64,000 nucleotides of DNA. Origin: Paenibacillus mendelii (GTDB taxonomy: Bacteria; Bacillota; Bacilli; Paenibacillales; Paenibacillaceae). Below are positions 1 through 64,000 of this stretch, in pieces. Position 1 is the first letter of the stretch. Each line of letters starts with the position of its first letter. The notes beneath the pieces were generated by a model. It did no database searches. It was not told where the DNA came from and worked only from the letters and a program-made list of their open reading frames with translations. The translations under genes and the position numbers were made by a program. The stretch is from positions 124,001 through 188,000 of the forward strand of contig NZ_JANHOF010000001.1 of the NCBI RefSeq assembly GCF_024498075.1, read 5' to 3'.

Positions 1-944
1 ATAACACGAACCCCAAGCCCCCACACTTGGCCTGCATACAATTTCTCAGGCAATTGATTCGAACGCATCTCTATGATCGACTCTCTCTTGAGTATGCGCA
101 CCCCCTCATACTCCCCTTCATTAACTAACATCTGAACAAACCGAAGATAGTCCTGCGCCGTTCCGAACAGTCCAGCTGCGCCCGAAAAATACCCGTTACG
201 GTTGGCATCCACAATCGATGCGAGCAAGTCGGTACGGGTTACATCATTGAGGCTGCCTTCGTTCGCTTCATAAAGCACAGCTGTTCTTTTCTTCTGCTCT
301 TCCGATAAAATAAATCGGGTATCGGGCATCTGCAGCGGTTCGAATAGATGTGTGATTAAGAATTGTTGTAAATCAAGACCGGATACCACTTCAATAATTC
401 TACCTAGAATATCAAAAGCAAGTAACCCACTATATCCAGTCGCGGTTCCCGGCTGAAAATCAAGAACGATTGTACTCCACTTGGAAATCCGTTCTTCCAA
501 CGTATCCTCTGCTGACATAACCTTCGCACTAGCTTCCTGACTGACCTGGCCCATTCCAAGACCACTCGTATGATTTAGCAGATCTATGATGCAGATGTAT
601 CGTTCTGCAGGTTCAACCGCATAATCTGAAGCATTCTCTCCTGCCGAGCGATCTGATACGACAGCTTTCATAGCAGCATACTCAGGCAAGTAAGCATGAA
701 TTGGATCGGTAAGCTTGAGCTTCCCTTGCTCCACTAATAGTAAAGCTGCCACCGCTAGGATCGGCTTGGTCATGGATGCAAGGCGATATATCGTATTGGC
801 CTTCACTTCTTCTTTCTTATCCATATTCGCGTATCCGACTGTCTGGGAATAGATGATTTGTCCATTCTGCAGAACAACAGCTGCTGCTCCTGCAATTTCA
901 TTGTTATCAATACGTCTGATCAAATTTTCAGTTATAGCTGTCAT
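1..944 (-). CDS. serine hydrolase, beta-lactamase/CubicO family (3' end beyond window)
   Basis: A class C beta-lactamase-fold serine hydrolase, cut by the left window edge so that about 314 N-terminal residues are visible. The catalytic tetrad SMTK (SxxK, Ser about residue 57) sits in the expected context after a YRLAS stretch. A YSG motif near residue 170 stands where family members carry YxN or YSN. There is no signal peptide, so it is probably a cytoplasmic esterase or peptidase rather than a secreted antibiotic hydrolase. The ATG at 944 is preceded by AGAAGGTGATCC, a good ribosome site. It ends a minus-strand run that begins with the recombinase just upstream. The substrate cannot be told from the sequence. 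Confidence 0.85.
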   Translation of the reverse strand, partial: MTAITENLIRRIDNNEIAGAAAVVLQNGQIIYSQTVGYANMDKKEEVKANTIYRLASMTKPILAVAALLLVEQGKLKLTDPIHAYLPEYAAMKAVVSDRSAGENASDYAVEPAERYICIIDLLNHTSGLGMGQVSQEASAKVMSAEDTLEERISKWSTIVLDFQPGTATGYSGLLAFDILGRIIEVVSGLDLQQFLITHLFEPLQMPDTRFILSEEQKKRTAVLYEANEGSLNDVTRTDLLASIVDANRNGYFSGAAGLFGTAQDYLRFVQMLVNEGEYEGVRILKRESIIEMRSNQLPEKLYAGQVWGLGVRV

Positions 945-1007
945 TGGATCACCTTCTATTCTGTACTTGTTCTCCTACAAACTATACCATAATTTGTGAG
1001 ATATGAT

Positions 1008-1931
1008 TTATAACTTTGCTATTAACGGAACCTTAATCGTTGTCATAGCGCTACGTTTCTGCTCATCATTGATATGGGTATAGATCATCGTGGTTTCGAT
1101 CGAAGCATGGCCCAACAATTCTTTTACGACCCGTATATCGACCTGATTATTCAGAAGCATCGTCGCGAAAGAATGTCTTAGTTTATGACATGACAGTTTC
1201 AAATCTGTCAGATGGGGATGATCTAATTTAAAATCATCAAAGGTTTGTGAAGCTATCTTTTGAATCTGGCGTATGGACAGTCTTCTCCCTTTCTGAGAAA
1301 CGAAGAACGCATCCTCTTTGATGCTATATGGTTTAATTCTAGCCTCTTCAACTATAGAAAGGTACTGGATTAACAGCTCAGGAAGCGGAATCTCATTCCA
1401 CTTTCGCCCTTTGCCTAGAATCTCTAACGTACCCTTGGCTTTTTTGAAATGGGATAGATTAATTTTGTGCACCTCGCCTACACGCAATCCGCAATAGCCC
1501 ATCAATAGAAAGATCGTTATATTCCGATCGCGGTAGCGTCCATCCACATAAGTAAGTGCTTTCTCAAGGTCGTCTTCTTCCAAATATACAGGATTTCGAT
1601 TCTTCTCTGTTTTGGACTTTTTCACTTCTAAGGCGGGATTTCTGGATGCCAACTCAAAATCGATCAAAGCCGCATAGAAAGACCTGATCGCGGAGAGGGA
1701 ACGATTCCTCGTCTTATCCCCCGCAGTATCCTGCTTGGATACCAGGAAACTGACGACATTCATCTTCCCCGCCTGCTGCACGGGCATTTCGTCTAATGAA
1801 AGCAAATAGTCGTTCACTTCCCGCAGATACTCTTTCTTCGTCGCTTCCGTATACCCGGATTGTTTCATCCAGATCGTAAACGCTTGAAGAGCCTTTGCAT
1901 AGGTTTCTTCCAATAGGTAATTTCTAGCCAT
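1008..1931 (-). CDS. tyrosine recombinase / integrase, XerC/D-like
   Basis: A 307-residue site-specific tyrosine recombinase that would cut and rejoin DNA through a covalent 3'-phosphotyrosine. The N-terminal SAM-like core-binding domain covers about residues 10-100 and the catalytic domain about 110-300. The catalytic set is visible: Arg in GLRVGEV (about 149), HKLRH (His about 249, Arg about 252), LGH (His about 275) and the Tyr of MIYTH (about 284). GAGGAAG precedes the ATG. It stands alone: no excisionase, relaxase or phage genes are nearby, and no attachment-site repeat was found around it. It is either a housekeeping-like Xer paralogue or the last gene of a lost element. Confidence 0.9.
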
Positions 1932-2217
1932 GGTGCTTCCTCAGTATATTCATGTCTGAATCTCTCTTCTAGTTGGTATTTTCCAGGAAATAACTCGCGT
2001 TTCTACAAAAGAATAAGTAGCTCATCCTCATCTATCCGTGACTCGTTAAACAAATCGTTTCCAAATAAAAGTACGTCAAATATTTGTTTCGCGCAGTTAT
2101 TATAGCATATATACGTTCCCTCAAAGAAATCAATCCGATCCCTTTATATGATGTGCCACATTATATGCGCTGATTATTCCCTTCTAAAATCCTAAGTTCC
2201 CCCTTTAGTAACGAAAA

Positions 2218-2256
2218 ACGGCTACGGCAACCCGTTTTGCCGGTTGCCGTAGCCGT
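2218..2256 (-). terminator. rho-independent terminator after the NmrA-type relic
   Basis: Perfect 15-bp inverted repeat (ACGGCTACGGCAACC, 2218-2232, with its complement at 2242-2256) and a 9-nt loop. A run of five A at 2213-2217 becomes the U-tract on the minus-strand transcript, so it terminates the gene starting near 2702. The rest of 1932-2217 shows no gene. Confidence 0.85.
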
Positions 2257-2276
2257 ATTGTGTTCGAAAGAGTATA

Positions 2277-2711
2277 TTACTGGAATGCGGTTGCCAAGAT
2301 CGATTCAAAGCTTTGTGGTGGTTGGCCAGACAGTTTCTCAATGTCTCCAGTAACGATATCAAAGTCCCCATTAGAGAAGTTCTGTTGAATACTCACAATG
2401 CTAGTGATAACGTCTGTCGGAAGTCCCATCTGCTGGAGCTGTCCTTGGAGCATCTCAAGTGGCAGTGTCATGAACGCCAATGGTTTACCGCTAGCTTTAG
2501 CGATAGCACCAGTCATACTTACTGATCCGGTCCCTGTATAGATTGCACCATTATGACCTTCGCTGACCAGAAGTCCGGCTGCAGCTGCTGCGAGGTCGTC
2601 GCGTGAGAGAAAGGCGACTTTGTTTTCAGTGAGACCCGTGAGCACGCCATGTGCTAAAGACATCTGTGCTTCCTTAATGATGGCCTCTGCATAGTAGTTC
2701 ATACGCAGTAT
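2277..2711 (-). pseudogene. 5'-truncated NmrA/QorB-type NAD(P)H reductase
   Basis: The readable frame starts at an ATG at 2702 and gives 141 residues that correspond to the C-terminal half of NmrA-like SDR family NAD(P)H:quinone oxidoreductases (QorB type, normally about 285 residues). The N-terminal Rossmann half with GxxGxxG is absent. Homology-like sequence (ILR before MNYY) continues three codons upstream of the ATG, and a stop lies a few codons further, so this is a 5' deletion rather than a small gene. The residual product would lack the cofactor-binding core. A terminator still follows it. The family assignment rests on remembered pattern similarity. Confidence 0.65.
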
Positions 2712-2789
2712 GTCCTGATCTTCAACGGTACCCCTCTATTCTTACGTCAGACGAAGATCGTCCGTAAATGTGCCGGCCGGCACCTTTAC

Positions 2790-4379
2790 TTATCCGTTCG
2801 CCAATTTAAGAATCCAGTCTTTGATATCAACAATTCGCAGTGTTTTGGGCCGGGTCTTCGTTCCGGATACGATTAATGGAACTAAGGAATCCAATTCATG
2901 CAGTGAACCGTGCGCACCTCCGCCGACGTGGGTAGGGGAACTTTCACCGATGAGTTCATAACCGGGCTGTACCGTAACGACAACGTAGCTTCCGTCATGA
3001 GAATACATGGCCCCATATAATCGTGCGAGTACGTCGGGATACTTTCCATACTTCAGTTTATTGTTCGTTATCGAAATATCCACGAGTTCGGGGTCGCCCG
3101 ATAATGTCCACGATTGCCCGTATTCATCCGAGTATTTTACACCGGGACGATATGTGAACATTTTGTCGCTCTTCCCTGCAGCAATACGAATATTTTCCCC
3201 GTCTTTCATGGCAATGATATCGAGCTTCTTCTCGTTTTTCAGAAGCTTCACGATATCGGGTAGCGCGATCTTGGGATCGATCGCATACACATAAGCCATC
3301 CGTTCGTTAGTGGAAATCACGATTTGGTCTTCACTGCTTACGGATTCATTCAATTTTGCGATGCGGTACCGGTTCAATAGCGGCCTTAAATCAACAATGG
3401 ATCTATCCCGATCATCATATACATAGCTTTGCGCACTGTCTCCCATGACGATCCATACCGAGCTTTTCAAAGCTTGCTCCCATGAACCGTAAGCGTTAAG
3501 CACGTCCTGCAGTGCTTGATCGGCTTTCTCGATCCCCCCCAACTCGGCAGGGCCTTTTCTATGTACGGTATTATCATTTTCCGGAAAGTAAGCGATGGTA
3601 ACATTCGGAAGTTTGTTTTGTTTAATCAAATATGCGAGCTCTTGCGCAGAAAATTCGTCATTCATACCGAATTTTTTCCAAGCTGGGGTATTCCAGTCAT
3701 TCTTCGGATTTTGTTGCGCAAGCGCCGCGTAGGATAACCATTTCGGCCCCGTTACGTTGATGTGTTCCGGCAAACGCGTACTGTAAGCGATCCACGGCGG
3801 TACATTCAGGGTATGCTGCGTTTTCCCCCTGAAAATTATGGCATTGACCGAAGCCGAGTCTTTCCCTTTTTCCGCCAATTCTTCGTGAATCGTTTTCGTT
3901 TTTTTGTTCAATTGAACTTGATTTAACTGGTAAACGGCATCTAGAAAGACTTGCAGTTGATCGATTTTTAGCGATTCCTTGGCGCCATTGCCGTAGAAAA
4001 TCATGCGATTTTCTGCGCTGCTGTACCAGACAAGTCCAGGCACATGGTGCCGGTCCGCATACGTTCCCGTTAATAACGAGCTGTCAATCGTCACGGACAT
4101 CGTGGGAAACGAACTGACGACATTTTGATAATATTGCCCGTTTTTTATCAGATACTGCAATGCGGGAGCACGTCCTTCTTGTATCGCTTTAAGCAGAGAC
4201 TTGTTTATTATAGAATCAATCATAATCAAGACGACAGGTTTGGCGGTTTGATTGGACGCGATATTTGACTTGGCCTTCAGTTGATTCGTCTGTTCGCCGG
4301 TTTCCGTCCGACAACCGGCAGTAACAAGTAAACTTAGACATAACACAAGCATAATGGCATTCCTATTTCTTGCGAGCAT
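2790..4379 (-). CDS. alkaline-phosphatase-superfamily (nucleotide pyrophosphatase-like) lipoprotein
   Basis: A 529-residue exported lipoprotein. A hydrophobic N-terminus ends in the lipobox LVTAGC (Cys about 22), so it should be anchored to the outer face of the membrane. The mature domain begins with VVLIMIDS and then SFPTMSVTIDSSLLTG, the metal-binding Asp and the nucleophile-region pattern of the type I phosphodiesterase/nucleotide pyrophosphatase family. A C-terminal GGGAHGS stretch carries a likely metal-binding His. The ATG is preceded by AAGGGG at 7 nt. The expected role is hydrolysis of a phosphodiester or phosphate monoester outside the membrane; the substrate is unknown. It is transcribed alone, downstream of the activase-related relic. 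Confidence 0.85.
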   Translation of the reverse strand: MLARNRNAIMLVLCLSLLVTAGCRTETGEQTNQLKAKSNIASNQTAKPVVLIMIDSIINKSLLKAIQEGRAPALQYLIKNGQYYQNVVSSFPTMSVTIDSSLLTGTYADRHHVPGLVWYSSAENRMIFYGNGAKESLKIDQLQVFLDAVYQLNQVQLNKKTKTIHEELAEKGKDSASVNAIIFRGKTQHTLNVPPWIAYSTRLPEHINVTGPKWLSYAALAQQNPKNDWNTPAWKKFGMNDEFSAQELAYLIKQNKLPNVTIAYFPENDNTVHRKGPAELGGIEKADQALQDVLNAYGSWEQALKSSVWIVMGDSAQSYVYDDRDRSIVDLRPLLNRYRIAKLNESVSSEDQIVISTNERMAYVYAIDPKIALPDIVKLLKNEKKLDIIAMKDGENIRIAAGKSDKMFTYRPGVKYSDEYGQSWTLSGDPELVDISITNNKLKYGKYPDVLARLYGAMYSHDGSYVVVTVQPGYELIGESSPTHVGGGAHGSLHELDSLVPLIVSGTKTRPKTLRIVDIKDWILKLANG

Positions 4380-4467
4380 CGGCTTACCCCTTTTTAATCT
4401 CCAAGTTTAAATGAAAGAGACAATACCCTGAAATGTCCCTTCCCTCTTTTTACGAACAATGATCCAT

Positions 4468-5051
4468 TTACTTTACATGTTCCATCGCCCTTTTTCGGAA
4501 GAGAATTCGGTTGAACAATCCTGCGGGCATGTCGTATACCGCATTGGCAGCCGTACAAGCGACAACGTGACGGCCTGCGTAAAGAGGATCGACAAACTTA
4601 GTACTTCTCAACAGCGTCTCTTCCGTAAAACCCGTTTTCGCCAATGCTTCGTCGAGCTCTTTCTTTGCCGCCTGCTTAGCCTTGAACAGCATCATCTGCA
4701 CCCGGCTGTAAACGTTGATCGCCCCGTCGCCGGTCGTCTCGATCGGCAGAAAGATAGCATCAGGGTATCTTTCGGTGATCAACGGTTGGACACCGTCCGA
4801 TACGCCGGAAGATGGCATGCATCCGAATGGCTTGACGGAGATGGTCATATTGACTTTTCGTTTGACCACGTTCAGAATCAGTTTGCCTACTTCCATATGG
4901 CCTTCTCCGCCTCGCAGCTGGTTGTTGTAATGGTCATGCGCAACCCTTGGATATCTCATCCGTGTCAGGCAAATGATAACCGTGAAGTCTGATCATCCGG
5001 GCGTAGGTTTTGAAAATGGATTCCCCGGTCGGCAAGTGCCAGCATGCATAA
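4468..5051 (-). pseudogene. frameshifted C-terminal relic of an acyl-CoA dehydratase activase-related protein (DUF2229/BadF-type)
   Basis: The last about 150 residues of a much larger family (typically well over 1000 residues) are readable. They include KPFGCMPSSG and ETTGDGAINVYSR, patterns I associate with the C-terminal region of 2-hydroxyglutaryl-CoA dehydratase activase-related proteins. Upstream, a second frame from about 5051 encodes LPTGESIF and ISKGCA. It must shift near 4936-4943 to join HDHYNNQ, so the gene is broken by an indel there. Further upstream (5052-5220) other minus-strand frames give open stretches with stops and no clear match. Everything N-terminal to this is gone. It is non-functional as it stands unless the frameshift is a sequencing error. 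Confidence 0.6.
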
Positions 5052-5354
5052 CGTAGGTTTTTTCCCTTTTAATCCGTGATGTCCGGTATCCGCCTCCCGT
5101 AAACTCATCCGCATCCGGGTATCATACCGTCCCGACCAGATAAGGAACAGAATCCAAGCGGTAACCGATCAGAAAGCTGACGAAAAACGAAGTGTCCAAT
5201 TTAAGAAAGATTCTCCGCCGGTGACTTGTTTAAATAAAAAATCATAGTTGGTATCCTGCGTAAAAATATGGCGCTCTATACAAAATACATCTAAATGCTT
5301 AACCGAAGTTTAAGTACCGAAAGAGATACAGACTAAGGAGGCGAGACGAAACCA

Positions 5355-6770
5355 TTGCTTTGGATCATTATTGCTCTCATGGTGTTTATCATCCAAATCG
5401 CATCCATCATCATCGTCGAATATCGCCGACCGAACAAAGCGGTTACTTGGCTTATCGTCTTGTTTATCTTCCCGCTGCTCGGTTTCTTTCTGTATTATTT
5501 CTTGGCGAAAGAATACTCTTGCCAACGTACTCTTCGGCGTAAGAATAATAGGCATTGGAAACAATTCAAGGCCGACCTTATCAATCGGTGCAACCGGCGA
5601 ATAACCAAAGATATGCCCGAGGCAAACGTATGGCGAGAGAACATCATGCATGCATCTCTCAAAAACATAACCTCTGTTCCCATTACGGCTTGCAATGAAG
5701 TGACGGTCTATACCGAAGGGGAAGAAGCCTATGAATCAATGTTGGAATCGATTGCCGCGGCCAAGCACCATATCCATATAGAATTTTACATTATACGCGA
5801 TGATTATCTCGGTACCCGATTCAAGCAGTTGTTGATCCGGAAAGCGCGGGAAGGGATCAAAGTACGGCTGTTATATGATGGGATCGGCAGCCGTCTATTG
5901 GGGAAAGTCTTTTTACAACAGCTCCGGGATGCCGGCGTGGAAACAGGGTGTTTTTTTCCTCCGCTCGTCACATTCTTCGATAAGCGGATCAATTACCGCA
6001 ATCACCGCAAAATCGTGGTTGTGGATGGGAAAATCGGTTTCTTCGGCGGGTTGAATATCGGGGATGAATACGTGGGCAAGGATCCGAAATTCGGTTACTG
6101 GCGGGATACTCATTTCTGCTTAACAGGGGATGCGGTACTGTGGATTCAATATACTTTTTTGACGGATTGGTATTTGGTCAAAGAGCAAACCATAACCGAT
6201 TCTGTGTATTACCCCATTCAGGAATGTCCAGGGAAAGAACTTGTGCAAATCGTAAAAAGCGGTCCGGACGAAACGATACTGGAGCTTATATTCTCCATCA
6301 TCGTCACGGCAAAGAAGCGGATTTATATTGAGACGCCTTATTTCATTCCTGACCCCGGCGTCTTATTGGCTCTAAAAACAGCCGTCATCAGCGGAATCGA
6401 CGTTCGGGTCATTATACCAGCCGTTCCTGATAAAAAACTTATTTATAACGCTTCTTTGTCCTATGTCCAGGAATTGCTGCAGGCAGGAGTACGGTTTTAT
6501 TGCTATCAAAAAGGGTTCATCCATGCCAAAGTGATTATTTCCGATAACTTGGCATGTTCCGGCAGCGCAAATATGGATATGCGCAGCTTTTGCGGACAGT
6601 TTGAACTCAATGCGGTTTTTTTTGACGGGAAGGTTGTTGACCGATTGGTACAGGATTTTTACCGGGATCTTAGCACAAGCAATGAAATTTTGCTGTCCGA
6701 ATTCGAAAAGCGGTCCAGGATTCAGAAGACGAAAGAAGTTTTTGCCCGGTTGCTCTCGCCGTTATTTTAG
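5355..6770 (+). CDS. cls: cardiolipin synthase (phospholipase D family)
   Basis: A 471-residue membrane enzyme that condenses two phosphatidylglycerol molecules to cardiolipin and glycerol. Two N-terminal transmembrane segments (about residues 1-20 and 30-52) are followed by two PLD domains. Each has an HKD motif: NHRKIVVVD (about 216-224) and FIHAKVIISD (His about 389) followed by GSANMDMRS. The size and layout are those of bacterial Cls/YwnE. It uses a TTG start with a strong AAGGAGG at 5336-5342. It is monocistronic, divergent from the upstream relic, and ends at a shared bidirectional terminator. Confidence 0.93.
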   Translation: MLWIIIALMVFIIQIASIIIVEYRRPNKAVTWLIVLFIFPLLGFFLYYFLAKEYSCQRTLRRKNNRHWKQFKADLINRCNRRITKDMPEANVWRENIMHASLKNITSVPITACNEVTVYTEGEEAYESMLESIAAAKHHIHIEFYIIRDDYLGTRFKQLLIRKAREGIKVRLLYDGIGSRLLGKVFLQQLRDAGVETGCFFPPLVTFFDKRINYRNHRKIVVVDGKIGFFGGLNIGDEYVGKDPKFGYWRDTHFCLTGDAVLWIQYTFLTDWYLVKEQTITDSVYYPIQECPGKELVQIVKSGPDETILELIFSIIVTAKKRIYIETPYFIPDPGVLLALKTAVISGIDVRVIIPAVPDKKLIYNASLSYVQELLQAGVRFYCYQKGFIHAKVIISDNLACSGSANMDMRSFCGQFELNAVFFDGKVVDRLVQDFYRDLSTSNEILLSEFEKRSRIQKTKEVFARLLSPLF

Positions 6771-6795
6771 ATTGTGCGGTCTTTTACCAAAAGAA

Positions 6796-6829
6796 AAAAT
6801 CCCACCTTAGCAAGTTAAGGTGGGATTTT
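6796..6829. terminator. bidirectional terminator between cls and the YhcN-type gene
   Basis: A 14-bp perfect stem (AAAATCCCACCTTA at 6796-6809 and its complement at 6816-6829) with a 6-nt loop. A- and T-rich flanks let it serve both converging genes. Confidence 0.9.
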
Positions 6830-6843
6830 CATCGATGTTGGTT

Positions 6844-7470
6844 TTATCGAGCATTCGGAAATATTCTTGCCACCATCTCGTTGAATTGTTCCACAAAGCC
6901 GATAACCGGCCTTCCTTGTTGAACGTCTTCGACATACTTATTGATGCGGTCCGTAAATTGCGGATTCGTGGATACATAGACATTCTGGATATCGGAATCC
7001 GTCTTTCTCACTTGCTTTGCGATCTGATCTTCAATTTCCCGTGTCATTTTCTTTTGATCTTCATCAAGCGCTGCTGCAACATAAGCATTACGCCGAGTAA
7101 CAAGTACATTGGCTCGCTCAACGCCTTTAAGTTTTGTTATATTTTCCGCAGCCAAATTGGCGATTTCAACCTGGTCCTCTGCATTTTTAAGACCATCGTT
7201 GTCATTGTAAGTTCCGAAATTGTTAGTATCGAGCCGGTCATTCCGTTCATCGGTTAATCTCTGATTATCAATATCTCCCAGTGGACGATTAATCCGATTA
7301 TCCGCATCATTGTTACGATCGCGAAAAATTTCAGGTCCTCGGTAATTGTCTCGTGTTTGCTGTCTCACCTGATTATTGTCGGTTTGCGTGTTGGTACATC
7401 CGGTTGCAAACAACATTAGGCTTGTTGTCAACATAATCGAAACCTTAAAAGTGCTCATACGTTTCTTCAT
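6844..7470 (-). CDS. YhcN/YlaJ-family sporulation lipoprotein
   Basis: A 208-residue lipoprotein with lipobox LFATGC followed by an Asn/Asp/Arg-rich linker (about residues 25-95). The conserved C-terminal domain carries ENITKLKGVERANV and AYVAAALD, as in YhcN/YlaJ proteins of the spore inner membrane and germination lipoproteins. An in-frame start 33 codons upstream exists, but the ATG at 7470 has AAAGGAAG at the right distance and opens directly into the signal peptide, so I chose it. It would be expected in the forespore compartment; no sigma-G promoter was resolved. It is transcribed alone toward the shared terminator. Confidence 0.88.
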   Translation of the reverse strand: MKKRMSTFKVSIMLTTSLMLFATGCTNTQTDNNQVRQQTRDNYRGPEIFRDRNNDADNRINRPLGDIDNQRLTDERNDRLDTNNFGTYNDNDGLKNAEDQVEIANLAAENITKLKGVERANVLVTRRNAYVAAALDEDQKKMTREIEDQIAKQVRKTDSDIQNVYVSTNPQFTDRINKYVEDVQQGRPVIGFVEQFNEMVARIFPNAR

Positions 7471-7751
7471 ATGAAGGCTTCCTTTCTTTTTTAGAATAGT
7501 TTTCTCTTTCGAGCCAGTGTCCATACATTCACAATAGCAAGTCAAGTCCGCAGCGAAACTTCTAACCAAACCGGCACAACTTGATCCTCCTCCGGTTCAC
7601 GCATTTTAGAACTCATTTAATTATTTGTTCAAAAGGCCAATATCACACCACGAAGAGTTTTCCACATGAGGAAAAGCACTTTTTCACATTTTTTTCCTTG
7701 AATGATTGGCGGGCAACGGAGTTAAATTATTCTTTGTTAAATTAAAGAACG

Positions 7752-8438
7752 GTGGTGAACATTTATTACATGCCTTTATCTCCACACATGTATCATTGGC
7801 TAGTCCGACCGAAGTGGCTCACAAAAAAATATATACATGACCATATAACAAGCCATTTCCATTTGGAGAACAAGACGGTCCTTGATTTCGGATGCGGCAC
7901 CGGCGCGAATTGCAGCATTTTCAAACCCAGCTTCTATTTGGGCATCGAGCCGGATGTCAAGAGGGTTGAGCTTGCAAATCGGCTGTATCCTAACCATCGC
8001 TTTGTGTCATTTAAAGAAAATAGGATTCCGGTTCAAAATGATTCCATTGACCTTATCTTCATTGTCGCAGTTCTTCACCATATCGACGATGAGCAAATCA
8101 AGCGCTATCTGCTTGAGTTCGAGAGGGTGTTGAAACCGGCCGGGAAAATCATTGTCATGGAGCCGTATTTGTGCGATCGAACAAAATGGAACAACCGGTT
8201 TATGAATTGGTACGATGACGGAGAATATATTCGAAACGAAAACAGCTATTTGAATTTGTTTCAAGCGGGGCAGTACGAGTGCCAAGTATTGAAGAGATTT
8301 ACGAAGTGCTTCCTTTACAATGAGCTATTTTTTACCGCTACCCCCAAAAACGAAATCCCTTCCGATCATTTTACACATGAAGCCTTCCACTACGCTTATG
8401 AAGGAGGTGATTTGGGTGACAGTTTTGTCCCAAGTTAA
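7752..8438 (+). CDS. class I SAM-dependent methyltransferase
   Basis: A 228-residue Rossmann-fold methyltransferase. Motif I is VLDFGCGTGANC (about residues 37-48). LGIEPD follows as the acidic residue that binds the SAM ribose, then IFIVAVLHHI and the post-motif LKPAGKIIVMEP. The substrate is not evident. The start could be GTG at 7752 or ATG at 7770; the second has GGTGGTG upstream. The last 23 nt overlap the DUF1657 gene in another frame, implying translational coupling. Family members of this kind can methylate small molecules, quinones or lipids. Confidence 0.85.
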   Translation: MVNIYYMPLSPHMYHWLVRPKWLTKKYIHDHITSHFHLENKTVLDFGCGTGANCSIFKPSFYLGIEPDVKRVELANRLYPNHRFVSFKENRIPVQNDSIDLIFIVAVLHHIDDEQIKRYLLEFERVLKPAGKIIVMEPYLCDRTKWNNRFMNWYDDGEYIRNENSYLNLFQAGQYECQVLKRFTKCFLYNELFFTATPKNEIPSDHFTHEAFHYAYEGGDLGDSFVPS

Positions 8439-8622
8439 AACTTGCGTCGCTTCTTTGAAGAGCGCGCAAGCCAGCCTTGAACAATTTGCATTGGCGACCC
8501 AAAATCAAGAGGCTAAAACGCTTTTCACGAATGCAGCGCAGCAAACGGATCAAATCATTCAACAAGTGGAAGGCCGCGTTCCACAACTGGAAAACGAAGA
8601 GCCCCAGTATAAAGGATTTTAA
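8416..8622 (+). CDS. DUF1657 small spore-associated protein
   Basis: A 68-residue soluble helical protein beginning with a GTG at 8416, preceded by the very strong AAGGAGGTGA at 8401-8410. The sequence VKTCVASLKSAQASL, with FALATQN and a central TQ-rich segment, matches the DUF1657 family. That family is found in endospore formers, often near spoVA-type and membrane genes. Its biochemical function is not established. Here it overlaps the end of the methyltransferase by 23 nt in a different frame and is followed by a terminator. Longer in-frame starts upstream lie inside the methyltransferase and lack a ribosome site. Confidence 0.85.
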   Translation: MTVLSQVKTCVASLKSAQASLEQFALATQNQEAKTLFTNAAQQTDQIIQQVEGRVPQLENEEPQYKGF

Positions 8623-8637
8623 ATTCAGCCGTGATAG

Positions 8638-8676
8638 AAGCCGATTTCCCATTCCACGGATTGGGCAAATCGGCTT
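8638..8676 (+). terminator. terminator after the DUF1657 gene
   Basis: The outer stem AAGCCGATTT (8638-8647) pairs with AAATCGGCTT (8667-8676), with an inner CCCA/TGGG stem, followed by a T-rich tail. Confidence 0.8.
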
Positions 8677-8928
8677 TTGCTTCACTTTTACATGCTCATT
8701 CCAATCAGAAGTTAATTGTTGAATCCTTTCAATCGCACCCTAACGGTGACGACGGGGGGCCGAGTGATGTCTTAACAGTTTTCAAAACAAGTACGGCATC
8801 GTTAAGCTTAGCCAATGGGAAGTCCCACTTTTTATTCGAATAATACCAATCGAACTGGGTATCCTGCTAAAATGAGGGGTGTAACCAAAATCAATTCTGC
8901 ATCCTAAATATAACCCCTCTTTATGATA

Positions 8929-8961
8929 AATCCCCGCTCGGCACTATGCCTAGCGGGGATT
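8929..8961. repeat. 14-bp imperfect inverted repeat
   Basis: AATCCCCGCTCGGC (8929-8942) is complementary at 13 of 14 positions to 8948-8961, with a 5-nt loop. It lies in a gene-free stretch (8677-9217) with no convincing coding sequence, and may be an orphan terminator of a lost gene. Confidence 0.6.
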
Positions 8962-9217
8962 CTGTTATTCAAACTTAACGCACGATTGCTTGGGACAAAA
9001 CTGCTTCATTCCATCCCATCTCCCCCAAATACACCCTCTGCAAATTGTCGGTTGTTTCGGTTTAACGTCGACAATACTTATCCTGGACAATTAAATTCCT
9101 CCCACAAACTGAAATCACGCTATCAATTTGTGTATTTTCGGAACTATTTATTCAATGCATCAGCCTACAAGTGAATGAAGCACCTTACTGGATAAAAGTC
9201 TAATCATAGCGGAGGCT

Positions 9218-9266
9218 AAGGACACAAGTTCTTGTCAATTTTATTTCGACAAGAACTTGTGTCCTT
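9218..9266. repeat. 19-bp perfect inverted repeat
   Basis: The left arm 9218-9236 (AAGGACACAAGTT...) and right arm 9248-9266 are exact complements around an 11-nt AT-rich loop. Sixteen bases spanning the left arm and loop recur as a direct repeat at 9736-9751. The element looks like a small mobile-element end or an orphan terminator; no transposase of its own is seen. Confidence 0.75.
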
Positions 9267-9392
9267 TAAACTTAAAAGTCGCAACTATGCGATTTTAAAG
9301 AAAGTATGTTCTAGTCACTCGACAATTTATGCTGGGTGTGACCCTTCTTCATTCTTTCACAGAGCTTCCATTCGTTAAACTTAACCTTGCGT

Positions 9393-9596
9393 TTAAAAAT
9401 TAAAATTATGGTTATTGTTTTTGATATCGATCATCGTAGCGAGAATAATCGAGCCGAAAGCTGTATAGATCCCTACAAAGTAAAGCGACATTTCGCTTTT
9501 TGGTATGAAAGCGACACTGAATACAGCGAGATAATCAATTATCGTCCATAGTGAGCTTTTTAATGCGATGAAGTCTTTACGAAACAAATTAAGCAT
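9393..9596 (-). pseudogene. N-terminal relic of an ABC-2 type permease
   Basis: Sixty-seven residues remain, starting MLNLFRKDF with two predicted transmembrane segments. This corresponds to the first part of ABC-2 exporter permeases of about 210 residues (bacitracin/antimicrobial-peptide exporter type). The reading frame ends at 9393 right after ATMIDIKNNN, so the remaining transmembrane segments are lost. Its ATG overlaps the stop of an upstream ATPase relic (GTATTCATGCTTAA), preserving the coupled layout of the original exporter operon. The product would not form a functional permease. Confidence 0.6.
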
Positions 9597-9692
9597 GAAT
9601 ACGTCCTCCCTTGGCGGTAAAATAGATGATGTCTTCTAAGGAAGGTTTATCCAAAAGAGCGTAACTGCCAAACAACTGTTCAGCCTTCTGTT
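9589..9692 (-). pseudogene. C-terminal relic of an ABC exporter ATPase
   Basis: An open minus-strand stretch of about 33 codons reads AEQLFGSYALL then SLEDIIYFTAKG, typical of the extreme C-terminus of drug- or peptide-exporter ATPases. It ends at TAA 9589-9591, overlapping the permease start. A stop at about 9693 and the IS110 relic beyond it mark where the rest was lost. No Walker or signature motif remains. Confidence 0.55.
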
Positions 9693-9735
9693 ATACTGAT
9701 AAACATTAGATACTCATCTAATCGAAGAAGTATAT

Positions 9736-9751
9736 AAGTTCTTGTCAATTT
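9736..9751. repeat. second copy of a 16-bp direct repeat
   Basis: AAGTTCTTGTCAATTT occurs here and at 9226-9241, bracketing the ABC exporter relic about 0.5 kb apart. Confidence 0.7.
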
Positions 9752-9802
9752 CGGCCAAAAAGCGCATTCTAAAAAGGGCTGTGAGGTTTCTCGACAGCCT
9801 GA

Positions 9803-10003
9803 ATGAATGCCGCAATCTATGCGGTTTTCAAAGTCTATATTACGGTGTGGTCTGCGCAGTTCACGAAATCCGAAACTGTTTACTTTGATAAAAAGCAAGC
9901 AGAAGGCAAACCGTCTAAAGTGGCCGTCATAGCTTGCGTAAACAAGCTGATCCACTGGGTTTATGCGATTCTGACCAAAAAAGAAGCATTTCGTCTAAGC
10001 TAA
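9803..10003 (+). pseudogene. C-terminal relic of an IS110-family transposase
   Basis: Sixty-six residues ending YFDKKQAEGKPSKVAVIAC, then NKLIHWVYAILTKKEAF, match the pattern of the C-terminal end of IS110/IS116/IS902 transposases. The DEDD catalytic domain and the Ser-containing region are missing, and a stop precedes the first ATG. The insertion probably contributed to truncating the neighbouring ABC exporter genes. The downstream stretch 10004-10214 holds no recognisable gene. Confidence 0.6.
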
Positions 10004-10214
10004 GCAAGAATCACTCACTTTTTAGAAATACCTTCCCATGCTCTTGGGATTAGCTAGAATAGTTGAGCGACCATGAGTGAAAGTCAGACTACCTTATTAC
10101 CATACAACTGTTAGCTCTACCGGCAACAATTTCGTTTGTGCTACCGTTAACGCATCCAGTTAATTAGTTAAGAAATAAGCTGCCGCGGTTAAAGCATCTT
10201 AATCGTAAAAGAAA

Positions 10215-10255
10215 CAGCGGCGGACTAGGACTCGAAAAGTCTTAGACTGCCGCTG
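10215..10255 (-). terminator. terminator of the MFS efflux gene
   Basis: CAGCGGC (10215-10221) pairs with GCCGCTG (10249-10255), and an inner CTAGGACT (10225-10232) pairs with AGTCTTAG (10239-10246). It lies about 40 nt beyond the stop of the minus-strand MFS gene. Confidence 0.7.
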
Positions 10256-10295
10256 CTATTATCGTGCATTTCCCTCATCAATGAAGCGTTTCGTG

Positions 10296-11723
10296 CTAAC
10301 TGTCGTTCCGCAAACCAAATGCTGCGACTAAGGCGATGATCACAGCGGCAGTCGCCGCCAGAAAGGCATCCGAATAAGAGACAGCATCCAGCATGTATAA
10401 GGGATTCAAGGAATTCTTGGCTTCTCGACGAGCGGATAATAGTGCCCCAATCATTCCCGCTCCTACACCTGCTCCGAGATATAAAGAACCCTGGAATATT
10501 CCCATTCCTACACCGACTTGTTCTTTCGTTAGCGCGCTTACCGCAGCGTTGTTGGTAGGGGAATTCGTAAGTGCAAAAGCGATCCCCACGCCCAAGACGC
10601 CCGCCGAAACCAAAACGGGAGAAGCACCGGAGGCAAAGGTCGACAAGTAGAAAGTTGAAATCCCCATCACTGTCACACCTGCAATAATCAGCCGTCTTTC
10701 TCCCAATCGATCTGAGATACGACCTACTAATGGCGAGAGAATCGCTACAGCCGCCCCTCCCGGTAATAGGATCATTCCCGCTTGTCCGGGGGAAAGTCCG
10801 TTCACTTCTACGACCAGCAGCGGAACGAAAACAAGCACTGAAAAATAAGCAAACATCGAAAAAACGACTACAATAACCGAACACACATAGAACCTGTTTT
10901 TAAACAAGACTGGCGGCACAAATGGATTCTCTACGGTGACAATGCGCCAGACAAATCCGATCAAAGCCAATAGAGAGCCTATTAGACTGCCTAATGAAGT
11001 GAACGAAGCAAAACCGACCGTCTCTCCTTGTGTTACACCAAAGAGAAGCAACCCTGCTGTAAGTCCAAGCAGCGCTCCTCCGATTACATCAAATTTCCGA
11101 TGCTTTCCGGTCTCAAATGTCGGTTTGATCGCCGGCAGAGCGTAGCGTGCACCAACTACGACAATGATGGTCAGCAAAAACGCAAACCAAAATAGAGATT
11201 GCCAACCTAATAATTGACCGACCACTCCTCCAAAAATCGGACCTCCGGCTGTTCCGACACCAATACAGCCTGCTATGATGCCAAGAGCGCCTCCTCGTTG
11301 TCCCGGTGGAAAAACCTTAGAAATGGCGACGATGGAAAGAACCGGTATGGCTGACATTCCAGCACCCTGAACCATTCGTCCCAAAACCAAGACGGGAAGG
11401 CTTGGAGCGAGAGCACAAATCAGACTTCCCAGCGACAGGATCAATACGGCAAAAGAAAACAGCTTCTTCAGCTCGAAGTAATCAGACATGCTCCCATAAA
11501 CGGGAACTCCGATCGCCAGTATAAGTGCTATACCGCTCACTACCCAGCTTACTTGAGCTTGCGAAGCTTCCAGTTGCTCGCTAATAAGAGGAAGAACTGG
11601 ATTGACCATATCCACCGTTATCGCAGCCACTAGGACAGATAGAGCGAATATCATGATTAAGAGTGTTGTAGATACTTGCTTTTGTAACCGTTTAGATTCT
11701 GTGGATTGTATATTCGGTTTCAT
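10296..11723 (-). CDS. MFS drug efflux transporter, 14-TM DHA2/Tet-like
   Basis: A 475-residue major facilitator with the length and spacing of 14-helix proton-driven drug exporters (TetK/TetL/QacA group). Motif A is GSMSDYFELKK (about residues 78-88). Motif C (GCIGVGTAGGPIFGG, about 152-166) is the signature of exporters. ATG 11723 is preceded by TTTTTAGGAGGC, which is itself buried in a hairpin with an upstream mini-ORF (separate entries). That suggests induction by a ribosome-acting or translation-stalling compound, as for tet(L), cat and erm genes. The substrate cannot be named. The tail is followed by a terminator. It faces away from the methyltransferase at 11974. Confidence 0.88.
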   Translation of the reverse strand: MKPNIQSTESKRLQKQVSTTLLIMIFALSVLVAAITVDMVNPVLPLISEQLEASQAQVSWVVSGIALILAIGVPVYGSMSDYFELKKLFSFAVLILSLGSLICALAPSLPVLVLGRMVQGAGMSAIPVLSIVAISKVFPPGQRGGALGIIAGCIGVGTAGGPIFGGVVGQLLGWQSLFWFAFLLTIIVVVGARYALPAIKPTFETGKHRKFDVIGGALLGLTAGLLLFGVTQGETVGFASFTSLGSLIGSLLALIGFVWRIVTVENPFVPPVLFKNRFYVCSVIVVVFSMFAYFSVLVFVPLLVVEVNGLSPGQAGMILLPGGAAVAILSPLVGRISDRLGERRLIIAGVTVMGISTFYLSTFASGASPVLVSAGVLGVGIAFALTNSPTNNAAVSALTKEQVGVGMGIFQGSLYLGAGVGAGMIGALLSARREAKNSLNPLYMLDAVSYSDAFLAATAAVIIALVAAFGLRNDS

Positions 11724-11730
11724 TATATTT

Positions 11731-11761
11731 GCCTCCTAAAAATAATGTTTTTTTAGGAGGC
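11731..11761 (-). promoter_or_regulatory. Shine-Dalgarno-sequestering hairpin (putative translational attenuator)
   Basis: A perfect 12-bp inverted repeat (GCCTCCTAAAAA at 11731-11742 and its complement at 11750-11761). In the transcript the right arm contains TTTTTAGGAGGC, which is the ribosome site of the efflux gene, and the left arm contains the anti-SD CCTCC. Folding would block initiation. The end of a 9-codon leader ORF runs into the left arm. Confidence 0.7.
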
Positions 11762-11782
11762 TAAATCATCCGCTTTTTTCAC
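11753..11782 (-). CDS. putative 9-residue leader peptide of the efflux gene
   Basis: GTG AAA AAA GCG GAT GAT TTA GCC TCC TAA, encoding MKKADDLAS, preceded by GAGGAG four nucleotides before the GTG. The last codons and stop lie inside the left arm of the SD-sequestering hairpin, so a ribosome stalled on the leader would open it. The layout matches leader peptides of tet(L)-, cat- and erm-type attenuators. No homology can be claimed for so short a peptide; coding is inferred from architecture. Confidence 0.5.
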   Translation of the reverse strand: MKKADDLAS

Positions 11783-11973
11783 CAAACTCCTCACACCCCA
11801 TTGCTCAATGTAAAAAATATACGCTATGTTGTATATGAAAGCAACCTACGTCATTGTTCGTACATCCATTCGCTTCCAATTATCTCTTGGCAATTCTAGT
11901 ATTTAAAGTGTCTATGAACGAAGCAGGATTTGGGATAAAAAGGTATAATGGATTATATTTAAGGGGGATTGTG

Positions 11974-12756
11974 ATGGATACTGAGAAACGCTCGACATTC
12001 AACCATGTCGCAGAACTCTATAATCGTACTCGAAATCGTTATCCCGATCTTTTATTTAATGAGTTGTTCCATTTACTACAGCTGCCTTCCGAAGCACATG
12101 CTTTAGAGATAGGTCCAGGGACTGGCATCGCCACAATCGAGCTTGCAAAGTACGGTTTTCGAATCACTGCAGTCGAGCTTGGCGCCGAGATGGCTGCCGT
12201 CGCTCGATGCAATCTAGCAGCATTTCCCAATGTCGATATCCAAGTAGCCCCATTCGAGGAATGGAAGCCACCGACTGAACCATTCGACCTTATCCTTTCA
12301 GCAACTTCTTTTCATTGGATCGACCCGGAAGTACGATATCAGAAAACAGCATCTATTCTAAGAGTTGGAGGTTATCTGGCAATTATCAACTACCGTCACG
12401 TCGCGGGTGGCGATCAGTCTTTTTTTGATCAGGTGCAGCATTGTTATGAGAGATATATGCCAGGTACCCCTCCAAATCTCCGCCTCCCTCAAATTGAGGA
12501 TATTGCTCCTGCTACGTATGAGCTAGAAGCAAGTGGGCTGTTCGAGAAACCTTCAGTACGAAGATATGTTAGCGAAGAGACCTATAGCTCAAAGCAATAT
12601 ATGGATCTGCTTTCGACCTATTCTGATCACCGAATGCTTGATGAAACCAATCGTAAGCTGCTCTTCGATTGTATAAGTTCCTTGATCGACCAGCAGTATG
12701 GCGGTAAAGTAACAAAACGCTATCTCAATGAACTTATTCTAACTCGAAGATGCTAA
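11974..12756 (+). CDS. class I SAM-dependent methyltransferase
   Basis: A 260-residue methyltransferase. Motif I is ALEIGPGTGIATIELA (about residues 40-55), the ribose-binding acidic residue follows in TAVELG, and ILSATSFHWID is the motif IV region. The pattern resembles generic methyltransferases of the UbiE/Tam type; the FHWI motif is typical of trans-aconitate-methyltransferase-like proteins. The ATG at 11974 (or GTG 11971) has AAGGGGG just upstream and is preferred over an in-frame ATG 40 codons earlier that lacks one. It diverges from the MFS efflux gene and ends before a terminator hairpin. Confidence 0.85.
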   Translation: MDTEKRSTFNHVAELYNRTRNRYPDLLFNELFHLLQLPSEAHALEIGPGTGIATIELAKYGFRITAVELGAEMAAVARCNLAAFPNVDIQVAPFEEWKPPTEPFDLILSATSFHWIDPEVRYQKTASILRVGGYLAIINYRHVAGGDQSFFDQVQHCYERYMPGTPPNLRLPQIEDIAPATYELEASGLFEKPSVRRYVSEETYSSKQYMDLLSTYSDHRMLDETNRKLLFDCISSLIDQQYGGKVTKRYLNELILTRRC

Positions 12757-12784
12757 TCGAATATGGTAACTCTTACAGGCAACA

Positions 12785-12816
12785 AGCAGCCAACATTCAT
12801 TATCATGTTGGCTGCT
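12785..12816 (+). terminator. terminator after the methyltransferase
   Basis: AGCAGCCAACAT (12785-12796) and ATGTTGGCTGCT (12805-12816) form a 12-bp perfect stem with an 8-nt loop and a short T run. Confidence 0.8.
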
Positions 12817-12887
12817 TTACTCGCATGTGTGCAATCCCAGTCACGTGCACGCGTTAACGCGTTAAGATTATGTCATCGTATCCGTAC

Positions 12888-13628
12888 TCAACTCTGCAGT
12901 GATGATTTCGCACCGATACTTATTAACCAGGTGACCATAGTGTCCCTTCGAGTGTCAATACCCCCTGCCGCATCAAGAGGGGTCTGGTTGGTATAATCAG
13001 GGGATCCATTGATGTCGGCTCCTCGTGAGAGCAGGTATTCGGCTGCCCTCCGCTGTCCACCGTGGCACGCTTGCCAGAAAGCTTCGGTAATGTCTTCCGC
13101 CGCAGGTGACGAATTGCTGGCTAGAAGTTCCTGTATGCGAGGCATCATCCCAAGCGCTGCCGCGTGCCACAGCCTGTCAACACGGGCGCCCCGCTGTACC
13201 AGCAGGCGAGCAACATTCCAACAACCGTAACCCACCGCATTATCCAAAGGGCTTCCGCCGCCGATGGAGCCGCCAAGTCCTTCAATATCGGCTCCCCCAT
13301 CGATCAACACAGCGGCAACATCCACATCGTCACTGCTGGCCGCCCAATGCAACGGTGTCTCCGAGTACCTCCCCCCAATTATTGGTGCATTTGGGTCAGC
13401 ACCCTTAGCAATTAGCATCTCTACGATCATAGGTCCGTTGGGGAAGTAGCCGGGCCAGTCACTTACAACATGCAGAGCTGTTCGAGAAATACCTTTACTG
13501 TCTTGGACTCTCTGGGATGCCAATTCAGGAAATTCTTCTAGGAGACGATGCAATGCATCTACATCGCCCGTTTGAACCGCATGTACAAACGACACGACTA
13601 TTGGATCGTTGTGTTTGATGGATTCCAT
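12888..13628 (-). CDS. ankyrin-repeat protein
   Basis: A 246-residue soluble protein built of about five or six ankyrin repeats. Recognisable consensus pieces are TALHVVSDWPGYF, ETPLHWAASSDDVDVAAVLI (about residues 85-104), SPLDNAVGYGCWNVARLLV and QTPLDAAGG. No catalytic domain or signal peptide is present, so it is a cytoplasmic protein-interaction scaffold of unknown partner. The ATG at 13628 is preceded by AAGGAGCG. It appears monocistronic; the flanking 13629-13800 interval shows no gene. Confidence 0.85.
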   Translation of the reverse strand: MESIKHNDPIVVSFVHAVQTGDVDALHRLLEEFPELASQRVQDSKGISRTALHVVSDWPGYFPNGPMIVEMLIAKGADPNAPIIGGRYSETPLHWAASSDDVDVAAVLIDGGADIEGLGGSIGGGSPLDNAVGYGCWNVARLLVQRGARVDRLWHAAALGMMPRIQELLASNSSPAAEDITEAFWQACHGGQRRAAEYLLSRGADINGSPDYTNQTPLDAAGGIDTRRDTMVTWLISIGAKSSLQS

Positions 13629-13800
13629 AAATTCGCTCCTTATGCATCAAATAGTAAGAATCTTCAAATCTACAATTGGCTACGATGTAATCTTCATTAG
13701 TATGACCTAAAAATATTCCTTAAGAATCATCTCACCCATAATCGTGATAGCTAAACCTAACTTGTAAACTAGTGTAAGCATTCACGTAATAACGCAGGCT

Positions 13801-14712
13801 CTATAGAACGGATACGATCCATTTAATCCAGTAGGCAGCCGGTATCAGTAATACCTGAGCAAGAACCGTTCCTAATAATCGTGAAATCATTAACATCCCA
13901 AATATCCGATGAAGTACAGCGAACTCTCGTTCTCCTCGAAGAACTTTATCGGTCATTAAACCAATTTGAGGATCAATAAGTATGGTCAATAATAGGGTCG
14001 CTATCCCATTAATTAAACCTGAAGATTGCGATGCGGCAATCGAATAATCCGCGGTTAATGTTGAAGCAAGAAGCGCGGCCAACACACCAATGGTGTAAAT
14101 TGCAGTCACCACACAATTAAGAACGACTATCCTTTTGGGTAAGCTGCCGATCCTCAATCGTGACAACATGGAAAGCTTGGGATATCTCAAATGATACCGA
14201 GCGTTCTGTAGCTTTTGAATAGATACCGAAGAACGCACCATTCGGGGTATGGAACCTGCCACTTCAAAATGGGATATTACTCTGGAAGAGAGTATAACAG
14301 CTGACGGGAACAACAATAATGCTGTAAATGTTCCCATAGTAGCTGCACCAATAATAATCCGCAGCTGGTCAATTAGATTATAATCTACATGAAGTTTTGC
14401 GGAGTCTATGATCTTACCGGTAAGTGGAGCCTGAATCATATTAGCTGTTCTTGAAACGAGGAGGATTATTCCCGACAGGGATAAAGCAACTGCCAGTTTC
14501 CCTAAACGGACCCCCGCCGAGCGAAGTGAGTAAGTCAGTGTCTCTGTAAGATGAATAACAAATGTAAATAGCGATACAAGCATGACCTGCTCTAGCATAT
14601 CCCACACCTCATTATGATCCCAGGTAACGAGCAACTTATGCCTAATTATAAATAGAGATAACATAGCTAAAAAGAGAAATAAACATCTACATTTATTTCC
14701 AGTTTTTTTCAT
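13801..14712 (-). CDS. amj: Amj-family lipid II flippase (alternate to MurJ)
   Basis: A 303-residue polytopic membrane protein with about seven or eight transmembrane segments. The block HLTETLTYSLRSAGVR (about residues 54-69), then LVSRTANMIQAPLTG and IIGAATMGT, is the pattern I associate with Amj (YdaH, DUF2837). In Bacillus subtilis Amj can flip lipid II across the membrane in place of MurJ and is induced by envelope stress through sigma-M. The protein is slightly longer than YdaH (about 265) because of its N-terminus. It stands alone, downstream of a broken ArsR gene on the same strand. No sigma-M promoter was resolved by eye. Confidence 0.8.
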   Translation of the reverse strand: MKKTGNKCRCLFLFLAMLSLFIIRHKLLVTWDHNEVWDMLEQVMLVSLFTFVIHLTETLTYSLRSAGVRLGKLAVALSLSGIILLVSRTANMIQAPLTGKIIDSAKLHVDYNLIDQLRIIIGAATMGTFTALLLFPSAVILSSRVISHFEVAGSIPRMVRSSVSIQKLQNARYHLRYPKLSMLSRLRIGSLPKRIVVLNCVVTAIYTIGVLAALLASTLTADYSIAASQSSGLINGIATLLLTILIDPQIGLMTDKVLRGEREFAVLHRIFGMLMISRLLGTVLAQVLLIPAAYWIKWIVSVL

Positions 14713-14843
14713 GAGATTCTATTGAGGAATAATGCATGATGGGAAGAAGAACTCGAATTGGATACAAAAAAAAGCCCTTCTTTTGCATGAAGCAAACGAG
14801 AGCTCCTTTTTCTATCGTTGGTCAAGATGGCTAATACCGGCTC

Positions 14844-15161
14844 TTATTTATTGCCTTGGATTTCTTGCAAGTAATCGTCCAGCCGATCAAACCGGTCTTC
14901 CCACATGCTGCGAAAGGTTTGCAGCCAGGAGTCCATTTCCTGAAGAGGCTCAGACCGTAGTTGGTAGAATCGGCGGTTGGCATCTGGATGCACCTAGACA
15001 AGGTGTGCTTCATGGAGCACTTTCAAGTGCTTGGAAACTTGAGGCTGCCGAATATGAAGACGGTCGGCGATTTCTGTTACGGTTAGAGGGCCATATCGAA
15101 GCAGTTCGACCATTTGCAATCGGTTGGGTTCAGCTAGCGCGCTCAAAGTTGTTATATTCAT
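14844..15161 (-). pseudogene. ArsR-family transcriptional regulator with an internal amber stop
   Basis: The frame from ATG 15161 (ribosome site GGAGGGGG) encodes a winged-helix ArsR-type repressor of 105 codons. LSALAEPNRLQMVELL leads into the DNA-recognition helix QPQVSKHLKVLHEA. One TAG at 14994-14996 (codon 56, after AHLV) interrupts it, after which VHPDANRRFYQLR continues uninterrupted to TAA 14844. Only one substitution (for example from CAG) separates it from an intact gene, so it is either a recent nonsense mutation or a sequencing error. ArsR genes of this subtype usually precede an SRPBCC/AHSA1 gene, which is not present here. Confidence 0.75.
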
Positions 15162-15232
15162 ATCTTCCCCCTCCGATCCGCTTGGCTTGACAGTAACGGA
15201 TACTCATCATAGAAATTGCTTCACGTTTCTGC

Positions 15233-16153
15233 TTATTTACCAAGTCTTTCCACGGTTTCGTTGAAGTATGTCAACATGTCTTGATATTGAGGAGCATTAG
15301 CATTGTAATTTAAGTGATCCAGTCCGATCCACACATGGAATGTGTTTTCATATACTTCAAAATCGCTCTTCGCATGTACTGTTGAATAATGCTCCAGAAC
15401 AATATTTCTGTACAGTTCATACTCATGCTGATTGTACTTAAATTTCATCCAGTAGGTCATTCTGGATAGGTCTGCTAACCAATTATAAGACATTGCGTCA
15501 TCCCAATCTATTAAAGTCAGATTTCCAGCTTCATTGATGATTACATTTTTGGTTGATAGATCGCCATGACACAATACAGAGGGTAAGCTATCGCATGAAC
15601 GCAGCTTGTCAATAACCATTTTCTTGATCTCCAGTAAGTGATTTTGATCAAATAACTTCTTGGTTATCAAGCCATTCGCTATTTCATCATATTTATCCTG
15701 AATAAATTCAATAAATGATGTGTAATCTGCTATACCCGCTCCGATATAGCCGTAGTTTTCAATAGGAATCTCATGTATGTTTGATATCAATCGTGCAAGC
15801 TTCCCATAAAACTCTTTTCCAAATTCCTCATCGAATGCAGCATGATCCGCGTTAACTCCAGGCAGGCATTCCTCGAGCAGAAAGCCGGTTTGAAAATAGG
15901 AATCGTTTCTGTCAAATGCGATAATCTTGGCACAGCCAATCTGATGCTCCATCAATTTATGATGGACGAACATAAGCTTTCCATCTTCTGGCCAATTTCG
16001 TTGTCGATATCGTTTGAAAATATAGGGCTTATCGCTCACAATAACCTTATAAACGGAATTATTAGGAACATTATCGATCTTATTGATCTCATCTACTCTC
16101 GCATTTAATAATTCCTCGACCTTCACTCTTAAATGATGGATTATTTCTTCCAT
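15233..16153 (-). CDS. aminoglycoside-phosphotransferase-fold kinase (APH family)
   Basis: A protein of about 306 residues with the choline/aminoglycoside kinase fold. The Brenner-type catalytic loop is LCHGDLSTKNVII, followed by the metal-binding LIDWDDA. An N-terminal lobe with YIFKRYRQ supplies the ATP-contacting Lys. Such genes phosphorylate small hydroxylated molecules, and most are not resistance genes. I chose the ATG at 16153 (MEEIIHH) because earlier in-frame starts would overlap the AraC gene and the family normally begins here. A GGGGGG stretch lies just upstream but very close. It is co-directional with the AraC gene, with 64 nt between them. Confidence 0.82.
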   Translation of the reverse strand: MEEIIHHLRVKVEELLNARVDEINKIDNVPNNSVYKVIVSDKPYIFKRYRQRNWPEDGKLMFVHHKLMEHQIGCAKIIAFDRNDSYFQTGFLLEECLPGVNADHAAFDEEFGKEFYGKLARLISNIHEIPIENYGYIGAGIADYTSFIEFIQDKYDEIANGLITKKLFDQNHLLEIKKMVIDKLRSCDSLPSVLCHGDLSTKNVIINEAGNLTLIDWDDAMSYNWLADLSRMTYWMKFKYNQHEYELYRNIVLEHYSTVHAKSDFEVYENTFHVWIGLDHLNYNANAPQYQDMLTYFNETVERLGK

Positions 16154-16217
16154 GCTCCCCCCACAACCTCTCGCCATTATTAAATGCAGCATCGCATATT
16201 GCAGCTGCGTAACGTGT

Positions 16218-17078
16218 TCAATCTGGTGGAATATCCATGTAAGCATGTTGTTTCTGATACTCCTGCGGGGTCATCGACTCGCTCGCTTTGAACGTTTTGG
16301 TGAAATGAGCCCCGTCGTAAAAGCCGCTTACAATCGCGATTTCCGTAATCGGCTTCGATGTTGTTTCAAGAAGACGCTTCGCTCTCTCGATCCGAATGGA
16401 GAGGATGTACTTTCCGATGGTCATGCCCGTTACCGATTTGAACATATGGTTCAAATACCGCTCGTTCAGCGAGAAACGTTCAGCAACCGCGGGCAATAGT
16501 ATTTTCCCGCCATCATCCAACCGCTCCTGAATGTCTTCAATGACTTGACGTACGATTTGCTCGTGCTTGTTGCGGTAACCCGTACTCTGAACCTGGTGCA
16601 TATAGATCTTCATAAAAATATGAAGGAAATATAGCTTCGCCATAGTTGAGATTTGGCGGTTCAAGCGAAGCTCAGTCATCAAGGCGCGAAAGTCGGCCTG
16701 CAGCCCTGGCATCGACATTGGAACCTGACCGAATTCCACATGGTTGAATAAATCGCGCATTCTCGTATTCAAATCCGGACTATCGAATTGAAATCCCAAA
16801 TAATACAAATCGAACTCACCGTCGCTGCACACGCTGTGACGCACGTTGTCCGGCGCGTAATATAGATCCCCCTGCCGGAAGGATATCGTTCGTTTGTCCT
16901 GAATGACCGTATTCTCTCCCCGGATATAGAAATGCAATTCAAATCCCGATCCTGCGCCATCCCACCCCCTGTTTCTCCAGAAACCGAAGGAAGGGAAGGA
17001 AAACCGATGCCATTCAAGATCGAACAATTCGATGAGCTCTTTCAGATGTGTTGCCGTATTCAGATGCTGCTCTCTCAT
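16218..17078 (-). CDS. AraC-family regulator diverging from the PhyH pair
   Basis: About 286 residues: an N-terminal cupin sensor (SFRQGDLYYAPDNVRH, about residues 66-81), a linker helix region, and a C-terminal AraC double HTH with LNERYLNHMFKS and ITEIAIVSGFYDGAHFTKTF. The best ribosome site is GTGGGGGATATG ahead of the ATG at 17078; an in-frame ATG at 17096 has none. It is transcribed away from the PhyH genes across a 127-nt gap, the classical layout for an activator of a catabolic operon that responds to a small ligand, often a sugar. The ligand is unknown. Confidence 0.9.
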   Translation of the reverse strand: MREQHLNTATHLKELIELFDLEWHRFSFPSFGFWRNRGWDGAGSGFELHFYIRGENTVIQDKRTISFRQGDLYYAPDNVRHSVCSDGEFDLYYLGFQFDSPDLNTRMRDLFNHVEFGQVPMSMPGLQADFRALMTELRLNRQISTMAKLYFLHIFMKIYMHQVQSTGYRNKHEQIVRQVIEDIQERLDDGGKILLPAVAERFSLNERYLNHMFKSVTGMTIGKYILSIRIERAKRLLETTSKPITEIAIVSGFYDGAHFTKTFKASESMTPQEYQKQHAYMDIPPD

Positions 17079-17205
17079 CATATCCCCCACTTTCATATTA
17101 CAATTTTACAAATCATGATTTGATTATACAATCCAACGGGCCGATTTTGAACTATAATACGGACATAGATCGCAAGCAATGACACACAAAAGAGGGATGT
17201 GTAGG

Positions 17206-18060
17206 ATGAAAGTTACAAGCGGCCGTATTTCTCAGGAAGATCGCGAATTTTACAAGACGAATGGGTATTGGGTCAGTCCCGTGTTGTTTGATGAACAAGA
17301 AATCGAGGACATGCGCAAAGCACATGACCGCATCTGGTCATTCGATTATGACGGTGACGGATTTCCGCTTGATGAGTGGCGTCCGAACAGCAATCCGAAG
17401 ATGCTTCGGAAAATCGACAATTCCTGGTGGATTAACGATACCATCAAGAATACGGTCACGAACCCTATACTAGGGCAAATCGCAGCCGGACTCATGGATA
17501 GCACCGAGGCACGATTGTGGTATGATCAGGTCATCTATAAACCGGGCACCGGTAAGAGCGACAAAGATACGCAGGCATCGGGCAATGTCGGCTGGCACCA
17601 GGACTATATTTATTGGCGCTGCACCAATCACGAAAATCTGGTGACAGCTTGGATCGCGCTGCAGGATACGGATCTTACGAACGGCTGCATGTCCGTCGTT
17701 CCCGGCTCTCATACATGGGGACTGCTCGAAGGCAGCGACGCGTTCTTTAATCGGGATCTGGAATCTGTCAAATCTCGGATTGCCCAAGAATCCGGTAAAG
17801 ATTGGAAGGAAGTTCCACTGCTGCTTAAGGCAGGTCAAGTCAGCTTCCACCATGCATACACGATTCACGGATCGGGACAGAACCATTCCGATCACCCGCG
17901 CCTTTCCGTCGTCGCTCATCTGATGCCGCACGGAACTGCATACAAGAACCGCGGCCATAACGTGGATAATATCCGGCTGCTTGGACCACGGCCCAAAGAG
18001 GGTCAGCTATTTGACAATGATTATTTTCCTATCGCTTATTCCGCAGAAACGGAACAATAA
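17206..18060 (+). CDS. PhyH-family Fe(II)/2-oxoglutarate dioxygenase (1)
   Basis: A 284-residue phytanoyl-CoA dioxygenase-family protein. Facial-triad residues are visible: HQD in VGWHQDYIYW (His about 130, Asp about 132) and the distal His in YTIHGSGQN (about 221). An Arg about 10 residues later in HPRLSVV binds the 2-oxoglutarate carboxylate. The reaction would be hydroxylation of an unknown substrate with release of succinate and CO2. ATG 17206 follows GAGGG at 8 nt. It leads a two-gene operon (21 nt to the next gene) under the divergent AraC gene. Ectoine-hydroxylase-type activity is one possibility but is unsupported by neighbours. Confidence 0.9.
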   Translation: MKVTSGRISQEDREFYKTNGYWVSPVLFDEQEIEDMRKAHDRIWSFDYDGDGFPLDEWRPNSNPKMLRKIDNSWWINDTIKNTVTNPILGQIAAGLMDSTEARLWYDQVIYKPGTGKSDKDTQASGNVGWHQDYIYWRCTNHENLVTAWIALQDTDLTNGCMSVVPGSHTWGLLEGSDAFFNRDLESVKSRIAQESGKDWKEVPLLLKAGQVSFHHAYTIHGSGQNHSDHPRLSVVAHLMPHGTAYKNRGHNVDNIRLLGPRPKEGQLFDNDYFPIAYSAETEQ

Positions 18061-18081
18061 TACTAGGGGGGCTATCCAACC

Positions 18082-18918
18082 ATGAAGATGACATTAACAC
18101 TAGAAGAAATTTCTAACGGCCGTCTTGAACCAGAGAAACTCGCGATTGCCATCGAGCAAGTAAAAGCAAACGGCTATGTCGTACTCGACAAAGTGTACAG
18201 CGATGAGCAAATGGCAGAGCTGCGGGCCGCTTTCGACCCTAAGTTCGATGAATATATTGAGCGCAGAGGCTATAATACCGGTACTAAACGGGCACAGATG
18301 CATCTGCCGTTCCAATCGCCTTTCAGCGATCCATCCATCATTGAGCATCCCATTGCGATGTCCATCATGGACGGTCTGCTGGGCGAATATAGCAAGCTGA
18401 CTTACTTCGCATCCGACACGCCAATGCCTGGATCCGATTATCAGGCCGTTCACTGTGACATTAACCCGCTGTTCCCGGACTTGTCCACGCCACTGCCGCC
18501 GTTCTGTCTCGTGATGAACATCCCGCTTGTCGATACGACGGAAGAGAACGGACCTCTGGAAATTTGGCCGGGAGGCACACATATGCACGGCGACCGTGCG
18601 AATCAGGATACGCTGGGCGGAGTGATTAATCCGCACATGCATATTGTAAGAGCGGCCGAGTATATGCATTCCGAGAAAGTGATCATGTCCGCCGGTTCCA
18701 TCGTCATTCGCGACATCCGCATGTGGCACCGCGGCACGCCTAACCGTTCAGACTACCGCAGAACCAATATCGCACTTATTTACAACCGTGACTGGTATGG
18801 CAGCGGCTATCAGATCCAAATTCCGAAGGAAGACTACGACAAGCTGCCAAAACGCTCCCGTCAGCTTCTTCGCACCGAGAAAATCGGCTATCCGGTAAGA
18901 ATGCCTTGGGAGTGGTAA
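18082..18918 (+). CDS. PhyH-family Fe(II)/2-oxoglutarate dioxygenase (2)
   Basis: A 278-residue second PhyH-fold enzyme, clearly diverged from its upstream neighbour. Metal ligands are in AVHCDINPLF (His about 124, Asp about 126) and MWHRGTPN (distal His about 216), followed by SDYRRTNIAL with the 2-oxoglutarate Arg. ENGPLEIWPGGTH is the family's conserved turn before the distal half. AGGGGGG precedes the ATG. Co-transcription with PhyH 1 suggests successive or paired oxidation of one substrate. A strong terminator follows 25 nt downstream. Confidence 0.9.
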   Translation: MKMTLTLEEISNGRLEPEKLAIAIEQVKANGYVVLDKVYSDEQMAELRAAFDPKFDEYIERRGYNTGTKRAQMHLPFQSPFSDPSIIEHPIAMSIMDGLLGEYSKLTYFASDTPMPGSDYQAVHCDINPLFPDLSTPLPPFCLVMNIPLVDTTEENGPLEIWPGGTHMHGDRANQDTLGGVINPHMHIVRAAEYMHSEKVIMSAGSIVIRDIRMWHRGTPNRSDYRRTNIALIYNRDWYGSGYQIQIPKEDYDKLPKRSRQLLRTEKIGYPVRMPWEW

Positions 18919-18943
18919 GCTCCATCTAATTGGATTCACATAA

Positions 18944-18977
18944 GAACCGCCCAGATCGGCAGCGATCTGGGCGGTTC
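18944..18977. terminator. bidirectional terminator between converging PhyH genes
   Basis: A 15-bp perfect stem, GAACCGCCCAGATCG (18944-18958) with its complement at 18963-18977, and a GCAG loop. The flanking T-tracts are weak. Confidence 0.85.
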
Positions 18978-19025
18978 AGCTATTTCAGTATTGTTTTGCT
19001 GAAAACGTTGAGTAAGAATTGGTCG

Positions 19026-19787
19026 TTAACTCGTTCGTGTCAGAACCGGAAACATGTCATGGTTGAAGCGCTGGCCCTTCGTCAGGTGCAGCCCTTCAGT
19101 CACTGGATGCCTATTACCGTTATACGTCGTCCAGTCGGGCAAATAGATGACGGTCATCGCATATCTCGGCTGATCGGTCTTGTTCGGATATGCATAATGC
19201 AAAGTTAGTCCATGGTGGAACAGGAAACTGCCCGCTTGGATTGGAACCGCCACGACTTTCGTTTCCCCACTGGATTTGCCCTCCACTTCAATCTGCTCAT
19301 CATCCCGGTTCGCCTTATACTTAACAACTCCCCAACGATGGGAACCTGCAACATAGGCCATGGCACCGTTCTGTATGGTCACATCCTGGAAAGGAATCCA
19401 ACAGTTGATCGGACCCACTTCGGATATCGGCCACGCGGGTTGATCCTGATGCCAATTGGATGCACGGGAATCCATCGGAGGCTTGATCAAATAGTGATCG
19501 TGGAATAAACGCACTTCCGTTGCGTCGGTCAGTTGTTTAACCATTGCGGCACGCCGCGGGTCAAAGGTAAGCTCGCGAATCTTAGGGAAATCTCTCCATA
19601 AATTCACTTTCTGCTCATACATGCTATAAGGTCCACCCTGGTTATGAACGAAGGAATGCTCGCCTTCCGCGTGTCTTGTTTCTTCCAAGGCTGCTTTGTA
19701 TTCCGCGATTTGTTCTCGGGTATAGAAGTTATCAACGATCAGATAACCGTTTTCTTTGAAGAAAGAAACCTGCTCCTGCGTTAACAT
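19026..19787 (-). CDS. PhyH-family Fe(II)/2-oxoglutarate dioxygenase (3)
   Basis: A 253-residue third PhyH-family enzyme, converging on the operon of the first two. Ligands are SNWHQDQPAWP (His about 112, Asp about 114) and LTLHYAYPN (distal His about 196), followed by TDQPRYAM with the likely 2-oxoglutarate Arg. NGAMAYVAGSHRWG is the conserved turn. The ATG at 19787 is preceded by GGGAGGTAG. It has its own promoter region (19788-20049, which shows no other gene). Its relation to the other two by reaction is unknown, but three family members within 2.6 kb is unusual. Confidence 0.9.
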   Translation of the reverse strand: MLTQEQVSFFKENGYLIVDNFYTREQIAEYKAALEETRHAEGEHSFVHNQGGPYSMYEQKVNLWRDFPKIRELTFDPRRAAMVKQLTDATEVRLFHDHYLIKPPMDSRASNWHQDQPAWPISEVGPINCWIPFQDVTIQNGAMAYVAGSHRWGVVKYKANRDDEQIEVEGKSSGETKVVAVPIQAGSFLFHHGLTLHYAYPNKTDQPRYAMTVIYLPDWTTYNGNRHPVTEGLHLTKGQRFNHDMFPVLTRTS

Positions 19788-20049
19788 TCGTTATCTACCT
19801 CCCATGTTAAATTGGATCAAGCTAGACATATGAACATATTGGTCCAGATGGATTACTTGGGTATGGTGATCATCCTGATTTCCCTCGTCATTGCGTTATA
19901 GCGATATTTTCTTATATTCAATATAAGGCCATAGATATGAATTTATAGTGAATTAATTTGTAGGCGTCATCTATGGACTGCATGTACTAGTTAATAACCC
20001 TGTTTGACTGGTATGTTAATAATAATGAAAGTGTTGCGCTTAAAGTAAA

Positions 20050-20072
20050 GAAACCGCGATATACGCGGTTTC
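20050..20072 (-). terminator. terminator of the flavoprotein gene
   Basis: GAAACCGCG (20050-20058) and CGCGGTTTC (20064-20072), a 9-bp stem with a 5-nt loop. It lies about 70 nt past the stop of the minus-strand flavoprotein gene. Confidence 0.65.
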
Positions 20073-20140
20073 CTCCATTCTTCTCATAACGAATAGATAA
20101 GTTTGAGGCTTTATCTTGGAAGTTAGCGAATTCTCTCTGA

Positions 20141-20704
20141 TCAGGCCTTCAGCACGTCGTGATCGACGTAACGCTCACCATTCAGTTCACTAATGACATT
20201 GATGGCTACTTTCGCACCGTCTCCAGCGGTAATGATCGTGTGGACACTGACCCCAGCGCACGTACCGGCCGCCCAGACGCCCTCCACATTGGTCTTGCCA
20301 GAGGCATCCGCGTCAACAACTGTCTTGATGCGAGGCTCGGTTCCCGGTTTTGTCGTGATGCCGGATTTCTCCGCCAGATCGTTAAATAATCCGGTTGCCA
20401 GAATGACATGCTTCGCTTCATAGCTTCCGCTCTCGGTTTCGACACGCAGGCCATCGCCCGATTTCTCGATCGCCACCGCTTTTGTCAGCACGAGCTCCGC
20501 TCCGAATTTCTGCGCTTGCCGTTTGCCGATTTCCACCAGATCCGGGCCGTTGATGACGTCCAATCCATAGTGGTTTTGAATCCAAGCCTTCTTCGTGATG
20601 CTCTGATCGCTGTCGATGAGCAGTGTCTTCTTGCCCGCTTTAGCGGTAAACAGCGCGGCGCTTCCGCCGGCCGGTCCCGCCCCGATTACGATGATATCGA
20701 ACAT
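20141..20704 (-). CDS. short FAD-dependent oxidoreductase (thioredoxin-reductase-like fold)
   Basis: A 187-residue flavoprotein. It has an N-terminal FAD Rossmann motif (IIVIGAGPAGGSAAL), an ATG-type motif (HVILATGLFND) and the C-terminal FAD motif (GVWAAGTCAG). Compared with thioredoxin reductases (about 310 residues) the whole NADPH-binding insert and the CxxC redox pair are absent, so the two halves of the FAD domain are directly joined. The ribosome site AGGAGG lies 8 nt before the ATG. Such compact FAD proteins exist in Bacillota, but their electron donor is not known. It is monocistronic. Confidence 0.85.
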   Translation of the reverse strand: MFDIIVIGAGPAGGSAALFTAKAGKKTLLIDSDQSITKKAWIQNHYGLDVINGPDLVEIGKRQAQKFGAELVLTKAVAIEKSGDGLRVETESGSYEAKHVILATGLFNDLAEKSGITTKPGTEPRIKTVVDADASGKTNVEGVWAAGTCAGVSVHTIITAGDGAKVAINVISELNGERYVDHDVLKA

Positions 20705-20892
20705 ACAGGGGGCCTCCTCCCAAAATGAACTACCCTTCCATTATGTACCTTTAAGTAAACGATTTCAAATGCTTATTCACACTACTAGGCGAATGACATT
20801 GAATAATTATCTCGGTAACAAACACCCAATCACACCGTAACAAATGTGCATAACCTACAGTGTACCCAATACACAAGGAGGTGCAATGCAAA

Positions 20893-21063
20893 ATGTCTGG
20901 ATTTGTTGGAGGAGCATTCACAAACACAGGAACGATCCTGGTACTGTTTATTCTATTGGTGATAATCGCTTGTAGCTGCATGGGCTTCGTAGGTGGATAC
21001 GGTGGCGGCTGTGGCGGAGTTGGCGGGGTCGGCGCTGGCCCAGGATACGGCAAAGGCTACTAA
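20893..21063 (+). CDS. YjcZ-family sporulation-type small membrane peptide
   Basis: A 56-residue peptide with one hydrophobic segment (TILVLFILLVIIACSC, about residues 12-27) followed by a Gly-rich tail (GGYGGGCGGVGGV...). This is the hallmark of the YjcZ family found in spore-forming Bacillota. Its function is unknown; it is probably embedded in the forespore or spore membrane. The start ATG at 20893 follows AAGGAGGTG at about 9 nt, and an upstream in-frame ATG has no ribosome site. A terminator follows. Confidence 0.85.
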   Translation: MSGFVGGAFTNTGTILVLFILLVIIACSCMGFVGGYGGGCGGVGGVGAGPGYGKGY

Positions 21064-21120
21064 GCAAACGGGTCATACACTGCACACTTGGACTGTATAG
21101 TCTCCCCACATACCTTCCAC

Positions 21121-21147
21121 AAAGGCCCGCCCGGTCCGCGGGCCTTT
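21121..21147 (+). terminator. terminator after the YjcZ-type gene
   Basis: AAAGGCCCGC (21121-21130) pairs with GCGGGCCTTT (21138-21147), followed by TTTGC. The interval 21148-21433 shows no supported gene. Confidence 0.8.
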
Positions 21148-21433
21148 TGCATGTAGTTCAGACCGTACGCTCCTTGATCTTGCTCGATGACAGAATATGT
21201 TAATCATGAGACAATCGAAGCATGAACCAGTAGGATTTAGCCTCTATCCCCTACCTTGTGGCTGCCCGGCAGCTTTGGCTTATGGGGCTGCACTGCCAGC
21301 ATGCCGATGAATGGACGTACGGAAATCTGAGCGAAGCATATTTTGATCGCCGACTTCGGATATTGTATGAATTAGTCATGAGAATCAATGGAGGCTTTAA
21401 CCGCGAATTCTTATTGTCATACTCAATTAACCA

Positions 21434-22435
21434 CTACGAATCAAATTCGATGATCAAATAGTTTCTCGCCATCTGCTCCCAGTCTCTAATTTGCAAGATG
21501 ACCTCCGCATATAGGCAGATCTGTTTCCGCTCGAGCGGCTTAGTGAAGGTTGAGAAATCCTCCGGTATAATCGTAGGCAGCTGAGCTCTTAGCGAGGCGA
21601 CTTCATCATAACAATTGGCCGCCTTTTCAAGTGAGTCTGCGGATTCAGGAAACTCTTGCTTCATGCTTCTCAAGAATGTGGATACGTAGACTTTATCGAT
21701 GTACAGCTTCAAATAACATAAGATGTTCAGATAAAGATCAACCGGATCGCCTTGATTATCACGCAGGAGCTCGGCATATCTGGTATGGGCGGCGAATCCA
21801 TCCAGATGCTCGCCTGTTTTGGTGCCTCGGATGAGCTTGCAAGCCAGCTTTATCGTTTCCAGATAGATTTCCCGCTTCGATCGTTTGTTTATCGGATGGT
21901 TGATTATGATATATTTCCCGTTCGATTCTTCATGCCAGTGAGTCTTCCTGAAATATCCGCTGACATCATGCGGCTCATCATGGTCGTCTTGTTGGTACAT
22001 AAAAGGATTATAGCCTAGTAATACATTGCCCCCGTCATCATATCCGCCAATCAAGCAGCAGTCTGAACAGGTAATTACACCTTCCAGCGTCAGCACAGGC
22101 AACCCTCTATTAATACTATCCATGATGCGTTTCTTATCGGCTTCAAAATCGCCACGTTCGTAGATCGTTACATCATATCCGAGCATCTGGAAGGTATGGA
22201 CAACGATCTCCATATTGTATATGACATGATAATCGCCTGGGTTTAAGCCGGAATCTGAGGTCGAGGCTCTAAACGCCGACCCTGAGATACATATGACTTC
22301 GTCATAACTCAGCGTTTCGCCGAGCTGCTGCAGAGCAGCAACGACACTCCAGCCATACTCGCTCTGCCTTGTGGGATCAGACCAGTCGATCGGCTGCATT
22401 CCTGGGATGATGGCGCGAATTGAGTTGTCTGCCAC
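21434..22435 (-). CDS. hypothetical protein, BtrH/C39-like fold suspected
   Basis: A 333-residue soluble protein. The N-terminal half reads YGWSVVAALQQLG, LSYDEVICISGSAF, then CSDCCLIGGYDD and LLGYNPF, reminiscent of BtrH N-terminal or C39-peptidase-like proteins (which carry a Cys nucleophile, a LSE turn and a final G-Y-D-D/N-P strand). The position expected for the nucleophile Cys holds Ser here. The C-terminal half is helical. The start is placed at GTG 22435 because GAGGGGG lies 7 nt ahead; the ATG six codons earlier overlaps that site. No partner genes are visible and no function is assigned. Confidence 0.6.
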   Translation of the reverse strand: MADNSIRAIIPGMQPIDWSDPTRQSEYGWSVVAALQQLGETLSYDEVICISGSAFRASTSDSGLNPGDYHVIYNMEIVVHTFQMLGYDVTIYERGDFEADKKRIMDSINRGLPVLTLEGVITCSDCCLIGGYDDGGNVLLGYNPFMYQQDDHDEPHDVSGYFRKTHWHEESNGKYIIINHPINKRSKREIYLETIKLACKLIRGTKTGEHLDGFAAHTRYAELLRDNQGDPVDLYLNILCYLKLYIDKVYVSTFLRSMKQEFPESADSLEKAANCYDEVASLRAQLPTIIPEDFSTFTKPLERKQICLYAEVILQIRDWEQMARNYLIIEFDS

Positions 22436-22518
22436 GTTGAAACCCCCTCGCATTATATGCTCAATAGAATGGAGACTTCAATATTTTATCACATCTAAGT
22501 TCAAATTCATCCTAAAAA

Positions 22519-22547
22519 AACGATCCTTCCCATTGAGAAGGATCGTT
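22519..22547 (-). terminator. terminator of the LacI-type relic
   Basis: AACGATCCTTC (22519-22529) and GAAGGATCGTT (22537-22547), with an A-run before it that gives a U-tract on the minus strand. Confidence 0.8.
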
Positions 22548-22566
22548 CATTAAGGGATTCTGACCG

Positions 22567-22848
22567 TCAGCCGAAGCGAATGCTTGATTCCCTGACAACT
22601 AGCCGCGGCAGCAATTTGACCGCATTGTCCGCCACGGCAGTCCCGTGAAGACGGTTCATAAGAATAAGGGCTGCATTACGCCCAATTTCCACTTGGACCA
22701 AGGAGACCGAGGTTAGCTTGGGGTGTACCCGCGATGCGATATCCAAATTATCCATGCCGACAATGGCGATATCGCCAGGTATGTTCAAGCTGCAGTGATG
22801 ATTTTGCATCCAAGCTAGCGCTCTCCGGTCATGCGGACGCTGCTCCGT
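22567..22848 (-). pseudogene. C-terminal relic of a LacI-family regulator
   Basis: About 94 open codons encode the last part of a LacI/GalR effector domain. DIAIVGMDNLDIASRVHP is the family's IAVVGFDD segment, LTSVSLVQVEIGRNAALIL follows, and PRLVVRESS is the terminal strand. The HTH and most of the sugar-binding domain are missing, with a stop at 22849-22851. The original terminator is still in place. The neighbouring apiosidase-like hydrolase may once have been its target. Confidence 0.75.
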
Positions 22849-23037
22849 TCAGCAAAAAACGTATATTGTTGTCAATAGGAGTTGTCGAATGAAACTACAG
22901 GAAGTGAGTCGATATTGACTATGCCCACGCTGCTGTATCTAGAGAGAATTTAATGAATCGAGATCGTATCCGCAGTTCCAATACACTCCCTCCCCCCCCT
23001 CTGAATGTTAGGTGCAATCGCACGCGGGCACTAGAAA

Positions 23038-23065
23038 AACACCGGAACGATAGCGTTCCGGTGTT
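23038..23065 (-). terminator. terminator of the apiosidase-like gene
   Basis: AACACCGGAACG (23038-23049) and CGTTCCGGTGTT (23054-23065), a 12-bp perfect stem with an ATAG loop. Five A upstream form the minus-strand U-tract. Confidence 0.85.
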
Positions 23066-23122
23066 ATAGTTCTTACTTGTACGTATCTGTCCTCTTCAAT
23101 GAACGCCAGCACTCGTCGTGTG

Positions 23123-24745
23123 CTATTGGATTCGTTCGATGACCAGAACCCAGTCCTGGAATATCTTCAAACGTCCGCTCGACCAAGTGCCGTCCTTGTT
23201 CACCTGGATCCGTCCCATATCATAGACATCAGCGGTTGCGGGATCGAATGCATACGCGCGATATGGGATGACATCCTCTAATTCCCGGACTGTCACACCG
23301 GAGAATGCCAGATGCATCGGGGCATAGATGACTCTGACCTCGCCTGTGATACCCGCGGCATACACCCTTGAATAGACATCCGTTTCCTCCAACACAGGGT
23401 TCACCCATTCCGGATGAGGCTGGAACTCCCACCAACGATAGTTCTCCAGAAGCTTCTTCCCGATTCCCACCTGTCTGGAACCAGGTAACTGCGCTGCTTC
23501 CTTCCAGAAGGTATGCCCCCATGCAATTCCGGTTGGCGAAGCCCCGTACGGCTGCTTCTCATCATTGACCTGCCAAATTCCGTTCGCTCCGTATGTATGG
23601 CCGCATGCCCCATTCAGCATGCAATTCCAGAAGAGCATACGCTGGACTTCCTGAAAGCTCGTACCGCCAATACCCTCATAGCAAACCTCCGAATTGATGA
23701 CCGGCGTCTTGGGCTCACGCGCTACCGAATCTCGCACTTTACGAACCGTATTCCCAACGGTTAGAATCCCGGAATGTCCGGTTTGCAGCATATCCAGATC
23801 GAGCACCGAGGCGTCCTCCACCATATCGTGCCCATACTCAGTCGGATGAATGGTAAGCGCTCTCTGGAAAGGATCGATTGACCCGATAAAATTAGCTATC
23901 TCTGTCCATTCCTTACGCAGCCGCTCCACATAGGGCTTCTTGAGATCCGAATCACTGAACGAATCCCACTGATAGTAAGGCATGGTCGCTTCACCCGCGA
24001 TGCACCAGACGACTGGATACGCGCCATATCTCGCTACGAGGTATTCCCAATGCTTCTTAATGTTTTCCTTTCCGGCAAAATCCAGATAGTATCCCCAACA
24101 GGCGACCATACATGGCATCAGGCCAGACTCGACAAGCCATTCGATCTTCGCGTCCGCCGTATCGAAGAAGGCTGGATTGATCCGTTGGAAATCCGTTTCC
24201 CAAGCTTGCCCGCCTTCAGCCGCTCCACGCTCGTCGAATGGAGCCATATCTGGATATAATCCGGCCACCAGCTGAATGGCGGTAAAACCTTTCTCCACTC
24301 GGTCCTGGGTCAGCCACTTAAAATCCTCCGGCCACTGGAGCCGCTTCGTGAGCGACATCCACCACGTATCCGCAAGCCAGAAGAATGGCGTACCATCCTC
24401 ATGCTTCAGATAGGAACGACAGTCCGAAGCACGCACTGCTCCATGCTTGTATAGAGGATTATCCCCGTTATAAGGTTCAATCTGAACACGACCTGACTGC
24501 CCGTGCAAGCCCAAGTCGTTCTCATCCGAGCATACGGTTCTGAACTGATGCTCTCCGATCTGGGAGGATGAATACCGCAGCTTCCACTGTCCTTTCCCTG
24601 CCCAGAAGCCCGGCAGCCTGCGCTCCTTCCCATCTGGACCCGTCACAACTGCTTCGAAGCGGATCTCGTGGAAGGGCTCGCTATAACTCTTCTCCGATTG
24701 GAACGTCCATTCGACTACGTTATTTTGTTTAACGTTATTAATCAT
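23123..24745 (-). CDS. apiosidase-like glycoside hydrolase (DUF5060 + DUF4038)
   Basis: A 540-residue intracellular glycosidase without signal peptide. The N-terminal Ig-like DUF5060 domain (VEWTFQSEKSYSEPF, about residues 10-75) precedes a DUF4038/GH140-like (beta/alpha)8 barrel. That barrel has TPFFWLADTWW (about 117-127), FTAIQLVAG, VVWCIAGEATMPY (the Glu of IAGE is a likely acid/base) and VINSEVCYEG (a second Glu). GH140 members remove apiose from plant rhamnogalacturonan II; specificity here is unproven. It lies 122 nt downstream of the zinc-type dehydrogenase on the same strand, so the pair may be one transcript. A strong terminator follows. Confidence 0.82.
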   Translation of the reverse strand: MINNVKQNNVVEWTFQSEKSYSEPFHEIRFEAVVTGPDGKERRLPGFWAGKGQWKLRYSSSQIGEHQFRTVCSDENDLGLHGQSGRVQIEPYNGDNPLYKHGAVRASDCRSYLKHEDGTPFFWLADTWWMSLTKRLQWPEDFKWLTQDRVEKGFTAIQLVAGLYPDMAPFDERGAAEGGQAWETDFQRINPAFFDTADAKIEWLVESGLMPCMVACWGYYLDFAGKENIKKHWEYLVARYGAYPVVWCIAGEATMPYYQWDSFSDSDLKKPYVERLRKEWTEIANFIGSIDPFQRALTIHPTEYGHDMVEDASVLDLDMLQTGHSGILTVGNTVRKVRDSVAREPKTPVINSEVCYEGIGGTSFQEVQRMLFWNCMLNGACGHTYGANGIWQVNDEKQPYGASPTGIAWGHTFWKEAAQLPGSRQVGIGKKLLENYRWWEFQPHPEWVNPVLEETDVYSRVYAAGITGEVRVIYAPMHLAFSGVTVRELEDVIPYRAYAFDPATADVYDMGRIQVNKDGTWSSGRLKIFQDWVLVIERIQ

Positions 24746-24867
24746 TCGGACCTCATCCTCTCTCTTCCAACCGAAACAGCTAGTCCGGTTAGATTATATG
24801 AACAGTTGTAATATCTCGATTCGAAGCTGGCCTTATTGCCTATTAGAAATGTCCGATAAAGTTGTGC

Positions 24868-25866
24868 CTACGATAGCTTGGTCCAATCAAAAAGTACGCC
24901 CATAGCTGAATTTCGGTTGCTCACCAATAGCTCATAAGCCTCCACGGCATCCAGGGGAGAATACCGATGTGTATTCAAGGCGGACACATCCATCCGTCCC
25001 TGCGTGATGTAACGCAAGAACAGAGAGGCCATGTCGGGATGAGTCCAAGATTTGTATTCCATACGAGCATGAATGCTAAGAATGGAAACCGCATCAAACA
25101 CAACATTACGGCCAATTCCTTGCTGTGAAGGAGTAGCCGTATCCCCCAGAAGAATAACACGGCCGAACGGCTTAACCAGCTTCGTTGCTTGGGCTAAAAC
25201 AGCGGGATGACCGGTAACATCGAAGACGGCGTCCAACATCTTGCCACCGGTTCTTTGGCTGATTTCTTCATACGCTTTCCCTGCATCCATGGCCAAACGT
25301 TGAATTCCCGGTTTCGCTTGGACCAGCTTCAACCGGCTCTCTGCCGGGTCGATGGCGAGAATCTCTTTGGCTCCGGAAACATACAGGTATTGCGTAACCA
25401 GCTGTCCGAGAAGCCCTAGACCGATCACCCCTACGGTTTCCCCAAGCTGCAGTTCCGCTCTTCTCACACCCAGCTGTGTTGTTTTCGAGAGGTTAACCCA
25501 CGCGCCTTGCTCATCGCTGACATCATCCGGAAGCAGGCAAGCCCGCCTTGCATCTGTAATAAAATACTGGGAATGCGAATGTTCAACAAACACACGGTCA
25601 CCCTTGTTGATTCCCACAACATCTCGTCCAACATCAATCACTTCGGCCACCATCGAATAACCGGGATGGAATGGATACTTCACCCAATTGGACCAGTTCG
25701 TATCCGGGTCGAATATGCCTTTGAGACATTGCAGCTCCGTACCGGTACTGATTAAGGAGCATCTAGCCGCGCATAAAATTTGTGTAGGATCGAGAGCAGG
25801 ATCGAACGTTTCCTTACGGACTGCCACCTTTTCCTTGTCCGCGAATACAATGTTCAATGTGTCCAT
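24868..25866 (-). CDS. zinc-binding medium-chain dehydrogenase
   Basis: A 332-residue MDR-family oxidoreductase. The N-terminal GroES-like domain includes CSLISTGTELQ, PGYSMVAEVIDVG and GDRVFVEHSHSQ. The NAD(P)-binding Rossmann domain carries VGVIGLGLLGQLVTQY (about residues 145-160). The usual catalytic CGxD/GHE pair is modified, as in several sugar-derivative dehydrogenases. ATG 25866 follows TGAGGAGGTTTAAT and is preferred over longer in-frame starts. Its place upstream of a glycosidase suggests oxidation of a released sugar or polyol. Confidence 0.85.
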   Translation of the reverse strand: MDTLNIVFADKEKVAVRKETFDPALDPTQILCAARCSLISTGTELQCLKGIFDPDTNWSNWVKYPFHPGYSMVAEVIDVGRDVVGINKGDRVFVEHSHSQYFITDARRACLLPDDVSDEQGAWVNLSKTTQLGVRRAELQLGETVGVIGLGLLGQLVTQYLYVSGAKEILAIDPAESRLKLVQAKPGIQRLAMDAGKAYEEISQRTGGKMLDAVFDVTGHPAVLAQATKLVKPFGRVILLGDTATPSQQGIGRNVVFDAVSILSIHARMEYKSWTHPDMASLFLRYITQGRMDVSALNTHRYSPLDAVEAYELLVSNRNSAMGVLFDWTKLS

Positions 25867-26060
25867 ATTAAACCTCCTCATAATGGGGCGTTCCCCTCGA
25901 GAGTATGTCATAGGTTCGGTACAGGAACATAAAGAGCACGTCTTTGCTTGAGTTACACATGAGTTGAAGCTTGCTTTCATGCAGCGCATGATCCAGATTG
26001 CCCCAATATCTACATTATATTAGAAATATGTCCAGCTGGGTTATTCTAATCTATAAAAAA

Positions 26061-26090
26061 AACGAGCAAACCTTAGTAGGTTCACTCGTT
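26061..26090 (-). terminator. terminator of the MFS gene
   Basis: AACGAG/CTCGTT outer stem and ACCT/AGGT inner stem with small mismatches, preceded by a run of eight A that provides the minus-strand U-tract. Confidence 0.65.
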
Positions 26091-26107
26091 ATTATCCATA
26101 CCATTAA

Positions 26108-27322
26108 TTATCCCTCGAATTCCTTCTTCATCCGCGCGATAACAGCTCCATTCCTGACAACAAGAACGCCGCAAAGACAGATAAGCAGCATGCAGAACGA
26201 ATATGGAAATGCCATATGAGCAGTGTATAAAGCAGTACCGGCAACGGGTCCAAGGAATGATCCTCCACCCTGCAATGCTGCAATAAAGGAGGCAACGCTC
26301 CTCTGCTCATGGTCCTGTACGGCCAGAGAGGAACCAGCACTGTAACCGAGCAAAGTAAAGCCGATACCAATTCCCAAGATAGCAAAATCCACATAAGCGA
26401 CTCGGATGAACAACAGAAAGCCTAGTAACCCCAATGCAACAAACAGCAGCCCCGCGCGCAGCACTCGTTTAGGATGCCATTTCAAGTAGTTGCTAATCAC
26501 AATTTGTGAGGCAACGACCATGATACCCGATATGGCCAATCCAAGTCCGATTAGCTGTGCAGCACCCCGGGCATCGTATCCCATCTGATCCTGCACATAA
26601 AAACCAATCGTAACTTGAACAATATTCAGCGCAACCGAGAGGACAAGTCCAATGCATAAGTAGATACGAATCCTCGGATCAATAGGCGAAAGCGATGATC
26701 GTTGCCGGTCAACCTTAAGCGCCGGTTCATCAGGAATAGACATGAAGAACAGGGTCGTCATGACGAATATTAATAGAGCTGCTGCATACATCGGCGTTGT
26801 AAGTCCAACTGCCGCCATTCCTCCGCTCATGGCCGGCCCCAGCACAAATCCGAGTCCATTGGCTGCGCCGAATAACGCCATTCCGCGTGTTCGTGTTTCC
26901 TTGGACGTCCAGCCCATCACATAGGCTTGCGCGATCGACGGAATACCTCCGAAGAAAAATCCTGCAACAGCACGAAGCAGCAGGAAGCTCCAAAACAAAA
27001 CCGTTGAATCCTGCACGTTTGTTTCCGCGTAATCAGCAAGCATGGCAAAGCCGGCGAGCGTCAACAAGTAGACAAGCATAATCGTAGCTAACAGCTTTTT
27101 CTTGCTCAGGAATGTCCTCTTTTCCCAGAAGTACCCGCCCAGGAGCCAGAAGAAGCCCGCCACAGACACCAAGCATCCCGATTGGATCTCAGTCAATCCC
27201 AGATTACGAGAAAGCGGCCCGATGATCGGATTGAATGCTGCGATCGAGATCATGCCGCACAATACGATAAGAAACATGATTATCATTCTATATTTCACAA
27301 GCAACATCTCCCTTGCTGACAT
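26108..27322 (-). CDS. MFS transporter, 12-TM
   Basis: A protein of about 400 residues with twelve hydrophobic segments. A loop-2/3 signature-like region (WEKRTFLSKKK) and helix 5 with GAANGLGFVLGPAMSGG (motif C-like, antiporter type) place it among drug/metabolite exporters. The start is ambiguous: ATG 27322 lacks a ribosome site, whereas AAGGGAG within the first codons points to GTG 27298 (VKYRMII). It could export a sugar-like compound given its neighbours, but that is context only. A terminator follows its stop. Confidence 0.83.
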   Translation of the reverse strand: MSAREMLLVKYRMIIMFLIVLCGMISIAAFNPIIGPLSRNLGLTEIQSGCLVSVAGFFWLLGGYFWEKRTFLSKKKLLATIMLVYLLTLAGFAMLADYAETNVQDSTVLFWSFLLLRAVAGFFFGGIPSIAQAYVMGWTSKETRTRGMALFGAANGLGFVLGPAMSGGMAAVGLTTPMYAAALLIFVMTTLFFMSIPDEPALKVDRQRSSLSPIDPRIRIYLCIGLVLSVALNIVQVTIGFYVQDQMGYDARGAAQLIGLGLAISGIMVVASQIVISNYLKWHPKRVLRAGLLFVALGLLGFLLFIRVAYVDFAILGIGIGFTLLGYSAGSSLAVQDHEQRSVASFIAALQGGGSFLGPVAGTALYTAHMAFPYSFCMLLICLCGVLVVRNGAVIARMKKEFEG

Positions 27323-27429
27323 TCACGTATTCACTACCTTCAGATCATACTGTGTTTGCCAGCCAGGCATCTACCTTTAGACGGAATACGTTACTGGTTA
27401 GAGGGATTGTTTGTTATACCAGCAAAAAA

Positions 27430-27451
27430 AAGCCGCTCCGAAGAGCAGCTT
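27430..27451 (-). terminator. terminator of the PchR-type AraC gene
   Basis: AAGCCGCTC (27430-27438) pairs with GAGCAGCTT (27443-27451), one mismatch, after a run of A that becomes the U-tract. Confidence 0.7.
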
Positions 27452-27469
27452 CTTAGCGATCGTCATCAC

Positions 27470-28447
27470 TTATTCCTCCGAACATCGTACGAGCTGCCCC
27501 GGGTTGATCCCGTATTTGTCCCGGAAAGCTTCGGCAAAATAGCTGGAATTGGAGTAGCCTACAGCACAAGACGTTTCGGTAACATTCATGCTGCCTTGCT
27601 GCAGCAAGAGGAAAGCCTTCTCCAGCCGTTTGTCCCGCAAATAGCCGAACACCGTCGAGCCGAACATTTCTTTAAAACCGACCTTTAATTTATAGTCGTT
27701 CAGACCGATCATTCGGGACAGCTCGATCAGTGTAGGCGGGTCTGTCATGCGTTCCAGAATGAGCTCCCGCGCTTGCCGAATCTTTTGCATATCGCTTTTG
27801 GATAGCTTGGGAGCATCGGACACGTCGTCATCAAGCAGGAATGATTGGAAGGCCAACGATAGAAGCTCCAACACGCTGCACTCCATCTCCAAATTTTTAG
27901 TAGCGAGAGCTTTAGTGGATGGTATCATTTTGTGAAGAAGTACGGATGACACCGGATTGATCGGTTCCTGGTAGATGTGATAGGAACGATTACCGAGAAT
28001 CTTGGAAAAATCGACCGATCTCGTACCTCCTGTCTCCTCCATAAAATGATGAAAGGTGGAAACGGGAATCCCGATGCCTAACATAAGAAAGGGCTGATTG
28101 CCGTCGAATTCGAATTGTACGTCGGCTTGATTCATAAATTGCAGTGCACAGTTTCCCGGAACAAACTCGTACCGCTTCCCTGACACGATCACCTCTCGTG
28201 CTCCTTGCAAGCAATAATTAAGCTCTACCATAGCCGTATCCGTGGAAAGGGTCATCGCGCGTTCTCCATATAAGGTGTAATCGGATAGGACCAACTCCAT
28301 ATCAAACCGAGGGACAATGCGATGAATGGTCCCCTCCCCGATTTGCGAATGGAGTACCATCTGTTCGGTACGATTCGTATTCTGCCGCGGCAGCTCAAGC
28401 TCATCGAAATATAGATTGAAGTTTTGATGAAAGTCCGTTCCATTCAT
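27470..28447 (-). CDS. AraC-family regulator, PchR/siderophore type
   Basis: A 325-residue regulator with a long N-terminal sensor domain (RFDMELVLSDYTL, ELNYCLQG, GNCALQF) and a C-terminal HTH pair (LIELSRMIGLNDYKLKVGF, then SCAVGYSNSSYFAEAF). The spacing resembles PchR/YbtA-type regulators that bind ferric siderophore or signal iron status. A Fur-box-like sequence lies 60-80 nt upstream. It is the last gene of an iron-related minus-strand set and has its own terminator. It probably activates siderophore uptake or synthesis when ligand is bound; the ligand is unknown. Confidence 0.87.
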   Translation of the reverse strand: MNGTDFHQNFNLYFDELELPRQNTNRTEQMVLHSQIGEGTIHRIVPRFDMELVLSDYTLYGERAMTLSTDTAMVELNYCLQGAREVIVSGKRYEFVPGNCALQFMNQADVQFEFDGNQPFLMLGIGIPVSTFHHFMEETGGTRSVDFSKILGNRSYHIYQEPINPVSSVLLHKMIPSTKALATKNLEMECSVLELLSLAFQSFLLDDDVSDAPKLSKSDMQKIRQARELILERMTDPPTLIELSRMIGLNDYKLKVGFKEMFGSTVFGYLRDKRLEKAFLLLQQGSMNVTETSCAVGYSNSSYFAEAFRDKYGINPGQLVRCSEE

Positions 28448-28507
28448 ATTTTCAGCACTCCGATAGTGTCTTTTATTTTCCGCATCCAGCGATGATCCCT
28501 ATTCAAT

Positions 28508-28526
28508 GATATTGATTCTCATTTCA
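28508..28526. promoter_or_regulatory. Fur-box-like operator before the PchR-type gene
   Basis: GATATTGATTCTCATTTCA resembles the 19-bp Fur consensus GATAATGATAATCATTATC. It sits about 60 nt before the ATG at 28447. Confidence 0.6.
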
Positions 28527-28568
28527 ATTGTATGTCCAAGTGTAGCATTTTCCAACTGAAAATATTAA

Positions 28569-28597
28569 AAACCGCAGGCGGAGATTGCCAGCGGTTT
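28569..28597 (-). terminator. terminator of the siderophore-binding protein gene
   Basis: AAACCGC (28569-28575) and GCGGTTT (28591-28597) with an inner GGC/GCC, then A/T-rich sequence giving a U-tract on the minus strand. Confidence 0.7.
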
Positions 28598-28629
28598 ACT
28601 TTATTTCGCTGCAGAATGAGCGGGAGCCT

Positions 28630-29493
28630 TTACTCTTGTCCGGTCAGCCAAGCAGCGATCTCCTCTGTCTGCGACAGAATGGCAATCGGATCATAATACC
28701 AGGAACGTTCCTCTTTCCATACATACATATGATCGTTTTTGACTGCATCAAGCGTGGACCAGACCGGATCTGCTTTAATTTCCTCCAACGTGCGGTCGTT
28801 AGACGTCAAGATAATATAGTCGCCAGCATATTGGGGCAATACCTCATTGGATAGCTCTGCCCACTGCTTCTCCATAATTTCCGCCGCAATAGGAGCAGGC
28901 GGTTTAAAGCCCAATGCCTGGTAAACGGCTTGACCACCTCGTCCGAAATTGTCCCCATATACATAAGTCGATTTCCCCGCCATTTCAAAGATAGAGAATG
29001 TCGCGTCGGCTGGCACAGCCTTCACAACACGTTCTCTAGCAGAGGCGATGCGACGATCATATTCGGCAAGCCAGGCTTCCGCTTCCTTTTCTTTGCCTAG
29101 CAGCTTGCCAAAATAGGTCAATTCTTCATGGGCATTCTTCAAATCACCATATGGAACGGAAACGGTAGGAGCGATTTTGGCTAACTGATCATATCGCCCT
29201 TCTGCTTCCGCTGCCCCGGTCACGATCAGATCTGGCTGCAAATCGATCACCTTCTCCAACGAGCCGTTCACATCACCAATATCCTCCACACCCTTGAGCG
29301 CATCGGCTAAATACGGATTTTGCCGATGCAGTCCGGGCGTTCCTATAGGAGTGACGCCTAGCGCGATCAAACTGCCTAAATATTGATCTGCAATAATTCT
29401 TTTCGGATTTACCGGGATTTCGATTTCACCATTAATCGTCGTTAAGCAAAGCAATAAAGCTGCCGCAGTGGCTGGTTTAAATTGTGCGTTCAT
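28630..29493 (-). CDS. iron-siderophore ABC transporter substrate-binding protein
   Basis: A 287-residue class III solute-binding protein (FecB/FhuD type). It has the typical start of the mature domain (EIEIPVNPKRIIADQ), VIDLQPDLIVTG, AGDYIILTSN and DPVWSTLDAVKNDHMYVW. The ATG at 29493 is preceded by AGAAGGGGA. The N-terminal segment is odd: about 18 hydrophobic residues (ATAAALLLCL) run straight into the mature domain. The usual lipobox and Ser/Gly-rich linker, about 30-40 residues, are missing. Membrane anchoring may therefore be lost. No permease or ATPase gene is adjacent. A Fur box lies directly upstream. Confidence 0.85.
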   Translation of the reverse strand: MNAQFKPATAAALLLCLTTINGEIEIPVNPKRIIADQYLGSLIALGVTPIGTPGLHRQNPYLADALKGVEDIGDVNGSLEKVIDLQPDLIVTGAAEAEGRYDQLAKIAPTVSVPYGDLKNAHEELTYFGKLLGKEKEAEAWLAEYDRRIASARERVVKAVPADATFSIFEMAGKSTYVYGDNFGRGGQAVYQALGFKPPAPIAAEIMEKQWAELSNEVLPQYAGDYIILTSNDRTLEEIKADPVWSTLDAVKNDHMYVWKEERSWYYDPIAILSQTEEIAAWLTGQE

Positions 29494-29520
29494 CTGTGAA
29501 TCCCCTTCTCCGTCGTATAA

Positions 29521-29541
29521 TTGATAATGATTATCATAATC
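29521..29541. promoter_or_regulatory. Fur box before the siderophore-binding protein gene
   Basis: TTGATAATGATTATCATAATC contains the TGATAATGATTATCA 7-1-7 core without mismatch. It lies 28 nt before the ATG at 29493, the best Fur box in the window. Confidence 0.85.
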
Positions 29542-29564
29542 AATATAACTTCGAATCTTCCGGG

Positions 29565-30449
29565 TCACAATGGAGGATCGGATGAATTTAGAAGGACTAT
29601 CTTTGTTTCATGCTTCTTCCGTTCCCTCGTTCTAAACCGGTCAGGTGAAACTCCTCTATACTTCTTGAAAAGACGGCCAAAATAATAAGGATCCTGATAC
29701 CCCACGCTTGCGGCTATTTCTCGCAGGGTCGCGTCCGTTTCCACTAACAGGGTTGCCGCCTTATCGATCCGAATCCGAATCAGATAACCAATTGGGCTGA
29801 ATCCGGTCTTCTGTTTGAACATGGCTGACAGATGCGGAACACTATAGTTCAGTACCTCCGCAAGCGACTCCAGCGTAATGGATTCCGCATAATGCTCCTG
29901 AATATACAGCTTAACTTGAGCTGCAGCATCTGGCTCCTTCATATCAATTCCTTGTCTATGAAGCTGCTGCAGTATACTATACACGAATGGATAAAACAAA
30001 GATTTAACATGGAACCGTCCCAGGGACCCCGAATGCCTCAATTCCTGATCCATTAATTTAACTTTATGAAAAATTGAAATGGCGTCGTTCGGTGAAAAAC
30101 TGTATTGCATATGAAACGGACTGTTTCTCTCCCCCCGACTAACCGTTTCCAGTTGATTTGAATGCGGAATCGAGGCTTTATAGTAAATCATATAATATTC
30201 AAAGTCTTCTTCGGTCAGGACAATGTCTAGGCTTGCTCCCTTACCACTGTGCATGATCTGAAATCGTTTCATTATATATTCCATTCCGTCCAGTAGTACA
30301 TGGGCGCTGCCGCGCGTCGTGAACATAAAACTACTAGCCGGCAGCCTGTATGAATGCAAGAATTCTCCCTTTCTCATCAGAATATGCCGCACATCCATCA
30401 CTTGAATGGAAGCATGATTCCAGAGCAATATGTGGTCATTAACGATCAT
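29565..30449 (-). CDS. AraC-family regulator, Btr-like
   Basis: A 294-residue AraC regulator. The N-terminal cupin sensor includes SSFMFTTRGSAHVLLDG. The C-terminal HTH pair has LESLAEVLNYSVPHLSAMF and LREIAASVGYQDPYYFGRLF, followed by GVSPDRFR. In Bacillus and Paenibacillus such genes (Btr type, activator of siderophore uptake) sit next to a FecB-like binding protein, as here. It starts at ATG 30449 with GGGGGGTG upstream and has a Fur-like box about 60 nt ahead. The stop at 29565 is 24 nt before the next Fur box. Confidence 0.87.
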   Translation of the reverse strand: MIVNDHILLWNHASIQVMDVRHILMRKGEFLHSYRLPASSFMFTTRGSAHVLLDGMEYIMKRFQIMHSGKGASLDIVLTEEDFEYYMIYYKASIPHSNQLETVSRGERNSPFHMQYSFSPNDAISIFHKVKLMDQELRHSGSLGRFHVKSLFYPFVYSILQQLHRQGIDMKEPDAAAQVKLYIQEHYAESITLESLAEVLNYSVPHLSAMFKQKTGFSPIGYLIRIRIDKAATLLVETDATLREIAASVGYQDPYYFGRLFKKYRGVSPDRFRTRERKKHETKIVLLNSSDPPL

Positions 30450-30502
30450 CTATGCCATTCACCCCCCGATTAAATCCTGCTGTTATCGCAATCATTATAA
30501 TT

Positions 30503-30521
30503 GATAACAGTTCTCATTTGC
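30503..30521. promoter_or_regulatory. Fur-box-like operator before the Btr-like gene
   Basis: GATAACAGTTCTCATTTGC, a partial match to the Fur consensus, lies next to AATCATTATAATTGATAAC. It is located 54-72 nt before ATG 30449. Confidence 0.5.
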
Positions 30522-30577
30522 AATTAGGGATGCGAAAATGTTGAATACATGTATCGGCAAAGATGTTGTTTACATCG

Positions 30578-31345
30578 TTAGCTTGAACCACGGGGTACTA
30601 ATAATAGAAATCCGAGAACGATGATCATGATGAATAAGTAATGCTCGAATCTTTTAGCAGGAATCCGCTTATTTACATATACGCCGAGTGCAGCTGCTGC
30701 TAGAATAGCAGGCAGGGAATAGGTATACAAAATCAAAGCATCAAACGTCCATAACCCGCTGAGAGCGTGTCCTCCAACAACGAGAACGCCGGATATAAGA
30801 AAATGAGCTTGTAAAGTGCCTCGAAAGCGCTCCGGGGTCCACTGCCGTAAGGTCCCATAGACAACAATGGGCACACCATTAAAATTATAAGCACTTCCAA
30901 GCATCCCTGATGCAACGCCGAACGGCAATACCCAACCGCGATGGTGAAGAAGAGGACGATCAATGGACCTAGACTTCTTAATGAAGGAATAACACCCGAA
31001 AGCAATCAGAAAAATACCAAGACCAGACGTGATCACAATTGCAGGAGCAAGCTGAAGCAAGACAAGCCCGCCTGGGATACCGATTAATGTGCACACAGCC
31101 AACAGGATCAGTACCGGGCGCTCAACATGTTTCCATCCTCCGAATACTGTGAGTAAAGCAACCGTTAGTCCCGCTAAACCAATGAGAGAAACCGTGGTAG
31201 GAAGTGGAATCGGCAGCAACGCAAGCAAAGGCATGCTCACGATTGCTTCCCCGAAGCCAAACATCGATTTCATCAAGGCACCTACGAATACAGCAGCGAC
31301 CGCCAATAAGATAAGTGTGATACTTATTGTAATTCCTCCTCGCAA
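30578..31345 (-). CDS. TauE/SafE-family sulfite/anion exporter
   Basis: About 250 residues with eight predicted transmembrane helices. The conserved N-terminal half has GALMKSMFGFGEAIVSMPLLALL (amphipathic entry and first repeat) and the second repeat has GVASGMLGSAYNFNGVPIVVY, as in TauE/SafE proteins that export sulfite, sulfoacetate or related anions. The start is uncertain. A TTG at 31345 overlaps the only good ribosome site (GAGGAGG), and the codon at the ideal distance is ATA (31327), a rare start. It is monocistronic. No sulfur gene lies nearby. Confidence 0.85.
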   Translation of the reverse strand: MRGGITISITLILLAVAAVFVGALMKSMFGFGEAIVSMPLLALLPIPLPTTVSLIGLAGLTVALLTVFGGWKHVERPVLILLAVCTLIGIPGGLVLLQLAPAIVITSGLGIFLIAFGCYSFIKKSRSIDRPLLHHRGWVLPFGVASGMLGSAYNFNGVPIVVYGTLRQWTPERFRGTLQAHFLISGVLVVGGHALSGLWTFDALILYTYSLPAILAAAALGVYVNKRIPAKRFEHYLFIMIIVLGFLLLVPRGSS

Positions 31346-31605
31346 ACATGCTCTTCTTCAATCAGATTTATATAATATCATAGGTTAGGTTCATGTAAAA
31401 CACGAATTTTAAAGCATCCATTAGTCCATAGGATCAATTCTAATGGACATTAACATCCCTGTATACGTTAAATAGAATTGAATGCATTAAAACCAAATTA
31501 TGAGCTTCTGATAACATCTCTATATATGGCTAAATCCTGGGGCGGCTCCTCTATGTGAAGTGTGATATTGTCTTCGATTTACTGGCCGGTATTTCAATAG
31601 AAAAA

Positions 31606-31630
31606 AGGAACTGCCTTGTGGACAGCTCCC
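31606..31630 (-). terminator. probable terminator of the B-box membrane gene
   Basis: GGAACTGCC and GGACAGCTCC form an imperfect stem with a TTGT loop, preceded by six A. The interval 31346-31605 shows no gene. Confidence 0.45.
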
Positions 31631-31642
31631 CAGATTCGATTT

Positions 31643-32314
31643 CTATGGTGTTACATTCACATCTGCAGTCATTGTTTCTGCTTTCCTTCGAGATTTTAAT
31701 ATGAAATATATAACTAGTAATGGAATGATATTTATCGAAACCATGCTCGTATAAAAAATCGTATTGATATAAAACTTGAACTCACTGAATATACCGATAT
31801 TTAATCGAAATCCAGATTCCATGCCTCCGAAAAATTGAAGAGATAGCTGTGCTCCTGCACAAAAGGAGTAATAGGTCCCTTTAACAATGAATTGGGGAAC
31901 CTGCAGGATTTGAATGAAAATAGTTAATTTCCTGCCCGCCTTCTTTTTCAACACCATTAATACCCCGGCCGCAATCGAAAGCATAAATAACAGCAAAAAA
32001 ACGAGATATATCATGGCAAGATATAGGTTATTGAATAATCCAATATTTGCTGCTCCAAGAACAATTACTAATAAGCCGAATAATCCGCCAACGATTTCAT
32101 ACCACCCAATTACTTGGAGAATACGATGATTAACTCCACCACGTATCTTCTTCTTTTCTGGTATAGCAACGTTCCTGTTGCTATTCTCTAACGAACAAAC
32201 AAAGCAATACTCAGGATGTTCGATGTCATGGCAATTACGGCAGAGCTGTTTCCTGCATCCCTTACATTGTACTACCGAGCTTTCCTCTGGATGAAAATAA
32301 CAATTCAAACGCAT
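31643..32314 (-). CDS. B-box zinc-finger membrane protein, unknown function
   Basis: A 223-residue protein. The N-terminal about 40 residues hold a B-box-like zinc-binding pattern (NCYFHPE, VQCKGCRKQLCRNCHD, HPEYCFVC). A short linker follows and then four transmembrane segments (about residues 68-90, 97-119, 128-150 and 190-212). Similar small proteins with an N-terminal zinc ribbon or B-box and a membrane part are common in Bacillota without known function. The ATG is preceded by AAGGAG. It is co-directional with the phosphotransferase-like gene upstream, 32 nt apart, so they may be cotranscribed. Confidence 0.8.
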   Translation of the reverse strand: MRLNCYFHPEESSVVQCKGCRKQLCRNCHDIEHPEYCFVCSLENSNRNVAIPEKKKIRGGVNHRILQVIGWYEIVGGLFGLLVIVLGAANIGLFNNLYLAMIYLVFLLLFMLSIAAGVLMVLKKKAGRKLTIFIQILQVPQFIVKGTYYSFCAGAQLSLQFFGGMESGFRLNIGIFSEFKFYINTIFYTSMVSINIIPLLVIYFILKSRRKAETMTADVNVTP

Positions 32315-32346
32315 CTTCTCCTTCTAGTCCATTAGGCCATTCTATT

Positions 32347-33240
32347 TCATATGAATAATTCCGGTTGTGAAAACCATTCATCTAGATCAACTGATCCTTG
32401 TACACCGAGCAGTCTGTACAGGTAACGGTAAACCCTCCTATGAGCGGATATCTCGGGCAGCTGAAGAATCGTCGTATAGCCGCTGATGAATGGTTCAGAT
32501 GATTTCTTATCCAATATGTACTCCAGTGCAATAAAATCCATTTCCCTTGGCCCCACTACATAGGCTTCGATATCTACAACGGCCGATATCCTTCCATGGT
32601 CGACAAGAAATTGCGATGGGTCAAGATCTATGAAGACCGGACAGAAATACGATGGAACCGGAATCTCGTTTAATTCTTTTATGATTCGTTCAAGACTGCC
32701 TCTAATCTTACTATGGATCGGATACTCTCGTTCTGCAATCCGCCGCATCGCCTCTGCCAATGTGTGATGATAATCCTCCATCTGCACTGTCTTTGTTTTC
32801 GCTAGATTCCCGTAAAAGTTGTAGGCGTTCATATGCACCTTAGCTAGCCACTGCCCGAATTGATATAAGAGCTCAGCTGGCTGGTTCGTAAACGAATGCA
32901 GCTTATTTCCTTTCATCTTCTCGACTACGAGATACTCCTTTCCATCAATGATACGGTCAGATAATATTGTCGGGGCAGGAATATCCGGTATTGCATGAAG
33001 TACCTTGGCGTTCTCAAGAAAATAGATCATTTCTCTGGGATCAATGCCAAAAATAAACTTGCAGCCCCACCAAAATTCACGAGCAGGTTCATCCTGTAAT
33101 CGGGATGATCGTACGACGACTTCCTGCGATGCCGTTCTCACGGACCATACATCACTGGCATGTCCGGAGTAACCAGGATCCAGTGCGATGATCTCTTCTA
33201 TTGGTTCTTGGAATAATTGTTGAAGGACATTCGTTTCCAT
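32347..33240 (-). CDS. divergent APH-fold phosphotransferase, catalytic loop altered
   Basis: A 297-residue kinase-fold protein of the APH/choline-kinase group. The N lobe has EVVVRSSRL and WGCKFIFG, the hinge region has YLVVEKMKGNKL. Where active members have HGDLHPGN, this protein has FIDLDPSQ (about residues 206-213): the Asp is kept, His and Asn are replaced. The metal-binding DxD is VVDIEAY. It may be an altered kinase or a binding-only homologue. The start ATG follows AAAAGGGA. It may share a transcript with the B-box protein downstream. Confidence 0.78.
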   Translation of the reverse strand: METNVLQQLFQEPIEEIIALDPGYSGHASDVWSVRTASQEVVVRSSRLQDEPAREFWWGCKFIFGIDPREMIYFLENAKVLHAIPDIPAPTILSDRIIDGKEYLVVEKMKGNKLHSFTNQPAELLYQFGQWLAKVHMNAYNFYGNLAKTKTVQMEDYHHTLAEAMRRIAEREYPIHSKIRGSLERIIKELNEIPVPSYFCPVFIDLDPSQFLVDHGRISAVVDIEAYVVGPREMDFIALEYILDKKSSEPFISGYTTILQLPEISAHRRVYRYLYRLLGVQGSVDLDEWFSQPELFI

Positions 33241-33737
33241 TCCCTTTTCACCATCCTGACGTCATGCCTCCCATTATTATACAGAACAGACTCGTAGGAC
33301 GTAAGTCCCAAAGTATAATATACTGCTTCGCACCGATGACGAGGCCGTAATAAAAAAAGCATCTGCTCCCCCTGAAGTGTTGTAAGTTTTCACAAACAAC
33401 CTAGTGGTGGAACAGATGCCCGTTCTAAGATGCGGCTTTACTGTAAATGGAGCGAAACAATATATCATGCCAGAAACGTACGGATATGCCATGGTTTCCT
33501 CCCACGACACTATCAATCGTCTCATGATCCGGCGCGGCGATCAGCTTATCAATCGTCGTATTCTATGAATATGAATGATTATACAAAAATAGATGTTTGT
33601 CGACAAAATCCACCAGTTTACAATACAATTGTAAAAATCTACAATTAACTTATCGCGTTCGGATTTCTAATTTATGGTGGCCCCCTAAATGATGTTCCTG
33701 AATCTATGTACACCCTATCCTACCATTTGCTAAGGAG
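33241..33737. other. gene-free interval with an orphan hairpin
   Basis: No supported gene in about 500 nt. A hairpin (GCATCTG 33359-33365 with CAGATGC 33413-33419, adjoining TCC/GGA) preceded by seven A could be the terminator of a lost minus-strand gene. The 33580-33660 stretch is very AT-rich and probably carries the promoter of the secreted protein at 33738. Confidence 0.5.
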
Positions 33738-34214
33738 ATGACATTTTATGAAATCCAATGTCAAAAAACAATAGCTGCTGCCCTTTTAACTAGTGCGCTG
33801 TTCTTCTCTGTCGTATCGCCTGCATTCGCAGCTGGTGAAGTTGAATCTAACAATACGCCAGCTACTGCTAATTTAAGTATTCCATCCAATTCGAGCTGGG
33901 GAGGAATATCTCCAGGAGATGTGGATTATTGGGATATGCAGCCGTTCTACTATGGCACGACTTCATCAACGAACGTATATTTCGCTAATCAGAGCTCGGA
34001 CAGTTTGCAGGTTAGGATATATATGGTGAGCTTTTCAACCGAGTACACCCTCTATAGCTCAACTTTTTCTGCATATGAGTCCAAGACAATCCCATTCGAC
34101 TTCACTTCATTGAGCTTGCCATTCCCTAGCTATAATCCTTCTACAGATAAAATTTATGTGAAGGTCAGTTCTTTGGGTTCTTCTTTGTATAGTAATTATT
34201 CGTTCCTCTTCTAA
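33738..34214 (+). CDS. secreted PPC-like domain protein, start affected by a poly-A frameshift
   Basis: A secreted protein of about 155 residues. The signal peptide (TIAAALLTSALFFSVV, cleavage after SPAFA) precedes one beta-sandwich that resembles bacterial pre-peptidase C-terminal (PPC) domains: ESNNTPATA, then GGISPGDVDYWDM. AAGGAG at 33732-33737 is spaced for the ATG at 33748, which would encode MKSNVKK and then must join TIAAAL. Six A at 33763-33768 put it in the wrong frame; seven would restore it. The open frame here uses an ATG abutting the ribosome site instead. Export therefore depends on slippage, a poor start, or a sequence error. A terminator follows. Confidence 0.7.
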   Translation: MTFYEIQCQKTIAAALLTSALFFSVVSPAFAAGEVESNNTPATANLSIPSNSSWGGISPGDVDYWDMQPFYYGTTSSTNVYFANQSSDSLQVRIYMVSFSTEYTLYSSTFSAYESKTIPFDFTSLSLPFPSYNPSTDKIYVKVSSLGSSLYSNYSFLF

Positions 34215-34257
34215 TAATGAATATGATTAACCTGTAATTGGATTACACATCAAAATG

Positions 34258-34301
34258 ACCTGTAGGAGGACACTTTAGGCTAAAGTGATCTTCCTGCAGG
34301 T
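34258..34301 (+). terminator. terminator after the PPC-domain gene
   Basis: A long imperfect hairpin: ACCTGTAGGAGGACACTTTA (34258-34277) pairs with 34281-34301 with few mismatches, then TTAATTGG. Confidence 0.7.
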
Positions 34302-34345
34302 TAATTGGTGTTTGTACGTATATATTGCACCGACCATTGTGCGGC

Positions 34346-34797
34346 TTACTCAGCGTCATGAATCGATAGCATATCAAGATTTGTAACGAATGCTCTTCGG
34401 AGTGCCTCTTCGTAAAAAAGCCGATTTTCTTTTATCCACGATATTTCATTCACCTGTTCAGGGCTGAACAGCTCTCGAGTTCGAATCTCATCATTACTTG
34501 CAATGTCTTCTAAGTGATTGATTCTTGCCCAATAAAATACCATGTAACTAACTGGATATGGATATTTATAGTTATCAGGCTTCTCACCAAGTAATCGGAT
34601 TAATATGTAACCTAGAAATGCAGGTGAATTTGTTCGTGCTCCTGTCTCCTCGTATAATTCCCGTAACGCAGCTTGTGCCGGTGTCCCACCTATTTCCACA
34701 TGTCCGCCCGGGATATCCCATCCACGACGGTCAGAACAATTCTGTTCCCCTGAAAGGCAAGAACGAATGCACTTGTTACTAGATGTTGCTCCGGCAT
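34346..34797 (-). pseudogene. frameshifted Nudix hydrolase
   Basis: The frame from ATG 34797 encodes EQHLVTSAFVLAFQGNRIVL and then loses register near 34730. The next frame continues RRGWDIPGGHVEIGG and RELYEETGA to the stop at 34346. One inserted base near CTGACC would rejoin the two, giving a Nudix hydrolase of about 150 residues. The Nudix box also deviates: Gly stands where the first conserved Glu should be, while REL.EE is intact. It is either a decaying gene or a sequence error. It is isolated on the minus strand. Confidence 0.65.
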
Positions 34798-34963
34798 CTT
34801 ATATCATCACTTTGTATTCATGACACGCCCAACATTAGACAGATCTTATCTTATACTGGGCCGTGTGGCGCTCCGTTCTTCTTCCATGATTATACATCTG
34901 ATAACGAATCGGTGGAAACCCAGCAGCGTGAGTTGCTTTTTAGTGATTGATCAATTTAAAAAG

Positions 34964-34992
34964 AAGGCTGCCGAAGAGTTCTCGGCAACCTT
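34964..34992 (-). terminator. terminator of the polysaccharide lyase gene
   Basis: AAGGCTGCCGA (34964-34974) pairs with TCGGCAACCTT (34982-34992), with one G-U pair. An A-rich flank gives the minus-strand U-tract. The interval 34798-34963 shows no gene. Confidence 0.75.
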
Positions 34993-35006
34993 GGAGGATA
35001 ATAATA

Positions 35007-38000
35007 TCATTTCACTACGATCGTCAGCTTACCTTCACGACGTATACCGTCCGACTCTACGACTGTACGGATGTCCGTAGTGCCTGCATTATGCGCCTTC
35101 AAGTTATCTTTTCCATTGACATTGGCGACCTCATTGCGGCTGCTTTTATACACCGCATCATTACCGGACAAATTTACAGAGGTGCCATCCTCATAATATC
35201 CTTCGACCCCCAGCTTGACCGATTCATTCCTCACTAATTGTGTCTTATCAGCGGTAATCTTCACCTTCGATAGCCACAATTTCTGCCTTGCCAGCGGAAT
35301 TGTAAATACGTCGCCTACAGCCAGATCATAGAGGAAGCCCTTCGACATCTCTGTTGGATCGGCGTAAGAACGTACGAACGTTATGTCGCCTACATCCAGC
35401 TTGTACAAACCATCACCAATCGCATTAATTCCGCGGATCATATAAGCCGCGTTGCGCGCTCCATCGTTCTGAACGTAAATCATGGTTCCCACCAGGCTGG
35501 CTGGATCCACCCCTTGCAAATCGAGCTGCACGGTCATCTGGTTCTGCAGAGACAATTCTTTCGTGAAATCGACGACTTCGCCCTGAAGCCTGCTCAAGCC
35601 TGCATTGGCATAAGATGCCCCGGAACCCTGCGTTCCGACCTTACCTATATAAGCTCCATCATTCATATAGGAGAATAGGGGCTGACCGTCTTTTTCTGAA
35701 TAAATCCCAAAGGACCCCTGAAATCGGATTGACCCGTCTATCGTGAACACAGCTTCCCGGTTCAAAGAACTGACGATATAATCGACCCGGCCATCCATCA
35801 GTTCGACTTTGACAGCGCGAACATCCTTGATATCCTCCGTCTCGTAGCCGTCTTTCGATACGACGGCCGCTGGAGAAATGCTGCGGATGAAACGCTGTTC
35901 CTTATATGGCTCGATGACCGATGTGAACGTGCTTTGCAGATCTGGACCGCTGCGATGGGCGATCATATATTTGATGCTCTGCGGGTTTCCCGGCTTGTTC
36001 TGCGGAGGAACGCCATCTGCAAGCGCGACATCGTCCACATCACCAATCATGGTCAGTCTCAGGTGTATATCCTCCGGCTGAGGCAGCACCCTCCATGTGT
36101 CGGTCACATCATAATCGATACTGAATAAATCTGTTGGATTGTCGTCGCGTTCTACATTCTTGAGCCAGTGAAAGCCTGCACCCGTATATCCGGAGCCAGA
36201 GACACTATCGTCCACAGGACGCTGGCCGAAGGCAACATCCGGCCCCGCATACGTCCCTCCCGCCTGCGGCGTTAGGTTCAAACCTTCTGCAGTAACAGGT
36301 CCTTCCGCAGCGTGAAAGCTGAAGTGATGCTCGCTCCCACCCTTCACCCTGAAAAAATCGACGAGGTAAGAATTGGTTTCATCTACGCGGACCCTCGCTG
36401 TCGTACGCTTATATAGCTGTGTCTGAGGATATGGCTTAGGCGCTTCGACATCGATCAGCTTCACCATGGAGCTGTCGTCGTACAGCTTGGGCGTACCATC
36501 CCATTGCGGCTGCTGTTTCTGCTTGTCGACAAGAACCGTATTATGGCTAATCGTGTTATGAACCCATTCGAACCGGTTCACATCGGTTGAGTTCGCTTGC
36601 TCGGGATAGCCCAAATCCGGTGCAAGATCCAATCCAAAGCCGTATAAACCCAGGTTTAGCGAATCTCTATGCCCATGACCGCTGCTGCGTCCGTAGTAGA
36701 GCCATGCTGCAAGGTTCGCATCCGGACCGGCTCCGCTTCGCAAGCCTGTAAAACCATAACCGGTCAGATTGCTGCTCCCGAGCTTAAGCTGACCATGAGT
36801 CTGAATGACCGACTTGATGCTCTCGGCCACTCTGCCGGGTTCGGTAGTGTAGACATCCGAATGAATCCCCTCCGTGCTGTCGCCATTCAGCTTGTAAGCC
36901 AGTTGGGCGTACACGGGGTCGTTGAACTTCTCGAATGCTTTGATGGATTGGTTCTTGTCGACCATGATAGCGGGTTGTCCCGTCGTTCCGCTGTCGCCGA
37001 TGGAAGGCGTATATTTGTCATGCATCAGGAGCGGATACATCGCCTGGAACATCTTCCGAAACTTGACATTCTCGTACAAGTCGGCCGCCGGATATTTGTC
37101 GTAACCATCAAGTGCATTCGCTGCTTCAAGATAGGTGTTCAGCCATAAGCGGTTATAGCCCGGACCCGCTTCATTGCCATGCCCGTCCCGGTCAACATCA
37201 TTCACTAAGCTGTATAGTACATTTCCGCCTGTCACACGGCGGGGGATTTCGTTAATAAAGCCGCCCGCCTGGAAGGTATAATCCAGCCACTGCTTGGTTT
37301 CGGGCAGTGTATCGTGAACGACGGCAGCCAAGGCAACTGCGCTTTGATGGAAACCATTATTGCCCCGGAGTTGATCCCAGTAGACACCTGGCTGTACCTG
37401 GCGGAGAATATTATCCTCAATGCTGCGACGAAGCCCTGTACCGTTTTCTTTTAGCGGCAGGTCATACTGTTCTCCCTTGGATTTCAAGAATTGAACAACT
37501 TCCGGATCGTCGTATACGGGGAAAAAGGCGTCATAAGCCGTAATAAACGATTTGACTAGGCCGCTTTCCCAGATCGAGCCGACTGATTTGCCGTCGCCCG
37601 TTCCGCCATGCGAATTCACATAAATGGCATTGCTGAATTGAGCGACATCCATAGAAGGGTAGACATCGGCGATCCGGCTTAGCAGAATAGCTCCCGCACG
37701 TGCATACTTCATATCTCCTGTATAGATGTAAGCATCCCTAAGCGCATTTAAGCCTCCTTGAATATTCGCCGGTCCGCCATACCAAGCGAACCAGTGTGCA
37801 TAATAGGCGATAAATGTATAACGTTTATTCGTTACTGGATCAACCCAGCCATAACCGTCATCAACCCCCCAATCCGGGCCTTTCTCCGGATAAAGCTTAT
37901 TTACCAGAAGACTGCGATCCGCCAGAGAGGGGCTGAAATTGCCATGCTCGTCCAAGCCGCTCCGATAATAGGCGCCGAAATCATTGGTGGGAAATTTATA

Positions 38001-38876
38001 CCCGCTAGCAGGGTCGGTTATTTTCCACGGTTCGTTGAGAGGGTCCGCCTTCCAAGGATAATTCCCGTATGGCTTCAAATCGCCCGATATCGGGCTAAAA
38101 TTCCCGGTCAACTGATTCGTGTTATAGCTGCGGGGAACAGCCTGCGTCGGCACAATGCTCCACAACTCTTCATAATCCAATGCAGCATAGATGTCTGCTT
38201 TCACCCGTGCGGTGTTAAGGAGCGCTGCTGCCCAGTCATACTGCTGGACATTATTCCTCGCGGCCTCGAGTTTGACCGAGGTGTAAATGGTGCTGCGCGT
38301 CTTGCTGCTTGTGACAGCGTCCAGATCGGTTAAGACAAGCCTTGAGGGATACATCAATGTTCCATTGCCGCCACCCAACCCGCTCCCCTTTTCTTTCACA
38401 GTTAGCTCGAGGGTATGCTTGCCCTCCGTTAACTGCTGCTGCCCCAGATACAGATCCGCTCTCGGATACTGACCCGTGACACTGTAGAAACTGTACGATC
38501 CCTGACGTGTCCCGTCAATGCTAATATCAGCCGTGCCACCGTCAGAAGCAGTCATGCCTCCAAGCATTACGCGGTAACGACCGGCTTGTTCCACCGTGAA
38601 CTCGAATGTCCGCGACGGATCCGACAGGGTCGAATGAATCTGCAGCCCGCTGGCGGTACCCGTTACCCGGGGGGCCGAATCTGGATCGCCGACAAGCGTA
38701 ACGGCTGGTCCAGATGCCGCTCCGGTTCCGAAATGGTACACGGTCGTATCCGGCATCACGTATTCTTCAGTTGCATCCGACGCACTAGAGGTGTGTGGTT
38801 CTTCGAATGGAAATAACGAGACCATAATCAGAACGCACAGCACCGTTGAGAACCGCTTGCGAATTAGAACTAACAT
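35007..38876 (-). CDS. secreted heparinase II/III-like polysaccharide lyase, multidomain
   Basis: A 1289-residue exported enzyme. A signal peptide of about 32 residues is followed by a carbohydrate-binding-like beta domain (FEFTVEQAGRYRVML, about 90-170) and an alpha/alpha toroid (about 200-640, with RGNNGFHQSAVALAA). The anti-parallel beta-sandwich typical of heparinase II/III lyases follows, with GHGHRDSLNLGLYGFGLDLA at about 739 and HNTVLVDK at about 776. Near the C-terminus an Ig/Big-2-like domain (about 1205-1289) reads VKLGVEGYYEDGT and ends GKLTIVVK. It would cleave an acidic polysaccharide by beta-elimination outside the cell; the substrate is not known. It is monocistronic. The sugar ABC operon lies upstream on the same strand, separated by the oppositely oriented GntR-SBP regulator. 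Confidence 0.83.
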   Translation of the reverse strand: MLVLIRKRFSTVLCVLIMVSLFPFEEPHTSSASDATEEYVMPDTTVYHFGTGAASGPAVTLVGDPDSAPRVTGTASGLQIHSTLSDPSRTFEFTVEQAGRYRVMLGGMTASDGGTADISIDGTRQGSYSFYSVTGQYPRADLYLGQQQLTEGKHTLELTVKEKGSGLGGGNGTLMYPSRLVLTDLDAVTSSKTRSTIYTSVKLEAARNNVQQYDWAAALLNTARVKADIYAALDYEELWSIVPTQAVPRSYNTNQLTGNFSPISGDLKPYGNYPWKADPLNEPWKITDPASGYKFPTNDFGAYYRSGLDEHGNFSPSLADRSLLVNKLYPEKGPDWGVDDGYGWVDPVTNKRYTFIAYYAHWFAWYGGPANIQGGLNALRDAYIYTGDMKYARAGAILLSRIADVYPSMDVAQFSNAIYVNSHGGTGDGKSVGSIWESGLVKSFITAYDAFFPVYDDPEVVQFLKSKGEQYDLPLKENGTGLRRSIEDNILRQVQPGVYWDQLRGNNGFHQSAVALAAVVHDTLPETKQWLDYTFQAGGFINEIPRRVTGGNVLYSLVNDVDRDGHGNEAGPGYNRLWLNTYLEAANALDGYDKYPAADLYENVKFRKMFQAMYPLLMHDKYTPSIGDSGTTGQPAIMVDKNQSIKAFEKFNDPVYAQLAYKLNGDSTEGIHSDVYTTEPGRVAESIKSVIQTHGQLKLGSSNLTGYGFTGLRSGAGPDANLAAWLYYGRSSGHGHRDSLNLGLYGFGLDLAPDLGYPEQANSTDVNRFEWVHNTISHNTVLVDKQKQQPQWDGTPKLYDDSSMVKLIDVEAPKPYPQTQLYKRTTARVRVDETNSYLVDFFRVKGGSEHHFSFHAAEGPVTAEGLNLTPQAGGTYAGPDVAFGQRPVDDSVSGSGYTGAGFHWLKNVERDDNPTDLFSIDYDVTDTWRVLPQPEDIHLRLTMIGDVDDVALADGVPPQNKPGNPQSIKYMIAHRSGPDLQSTFTSVIEPYKEQRFIRSISPAAVVSKDGYETEDIKDVRAVKVELMDGRVDYIVSSLNREAVFTIDGSIRFQGSFGIYSEKDGQPLFSYMNDGAYIGKVGTQGSGASYANAGLSRLQGEVVDFTKELSLQNQMTVQLDLQGVDPASLVGTMIYVQNDGARNAAYMIRGINAIGDGLYKLDVGDITFVRSYADPTEMSKGFLYDLAVGDVFTIPLARQKLWLSKVKITADKTQLVRNESVKLGVEGYYEDGTSVNLSGNDAVYKSSRNEVANVNGKDNLKAHNAGTTDIRTVVESDGIRREGKLTIVVK

Positions 38877-39120
38877 TAATATCCCTCCTCGGTTTTTAGA
38901 AACGATTAAGTCAGATATTGATCATGGTATGCCCATGAATCATGGAATCACCCCCCTCAAGGTCTTTAACGATTGCTTCCCATTTCATGACTGGTGCTTG
39001 TCGGATTAACGATCGATTTACTCACAACAATCTAACATCTGTATTTTACTTGTATTCTTTTTTTTGTTGCTTTACAATATTGAAGTGATATGTAGTTCAG
39101 ATCGGATAGGAGTCGTTACA

Positions 39121-40500
39121 TTGAGAAGAGAGAATGAATTCCGATATTTAAAATTGGCCAACATTCTACGTGAACAAATCCATTCAGGCTTCATCAAGCC
39201 AGGAGAATTTCTATTGTCCGAGAATGAGCTTTGCAAGCATTACGGTATGAGTAGAACCTCTGTTCGAAAATCGCTGGATCAGCTTTTAATGGAGAACCTG
39301 ATTGTGAAGAAGGTCGGACAAGGCACCATCGTTTCCCCTGATGTCGTCGTAGAATCATCACCTCATAAAGTTTTGCGTATTTTCGCCACTTCGCCCTCCT
39401 ACTTCTATGATTTTTGCATGCCCCTGCTCATTGAAGCATTTCGGGTGAGCAATCCGAACGTCGAAGTCAAGTGCATGAGCTTCTCGGCAGGCGATTTCTG
39501 GGAATCCGTCAATACGAGCATGGATCTGGGCTTACATCCTGATCTTATACTCGTATCCGACCGACAGTTCGGCGATACAGACAATTTGGAACAATTTATG
39601 GATCTGCAGGATAAGCTCAGCGGAAGCCAGGAAGGTATTTACCCAATACTATGGCAACCATTCAGCGATTCAGGCAGATTAAAGGCGCTTCCTGTTACTT
39701 TTTCTACCGTGTACCTTGCCTATAATCCGGAATTGTTTAAGCGGTATGGCGTAACAGAACCGTCCCCATCCTGGACGCAGGATGATTTCCTGGATGCCGC
39801 CGGGCAACTGACCATGGACCTGAACGGAGATGGCATAAACGACCTCTATGGTCTATCCTTATCGTCGTCGTTAAGCCGCTGGCCTGTCATAGCCTTGCAG
39901 AACGGCGTGAATTTCAAGGAAGTCGATAGCACGGAGCCGATCCTAAACACCTTGAAGTTTCTACATGACTTGTTATACAAGCGTCGCACAGCAATTCTCT
40001 CGACTGTACATGCCCCTGATTCCGAATCCTTTAAGCAGGAGAAGGCGGCGATGGTTCTGACGACCACGATCGAGCTTGCCGGTTGGAAACATCAGACGAT
40101 GTCCTTCACTCCTAAAATTGCCCCACTGCCATTCGGGAAGCAAAAGCAGACCATGCTGATTGCCAACGTCCTCATGCTCCCTAATAGCAGTGAAGAACCG
40201 GAGCTTGCCCTGCAGTTTCTGCAAACAGCGGTAAGCCCGGAGGTACAGCAGAGGTTGAGCGCGACAACGGGCTTTATTTCCGTCCGCAAACCGATTAACG
40301 AAGCGATATGGAGCCAACCGGGGCTTGAGTCGCTCCAAATCTATGATAATACGATCGAAAACAGTCGTTTTCTACATGAAATCTTTGATGATGCAAACCT
40401 TGTCGATGAGCTGGAATCCGAGATGACGCTATTCTGGGCTGGCATAGAGTCCGCTTCGGAATTGGCTGAACGGATGAAGCTTATCCTAACGAAGGCCTAA
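39121..40500 (+). CDS. GntR wHTH regulator fused to a sugar-binding SBP domain
   Basis: A 459-residue one-component regulator. Residues about 5-72 are a GntR winged helix (ILREQIHSGFIKPGEFL, LCKHYGMSRTSVRKSLDQL, VKKVGQGTIV). Residues about 80-459 are a type 1 extracellular solute-binding fold without signal peptide (PLLIEAFRVSNPNVEV, LPVTFSTVYLAYNPELF, MDLNGDGINDLYGL, then PLPFGK). The binding domain evidently serves as a cytoplasmic sugar sensor. TTG 39121 with AGGAG at 8 nt is preferred over an ATG 19 codons earlier. It converges with the sugar ABC operon, the obvious target. Confidence 0.88.
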   Translation: MRRENEFRYLKLANILREQIHSGFIKPGEFLLSENELCKHYGMSRTSVRKSLDQLLMENLIVKKVGQGTIVSPDVVVESSPHKVLRIFATSPSYFYDFCMPLLIEAFRVSNPNVEVKCMSFSAGDFWESVNTSMDLGLHPDLILVSDRQFGDTDNLEQFMDLQDKLSGSQEGIYPILWQPFSDSGRLKALPVTFSTVYLAYNPELFKRYGVTEPSPSWTQDDFLDAAGQLTMDLNGDGINDLYGLSLSSSLSRWPVIALQNGVNFKEVDSTEPILNTLKFLHDLLYKRRTAILSTVHAPDSESFKQEKAAMVLTTTIELAGWKHQTMSFTPKIAPLPFGKQKQTMLIANVLMLPNSSEEPELALQFLQTAVSPEVQQRLSATTGFISVRKPINEAIWSQPGLESLQIYDNTIENSRFLHEIFDDANLVDELESEMTLFWAGIESASELAERMKLILTKA

Positions 40501-40512
40501 TACAGCACCACG

Positions 40513-40548
40513 ATAGAACCGCGCTGATATCATACTGCGCGGTTCTAT
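40513..40548. terminator. bidirectional terminator between the GntR-SBP gene and the ABC operon
   Basis: ATAGAACCGCGC (40513-40524) and GCGCGGTTCTAT (40537-40548), a perfect 12-bp stem with a 12-nt loop. Confidence 0.85.
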
Positions 40549-40586
40549 CAATCTGGAGCTATTCAGCTAATTCGTACGTCATTTCC

Positions 40587-41477
40587 TTATCCTTTAATAG
40601 AGCCCAGCAGCATCCCTTTAACGAAATAGCGCTGCAGGAACGGGTAAATCACCAATACCGGGATGATCGCAACCACGACCGTTGCCATCTTAATTGTCTC
40701 CGGGGGAAGTGTCTGAAGCAGCATCGGGTTGGAAATCGCAAGCTCCTGACTCACGTTGGGCGTCTGGATCATATTCCGCAGAACAACTTGTATCGGATAC
40801 AGTGTCTTGTCGTTCAGGTACATAATCCCCTGGAAATAGGCATTCCAATGACCCACTCCATAAAACAATCCGATCGTCGCCATAATAGGCGCTGATAGAG
40901 GCAGTACGATCCGGAACAAGGTACCGACATCTCCACAGCCATCCACCTTGGCTGCTTCCTCCACTTCGGCTGGCAAATTCTCAAAATAGGTTTTCATGAT
41001 TAGCATATTAAAGGTCGAAACCAGACCGGGGATGATGAGCGACCAGACTGTGTCCATGAGGCCTGTAGCCCTTACGACCAGATACAGCGGAATGAGGCCG
41101 CCGGAGAACAGCATGGTAAATACGATTATAATTAGGATGTTATTCCGGCCAGGTATAAATTTTTTGGATAACGGATAGGCAAGCAAGGTTGTCACGGCAA
41201 GATTGAGAAAGGTACCGACCACCGTGATGAATATCGTAATTTTCAGCGCCTGCGGAACCGTCTTGCTAGAGAAAATCGCTTGAAAGGCATCCACCGTAAA
41301 TGAGGTTGGCAGGATAATAAAACCGCCGTTTCGCAGCACTTCGGAGTATGGGGTAATCGACATGACAAACACATAATACAGTGGAAACAGGGTAAGAAAG
41401 CCGAAGATGCCAAGCAGCGCATAGATCCCGGCATCTACAATCCGATCCGATTTCGATTTATACAGAGAATGGAGCAT
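40587..41477 (-). CDS. sugar ABC transporter permease, LplC type
   Basis: A 296-residue inner-membrane permease with six transmembrane segments. The cytoplasmic EAA loop EEAAKVDGCGDVGTLFRIVLP (about residues 190-210) contacts an ATPase. The C-terminus PFLQRYFVKGMLLGSIKG is characteristic of the CUT1 carbohydrate permeases related to LplC/YtcP of Paenibacillus. It is third in the operon, 12 nt behind the LplB-type permease. No ATPase gene is present; this subfamily generally shares MsmX-like ATPases encoded elsewhere. The substrate is an oligosaccharide by inference from the neighbouring lyase. Confidence 0.92.
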   Translation of the reverse strand: MLHSLYKSKSDRIVDAGIYALLGIFGFLTLFPLYYVFVMSITPYSEVLRNGGFIILPTSFTVDAFQAIFSSKTVPQALKITIFITVVGTFLNLAVTTLLAYPLSKKFIPGRNNILIIIVFTMLFSGGLIPLYLVVRATGLMDTVWSLIIPGLVSTFNMLIMKTYFENLPAEVEEAAKVDGCGDVGTLFRIVLPLSAPIMATIGLFYGVGHWNAYFQGIMYLNDKTLYPIQVVLRNMIQTPNVSQELAISNPMLLQTLPPETIKMATVVVAIIPVLVIYPFLQRYFVKGMLLGSIKG

Positions 41478-41489
41478 TCGTTCGACCTC

Positions 41490-42446
41490 CTACCAGATTC
41501 CCGATCCACCAAGTTTTTTGGCCACTTTGTTGGCTCCGATAATTAGAATGAAGCCGATCACGGATTTAAACAGATTCGTTGCAATCGCGATACTAAACTC
41601 AAGCTCCTCTAGCCCACGACGGAATACCCAGGTGTCGATGATGTCTCCAACCTCATACACGCGCGCATTCAGAAAGATATATATTTGTTCAAAGCCGGCA
41701 TCCATGATATGGCCGATCTTGAGAATCAGCAGCAGCACGAATACGTCGCGGATTCCCGGGAGCGTGATATGCCACAGCTGCCTCCATCTTCCTGCACCGT
41801 CCACGACAGCTGCTTCATATAGCTCCGTGTTAATCGTAGCCAGTGCGGCAAGATAGATGATTGCTCCGAATCCTGTATTTTTCCACATATCTGTAAGCAG
41901 GATGATCGGTCGGAAATAGTCGTTGCTGGCCAGATAATTAACCGGGCTGCCGCCCAGCTCCCGAATGTAATAATTCACAATCCCAGAATCCTGTGCCAAG
42001 AAAGCAACAGCTAATCCGTACACGATCACCCAGGACAGAAAATAAGGGCCGTACGTAACGGTTTGGATGAGCCGCTTGAACCATAAGATACGAACCTCAT
42101 TCAGCATGAGAGCAAGCAAAACATCGGGAAGCATGTTAAACAGGATCCTGTAGAGGCTGATCAATAATGTATTGCGAAGCAGCTCATAGAAATCGGGTGA
42201 GTTGAATATGATTCTGAAGTTGTCCAAGCCGACCCAGTCGCTGCCAATGATTCCTTTGCCCAGGCTGTAATCCTTGAACGCAATAATCATGCCTGCCATC
42301 GGGATGTAGTGATACACTACATAATAGAGCAAGCCTGGAATCATCATCAGATAAAACCAGCGGTACCGGGATAATGCTCCAGCAAATCGATGACGTAATG
42401 GCTTAGCACCCGCTGGGGAGCGCCTAAGAACAGCGTTTTGCTTCAT
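41490..42446 (-). CDS. sugar ABC transporter permease, LplB type
   Basis: A 318-residue permease with six transmembrane helices, beginning after an Arg-rich N-terminus. MMIPGLLYYVVYHYIPM is the classic first helix of LplB/PotB-type CUT1 permeases, and the EAA loop is YEAAVVDGAGRWRQLWHITLP. The ATG at 42446 has GGGGGAG about 9 nt ahead and is preferred over an in-frame start nine codons earlier. It lies between the binding protein (31 nt) and the LplC-type permease (12 nt), with which it forms the membrane channel. Confidence 0.92.
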   Translation of the reverse strand: MKQNAVLRRSPAGAKPLRHRFAGALSRYRWFYLMMIPGLLYYVVYHYIPMAGMIIAFKDYSLGKGIIGSDWVGLDNFRIIFNSPDFYELLRNTLLISLYRILFNMLPDVLLALMLNEVRILWFKRLIQTVTYGPYFLSWVIVYGLAVAFLAQDSGIVNYYIRELGGSPVNYLASNDYFRPIILLTDMWKNTGFGAIIYLAALATINTELYEAAVVDGAGRWRQLWHITLPGIRDVFVLLLILKIGHIMDAGFEQIYIFLNARVYEVGDIIDTWVFRRGLEELEFSIAIATNLFKSVIGFILIIGANKVAKKLGGSGIW

Positions 42447-42477
42447 TATGCCAACTCCCCCTTCCGTGCTCACTGAT

Positions 42478-44103
42478 TTATTTTATAACACCGGCCGCTT
42501 TGATTTGTTCGGTATAGGTATCGATCATTTGCTGTCCGCCGTATTTCGTCAACAGCTCTTCCACATATTTCGGCCAATTGGACGCATCCGGTTCGTCGAA
42601 TAGCACCTGAACCTGATATTCCCTCATTTTTTTGCGGAAATCCGCTAGGTTGAAGCCCACTGGCGGAGCAACATTCGTTCCGATCGAAGGGTACAGCTTA
42701 TACGACTGAATCGTTTGGGTGATTTGACGGTCGCGATCCGACATTCTCTCATCGACGACTTCAAGTCCAAGCGGCTCATATTCCGGGTTATGCAAATAGA
42801 AGAAACGGTATACCTCCTGGAAATTCCCCTGTTCAACGACATCCTTCCTGTATGCATCCTGGTTAGATTGCGTTACGGTAATCGTATTGCCGGATCGCGT
42901 ATAATGCTTGCCTTCAATCCCGTAATTGATCAGCAGGAAGCCTTCCTCACTTGCCATCCAGTCCAGAATTTGCACGATACGATCGATCTTCTCGGGGTTT
43001 TTCTCTGCTGTTTCGCGGGAGAACATAAACGGCTGATCAGGCAGGTTCTCTGTCCATGTTCCGGTTTGGGCAAAAGGATGGAACGGCATCCAATTCGCTT
43101 TGGGGTTTAAGGCTAATGTTTTGTTCTGGATACTCGTCGGCTCGCTGTCAAAAGCGAACGTTTTGCTGCCACCGATAATGATACCTGCTTTGCCGCCAAC
43201 GGCCTTGTCCACATGCTCGGTACCCTTGAGCAGGAACCAGTCAGGATCCACCGTGCCTTTCTTCATCATGTCCTTGATTCCCTGCAGAACTTGCTCAACT
43301 GCCAGGTCGCTTTGAACGTCTACATATTTGTTGTCTCGCACCATAAGCGCACCGATCAACCCATTCTCGATCCACTGGGGAAAATCAAAAGAGAGAGAAG
43401 TGCCGTTCCCGACCGTCGTCAAGCCATACGTATCGTTCTTGCCGTTCTGATCCGGATCATCGAATGTAAAAGCATCCATCACCTTTATCATCTCTTCATA
43501 GTTGGTCGGCATTTGCAGCTTCAAGGTATCCAGCCAATCTTGGCGGATATAATAGGATCGGTATACCTCGCGGGGGAAAATAAGCGGAGCCCGTTCGAAT
43601 TTCCCTTCGACTGCGTAGCGTTCAAGCTCCGTCTTGCTAATCCATTTGAAATAGTTCGGCATTTTCTCAGGGGTCACAAACGGCGACATATCCGCGGTGA
43701 CACCGTCTAGGATAAATTTCTGGGAAGCGACTCCCGCCGCAGTAAACAAGTCTGGGGTATCTCCTGAAGCCAGCAGAAGGCTGATCTTGCTGTCAAAGTC
43801 CCCTCCTCCTGGCATGTACTGGATATTCAGATCAACATTGAACTTCTCCTCGATCGCTTGTCCGATGAAATCCGCATCCCCTTCGGGAAGCACAGCATCT
43901 CCCGATGAAGACACAAACCAATTGAGCTTGAGGCGTTCCTCACCGGAATCCTCTCCGTCCGTTTTTCCCGTTCCGGTTGAACCGGCATTTTCACTTGTTG
44001 ATGTATTGCCTCCATTGTTCTTGTTCTCGGAAGTACAAGCACCAAGTATCAGAGCAAAAGCCAGAATCATAGCAAGCGGAATACATAGCTTCGACGCTTT
44101 CAT
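42478..44103 (-). CDS. sugar ABC transporter substrate-binding lipoprotein, LplA type
   Basis: A 541-residue lipoprotein. The signal sequence ends LILGAC (Cys about 23), then comes a Ser/Asn/Gly linker. The large binding fold characteristic of LplA-like CUT1 binding proteins has FNVDLNIQYMPGGGDFDSK, PDLFTAAG, FDDPDQNGKNDTYGLTT (a calcium-type loop) and ILDWMASEEGFLLINYG. The first gene of the operon, it starts at ATG 44103 with GGAGGGGG ahead. A palindromic operator candidate is centred about 53 nt upstream. It delivers an oligosaccharide, probably a product of the secreted lyase, to the two permeases; that assignment is by context. Confidence 0.92.
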   Translation of the reverse strand: MKASKLCIPLAMILAFALILGACTSENKNNGGNTSTSENAGSTGTGKTDGEDSGEERLKLNWFVSSSGDAVLPEGDADFIGQAIEEKFNVDLNIQYMPGGGDFDSKISLLLASGDTPDLFTAAGVASQKFILDGVTADMSPFVTPEKMPNYFKWISKTELERYAVEGKFERAPLIFPREVYRSYYIRQDWLDTLKLQMPTNYEEMIKVMDAFTFDDPDQNGKNDTYGLTTVGNGTSLSFDFPQWIENGLIGALMVRDNKYVDVQSDLAVEQVLQGIKDMMKKGTVDPDWFLLKGTEHVDKAVGGKAGIIIGGSKTFAFDSEPTSIQNKTLALNPKANWMPFHPFAQTGTWTENLPDQPFMFSRETAEKNPEKIDRIVQILDWMASEEGFLLINYGIEGKHYTRSGNTITVTQSNQDAYRKDVVEQGNFQEVYRFFYLHNPEYEPLGLEVVDERMSDRDRQITQTIQSYKLYPSIGTNVAPPVGFNLADFRKKMREYQVQVLFDEPDASNWPKYVEELLTKYGGQQMIDTYTEQIKAAGVIK

Positions 44104-44141
44104 GAATCACAACCCCCTCCTTGTCAGTATAACTGACATTT

Positions 44142-44171
44142 TAATACGATATATGTATCGTACCTGTATTA
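44142..44171. promoter_or_regulatory. candidate operator of the sugar ABC operon
   Basis: TAATACGATATATG followed by TATCGTACCTGTATTA: TAATAC and GTATTA arms bracket an AT-rich centre, upstream of the operon start. The right half GTACCTGTATTA is identical to that of the element at 44782-44812. Confidence 0.55.
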
Positions 44172-44276
44172 TATTCTTTAAAAAAAACAAACGTCAACTA
44201 TAATTTCAATCATGCAACCGCTATCAATTCTTTTTGTAATGATCGGATACTTTCTAGTTCATATTAATGATGCCAT

Positions 44277-44716
44277 CTACACCCATTTTAGTGTGATATT
44301 ATATAACATTGACTTGGAAACGCTCCTCATTATCCTCAGCTTTCGGACAAAACCTATCACGTAATTCGTTATTCCTTTGCCGATAACAATTGGCAGCAAA
44401 TGCGCATTCAAACAACCTCGCCTGTTATCCGCGTAAGGATATGCAAAAAAAGGAGCTTCCGTCTCCGTATACAGACGTTCCAACTCCCAGTCCATCCTGC
44501 TGCAGTCATCCAACTTTAATCCCTTCATCTGGCTGAAGTAACCCAGCTTCGCGTTAAGCCGATTCAAGGCTCCACATGTATCACAATTCCTCCTTGTTCC
44601 GAATATACCAAACCGCTTCATCTATTTCCGAATCTTCCGAAGCAAGATGGCAGATTCGGGTGGACTGTTGATCCGACAGCACACCAATTCCAGTCGTCCT
44701 CATCTATGCTCCGCAT
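44277..44716 (-). pseudogene. unrecognised decayed gene behind a palindromic operator
   Basis: Minus-strand open segments in different frames follow one another. MRSIDEDDWNWCAVGS starts at 44716, another frame carries SEIDEAVWYIRNKEEL, and a third from 44621 to 44277 carries LNRLNAKLGYFSQMKG. Each ends in a stop but they fit end to end. This suggests a gene broken by several indels, preceded by a near-perfect palindrome at 44782-44812 that resembles the sugar operon operator. I do not recognise the family. Confidence 0.35.
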
Positions 44717-44781
44717 ACCTACAAATGTTGTCCTTTCCGATCTTCATTATTGAATGGCTAAAGCATCCTCCTCCTGACTTT

Positions 44782-44812
44782 TAATACAGATACATGTTAT
44801 GTACCTGTATTA
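44782..44812. promoter_or_regulatory. 31-bp palindromic operator candidate
   Basis: TAATACAGATACAT (44782-44795) and ATGTACCTGTATTA (44799-44812) are complementary at 13 of 14 positions around GTT. It shares arms with the element at 44142-44171, suggesting binding by the same regulator. Confidence 0.65.
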
Positions 44813-45054
44813 AAAACATTACTTGCTTTCTGTCTGTCTGTCAATTCCTTTTTCGTTAATACCTCTGGCGCTTGCCGATCTATTTGCTTCACTCTGAGAA
44901 AAGAGTGAATTGAGATATGAATCCACAAATAAAGAAGGCTGCCCCTGCTGCCTTCTTACTGAGCATTGATTTCGCTTCGACCGTTTTCTCCAGTTTAACG
45001 ATAGTCTAATTACGTGTACTGCCCTTTATATACGCTGCCGGCTTATAAATCCTC

Positions 45055-45273
45055 CTATTCACTAAGAAAGTACTCGAGTCTATTCTTCACATCATACCAA
45101 TCACAGTCAATAATTCCATAAATAACGTAGTCCATGCGATTGTATTTCTTTCTTAAAATCCCTTCTTTGGTTGCTCCCAATCGTTCAATGGCTTGTTGTG
45201 ATCTCTCGTTCTCTGTCGTGGTTATAATCTCTACTCGCACCACTTTCAAAGTTTCAAATGCATACTTCAGCAT
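45055..45273 (-). pseudogene. C-terminal relic of a GNAT (RimJ/RimL-like) acetyltransferase
   Basis: Seventy-two residues remain: LKYAFETLKVVRVEIITTTENERSQ, then AIERLGATKEGIL and YGIIDCDW. This is the end of a RimJ/RimL-type N-acetyltransferase (usually about 180-200 residues). The acetyl-CoA-binding motif (QxxGxG) and all N-terminal parts are absent, with a stop immediately upstream of the ATG. Not functional. Confidence 0.7.
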
Positions 45274-45351
45274 TTACCTTCCAGTTCTGAGAATACATAC
45301 ATCCTAGATCCCTGCCTTTAATCAGTAGACTGGCTGCCAATTTGCATAGAA

Positions 45352-45828
45352 TTACGGTTCAAGACACTTTTCATAAATCATTATTTCTTTATTATCCTTC
45401 ATCGTAGTTTTTCTTACTTCTTTGAATCCTTGTTTTCTCCAAAACTTATGAGCGGGTTCATTCATAGAAAGAACTCCGATTCGAAATACGTTAACTTCTC
45501 GATCGCTCATAATTTTATAGAATGCATGCAGAGCTTGTTTTCCGTACCCCTTATGTTGGTACTCCTTCTTAATTGTCAGCAAACCTAACCAGGTGAAACC
45601 ATCATTGGGGTTCATCATGAGAAATTCAATTATCCCCACATATGTATCATCATCTTTAATGAGAAATCGCTCAGCCCCCATGTTTAAGGACTCATTTATT
45701 TCAGCTGTTAAATCAATGGAAGTCCATTCATCCTTATCTTTGGATATTCGATTGAAGTACTTGTCCGAATTTATAATATCCAACTCAATTTGGATCAAGT
45801 CTACAGTTGATTTCACAAAATGTATCAT
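45352..45828 (-). CDS. GNAT-family N-acetyltransferase
   Basis: A 158-residue acetyltransferase. The acetyl-CoA loop is YQHKGYGKQAL (motif A, Q/RxxGxG/A, about residues 98-108), preceded by the beta-4 strand GLLTIKKE and followed by VNEPAHKF-like motif B (LSMNEPAHKFWRKQGFKEV). The ATG at 45828 is chosen because GAGGGG lies six nucleotides ahead; an earlier in-frame ATG lacks a site. It is followed on the same strand by the broken GNAT gene and preceded by the Nudix gene. The substrate is unknown. Confidence 0.87.
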   Translation of the reverse strand: MIHFVKSTVDLIQIELDIINSDKYFNRISKDKDEWTSIDLTAEINESLNMGAERFLIKDDDTYVGIIEFLMMNPNDGFTWLGLLTIKKEYQHKGYGKQALHAFYKIMSDREVNVFRIGVLSMNEPAHKFWRKQGFKEVRKTTMKDNKEIMIYEKCLEP

Positions 45829-45863
45829 TTCATACCCCTCGCGTAGATTCATTCCATACACAA

Positions 45864-46295
45864 CTAATAAAGGATTTCATAGGAATCTATTTGTTCATCT
45901 CTAAATATCACTTTCGTATTTGCTAATGCATCTTTAATTCGTTGAACGGTAAAGCTTGAGATCGGTTTGGGCAGCTCCTCAATGCTGTAGAATCCGTATT
46001 GATCAATTTCTTTGTTATCCACCGTTATGACACCCTCATATTCAAAGGCTTTGAACGTGTAGATGTACCTATTCTTATGCGGTTGAAAATACATGCCCGA
46101 CACTTCCATATCTACTGCACTAATATTGGTCTCTTCTTTAAGTTCTCTAGCAGCTGCATCCCATACCGATTCTCCATCTTCAACCATTCCTCCCGGAATC
46201 GACCAGCTCTTTATTCCGTAGGTTTGATGTACGAGCAGTACACGATTGTGCTTATCGATTATAATAATTCCTGAAGCATCTTGACCTTTCTGCAT
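45864..46295 (-). CDS. Nudix hydrolase
   Basis: A 143-residue hydrolase for nucleoside diphosphate derivatives. A complete Nudix box (GGMVEDGESVWDAAARELKEET, roughly residues 33-54) is present, with both conserved Glu positions and REL.EE. The opening strand GIIIIDKHNRVLLVHQ is typical of MutT-like members. Substrate specificity is not inferable. AGAGGAATTCGA precedes the ATG. It is separated by 35 nt from the GNAT gene on the same strand, so a small operon is likely. Confidence 0.9.
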   Translation of the reverse strand: MQKGQDASGIIIIDKHNRVLLVHQTYGIKSWSIPGGMVEDGESVWDAAARELKEETNISAVDMEVSGMYFQPHKNRYIYTFKAFEYEGVITVDNKEIDQYGFYSIEELPKPISSFTVQRIKDALANTKVIFRDEQIDSYEILY

Positions 46296-46426
46296 TCGAA
46301 TTCCTCTTTTCTTTACTTGGAATTATCCACCTTATCTAAAAATGCTTTAATTACGTTTATCTGTAGTTTCAGACAAGACCGGGCATATAACCAGTGGCGT
46401 TAATGTAAATATGGCATCAGTAATAC

Positions 46427-46453
46427 AAAAAGCCGGTTAAACTACCCGACTTT
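46427..46453 (-). terminator. terminator of the epimerase-like gene
   Basis: AAAAGCCGG and CCGACTTTT form an imperfect hairpin. It lies about 30 nt past the stop of the TIM-barrel gene. Confidence 0.55.
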
Positions 46454-46484
46454 TGTGTGAGTTGAGACGGAATGTCATCGTTAT

Positions 46485-47270
46485 TTAGACTCTGCGTTCC
46501 ATACCGTTGTTGAACAGCTTGGCAATGTAGCCGCGGCTTTGCTGCAGCTCAACTTTGAGATCTGTGGATTTGCATTCGACTGAAATAAATCCTTCATAGT
46601 TGCATCTCCTCAATTGCTCCACAAATTCAGTATAGGGATAAGCGCCTGTTCCAGGTGAGTTTCTGCCGGAGTCGGCAAGATGAATGTGGGCTAACCATTC
46701 CTTGTGCTGCTCGAGTGTATCCAACGGCTCCTCGTCCTCCTGCATATGATAGAAATCAGCCAGCACACGGATTTCAGGCTGATTCACTAATTGGGCGAAT
46801 TCAGCAGCCTCGCCAACCCGGTTAATGAAGTTGCATTCCTTCTGATTTAACGGTTCAATAGCCAACGTAATCCCCGTCCCCTTGAAGCGAGATGAAATAA
46901 GGGCCAATAGTTCAAGAAACTGTTCTTGGGCTCTTCCGTATTCCCAGCCAACAGGGATCTGCCGGGCTCCTCCACTGCCCAGTACTGCAATTTTCGCACC
47001 AACTGATTCCAGAGCTTCAGCGGCACGTGCAACGTATTGCTTCATCCTCTCCTTGTCCACTGACGGCCCAACCACCTTTAGATCGCCAGGAAAAAAGCAA
47101 TTAAACGCCGCAGTCGGGATGACGCGATCCCGATACCTCGGAAGCAATTGACGGTGCGCTTCGCGGTCTTCCAGACATAAGCTAACCAAGGCACACTCTA
47201 TGAAGTCATATCCACTCTCAGCTAGATCATCGACATGTTGTAATTCGCTGCACCAACCGACTTTGTACAT
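46485..47270 (-). CDS. sugar phosphate isomerase/epimerase (AP endonuclease family 2 TIM barrel)
   Basis: A 261-residue TIM-barrel protein of the xylose-isomerase-like family. Metal-ligand regions are visible as TLAIEPLN (Glu), RVLADFYHM (Asp/His), HIHLADSGRNSPGTG (His) and FISVECK (Glu). Members epimerise or isomerise keto-sugars and inositol derivatives (IolE/IolI, ketose 3-epimerases). The CFFPGDLKVVG and SGGARQIP segments are variable loops. The ATG 47270 follows GAGGAG. It appears monocistronic, with no sugar transporter adjacent. Confidence 0.85.
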   Translation of the reverse strand: MYKVGWCSELQHVDDLAESGYDFIECALVSLCLEDREAHRQLLPRYRDRVIPTAAFNCFFPGDLKVVGPSVDKERMKQYVARAAEALESVGAKIAVLGSGGARQIPVGWEYGRAQEQFLELLALISSRFKGTGITLAIEPLNQKECNFINRVGEAAEFAQLVNQPEIRVLADFYHMQEDEEPLDTLEQHKEWLAHIHLADSGRNSPGTGAYPYTEFVEQLRRCNYEGFISVECKSTDLKVELQQSRGYIAKLFNNGMERRV

Positions 47271-47342
47271 GCGATCAACTCCTCGTTATAGATTGCATCT
47301 ACGAAAAGATATACGATTCTTATCTCCCTGACCGGACTAAGT

Positions 47343-47798
47343 TTAGATTTGATTCTTCATCCGCTTTATAAATCCACGCTTCACGCCTTGATATCCGATC
47401 GATTCATAAAATCTGTGAGCGTCTTCTCGGCCGTCACTAGAGGCTAAAATAATATAGTTACAATTAGATGCTGCAGCATTGTTTTCTAGTACTTTCATTA
47501 GCATCTTACCTATGCCCTTCCCCTGATGGATGGGCGAGACAACCACATTCTCTACCAGCATATAAGGATTACAATTCCCTACGATGTCCATACAAACAAT
47601 TCCCATTGCTGTCCCTATGACATGCTCGTCTTTACAGGCAACAACGACGTGATAGTTAGGGAGACCTGAGATGATTTCGATCTTTTCTTGCATTTTATCG
47701 ATATCAGATTCTCTTCCTATAAACGCAATAAATAGATCCGACAAAGCACGTGCATCGTCTTTTCTTGCTTCTCTTATTTCAAGGCTTACGGGAATCAC
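47343..47798 (-). CDS. GNAT-family N-acetyltransferase
   Basis: A 151-residue acetyltransferase. The strand VENVVVSPIHQGKGIGKML contains the acetyl-CoA P-loop QGKGIGK (about residues 93-99), and DGREDAHRFYESIGYQG is motif B. The substrate is unknown. The start is awkward: GTG 47798 overlaps the only good ribosome site (GGGAGGTG), and no standard start codon lies at normal spacing downstream before the conserved LEIREAR. The true start may be non-standard. Monocistronic. Confidence 0.83.
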   Translation of the reverse strand: MIPVSLEIREARKDDARALSDLFIAFIGRESDIDKMQEKIEIISGLPNYHVVVACKDEHVIGTAMGIVCMDIVGNCNPYMLVENVVVSPIHQGKGIGKMLMKVLENNAAASNCNYIILASSDGREDAHRFYESIGYQGVKRGFIKRMKNQI

Positions 47799-47952
47799 CT
47801 CCCGGTTAATTTACATAACGGTTCTGTGCGACCTAGGCAAACTTCATACCTTGGGAACACAACCTATTCCGTTCTTACCTGGTATTATATACCACTTTTG
47901 GATTTGAAGCATAACGATTTCCTTGATCGACAACGCGAGGTCGCTTGTAGAC

Positions 47953-47993
47953 AAAATCGCCCTGTCCATCATTTCTGGACAGAACGATTTTTT
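47953..47993. terminator. terminator of the HxlR gene
   Basis: AAAATCGccCTGTCC (47953-47967) pairs with GGACAGaaCGATTTT (from 47977 on), then TTT. It lies just past the stop of the minus-strand HxlR gene, and its A/T flanks could also work in the other direction. Confidence 0.75.
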
Positions 47994-48003
47994 TGTCATC
48001 TTT

Positions 48004-48375
48004 TTATGAAGATATGCTGGTCTTAATGTTTCCTTGCTCCGAATTCCCCCACTTCTGCACCCATTTTTCCATTTCTTTCAGGGCGGTTTGAAAATCGCTG
48101 CCCTTCTCTGTCAATGAATACTCAACTGTTACAGGTACAGTCGGGAAGACCTGACGAAGTACAAGACCTTTTTGTTCCAAGTGGCGGAGTGTATCTGTAA
48201 GGGACTGCGTTTTAATAACCGCTACATTTCGTTGAAGCTGATTAAACCGCTGCGGTCCAGAAAGTAATTCGTTCAAGACTAGGAAAGACCACTTGGCCCC
48301 AAGAATCTGCAAGACTTCACAAATACTCGAACTTCCATTGTCCGAACTTGAGTGGGAAGAAACGTAATTCTCCAT
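48004..48375 (-). CDS. HxlR-family transcriptional regulator
   Basis: A 123-residue winged-helix regulator. ICEVLQILGAKWSFLVLNEL (about residues 18-37, with the conserved Cys) precedes GPQRFNQLQR, SLTDTLRHLEQKGLV and VEYSLTEKG, the family signature. HxlR proteins sense aldehydes or redox through the conserved Cys. The gene diverges from an MFS exporter 129 nt away, so it most likely controls that exporter. The start ATG is preceded by TTAGGAGGTGAT. Confidence 0.93.
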   Translation of the reverse strand: MENYVSSHSSSDNGSSSICEVLQILGAKWSFLVLNELLSGPQRFNQLQRNVAVIKTQSLTDTLRHLEQKGLVLRQVFPTVPVTVEYSLTEKGSDFQTALKEMEKWVQKWGNSEQGNIKTSISS

Positions 48376-48504
48376 GCCATCACCTCCTAATAAAAAGTAA
48401 GTTAGTCAAATTAGATTGCTTATATCCGAGTACTTTGCCTTCTTACAATATGATTGTTACCGCTCTATACTGACAATATCATAAACCGAAGGGAAGGAAA
48501 ACGA

Positions 48505-49689
48505 ATGAATCGATGGACCATTTACGTACTTGCTCTGGGGGTCTTCTTAACCGCCACTTCCGAGCTGGTTGTCGCCGGAATTCTTCGTGTTATTGCAAAT
48601 GACTTGAACATCTCCATTGCCTTTGCCGGGCAATTGATCACGGCCTACTCTCTGGCCTTTGCGATTGGAACTCCGTTATTCGTTTCACTGACTTCCCGCA
48701 TTGGACGCAGAAAAGTACTAATCGGCGCATTAGCAGCATTCATCTTAGGTTGTCTGGCTTCCTTCTGGAGCAGGGATATCTCAACCTTGATCATGGCTCG
48801 TATCCTTCTGGGGGTAAGCTCAGGTGTCTATATTGTCGTAGCACTCGGTGCCGCTTCCCGAATTGTTCCTCCTGATCAATTAGGCCGTGCGATCAGTACG
48901 ATCGTTCTCGGTTTCAGCAGTGCGATGATTATGGGAGTACCGATCGGAATTGCCATTACGAACTGGTGGAACTGGCAAGCTATTTTCATACTATTAGGCC
49001 TATTCAGCTTGTTGATTACATTCGTGATTTACCGCCTGCTTCCGGAGATCGATGGAGACGAACCGATTTCATTCCGACAACAATTCAAAGTGCTGGGAAG
49101 CGTCGTGATCGTTAGTGGGTTGTTCCTTACCTTCTTCAGGGAATCGGGCAATTCGGTCCTGTTTACGTACTTAACGCCATTTATGCAAGACATCCTTCAT
49201 ATTAGAGCATCGAGCATCAGTATCGTCATGCTTGTGTTGGGTCTATTCGGTGCAATCGGCACACGCTTGGGCGGTTACGGGATCGATCGATGGGGAGCTT
49301 CACGCATCATTGCTTGCTGCACCATCGTTCATGCTGCTGTCCTGGCGCTGCTTCCCCTCTTTGCTGAATCAATGATCATCGGATTAGTGCTGATTTCCCT
49401 TATGGTTGTCTCTATGTTCATGGCCGGTCCAGCCACTCAAACGTATTTTATCCAACAAGCACCTCAGTCCTCTAATCTCATACTCAGTATAAATACATCG
49501 ATTGTGAATTTGGGATTGGCGGTAGGAGCCGGGGCTGGCGGTGCAATGATAGAGGTCAACTCCACCGTTATGTATAATCCATGGATGGCAAGTATCGTTG
49601 TTGCGTTAGCACTAGTGGCTGCATACATGAGTTTTTCGATGGGGAAGAAGCGGGTAGTAGCGCTGCAAAAGCGAAAGACATCCCTTTAA
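48505..49689 (+). CDS. MFS exporter, DHA1 (AraJ/YdhP-like)
   Basis: A 394-residue, 12-helix exporter. TATSELVVAGILRVIA (helix 1) is diagnostic of the AraJ/YdhP/NepI drug/sugar group. Motif A is SLTSRIGRRKVLIG (about residues 67-80) and the helix-5 motif is STIVLGFSSAMIMGVPIG. The ATG at 48505 with GAAGGGAAGG ahead is better supported than an upstream in-frame start. It diverges from the HxlR regulator that probably represses it. The substrate could be a toxic small molecule or a sugar-type metabolite. Confidence 0.9.
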   Translation: MNRWTIYVLALGVFLTATSELVVAGILRVIANDLNISIAFAGQLITAYSLAFAIGTPLFVSLTSRIGRRKVLIGALAAFILGCLASFWSRDISTLIMARILLGVSSGVYIVVALGAASRIVPPDQLGRAISTIVLGFSSAMIMGVPIGIAITNWWNWQAIFILLGLFSLLITFVIYRLLPEIDGDEPISFRQQFKVLGSVVIVSGLFLTFFRESGNSVLFTYLTPFMQDILHIRASSISIVMLVLGLFGAIGTRLGGYGIDRWGASRIIACCTIVHAAVLALLPLFAESMIIGLVLISLMVVSMFMAGPATQTYFIQQAPQSSNLILSINTSIVNLGLAVGAGAGGAMIEVNSTVMYNPWMASIVVALALVAAYMSFSMGKKRVVALQKRKTSL

Positions 49690-49735
49690 ACAGCCTACTG
49701 TTTATACAACGTTCTGCGTTAATGGGACGTCTCAT

Positions 49736-49981
49736 CTAGACGGATCGAAGTGATATTCTCGTTGTGAATACTCTGCAGGAGAATACCACTAGAATGGTTA
49801 AATCTTGTGTTATACTGTGAAACTTGTGTGCAGCATGAGCGGGTACATAAATGATGGAGCCTTGCTGCACCTCGAAATCTTCATTTTCGATACAGAATCT
49901 CCCTTCACCTTGGACAACATGATAGATCTCGTCTTCAATGCCATAGTCCCTCCCTATCCCTTCTACATATAAATAACTCAT
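49736..49981 (-). CDS. small cupin-domain protein, possibly truncated
   Basis: An 81-residue cupin barrel fragment: EDEIYHVVQGEGRFCIENE (cupin motif 1 without its usual HxH pair) and GSIIYVPAHAAHKFHSITQDL (motif 2 with His). It is shorter than single-domain cupins (about 105-120 residues) and ends with a non-cupin tail after VVF, so one or both ends may have been lost. Its ATG overlaps the TGA of the upstream membrane-protein gene (ATGA), pointing to translational coupling. Confidence 0.6.
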   Translation of the reverse strand: MSYLYVEGIGRDYGIEDEIYHVVQGEGRFCIENEDFEVQQGSIIYVPAHAAHKFHSITQDLTILVVFSCRVFTTRISLRSV

Positions 49982-50385
49982 TTCATAATGAGCGACTGTT
50001 CAACATCTATAAGTATTATCTTACTTGGTATGTTGGTTATATTCGTGCTTGTTATTTCTATTCGCTGGTCTGCTTCAAGCAACTCCAATACCTCAGGTAC
50101 AATGATCTTAAATCTCTGCATCTTCCCGTCATCACTTAATACATGTATGATTTTCCCCTCTTTATTAATAATTTTCCCACTAATGATTCTTCTCTCTCTA
50201 GAAAACAAGTCTATGGTAATAACAACAGCCAACCCCAGAAAGACAGCTGTAATTAAAAAGGAAATGAACCCGACACTCCTTGCATGATTTTCGATTATTA
50301 ATCGGATAATGGATAAGACGAATTGCACAGAACATATCACAAGTAGGATGAGCAAGATCTTTCTAGGCTTTAAATTAATATCCAT
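49978..50385 (-). CDS. hypothetical membrane protein with two TM segments
   Basis: A 135-residue protein of unknown family. Two transmembrane segments (about residues 10-30 and 40-60) are followed by a hydrophilic beta-rich C-terminal domain with KIINKEGKIIHVLSDDGKM and IVPEVLELLEADQRIEIT, reminiscent of small nucleic-acid- or membrane-binding beta barrels. ATG 50385 has CAGGAGGGGA just ahead, closer than usual; an in-frame ATG 13 codons earlier has no site. The TGA overlaps the start of the cupin gene. Confidence 0.7.
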   Translation of the reverse strand: MDINLKPRKILLILLVICSVQFVLSIIRLIIENHARSVGFISFLITAVFLGLAVVITIDLFSRERRIISGKIINKEGKIIHVLSDDGKMQRFKIIVPEVLELLEADQRIEITSTNITNIPSKIILIDVEQSLIMK

Positions 50386-50522
50386 TCCCCTCCTGCGGAT
50401 CAGCTTACTGGTATTATATCCCATGTGAGAGCTGCTCGTATCTATTATTCCAACAAAAAAAGCCCCGCGGCGCTTATTCGGGTTTCTCCTTCGCTCTTTT
50501 ACAGCGTGTGTTGTTAAAATCT

Positions 50523-51011
50523 TTAACTCACCATAAACTCAATTACAGGATAAGATACAAGGTTGCGATCACGATATGTACTCGCAATCACATCACCATG
50601 TGTACTTAGAATTCCATTTTGCAATAACACTGTTTTAAAACCTCTTTCTTTTGCACCGTTATAGGTGAAGAGTACGCATTGCTCTGCAGCAAAACCCGCC
50701 ACTATAACTAGACTAATTTGTTGTTTTATTAAAATCTGTTCTAAATCTGTATTCCAGAATGCATTTGATTCTTCCTTAGTAATCCGGATATCAGTTTCGT
50801 TGACTTCGATCTCCGGGATAATAGGAAGTAACTCAGGGTTATGGTCATCTGCTCCCTCGATATCCTGAACATGTATGACACAATGATTATTTGAACGAAG
50901 CAGATCTGCAACATGGTTGATGTGTTCACATGCTCCAGCGACATTAAGTTCATTCTTTTGATTGTGTAAAAAAACTTCCTGCATATCTACAATTAAAAGT
51001 CCTATCTTCAT
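50523..51011 (-). CDS. isochorismatase-family cysteine hydrolase
   Basis: A 162-residue hydrolase with the isochorismatase/nicotinamidase fold. Catalytic residues visible are Asp9 in LLIVDMQEVF, a Lys in ITKEESNAFWNTDLE (about residue 79) and the nucleophile Cys in VAGFAAEQCVLFT (about 111-114). Likely substrates are amides or vinyl ethers such as nicotinamide-like compounds, but the isochorismatase subfamily is very broad. ATG 51011 follows AGAGGAGACTT. It is upstream of the membrane/cupin pair and 137 nt away, so it is probably transcribed separately. Confidence 0.9.
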   Translation of the reverse strand: MKIGLLIVDMQEVFLHNQKNELNVAGACEHINHVADLLRSNNHCVIHVQDIEGADDHNPELLPIIPEIEVNETDIRITKEESNAFWNTDLEQILIKQQISLVIVAGFAAEQCVLFTYNGAKERGFKTVLLQNGILSTHGDVIASTYRDRNLVSYPVIEFMVS

Positions 51012-51070
51012 TGTAAGTCTCCTCTTGTGTTGGATGTGTTTGTAATATCATCAAGCAAAACGCACTTAGC

Positions 51071-51245
51071 TTACCTTATACGGTTACCCCATTCATCCTT
51101 CGTTATCTGCTTAAACCCAAGCTCATAGAGCGGCGCAACTTGAACCTTCCATTCCTTAGCATTATGAGTGTCAACAGCTACAATATCCAGGTTATCAAAC
51201 GCATACTGTATCATTATATCTAAAGCTTCAACATCTTCACCATAT
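51071..51245 (-). pseudogene. acetyltransferase-like C-terminal relic
   Basis: An open frame without its own start reads ALDIMIQYAFDNLDIVAVDT, then VAPLYELGFKQITKDEWG before TAA 51071. The last part resembles motif B and the end of GNAT proteins. It follows directly on the relic of the nucleotidase-like gene. Family assignment is tentative. Confidence 0.35.
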
Positions 51246-51720
51246 TGATTATACAGAGTGATTGTTCAATTTCTTTCCAATCAAGAACTCTCTGAATATT
51301 CTCATGAACACATTATAAGGTTTGTTTAGCAATAATACGTTGATTCCATTACTCGCTAATTCAATAGCATGTCTCGGGTGATCTTTAATAAATAGGGTCA
51401 CTTCTAGCTTCTTCGCGCTTCCGCTTTACCTTCTGTATGTTCAGAAGCACAATGATACTCTTCAATAGCTATGCTGTCTTTCTTGATCCACTCAATGGCA
51501 GAATCCATCCATTCTGTTGCCGGGCGGTAATTAATACAAGCTTCCCTTTATCACTCAGCTTCTTAATTACTTCAACTACGCTGCCTTCAGGTTTAATTTG
51601 GTTCAAATGAAATTGATTTGTAGAAAAGAAACTAAAAAATTGATTAAAATCATACTGATACAAATCTGAAACTTCATATAATAACTCGTGTAAAACGTGT
51701 TGTTTAAGCGGGATTACGTC
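51246..51720 (-). pseudogene. HAD-type 5'-nucleotidase-like gene with several frameshifts
   Basis: Successive minus-strand frames read YQYDFNQFF, EVIKKLSDKGKLVLITAR (HAD motif II with its Thr), then after one shift TEWMDSAIEWIKKD. After a further shift comes LFIKDHPRHAIELASNGINV (motif IV: the Asp and the conserved strand), then RVLDWKEIEQS. At least two indels and a TAG interrupt it. The order of pieces matches 5'(3')-deoxyribonucleotidase-like HAD phosphatases; the N-terminal DxDxT region was not found. Confidence 0.6.
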
Positions 51721-51735
51721 TTAATTGGTCGCTCT

Positions 51736-52060
51736 TTACTTATGGTATGGATGGTTATTGATGCAGTAAGCTCGGTAAATTTGTTCAATAATAATAGTCA
51801 CTTTGAGTCCAATATCCATTCCCATAGGGCTTAGTGCTAATGTTTGGTCAGATGGAATGCACTCCGGCTCCAATTATAACCGCTACATCAGACCTACCTG
51901 ATGTTCCCAACTCATCTATTCTAGAAGCAAATTGTTCAGAAGATAGCATTGTGCCATTTGTATGTATAAGTATTTTATAGGACTTATCAGTAAGTTTATT
52001 CACTAGTTGTTCTTCCCGCTTCATGTGGTGTAATTGCCACCCCAAGGAAGAATAACTTGT
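51736..52060 (-). pseudogene. RlmH-like (23S rRNA Psi1915 methyltransferase-type) relic
   Basis: Fragments in two frames: MKREEQLVNKLTDKSYKIL, LSSEQFASRIDELGTSGRSD and AVIIGAG in one, then IEQIYRAYCINN with PYHK at the end in the other. The shift falls near 51850 where the first frame ends. YRA..I..N.PYHK is the signature C-terminus of RlmH (about 159 residues), which methylates the pseudouridine at position 1915. The N-terminus is cut near 52050. The functional copy should be elsewhere; this is a decayed second copy. Confidence 0.6.
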
Positions 52061-52352
52061 ATTAAACCTACAGTGGGATTATTGTCATCAATATTCCGCC
52101 ACTAAACCTAAATATAATGAGACGAAGGTAACCGAGAAATTGGCACCTTCGTCTTTTTGTTGTGCTTCCTCAGTGTTACCTAATTCCTTAAGTCCGTGTT
52201 CTATCCCCTATCACCAAGAAACTTATCCACTACCTCAGATTTATTTTACAAACCCATTTAGTTGATCTTCCCAACCTGCGAGGCATACGCTATCATATTA
52301 CATCGCCATATTTATACGGTAACAGCGATAAACTACTGAGAGAGGTGATTTC

Positions 52353-52529
52353 ATGGAATTCGTTGATTTCGTTGACAAAGGGTTTGAAGATGCAGTGAGG
52401 ACAGTATTGGGTACGGCACAAGAGTGGTTAACACAGGGGGATATTAATGTTATCAGTGGGATTTTGGTCAGTACAGCAACAGACGCGGGTTCTCCCTGTT
52501 CCTTGGTTGTTAGACACGATTGTCAATAA
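52353..52529 (+). pseudogene. short 5' fragment, possibly of a leucine-rich-repeat protein
   Basis: From ATG 52353 (ribosome site GAGAGAGGTG) about 30 residues read KGFEDAVRTVLGTAQEWLTQ and DINVI, similar to the capping segment before bacterial leucine-rich repeats. The frame then runs into unrelated sequence that in another frame belongs to a FAD oxidoreductase fragment. It looks like a junction of two broken genes. Confidence 0.3.
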
Positions 52530-52646
52530 ACTGGTGGAGGAAGCCGTCCGTACCGGTGTAACGATCTGTCACAATAAGAACGTTATCGAAATTAGTCATG
52601 AGGGGGCCGTCCGGCATATTCTCTTCAACAATGGAGACGGCAAGTA
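52450..52646 (+). pseudogene. middle fragment of an FAD-dependent amine-oxidase-type oxidoreductase, inverted
   Basis: The plus-strand frame reads WLLDTIVNKLVEEAVRTGVT, then EISHEGAVRHILFNNGDG. This is the pattern of the region after the substrate-binding part of phytoene-desaturase/protoporphyrinogen-oxidase-like proteins (V..L...A...G..I.....V..I). It faces the N-terminal piece of what seems the same kind of protein on the minus strand. Confidence 0.45.
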
Positions 52647-52969
52647 GAAACGACAATGCGACGAACCATGGGATCTTCGACCTCTCGGTCTACCCAATCC
52701 GTTAAGCTGACACCGGTTAACTTCTCTAGGTTCATTTTACGCAATTTCAACATCAGATTAATAAACTCCATTTTCCCGGACCATGACATTAAAGTAGATG
52801 TCATCAAAGACAATCCACCTGCCGGCAAAGGGAGGACCTGATTCTGATCCACTACCGCCACCTGACTTTTCCAACAATACAACGGACAAACCGGCTTTGG
52901 CCATTAGAATTGAAGCTGACAAACCAGTTAACCCCCGCCGATGACGGCGACATCAAATTTCCCTTCCAC
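52625..52969 (-). pseudogene. N-terminal part of an FAD-dependent oxidoreductase, frameshifted
   Basis: From GTG 52969 (ribosome site GAGGTGATCAG) the frame reads FDVAVIGGG and hits a stop. One base on, LTGLSASILMAKAGLSVVLLE continues the dinucleotide-binding motif. A second shift leads into LSWSGKMEFINLML-like sequence and LTDWVDREVEDPMVRRIV, then ends at about 52640 where the opposite-strand fragment begins. This is the N-terminal third of a CrtI/HemY-like NAD(P)/FAD oxidoreductase. Confidence 0.6.
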
Positions 52970-53175
52970 ACCTGATCACCTCATTATCAATATAATGGTA
53001 ATTTTTATGATAGCATGTCTATTTTATGAAGATTATATGAAAACACACAAAAAAAACGAGTCCCTCACTTTGGTAGTCCCTCGCCTCATTCACTATTTCC
53101 AAATTTGAAAAATACAGCAGTTAATCGATAGGTAACCTTTACATTTCGAAGTTTTCCCTTCCAGCAAATAGTCGA

Positions 53176-53376
53176 GTGACTGTTGCTGTTCTTCCAAACA
53201 TTTTACAAAAGATCACTGGAGTCAGCAATACACAATTTTTGAGAGCGATATTAAGGGAGTTAACAAAACGTGGTGTCTTCTATCCAGGCTTAGTTTCCGA
53301 GCTAAGGAGAACGGTTACTTTCCGAAAAAATCTATCAGATCATGCATATGTTTTCTTTATTGAGTGGAGGTTCTAA
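53176..53376 (+). CDS. doubtful small ORF
   Basis: Sixty-six codons (NTQFLRAILRELTKRGVFYP...) without a clear ribosome site and without a family I recognise. It may be a relic like its neighbours. The rest of 52970-53657 holds no supported gene. Confidence 0.2.
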   Translation: MTVAVLPNILQKITGVSNTQFLRAILRELTKRGVFYPGLVSELRRTVTFRKNLSDHAYVFFIEWRF

Positions 53377-53413
53377 TGCATGATACAAAGAGACTTAAAA
53401 AATTTCCCGCTAT

Positions 53414-53440
53414 AGGCGGAAAGAGCCGCCTTCTTTTACT
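53414..53440 (+). terminator. orphan terminator-like hairpin
   Basis: AGGCGG (53414-53419) and CCGCCT (53426-53431), followed by a T-rich tail (TCTTTTACTTTTG). Confidence 0.5.
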
Positions 53441-53657
53441 TTTGTTCAACTGTTGAAGCATATTATCTACCAAGGAGAGATCACCAGGTAAAGCCTGTGG
53501 GTCCCCACCATTGTTGGGCCAATTCCGAATCTGTCCAAGCAGCCCACAACTCTAAGGAGCTTTTATATGGGGAGCGGTAGCTGCTCAATTTCTGATGATT
53601 TGTATCATGGTTAGACAGTTCGAACCATCCACTTATTGGGCCCGGTAAATGTCATTG

Positions 53658-54133
53658 TCAACGTTTGATGAATTTCCACTTACTGTAAGTCAACAAACGC
53701 CATACCCATTCTACCGGTCCGAACTTGTATCTACGTAGCCACAACTGGCTAGCCCATACTTGAACGACAAATATAAGAACAGAAAGTACAAATCCCCATA
53801 ACGGCGAAACCTCTCCGTATAATCCAAGACCGAAGCTGTAAAATATAAAGGTACAGATAATAGATTGCAATAAGTAAATTGTAAGTGCCATACGTCCTGC
53901 TGCTTGCAAGGGATTTAGTAGCTTCCGCCATATTTTATTCTGGATCAATAGTAAAAACGAGGTTATATAAAATATACTGAGCGCTGGTCCAGAGATGAGT
54001 ACACCTGCAAAATGCGCATAGTTATATCCACTATTCTCGGTATCGACTGTTGTATATAAGAAAAATTGAAATAAAGCTCAGCGATTCGTTCGCCCCGATT
54101 AACTGGATTCAAATCTACTTGGTTATAATCCAT
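53658..54133 (-). pseudogene. DUF418 membrane protein with an internal deletion
   Basis: The N-terminus (ATG 54133, AAGGAG 9 nt ahead) encodes DYNQVDLNPVNRGERIAEL, the start of DUF418 proteins just before the conserved LDxLRG. It then jumps, out of frame, to LFQFFLYTTVDTENSGYNYA and continues as an intact C-terminal half (FAGVLISGPALSIFYI, GRMALTIYLLQSI, FGPVEWVWRLLTY) to 53658. About 200 central residues including several transmembrane helices are missing. It is transcribed after the HxlR relic, its likely former regulator. Confidence 0.7.
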
Positions 54134-54215
54134 GCTCTTCATCTCCTTGGCTCGTATCAAACAGTTTCTGCAGAAGCGTGATCGTTATATCGACCCCTTT
54201 TTCAAAAAAATGCGA

Positions 54216-54378
54216 GAATATTTGAAGAAATACCCTCCTCGGAATCTAAAAACTCACCAAAAGTTTTCTTACCAAAATAGACGATATCACGCACAATGAG
54301 CAATGACCAGTTATTGCCAAAAGTCTCCAACGAGAAATTAATCGGGCAATGTGATTATTATCTGAACGGTGGATTCAT
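54216..54378 (-). pseudogene. HxlR-family regulator relic
   Basis: From ATG 54378 the frame has two consecutive stops, then SHCPINFSLETFGNNWSLLI, VRDIVYFGKKTFGEFL and SEEGISSNIL, the first half of an HxlR winged helix with its conserved Cys. A stop at about 54216 and loss of register end it. It lies immediately upstream of the DUF418 relic on the same strand. Confidence 0.65.
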
Positions 54379-54767
54379 GGTCGCTAAAATTGTTGAATGA
54401 GCTCCATATACCCCTCTTAAGAACTGCTAAACAGGTAGTTCTGCTATGTTGTGCGCTCAAACGCTACTACGAGCAAAGAAATCTTCATAAAAAAATCGTA
54501 CGCAAAGTCTGGATGAAATACACCACTCCATCCATGCCATCGCGATTAGGATACTTTACAAAATATCTAAGAAAATTAGTAGGTACGGTAATTCCACTCG
54601 CCACTGGAGTATTTTCGGCTCGGTTAAGGATACATGTTCTTATCCATTTCGGCTATGTGATGAAACCGATATGGCCCGTAAAGAACCACCATCCCGATAG
54701 ACTCCTGATTCATCCCGATCCCTCCGAGCCTTTATAAGTTCGAAAACCCCCATAAGATATGCAAAAT
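54379..54767. other. gene-free or unrecognised interval
   Basis: About 390 nt. A 122-codon plus-strand frame is open here but has no ribosome site and no recognisable motif, and no minus-strand frame is continuous. It is probably decayed sequence at the edge of the GC-rich block. Confidence 0.4.
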
Positions 54768-54813
54768 TACGACCGTTTCCCGGTAAAGAATGAAATAGTG
54801 GGAAACGGTCGTA
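54768..54813 (-). terminator. terminator of the giant gene
   Basis: TACGACCGTTTCCC (54768-54781) and its complement (54800-54813), a 14-bp perfect stem with an 18-nt loop. The minus-strand transcript continues AATTTTGC. It lies 48 nt past the giant gene's stop. Confidence 0.8.
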
Positions 54814-54861
54814 GTAAAAGTACCCTTCGAACCAAAACAATTTGACTTTAATGAACCTTTC

Positions 54862-57800
54862 TTACAGCGTATAACCCGGGATGTCTAAGACCGTGCGCTC
54901 AGGGGATGCCTTCCCCGCTTCCCGCAGCACCAGGCTGTCCGGATCTATGCTGGTATTGTCACGCCGATAGGTCCAGGTCAATCGATAGGATCCTGCATCG
55001 GGGACGATCACGAACACGCCCGTTCCGTCCCGGTTGCGGATCACCTTCGCGGGTGTATTCCCGTACAGTGCGCCGGAAGGAAACTTGCGGTTATGCAGAA
55101 TGCCCGCGCTTCCTGCCTGCCGGAGCCGAACCCTAACCCCGCCATTCCGGAAGCGAATCGTTCCCGCTTCATCAAGAGCGGCGGCGGATCGGTGCAGCAT
55201 ACCCGCCTCGGCGGCGTCCGGAATCTGACCGGAACGGACCCGAATTTGCGTGCCTGCCGCATACCGTTTCTCACGCCCGAACCGGTAATAGGTCGCCCAT
55301 GCCGGCGCAGCCACGCAAACTTCCTCGAACCGGGCACCGGGATCACCTGATGCGTAAAGCCCGATACTACCGGAAGGAATGTCTCCGTCCTCAATGCGGA
55401 ACAGCGGGTAGCCGTCCAAATATCCCGACATGACCGGTCCGTCCAGATCGACTGTGAACAGGTGCCGCTGCCCCTTCGCGATGCTGCTTCCTTCTCCCCA
55501 CAAGTATGTCTCCACGCCGTTCTTCCTTTTGACGACCAGACTCGCCCCACCCGGCATCGAGGAGAATTTATAAAAGTTATTATCATCCTTATATCGGAAG
55601 ATAACGCCTATCGCACCGTTAGCCTCAGTCCGAAGAACGACGCTAATGCGGTAATCCGTCCAGCCGGCATCACCCGCGAGCGCATAGGTGCCGCGCTCGT
55701 TAGGATCCGCAGCCGGCGTACTGACCTTGCCAGTCTGCAGCAGCTCCTCTCCGCTGCAGCTCCAGCTGCCTTCGCCTTCAGCCTCCGGATCGGTTGCGAA
55801 GGTCCAGCATCCGGGAACGAGGGCGGCGAAGGAATCTGTCAGTAGCCAATCCGAGAAGGCGAGCTCAATGGGGTACAGCTCTACCCGCGAGAATCGTATG
55901 TCCGTGCCTCCTGAACAGAACAAACCGATGCTTCCTGACGGGATATCCTTATCGTTGACAACGAATGCCGGAACGTCGTCGATGAATCCCCGAAGCTCCG
56001 AACCGATCGCTATAATCGTCAATTCGTAAGTTTGGCCGAGCTGGTAACTATTCCGATCCTCCCATAGGACCATGGTGATTCCCGCCTGGCGCTTCACCAA
56101 TCTTCGGAAGCGGGCCCCTTGGTCCATCACGAAGCCGTAATAGTCGCCTGGTCCCGCGAAGCGGAACAGGAGTCCCATGATCCCTCCGTTCATTGATCGA
56201 AGCGCGGCCTTGATTATCAAATCTCCCTTTGGGGTTCCCGGCAAAATAGCGGCTGCGCCGGATAGCGCCGGTTTGGCATCCAAACCGAATAGAGTCCCCG
56301 TCTGTCGCAGTTCGCCGTCTGTCGTTCCCCAACTCGCCGTTCCCCACACGCTACCTAGATTAGGGAACGTCCATCCGGCCATGTCGCCGGTGCGGAAACG
56401 GTCGCGGAACAGCGCTTTCGCCGACAATGGCGGCCGAACGACCTCGACGCGCTCGAACCTCGCCCCGTTGTTCTGTGAGCTGTACAGGCCGACTTGACCT
56501 GAGCCATGCGTTCCGTCCGTCAGCTCGAACAAGCGGTTCCCGTCTACGTATCCGGTAAGCCGGTTCCCGACGGCATCCACCGTGATTGTGAACGGTATCC
56601 CTTGGACATAGCTTCCGCTCGCTTCCCATAGTACGGATGCCGCGCCGTCCTTCATGCGAATCAGACGACGGAAGGCCCGCTTCTGATCGAGCGATAGCCT
56701 GTAATAGTTAGACGGATCCCGGTAGCGGAACATAACGCCGATAGCGCCGTCTCCGTCGGAGCGGGCCTGCACCTGCAGCCGGTAATCCCGCCAGTCCGAT
56801 CGGCCGGATACGGCATACGTTCCAGGCGCGGCTAGCATTGCCGAGCCATAGACGCCTGAGCGTTGTTCCAGCGATCCATCGCCCAGCATCCAGACCGAAG
56901 GAGCATTCAGCTCGCCTTCGTCCCGGATCGTCCATCGGCCGACGCGGCGCACGGACTCCATTACGGCTATCCGTTCAAAGGAGGCCGCGATATTCGCGCG
57001 GGTATACAGTCCGATTCTCCCTTGGCCGATCGCCCCGTCATTGACGCTGAACAACGGCAAGCCGTCCAGATGGCCGATCAGCTCGCTCCCGTTCATCGTT
57101 ATCGTAAGCTCATAGCTATGGTTGCGGACGTAGCGCACTTTGTCCTGCCACAATACCGTCTCGATACCCGCGACGCGGCGGACCAGCTTCCTGAAGCTCC
57201 GTTCCTTATCCATCACGAAGATATAATAATGATCCGTATCTTCATATCTAAAAATGACGCCAATCGCGTCGTTATCCTTGGAACGCAGACGCACCGAGAG
57301 GACGATGTCCCGCCATTCCTGAGGCCCTCCGATTGCAACGGTGCCCGGCTGAACGATATCTTCGTTGAAGCCGTAAATATTGCTGTCCTGGACGATCGAT
57401 CCGTCTGCCGCTTGCCAATTCGACGGACCGTCATAAGCGTACGGCGCATCTGAAATCTCGAACCCGCCCAAGACGTCGTCATCCAGGAACGCATGCCAGA
57501 GCAGCGGCGAGTTCGCCAGTGCCTCTACACTCAAGGCTTCGAAGTGGGCGTCGAGGTTGGCCCAGCAGTAGAACCCGATTTGTCCGGACGCCAGCTCCCC
57601 ATCCTTTAAGCAGAATAGAAGCTCGCGGTTCAGATAACCGATCAGCAAATCTCCGAACATGTCAATCACAAGCTCATAGCGGACCCCGACTTGATAGGAG
57701 ACTTTGTCTTCCCATAAGACGGTCACATTGGCATTGCCGCCGCCTGCTTTTCTGATGAGGCGGCGGTATCTGCGGTCTCGGTCCATCGAGAAGCGATAGT

Positions 57801-60800
57801 AATGGTTCGGGTCGCGGTAGCGGAACACGAGTCCGATCGCGTCGTCATCGCCCGAACGCAGCGCTGCCCGCACCCGGATATCTGTCCATGCGGCCGACCC
57901 CGTGATCGCGAGCGTGCCCGGCTTCTCCGGATCCTTATCACCCCCCGACCCGCCGTACAGATTGCGCAGCTGCACGAGGTGGCCTGACGCGATTCGCCAA
58001 TCCGACGGCCCGTGGCTTCTCCCTTCGTCCACGATCGAATAATGATCCAGCGCGTTCGGGCCGAAATCCTCCACGAATAGCATACCGGAATCACGGTCCG
58101 CGAAGTCGTCCAGCAGAAGCGGTCCGTCGTCCGATGGATTCGCAATAGGCCCGGGCGGGCATGCATATTCAATGCTCAGGTTCGACAAGTCGGAGGGCTC
58201 CCTGAGCATCAAGGTCACATGCTCATCGCTCGGCTGAGAGGAACCGGAAACGGCGCCGATCGCCTTAATCTCTTCTGGCCGGACCTGCGGCGCGGGCATC
58301 TTTAGCCCCGCCAGACCAACCTGGAGGTCCGTGCGGCTCCAAACAATCGGTTCTGGACTGCGAAGCAGCAGCGCGCGCACCTTTCCTTGGGATTCGATCC
58401 TCTCAATCTCGACCCTGCCGCTTGGTGATTGTGCGATAGCACAGGCCAATTCTCCGATTAAAGCCTCGTAGCTACGGTACTCTACATCCGACGGTACTGC
58501 CTGCGGTGAGACAGCTTCGGCTTCATACGCTGCCCACGCCTTATCCGTCATACTCTCCGCGGCAACCGGCCAAACCGCATCCTGATAGCTGTGAAGGTGA
58601 TGGACAAAATTCGCAAAAGACGAAGTAGTAAACGAGTACCGATAGACCGCCGGGGCATCCATCCGGTAATCCTCCACCCGTACGTCGCTGAAACGCGTCC
58701 CCAGGTTGCCCCAGGCATACAGACCGATGCTGCCCGCGTCATTGGAACTATCGGTGACGGCGAATACCAGCGTCCCGTTCATATAGACCTTCAGCGAGTC
58801 CCCCACCACCTCGATCGTGATCAGCTCATCCCGATCGGGCACGTAAACGTAATCATCCTCAGCCAAAATCGTATGGACACCGCCGAAGACCCTTATGAAT
58901 CTGCGGTACTTGCGCTCCCGGTCCATAACGAACCGGTAATGGTGCTTATGATCGCGGAAGCGGAAGACGACGCCGACCGCATCGTCGTCCATCGAACGGA
59001 GATATGCGCTGAACTTGTAATCCGTCCATCGGGACGGTTGGTCGCGATGGGACGCAGGCAGATTCCGATCTTCGCCGATCAGCAGCATCGTGCCTGGCTT
59101 GTTAGGATCCGAGCGCAGCAAGTTCCCTCCCCAAATCTCGGTCAGCGACTCGATCCAACGGCTGCCTTCAGCGGCATTCTCCCGGACTTCCCAACGAGAC
59201 GGGCCGGCATACTGGCCTTCATCAAGCACCTTCCAGCGTCCGAGCGTTCCGGCAGGGCCCGAAACGATGGTTCCGGTGGGCCAATCGCCGAAGTCGTCAT
59301 GCCACAGCAGCGGCACAAGCTTGGCTTCATAAATGGTATCAGCATCCAAGACGTGAGGAGCGGCGGACAACGTCACGCTGCGAAGGATGGGATCCTCGTC
59401 GACAGACACGCATTTGCTTTGATTAACCAGCTTCAGATGGCGAATCTCGCTCCGGGTCAAATTCAATTGATCGCTCCGTCCCCAAAGATTGGACAAGGAG
59501 ACGAGCCTGCCTTCCGCATCCCGGACGGGCCGGTTATTGTTGTCGTACAAATACAGCCCGAGATCCCGCCGGTCGATACGATACATAAGGTCGACATAAT
59601 CTTCGTTAAACGCGACGCCGACATCGTAAGCGCGATAGACCGGCTTCGGCAGCATCGGCTTCTCGCCCTCGCCCGGCACGGTGGGCGGTACCGTCTGTGC
59701 AACATACCGCTTTAGATCGTCCAATCCGCTGACGAAACCGTCCGGGCTCTGTCCGGCGGGAATCGACAGCTTCGCCAGACCCGGAGGTCCTTCCGTACGG
59801 AAATAGACGTATTTCTTCTGCTCCTCCACCCGTTTAACATAAGAGAGCTCCCTGAGCCCTTCCGCCTGGACGGTGGCAATCACCTTCAGACGGTAGGTTG
59901 AATTCGGCAGGAGCACTTCACCGCTCTGCGACCATCGCGCCGTTTCGGAGACCATATGTTCGGTCATCGTTTGGCGGCGCACCGCTTCGACACGGTCGCC
60001 TTCTTCTCCGGCGCAGATGCGGAACAGGTGGATTTGGTAGCCGCCCGTCAGCTCCACGCGGACAATTCCGAGCCCCGTCAATTCCAAACGAGGATTGTCG
60101 GCGGCACCGCCGTTGTAAGGGCCATAGGCCTTGCCGTTCCCATCATAAGCGGTCACGGAAACGCCTTCCACGTCCGTCACGACGAGTTCGACGCGGTCGA
60201 CGGGCTTAGGCAGCGCGATCGAAATGACATTTCGTACGGATTGCATCGGGCCCGAAGGCGCACGTGACGGAAAGATCAGTGCATTCTTCAACCCTGCTAC
60301 CGCGCTCGCGACCGTCACGACGCTCTGCTTCGCCGGAGCCATCCAGCTCAGCGTAAAGCTGCTCGGCTGCGATGACGTCCAAGGCGATATCAAGATGGTA
60401 TTGCTGGGCTGCCGCTCAAAGTCGAGGCAAGCTCTCTCGCTGGGTACGGGCGGGATACACGGATAATCCGCATACTCCTCCGTGAACCACTCCTCCCATG
60501 ACCCGTTCGTATGCCGGGAATAGTTGAACGGCGAGCGCGACCACAACCACAGCTTTGTCTGCGCCGTGAACGCGCCTTCTCCGCTCGGCAGCTGCGGAAC
60601 CGGCGCCCAGGAGCCCCACAGCTTCTCCGCACCGGCAGGCGCCCCAGCCGTTGTTTGGGCGATCGTCTCCCACACCGTGCCGTTTTTGCGCTGCAGCTCG
60701 ATCGAATTCAGCGCATACCTGGCTTTCATCGGACCTTCGCCCTTGTCCGGGTCGCCCACCGTCTCCCACGGAACCGGCTGCGGATTGACTCCGGCGAACG

Positions 60801-63423
60801 CATCGTCGTTGACCGACCGGCTGAAGGTCAGATGCGGGCGCACGTCGAGCGGCACGACCGGAATCGCCGCCGGATTCGGTTCGACGCCTTCGTCCATGTA
60901 GGGAACCGGCCATCCGGCCGTTACCTTGAAGTGCTCCAAGGTGGCTTCCTGCAGAGGCTTCGGCAGAGCCGGCTCTTTAGGCTCCGGCCCCCACTCCAGC
61001 TTCACGTCGGCAGTCAGGTCGGGAAGCGGCCACGGCAGCTCGAGCGAAGAATGCAGCTCGCCAAGCAGATGGAAGGGATCGAACACGTCCGCCGACAGCT
61101 TCGCGTCCGCCGAGATCCCGAGCCCGATGCCGAATGCGGATAGCTCGAGCTTGCCATGCAGCCAGACGTCGCCGTGGAAATGCGCGGGCCTGAAGCTGAT
61201 CGCCGCGTTTCCTTCCAGCCATGCCTCGACCACGAGCTTCAGCGGACCGAACTTCCAGCTCTCGTCGTAGCCGATCCATGCGCCCATCGCCAGCGAGCGG
61301 GCATCCAGCATGAAGTAGGCATTGGCTTCGAACAGTTTGAACAGCTCGGCGCGAATACGCTTATCGCGAGGCTCTTTCTCTCCCAAATACAGGTGCCAAG
61401 CCGAGGCGTCCTGGAAGTTGAAGTACGCTTCCGCACCTCCGCGAATGTCAATGAGTTCGCCGCCTATCCCGTATTTATAGCGGGCGTCCAGACCGACCTC
61501 CAGCATGCCCGCCCGGTTGTCGATGACCGCGAGCGCTCTGAACGTAGGATCATCGCTCAGTTTGGCCCGATCCTGGAGCAGGTTCGCCTTGCCTTCAATC
61601 AGGATAATCGGTCCCGGGAATATGATGACGAGCAGCATCTTGCCCGAGAACGTAAACCCGTTGTCCGCTACCGTGCCGATTGTCACGCCGGCACCGAGCG
61701 CGAGACTGTCTTGGTTGTTCTTCCATTTTTCTTTAAGCTTTTCGATGCCGGCAGGCGTTCTTTTGTACCAGTGCTCATACCATTCTTCCTCCGGCTTCCT
61801 ATTCGGCTCCATTTGATAGGCGAACAGGCCGGACAGCCCGTACAGGGCAAGCCCCGTCGACCAGAGCGGAATGCCCGCCGGAAGCTCCGCCCCCAAATAC
61901 AGGGCGAAGAAGTTATACCCGTTCGTCGATCCGATGACGATCGTCGCATCGAGCTCCAATCCGAGCGAAGGAAGCTTCACCCGGATGTCTCCGTCGAACC
62001 GGTTGATGTCGTTCCCCGCCTCCTTCAGCTTTCGGTAGGATACTGCGCCCTTGAATTGCAGCGTCCCGGGGATTTCAAGTTCAACGCCTACGCCGTTCAT
62101 AGAAATGCCCGGCGGCCTGCCGGACCCGTCGTCGTACCATGTGACACGCAGGCCTTCGACCGATGCGCCGGCTGGCAGCCCGTCTACCAGCTTGAGCCCG
62201 CCGGAGAACCCGATCCAGCTGCCGCCGTCGTCGCTTTTGCCAAAGCCTAGCTTCGTAATTTCGAGACGGAAGCCGTACAAATTGAATGCATATTGCTCGC
62301 GCAGATTCAGCCATCCGCCCTCGAGGCGCACGTTGCCGTCCGAATCGACGGCGAGCTCCTCCACTTTGAAGGCAGGCCAATCGAGCGCGGGCGCGCCGAA
62401 GGTAGGACGGACCTCCCCGCTAAGCATAGCGGTGAACTTCCCGTCCATCAAGCGGAAGCCTAAGCTATCCAGCTTCATCGTTAGCACGGAATTACTGACG
62501 GCTGCCAGCCCGCCGGCTGCATTCGCCAGCTTCACCGTCACGCCTCCGTCGCCGATTCCGAGGTCGACGTCGACAGGCGCATTGAAGAAGGGCAGCGTCA
62601 TCCGTCCGCTGATCTTGGAGGCCGTTAGCGCGTTCTGCCGGAAGGAGATTTCCGCCTTGCTCAGACTAAGTCCCATGCCGAACAGCTGCGCCGATAGCGC
62701 CGACCCCCAGACGGCGCTGACGCTGCCGGAGAACCCGCCGTTGCCGATATAGCCGTTAGTCAGCTCCAGCTGCCCGACGATCTCTGCCAGCTCGCCGGGC
62801 AAATATAGTCCTGCCTTGGCGATATGAAAGCCTCTCCATCCGGCAGGCATGCCCGGCGGCGGGCTGTTCGCGTCCAGAAACAGGCGGATGTCTTTAGCTT
62901 CGATGACAATCCCGGTGCTGCCGATGAAACAAGGCGGCAGATCGATACTGACTCCCCCGCTGATCCCGAAGTTGCCGTCCATGTCCATGGATATCGTTAC
63001 TTTGGCAAGCGTGATATCCACATGATCGGCAGCGGGATCAGGTTCGAACGTATCCGGCTTATCCGGCAATTCCGCATGCAGCATGCGCGCCGGCTTTAGA
63101 AGGCTCGCATCGAGGCGCAAGCAAATCGGGACGTCGATAATCCGGACGGTCGGTACCGGTTCGGACTCGAACCTGAAGTGAAAGGCAGAATGGGAGCCTC
63201 CCGGAGCAAACACGAGCTTCAGAGCGTCCAGTCCCGGAATGCCGACGGCGAGCTCCGTCTCGAACAGCACACCGGTATTTACGGTAAGGGACGGTTCGCG
63301 TATCATTTCCAACGGCTCGATCCATATGCGTTCGAAAGCTTCAAGCGGCGGAGGGTCCAACAGGCTCTTCGGCCACATGGATTCCACGTAGCGGCGAAGG
63401 GAAACGTATGCGGTCGTACTCAT
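54862..63423 (-). CDS. giant 2853-residue beta-rich protein with six lectin-like C-terminal repeats
   Basis: No signal peptide, no transmembrane segment and no catalytic motif that I recognise. Residues about 1-830 are beta-rich with recurring Gly/Leu/Asp strands (GISGGVSIDLPP, FFALYLGAELPAG, TGLALYGLSGLFAYQM, ELSAFGIGLGISADAKL), resembling the large DUF6603-like proteins, though I cannot verify this. Residues about 830-1370 look like Ig/FN3-type linker domains (WLWSRSPFNYSRH, NSTYRLKVIATVQ). Six concanavalin-A/LamG/DUF1080-like repeats follow at about 1371-1584, 1769-1964, 1978-2154, 2159-2328, 2338-2513 and 2528-2704, then a C-terminal beta tail. AAGGAGGATGG precedes the ATG. It lies 22 nt after a PLD-family gene, so the two form an operon. 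GC content is clearly higher than in the rest of the window. Function unknown. Confidence 0.88.
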   Translation of the reverse strand: MSTTAYVSLRRYVESMWPKSLLDPPPLEAFERIWIEPLEMIREPSLTVNTGVLFETELAVGIPGLDALKLVFAPGGSHSAFHFRFESEPVPTVRIIDVPICLRLDASLLKPARMLHAELPDKPDTFEPDPAADHVDITLAKVTISMDMDGNFGISGGVSIDLPPCFIGSTGIVIEAKDIRLFLDANSPPPGMPAGWRGFHIAKAGLYLPGELAEIVGQLELTNGYIGNGGFSGSVSAVWGSALSAQLFGMGLSLSKAEISFRQNALTASKISGRMTLPFFNAPVDVDLGIGDGGVTVKLANAAGGLAAVSNSVLTMKLDSLGFRLMDGKFTAMLSGEVRPTFGAPALDWPAFKVEELAVDSDGNVRLEGGWLNLREQYAFNLYGFRLEITKLGFGKSDDGGSWIGFSGGLKLVDGLPAGASVEGLRVTWYDDGSGRPPGISMNGVGVELEIPGTLQFKGAVSYRKLKEAGNDINRFDGDIRVKLPSLGLELDATIVIGSTNGYNFFALYLGAELPAGIPLWSTGLALYGLSGLFAYQMEPNRKPEEEWYEHWYKRTPAGIEKLKEKWKNNQDSLALGAGVTIGTVADNGFTFSGKMLLVIIFPGPIILIEGKANLLQDRAKLSDDPTFRALAVIDNRAGMLEVGLDARYKYGIGGELIDIRGGAEAYFNFQDASAWHLYLGEKEPRDKRIRAELFKLFEANAYFMLDARSLAMGAWIGYDESWKFGPLKLVVEAWLEGNAAISFRPAHFHGDVWLHGKLELSAFGIGLGISADAKLSADVFDPFHLLGELHSSLELPWPLPDLTADVKLEWGPEPKEPALPKPLQEATLEHFKVTAGWPVPYMDEGVEPNPAAIPVVPLDVRPHLTFSRSVNDDAFAGVNPQPVPWETVGDPDKGEGPMKARYALNSIELQRKNGTVWETIAQTTAGAPAGAEKLWGSWAPVPQLPSGEGAFTAQTKLWLWSRSPFNYSRHTNGSWEEWFTEEYADYPCIPPVPSERACLDFERQPSNTILISPWTSSQPSSFTLSWMAPAKQSVVTVASAVAGLKNALIFPSRAPSGPMQSVRNVISIALPKPVDRVELVVTDVEGVSVTAYDGNGKAYGPYNGGAADNPRLELTGLGIVRVELTGGYQIHLFRICAGEEGDRVEAVRRQTMTEHMVSETARWSQSGEVLLPNSTYRLKVIATVQAEGLRELSYVKRVEEQKKYVYFRTEGPPGLAKLSIPAGQSPDGFVSGLDDLKRYVAQTVPPTVPGEGEKPMLPKPVYRAYDVGVAFNEDYVDLMYRIDRRDLGLYLYDNNNRPVRDAEGRLVSLSNLWGRSDQLNLTRSEIRHLKLVNQSKCVSVDEDPILRSVTLSAAPHVLDADTIYEAKLVPLLWHDDFGDWPTGTIVSGPAGTLGRWKVLDEGQYAGPSRWEVRENAAEGSRWIESLTEIWGGNLLRSDPNKPGTMLLIGEDRNLPASHRDQPSRWTDYKFSAYLRSMDDDAVGVVFRFRDHKHHYRFVMDRERKYRRFIRVFGGVHTILAEDDYVYVPDRDELITIEVVGDSLKVYMNGTLVFAVTDSSNDAGSIGLYAWGNLGTRFSDVRVEDYRMDAPAVYRYSFTTSSFANFVHHLHSYQDAVWPVAAESMTDKAWAAYEAEAVSPQAVPSDVEYRSYEALIGELACAIAQSPSGRVEIERIESQGKVRALLLRSPEPIVWSRTDLQVGLAGLKMPAPQVRPEEIKAIGAVSGSSQPSDEHVTLMLREPSDLSNLSIEYACPPGPIANPSDDGPLLLDDFADRDSGMLFVEDFGPNALDHYSIVDEGRSHGPSDWRIASGHLVQLRNLYGGSGGDKDPEKPGTLAITGSAAWTDIRVRAALRSGDDDAIGLVFRYRDPNHYYRFSMDRDRRYRRLIRKAGGGNANVTVLWEDKVSYQVGVRYELVIDMFGDLLIGYLNRELLFCLKDGELASGQIGFYCWANLDAHFEALSVEALANSPLLWHAFLDDDVLGGFEISDAPYAYDGPSNWQAADGSIVQDSNIYGFNEDIVQPGTVAIGGPQEWRDIVLSVRLRSKDNDAIGVIFRYEDTDHYYIFVMDKERSFRKLVRRVAGIETVLWQDKVRYVRNHSYELTITMNGSELIGHLDGLPLFSVNDGAIGQGRIGLYTRANIAASFERIAVMESVRRVGRWTIRDEGELNAPSVWMLGDGSLEQRSGVYGSAMLAAPGTYAVSGRSDWRDYRLQVQARSDGDGAIGVMFRYRDPSNYYRLSLDQKRAFRRLIRMKDGAASVLWEASGSYVQGIPFTITVDAVGNRLTGYVDGNRLFELTDGTHGSGQVGLYSSQNNGARFERVEVVRPPLSAKALFRDRFRTGDMAGWTFPNLGSVWGTASWGTTDGELRQTGTLFGLDAKPALSGAAAILPGTPKGDLIIKAALRSMNGGIMGLLFRFAGPGDYYGFVMDQGARFRRLVKRQAGITMVLWEDRNSYQLGQTYELTIIAIGSELRGFIDDVPAFVVNDKDIPSGSIGLFCSGGTDIRFSRVELYPIELAFSDWLLTDSFAALVPGCWTFATDPEAEGEGSWSCSGEELLQTGKVSTPAADPNERGTYALAGDAGWTDYRISVVLRTEANGAIGVIFRYKDDNNFYKFSSMPGGASLVVKRKNGVETYLWGEGSSIAKGQRHLFTVDLDGPVMSGYLDGYPLFRIEDGDIPSGSIGLYASGDPGARFEEVCVAAPAWATYYRFGREKRYAAGTQIRVRSGQIPDAAEAGMLHRSAAALDEAGTIRFRNGGVRVRLRQAGSAGILHNRKFPSGALYGNTPAKVIRNRDGTGVFVIVPDAGSYRLTWTYRRDNTSIDPDSLVLREAGKASPERTVLDIPGYTL
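55310..59310 (-). repeat. six tandem diverged domain repeats within the giant gene
   Basis: Each unit of about 170-215 residues carries PGT.a..G...W.D......RS.d.dAIG..FRYrD..hYYrF.MDr.r.yRRLIR, then W.d...Y, Y.L......L.GylDg..LF...DG....G.iGLY and a final aRFe.V.V. Units 1-4 keep the aromatic/acidic signature best, and units 5-6 are more degenerate. Divergence at DNA level argues against recent duplication. Confidence 0.85.
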
Positions 63424-63445
63424 GATCCATCCTCCTTCGTCAATA

Positions 63446-64000
63446 TCAGAGCGTTAGCGGCTCGCGCGAATCATAGTCCGACAAGTCATACAGCGCATCC
63501 GAAGAGGCCGGCGGGAAAACGAGAGTATGCTTCTTGATATAGGCCGGCAGCGGGCATGGGGGAGCCACCGTCCCCCACGTGGATTCCCAAACAGCGAGCG
63601 CGGCGTTCAAATCGAGAAGTGGCAGCCGCGGCGCCCCGACGGTCAGTCCGAAATGGCCTCCCCATAAATCCGCCCTCGTCTTCTTCGCAAGCAGGTCATC
63701 CTCGTCCAGCACGCCGACGGACAGCTCCCCGTCGGTATATAAGCTCCTTCGCATGCAATTGGCCGAACCGATGAACAGCCAATGATCGTCGACGATCGTC
63801 ACTTTCGAGTGAACGATCGCTCCGTGTAAGAAGACGCCCAGGCGAGCCAAGTGAGCGGGTTGAAGCCCTTTTATCAAGTGATCCCGCAATGCCGTCTCTT
63901 GCCATGAATTGGGCGGATCGTTCGGATCGGGAGCGCCTGTCAGCAGAAGCACCTTGACGGAGGCGTTCGTCTTCAATTTATCGTTCAGCCAGCCCATAAT
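63446..64000 (-). CDS. phospholipase-D-family protein (5' end beyond window)
   Basis: The C-terminal about 184 residues are visible and the frame stays open to the window edge, so the start lies outside. The second HKD motif is present as VHSKVTIVDDHWLFIGSAN (HxKxxxxD plus GSAN), followed by RRSLYTDGELSVGV, characteristic of PLD/nuclease-type phosphodiesterases that attack phospholipids or nucleic acids. The visible start-like ATG at 63997 is internal. Its TGA is followed 22 nt later by the giant gene. Its base composition matches the giant gene and not the rest of the window. The biochemical substrate is not known. Confidence 0.85.
   Translation of the reverse strand: MMGWLNDKLKTNASVKVLLLTGAPDPNDPPNSWQETALRDHLIKGLQPAHLARLGVFLHGAIVHSKVTIVDDHWLFIGSANCMRRSLYTDGELSVGVLDEDDLLAKKTRADLWGGHFGLTVGAPRLPLLDLNAALAVWESTWGTVAPPCPLPAYIKKHTLVFPPASSDALYDLSDYDSREPLTL

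Follow-up and report, generated by a model that had tools for sequence, protein, structure and literature searches.

Two large genes, coding for a protein of 2853 amino acids (the giant) and for a second large protein (the partner), form the core of a module found in Bacteria and Archaea, and the PLD-superfamily gene that accompanies them in Paenibacillus mendelii is one occupant of an exchangeable slot. Phylogeny and base composition indicate that this module moves horizontally. We tentatively suggest that the horizontally moved three-gene module encodes a lipid-engaging assembly whose exchangeable slot protein serves antagonism or host contact, a reading to which we give no more than limited confidence.

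The original prediction, made on the window (the whole 64,000-nucleotide stretch of P. mendelii DNA analysed here), described a two-gene unit of a PLD-family enzyme and the giant. The pair itself stands, both genes lying on the minus strand with 22 nt between the PLD stop at 63446 and the giant gene, and the unit proved larger than proposed: following the contig beyond the window, one of the checks suggested at the time, revealed the gene of the 1423-aa partner upstream of the PLD gene, its end 29 nt from the PLD start. Window and contig together show an operon of three minus-strand genes in the order partner-PLD-giant, with the following features (window coordinates unless a contig is named).

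54768..54813, minus strand: inverted repeat, perfect over 14 bp and followed by ATTTT, terminator-like, read by eye
54862..63423, minus strand: giant protein gene, 2853 aa, ATG start with AGGAGG upstream
55354..59286, minus strand: six LamG/PF06439-type repeats, residues ~1380-2690, limits approximate
60904..62151, minus strand: DUF6603 core modelled alone, residues 425-840, pLDDT 78.0, pTM 0.72
60991..63327, minus strand: predicted long up-and-down beta-sheet, residues 33-811, AlphaFold2 pLDDT 74.6, pTM 0.44
61585..61653, minus strand: conserved hydrophobic hairpin LLVI.FPGPI.L.EG, residues ~591-613
63446..64000, minus strand: 3' part of the PLD-superfamily gene, which runs off the window
G000:C1:187446-189044, minus strand: full PLD-superfamily gene, 532 aa, equal to L005:10447-12045
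G000:C1:189074-193345, minus strand: partner gene, 1423 aa, outside the window

The inverted repeat lies 48 nt past the giant stop codon (by eye) and provides a terminator-like end to the operon. The GC-rich island noted earlier is real and coincides exactly with the partner, PLD and giant genes: its GC content is 0.589 versus 0.397 and 0.368 in the 1-kb flanks, the three genes individually range over 0.570-0.595, and the highest value among 106 2-kb windows over positions 1-54861 of the window is 0.524. Beside the island, positions 51012-54368 form an AT-rich stretch (~37-42% GC in 2-kb windows) that holds no ORF of 100 aa or more. The N-terminal part of the giant and the partner each have a single match in this genome.

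We compared gene order in a main set of 29 loci: the window's own, 24 from genome_contigs, three from Mycetohabitans and one haloarchaeal. The partner lies upstream of the giant in 22 of them. Among the seven loci with no partner, six are cut off by a contig end no more than 2.9 kb from the giant (L009, L010, L016, L018, L022, L029), the 2.9 kb present in L022 holding no partner, PLD or MID match; the seventh, L019, is disrupted, its giant missing the first residues and the next upstream gene reading as a transposase. Where the partner is visible, the slot between partner and giant is filled by a PLD gene in 10 of the 22 loci (L005, L007, L008, L011, L014, L015, L030, L031, L032, L061; three come from one genus, and the L014 ORF is open), by a second family, MID, in eight, and in one, from a planctomycete, by a 905-aa protein outside the PLD and MID profiles (L028:6169-8886, plus strand). 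No gene intervenes in the remaining three, all haloarchaeal (L021, L024, L025), two of which (L021 and L025) lie near each other on the giant tree. In L024, the partner end and the giant ORF as called share 4 bases, an arrangement compatible with translational coupling. The neighborhood comparison across phyla proposed with the original prediction therefore gave a divided answer: homologs of the giant do occur across phyla, and their constant companion is the partner, not the PLD enzyme, which co-occurs in 10 of 22 cases. The PLD as defining partner had to be abandoned, since 12 of the 22 loci have a giant without it. As a side observation, ~2.7 kb upstream of the partner gene lies a 641-aa protein with a Tat-like N-terminus (SRRRFVSAIG; L002:8183-10108, minus strand), which reads like a beta-helix/pectate-lyase type.

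All eight MID proteins have an N-terminal domain in common: leave-one-out searches find 8/8, with E values of 1e-16 to 1.4e-3, below the best non-member each time. Their C-termini comprise a beta-helix class (L017, L023, L026, with PF13229 in L017 and L026), a KCN-motif class (L006, L020, L027) and two singletons. Pfam and PDB sequence searches gave no support for the MID N-terminal domain as a degenerate M23 peptidase, or for some MID and L028 C-termini as papain-type or GH19 enzymes. The best PDB match in the slot-protein searches (E 0.018) pairs a distal tail protein with residues 83-150 of the L013 slot protein, and searching plasmids with one MID C-terminus gave no match. In the L028 slot protein, a C-terminal GRGLIQ stretch recalls GH19 enzymes, without database support.

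Linkage is also evident from protein matches alone. Giant and partner matches fall on contigs of identical size in 24 pairs versus 0.28 expected by shifting, giant and PLD matches in 12 pairs versus 0.14, and all three together in five; these values, which come from the best listed matches (120, 119 and 118) and leave out the window's own rows and one row without a contig, show a common contig, not adjacency. Besides the main set, we read ten divergent DUF6603 loci. In three (L033, L062, L063) a partner-like gene lies downstream and fits the partner HMM in several parts; in two (L044, L046) the match is confined to the common Fn3-like part, with an LRW-type motif recognised by eye next to it; in four (L034, L042, L045, L047) the partner-like gene was called by eye alone, weakly so for L034; and L043 gave no clear call. 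The pairing of giant and partner is firm in the main set and less firm in these divergent loci. In L034 (Paracoccus aminophilus pAMI4), the very divergent DUF6603 gene is annotated 'outer membrane protein' (locus 430-8094) and adjoins the gene of a 1114-aa, faintly partner-like protein.

The giant consists of a beta-meander that includes DUF6603 (residues ~33-811), a conserved middle (~850-1460) and six LamG-type repeats. DUF6603 (PF20248) is a Pfam family without assigned function; residues 417-825 of the giant match it at 28.9 bits, above the gathering cut-off of 27. The description of the N-terminal half as beta-rich was right; the half whose fold was called unknown contains this named family. 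The six lectin-like repeats were correctly read: PF06439 matches with E 1.9e-23 in the Pfam scan, and LamG-type motifs stand at residues 1482, 1862, 2053, 2227, 2415 and 2604. Structure prediction of the N-terminal region, also proposed earlier, returned the long beta-meander listed above, and the N-terminal third is thus predicted to be one long amphipathic beta-meander. The strand amphipathicity of the sheet is 2.38 versus 1.28 +/- 0.15 in 500 shuffles (maximum 1.85), averaged over an alignment that includes the L016 row in the wrong frame; the same row is in the wrong frame, at 25% identity, in alignment A2, used for the 1000-residue model and the genome scans. The P-G-P of the hydrophobic hairpin is invariant in 22/22 rows of alignment A5, from which L016 was left out. 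As modelled, the meander has its long amphipathic strands in common with ApoB beta-belts, LptD and porin barrels, and resembles ApoB and beta-barrels in topology only. It differs from them in that a PDB sequence search with the DUF6603 core profile gave no match, and structural matches to the core are distant (rmsd 8-14 A by VIA; Foldseek TM at most 0.32).

The partner has no Pfam match above cut-off (best E 0.1). A Laminin_G_3 domain occurs in 2/13 partners scanned, and tail-fibre PHROG families match short modules in P0002 and in 6/13 partners. Its profile matches a titin chain at E 1.5e-12 over the whole chain, with no single stretch below 0.1, and two other PDB chains at E 0.01 and 0.043, one of which we take to be an Fn3 entry; the end of the partner may therefore be weakly Fn3-like. 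When 394 genomes of the window's family were scanned with the partner profile, 125 matched, the window's genome alone over the full length; the other listed matches cover only ~1178-1420 of the profile, its last part, and therefore carry no information on co-occurrence with the giant. They mark this part as a common module. The same scan gave no partner-profile match in two genomes with divergent DUF6603 genes (G311 and G312).

In the PLD protein, PF13091 and PF00614 are both above cut-off. Its two HxK motifs have H and K invariant in 120/120 aligned rows (the protein itself and 119 of the best listed matches of 172); the D of the second motif is kept in 120/120 and that of the first is not conserved. 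PDB sequence matches are two phospholipases D (E 5.7e-6 and 4e-4). We infer a two-HxK phosphodiesterase that would act on phospholipid or another phosphodiester. The two motifs are common to the PLD superfamily (cardiolipin synthase, NucT, DrmC). The slot protein differs in that it reaches the curated threshold of none of the 7 NCBIfam models listed (e.g., 31.8 versus 290 bits for cardiolipin synthase). A PLD relative (pld HMM E 6e-140) stands without giant or partner on plasmid pNSM5TCa of Paracoccus sp. SMMA_5_TC (L066, record 119012-144864). The operon there contains, with the PLD relative, five paralogous 745-818-aa proteins without above-cut-off Pfam matches, a tyrosinase, trypsin-like proteases and EAD1/STAND-type NTPase genes, and is possibly another undescribed conflict cluster.

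The giant had been described as having no secretion signal, and the same is now seen throughout the module. Our test scans the first 60 residues with a 15-residue hydropathy window and takes the maximum, a crude measure and not a signal-peptide predictor; maxima in the window's operon are 1.04 for the giant, 0.50 for the PLD protein and 0.45 for the partner, none of them signal-like. Across loci, a signal-like N-terminus was found in 0/56 proteins (22 giants, 20 partners, 6 PLD and 8 MID; maximum 1.71) and in 0/10 further proteins including the window's PLD (all at most 1.71), 0/66 in total, with several start sites taken from the longest ORF and maybe placed too far upstream. As controls, 11 ORFs of the same loci reach at least 2.3, having been picked by a signal-like pattern and that very threshold. 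The 56 proteins also contain no 19-residue stretch above 2.3 mean hydropathy. A classical secreted adhesin is not supported by the hydropathy-window result for the 66 proteins.

Searching with residues 1-900 of the giant produced 554 matches from 8000 scored protein candidates; identity is 46-59% in the best 120. There are at least 24 giant loci in genome_contigs, a lower bound, as they were found by two peptide patterns. Carriers include Actinobacteria, Alphaproteobacteria (among them Candidatus Paracaedibacter symbiosus, an amoeba endosymbiont), Paenibacillus, Chloroflexi, Haloarchaea, a myxobacterium, Bacteroidota, a planctomycete, a spirochaete and a Gemmatimonadota bacterium. Within groups the giant is scarce: 7/394 genomes of the window's family match (the window's own plus six divergent proteins), 5/293 in the order to which the Halogranum genome belongs (itself and one further known carrier among them), and 1/396 and 1/398 in two sampled phyla, each the centre genome itself. 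The module is thus rare and sporadic across Bacteria and Archaea. Fourteen plasmid records match the giant, three with a query coverage of 80% or more; Mycetohabitans accounts for all of the four best, and the three of these that we inspected (3/3) carry partner, PLD and giant in that order, close to transposase or integrase genes. The module is not supported as part of a phage or prophage: short peptide patterns detected no giant, partner or PLD relatives in viral_contigs, and phage records gave a single, LamG-only match for the giant.

On the giant tree (21 rows, quick method, 12/18 inner branches starred, odd composition flagged in 11 rows), the slot label requires 5 changes, against a possible minimum of 3; with shuffled labels the mean is 9.8, and 0/200 shuffles came out as low. 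Slots are therefore mostly inherited and exchanged now and then, and the starred branches force at least two changes for PLD and at least two for MID. The archaeal rows need one change. The giant of Paenibacillus ginsengarvi groups with that of a Rhodobacteraceae bacterium (SH-aLRT 100) and not with the window's row. Such cross-phylum branching, together with the GC island, indicates horizontal movement of the module.

As had been claimed, no described system has this composition, as far as the open-licence literature searched goes: we came across no account that treats the module as a system, no paper naming DUF6603, PF20248 or IPR046538, and nothing relevant on LamG/PLD/DUF1080 combinations and giant genes. 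A term search of the text available from the conflict-system paper PMC7159879 (eLife) showed no occurrence of PLD or LamG, and the part of PMC5877345 at hand contains nothing on the module. The nearest account, in the part of PMC3102044 available to us, deals with plasmid pBRH02 of Burkholderia (Mycetohabitans) rhizoxinica and mentions, as possible substrates of a T4SS, three large hypothetical proteins of which one contains a PLD domain; it concerns one organism, without function, and not a cross-domain module with an exchangeable slot. This appears to be the same cluster, with the order partner-PLD-giant as here, and RBRH_03371 is probably its PLD because the pBRH02 record has one PLD place.

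Known multi-protein systems were compared as well. By analogy only, the module recalls Tc (ABC) toxins, which combine a giant, a second large protein and a third protein with a varying C-terminus, without signal peptides; the module likewise has a giant and a second large protein, to which MID loci add a third whose C-terminus varies, with no signal-like N-termini. It differs in that none of its three proteins has a Pfam match to a Tc component, in its predicted architecture, and in lacking a slot gene in 3/22 loci, the third component of Tc toxins being, to our knowledge, always present. Delivery by contractile injection (eCIS/T6SS) is not supported in the window's genome, which has no tail-sheath gene (PF04984, 0 matches); among 11 module genomes the gene is absent in seven and present in four. 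DISARM was rejected after a PADLOC scan of the three proteins, which gave only weak PLD-domain matches to the DrmC, MkoB and MkoC models and none for the two large proteins. Giant plus partner is explained by none of the families and systems tested.

How might the module work? Giant, partner and slot protein would form one large multi-protein assembly, in which the sheet of the giant may bind or insert into lipid, and the LamG repeats, with the Fn3-like and tail-fibre-like modules of the partner, may anchor the assembly on a target. The slot protein would supply an activity, here that of a PLD; for the slot as a whole, which also has beta-helix and no-Pfam occupants, the enzyme is putative. 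The earlier idea of a scaffold for the PLD enzyme would survive only in this form, as a scaffold with an exchangeable slot protein. As a recognisable signal is missing from all the proteins, release would be by lysis or another non-classical route, after which the assembly would act on, and possibly kill, neighboring cells or hosts. Several results count against such an assembly: no gene for release or immunity and no toxin domain was recognised, the slot is empty in three haloarchaeal loci, the structural matches of the sheet are topological, the Fn3 match of the partner is weak, and the Paracoccus PLD relative stands alone.

The strongest rival is an intracellular lipid-handling or membrane-protection machine, with the sheet as an ApoB-like lipid belt or groove and the PLD and other slot proteins remodelling lipid or envelope. 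We consider it unlikely on balance. The absence of signal-like N-termini in 56 + 10 proteins fits it equally well, ApoB100 is the top Foldseek match of the DUF6603 core (E 1.4e-3), and the Paracoccus PLD relative sits in an operon of Pfam-less proteins beside EAD1 and STAND-type NTPase genes. However, that ApoB match has a TM of 0.22 and an rmsd of 24, and the LamG, Fn3-like and phage-tail-fibre modules of giant and partners are typical of extracellular or surface-binding proteins. The six LamG repeats would instead suit a surface scaffold or adhesin that is exported by a non-classical route and displays an enzyme for attachment or for degrading polymers, with no killing involved; so would the right-handed beta-helix slot proteins (PF13229 in L017 and L026). 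We regard this as quite unlikely, since it leaves the amphipathic sheet unaccounted for and the proteins have neither a signal-like N-terminus nor a strongly hydrophobic stretch. The sheet could also close into an outer-membrane-like or target-membrane barrel, making the giant a transmembrane beta-barrel or pore; this is improbable, given the large rmsd and low TM values of the structural matches, the lack of a signal for Bam-type insertion, and carriers such as Paenibacillus, actinobacteria and archaea, which have no classical outer membrane.

A further reading, which we hold to be rather doubtful, is a proteinaceous effector particle of Bacteria and Archaea, with the giant lipid-engaging sheet and partner as chassis, a slot loaded by gene exchange (PLD, MID fusions), and release without a known secretion pathway. 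A conserved, cross-domain mobile module that spends ~14 kb on three signal-less proteins implies a costly, specialised function. The module would give DUF6603 a context, and offer a candidate lipid-engaging fold from prokaryotes and a naturally swappable slot.
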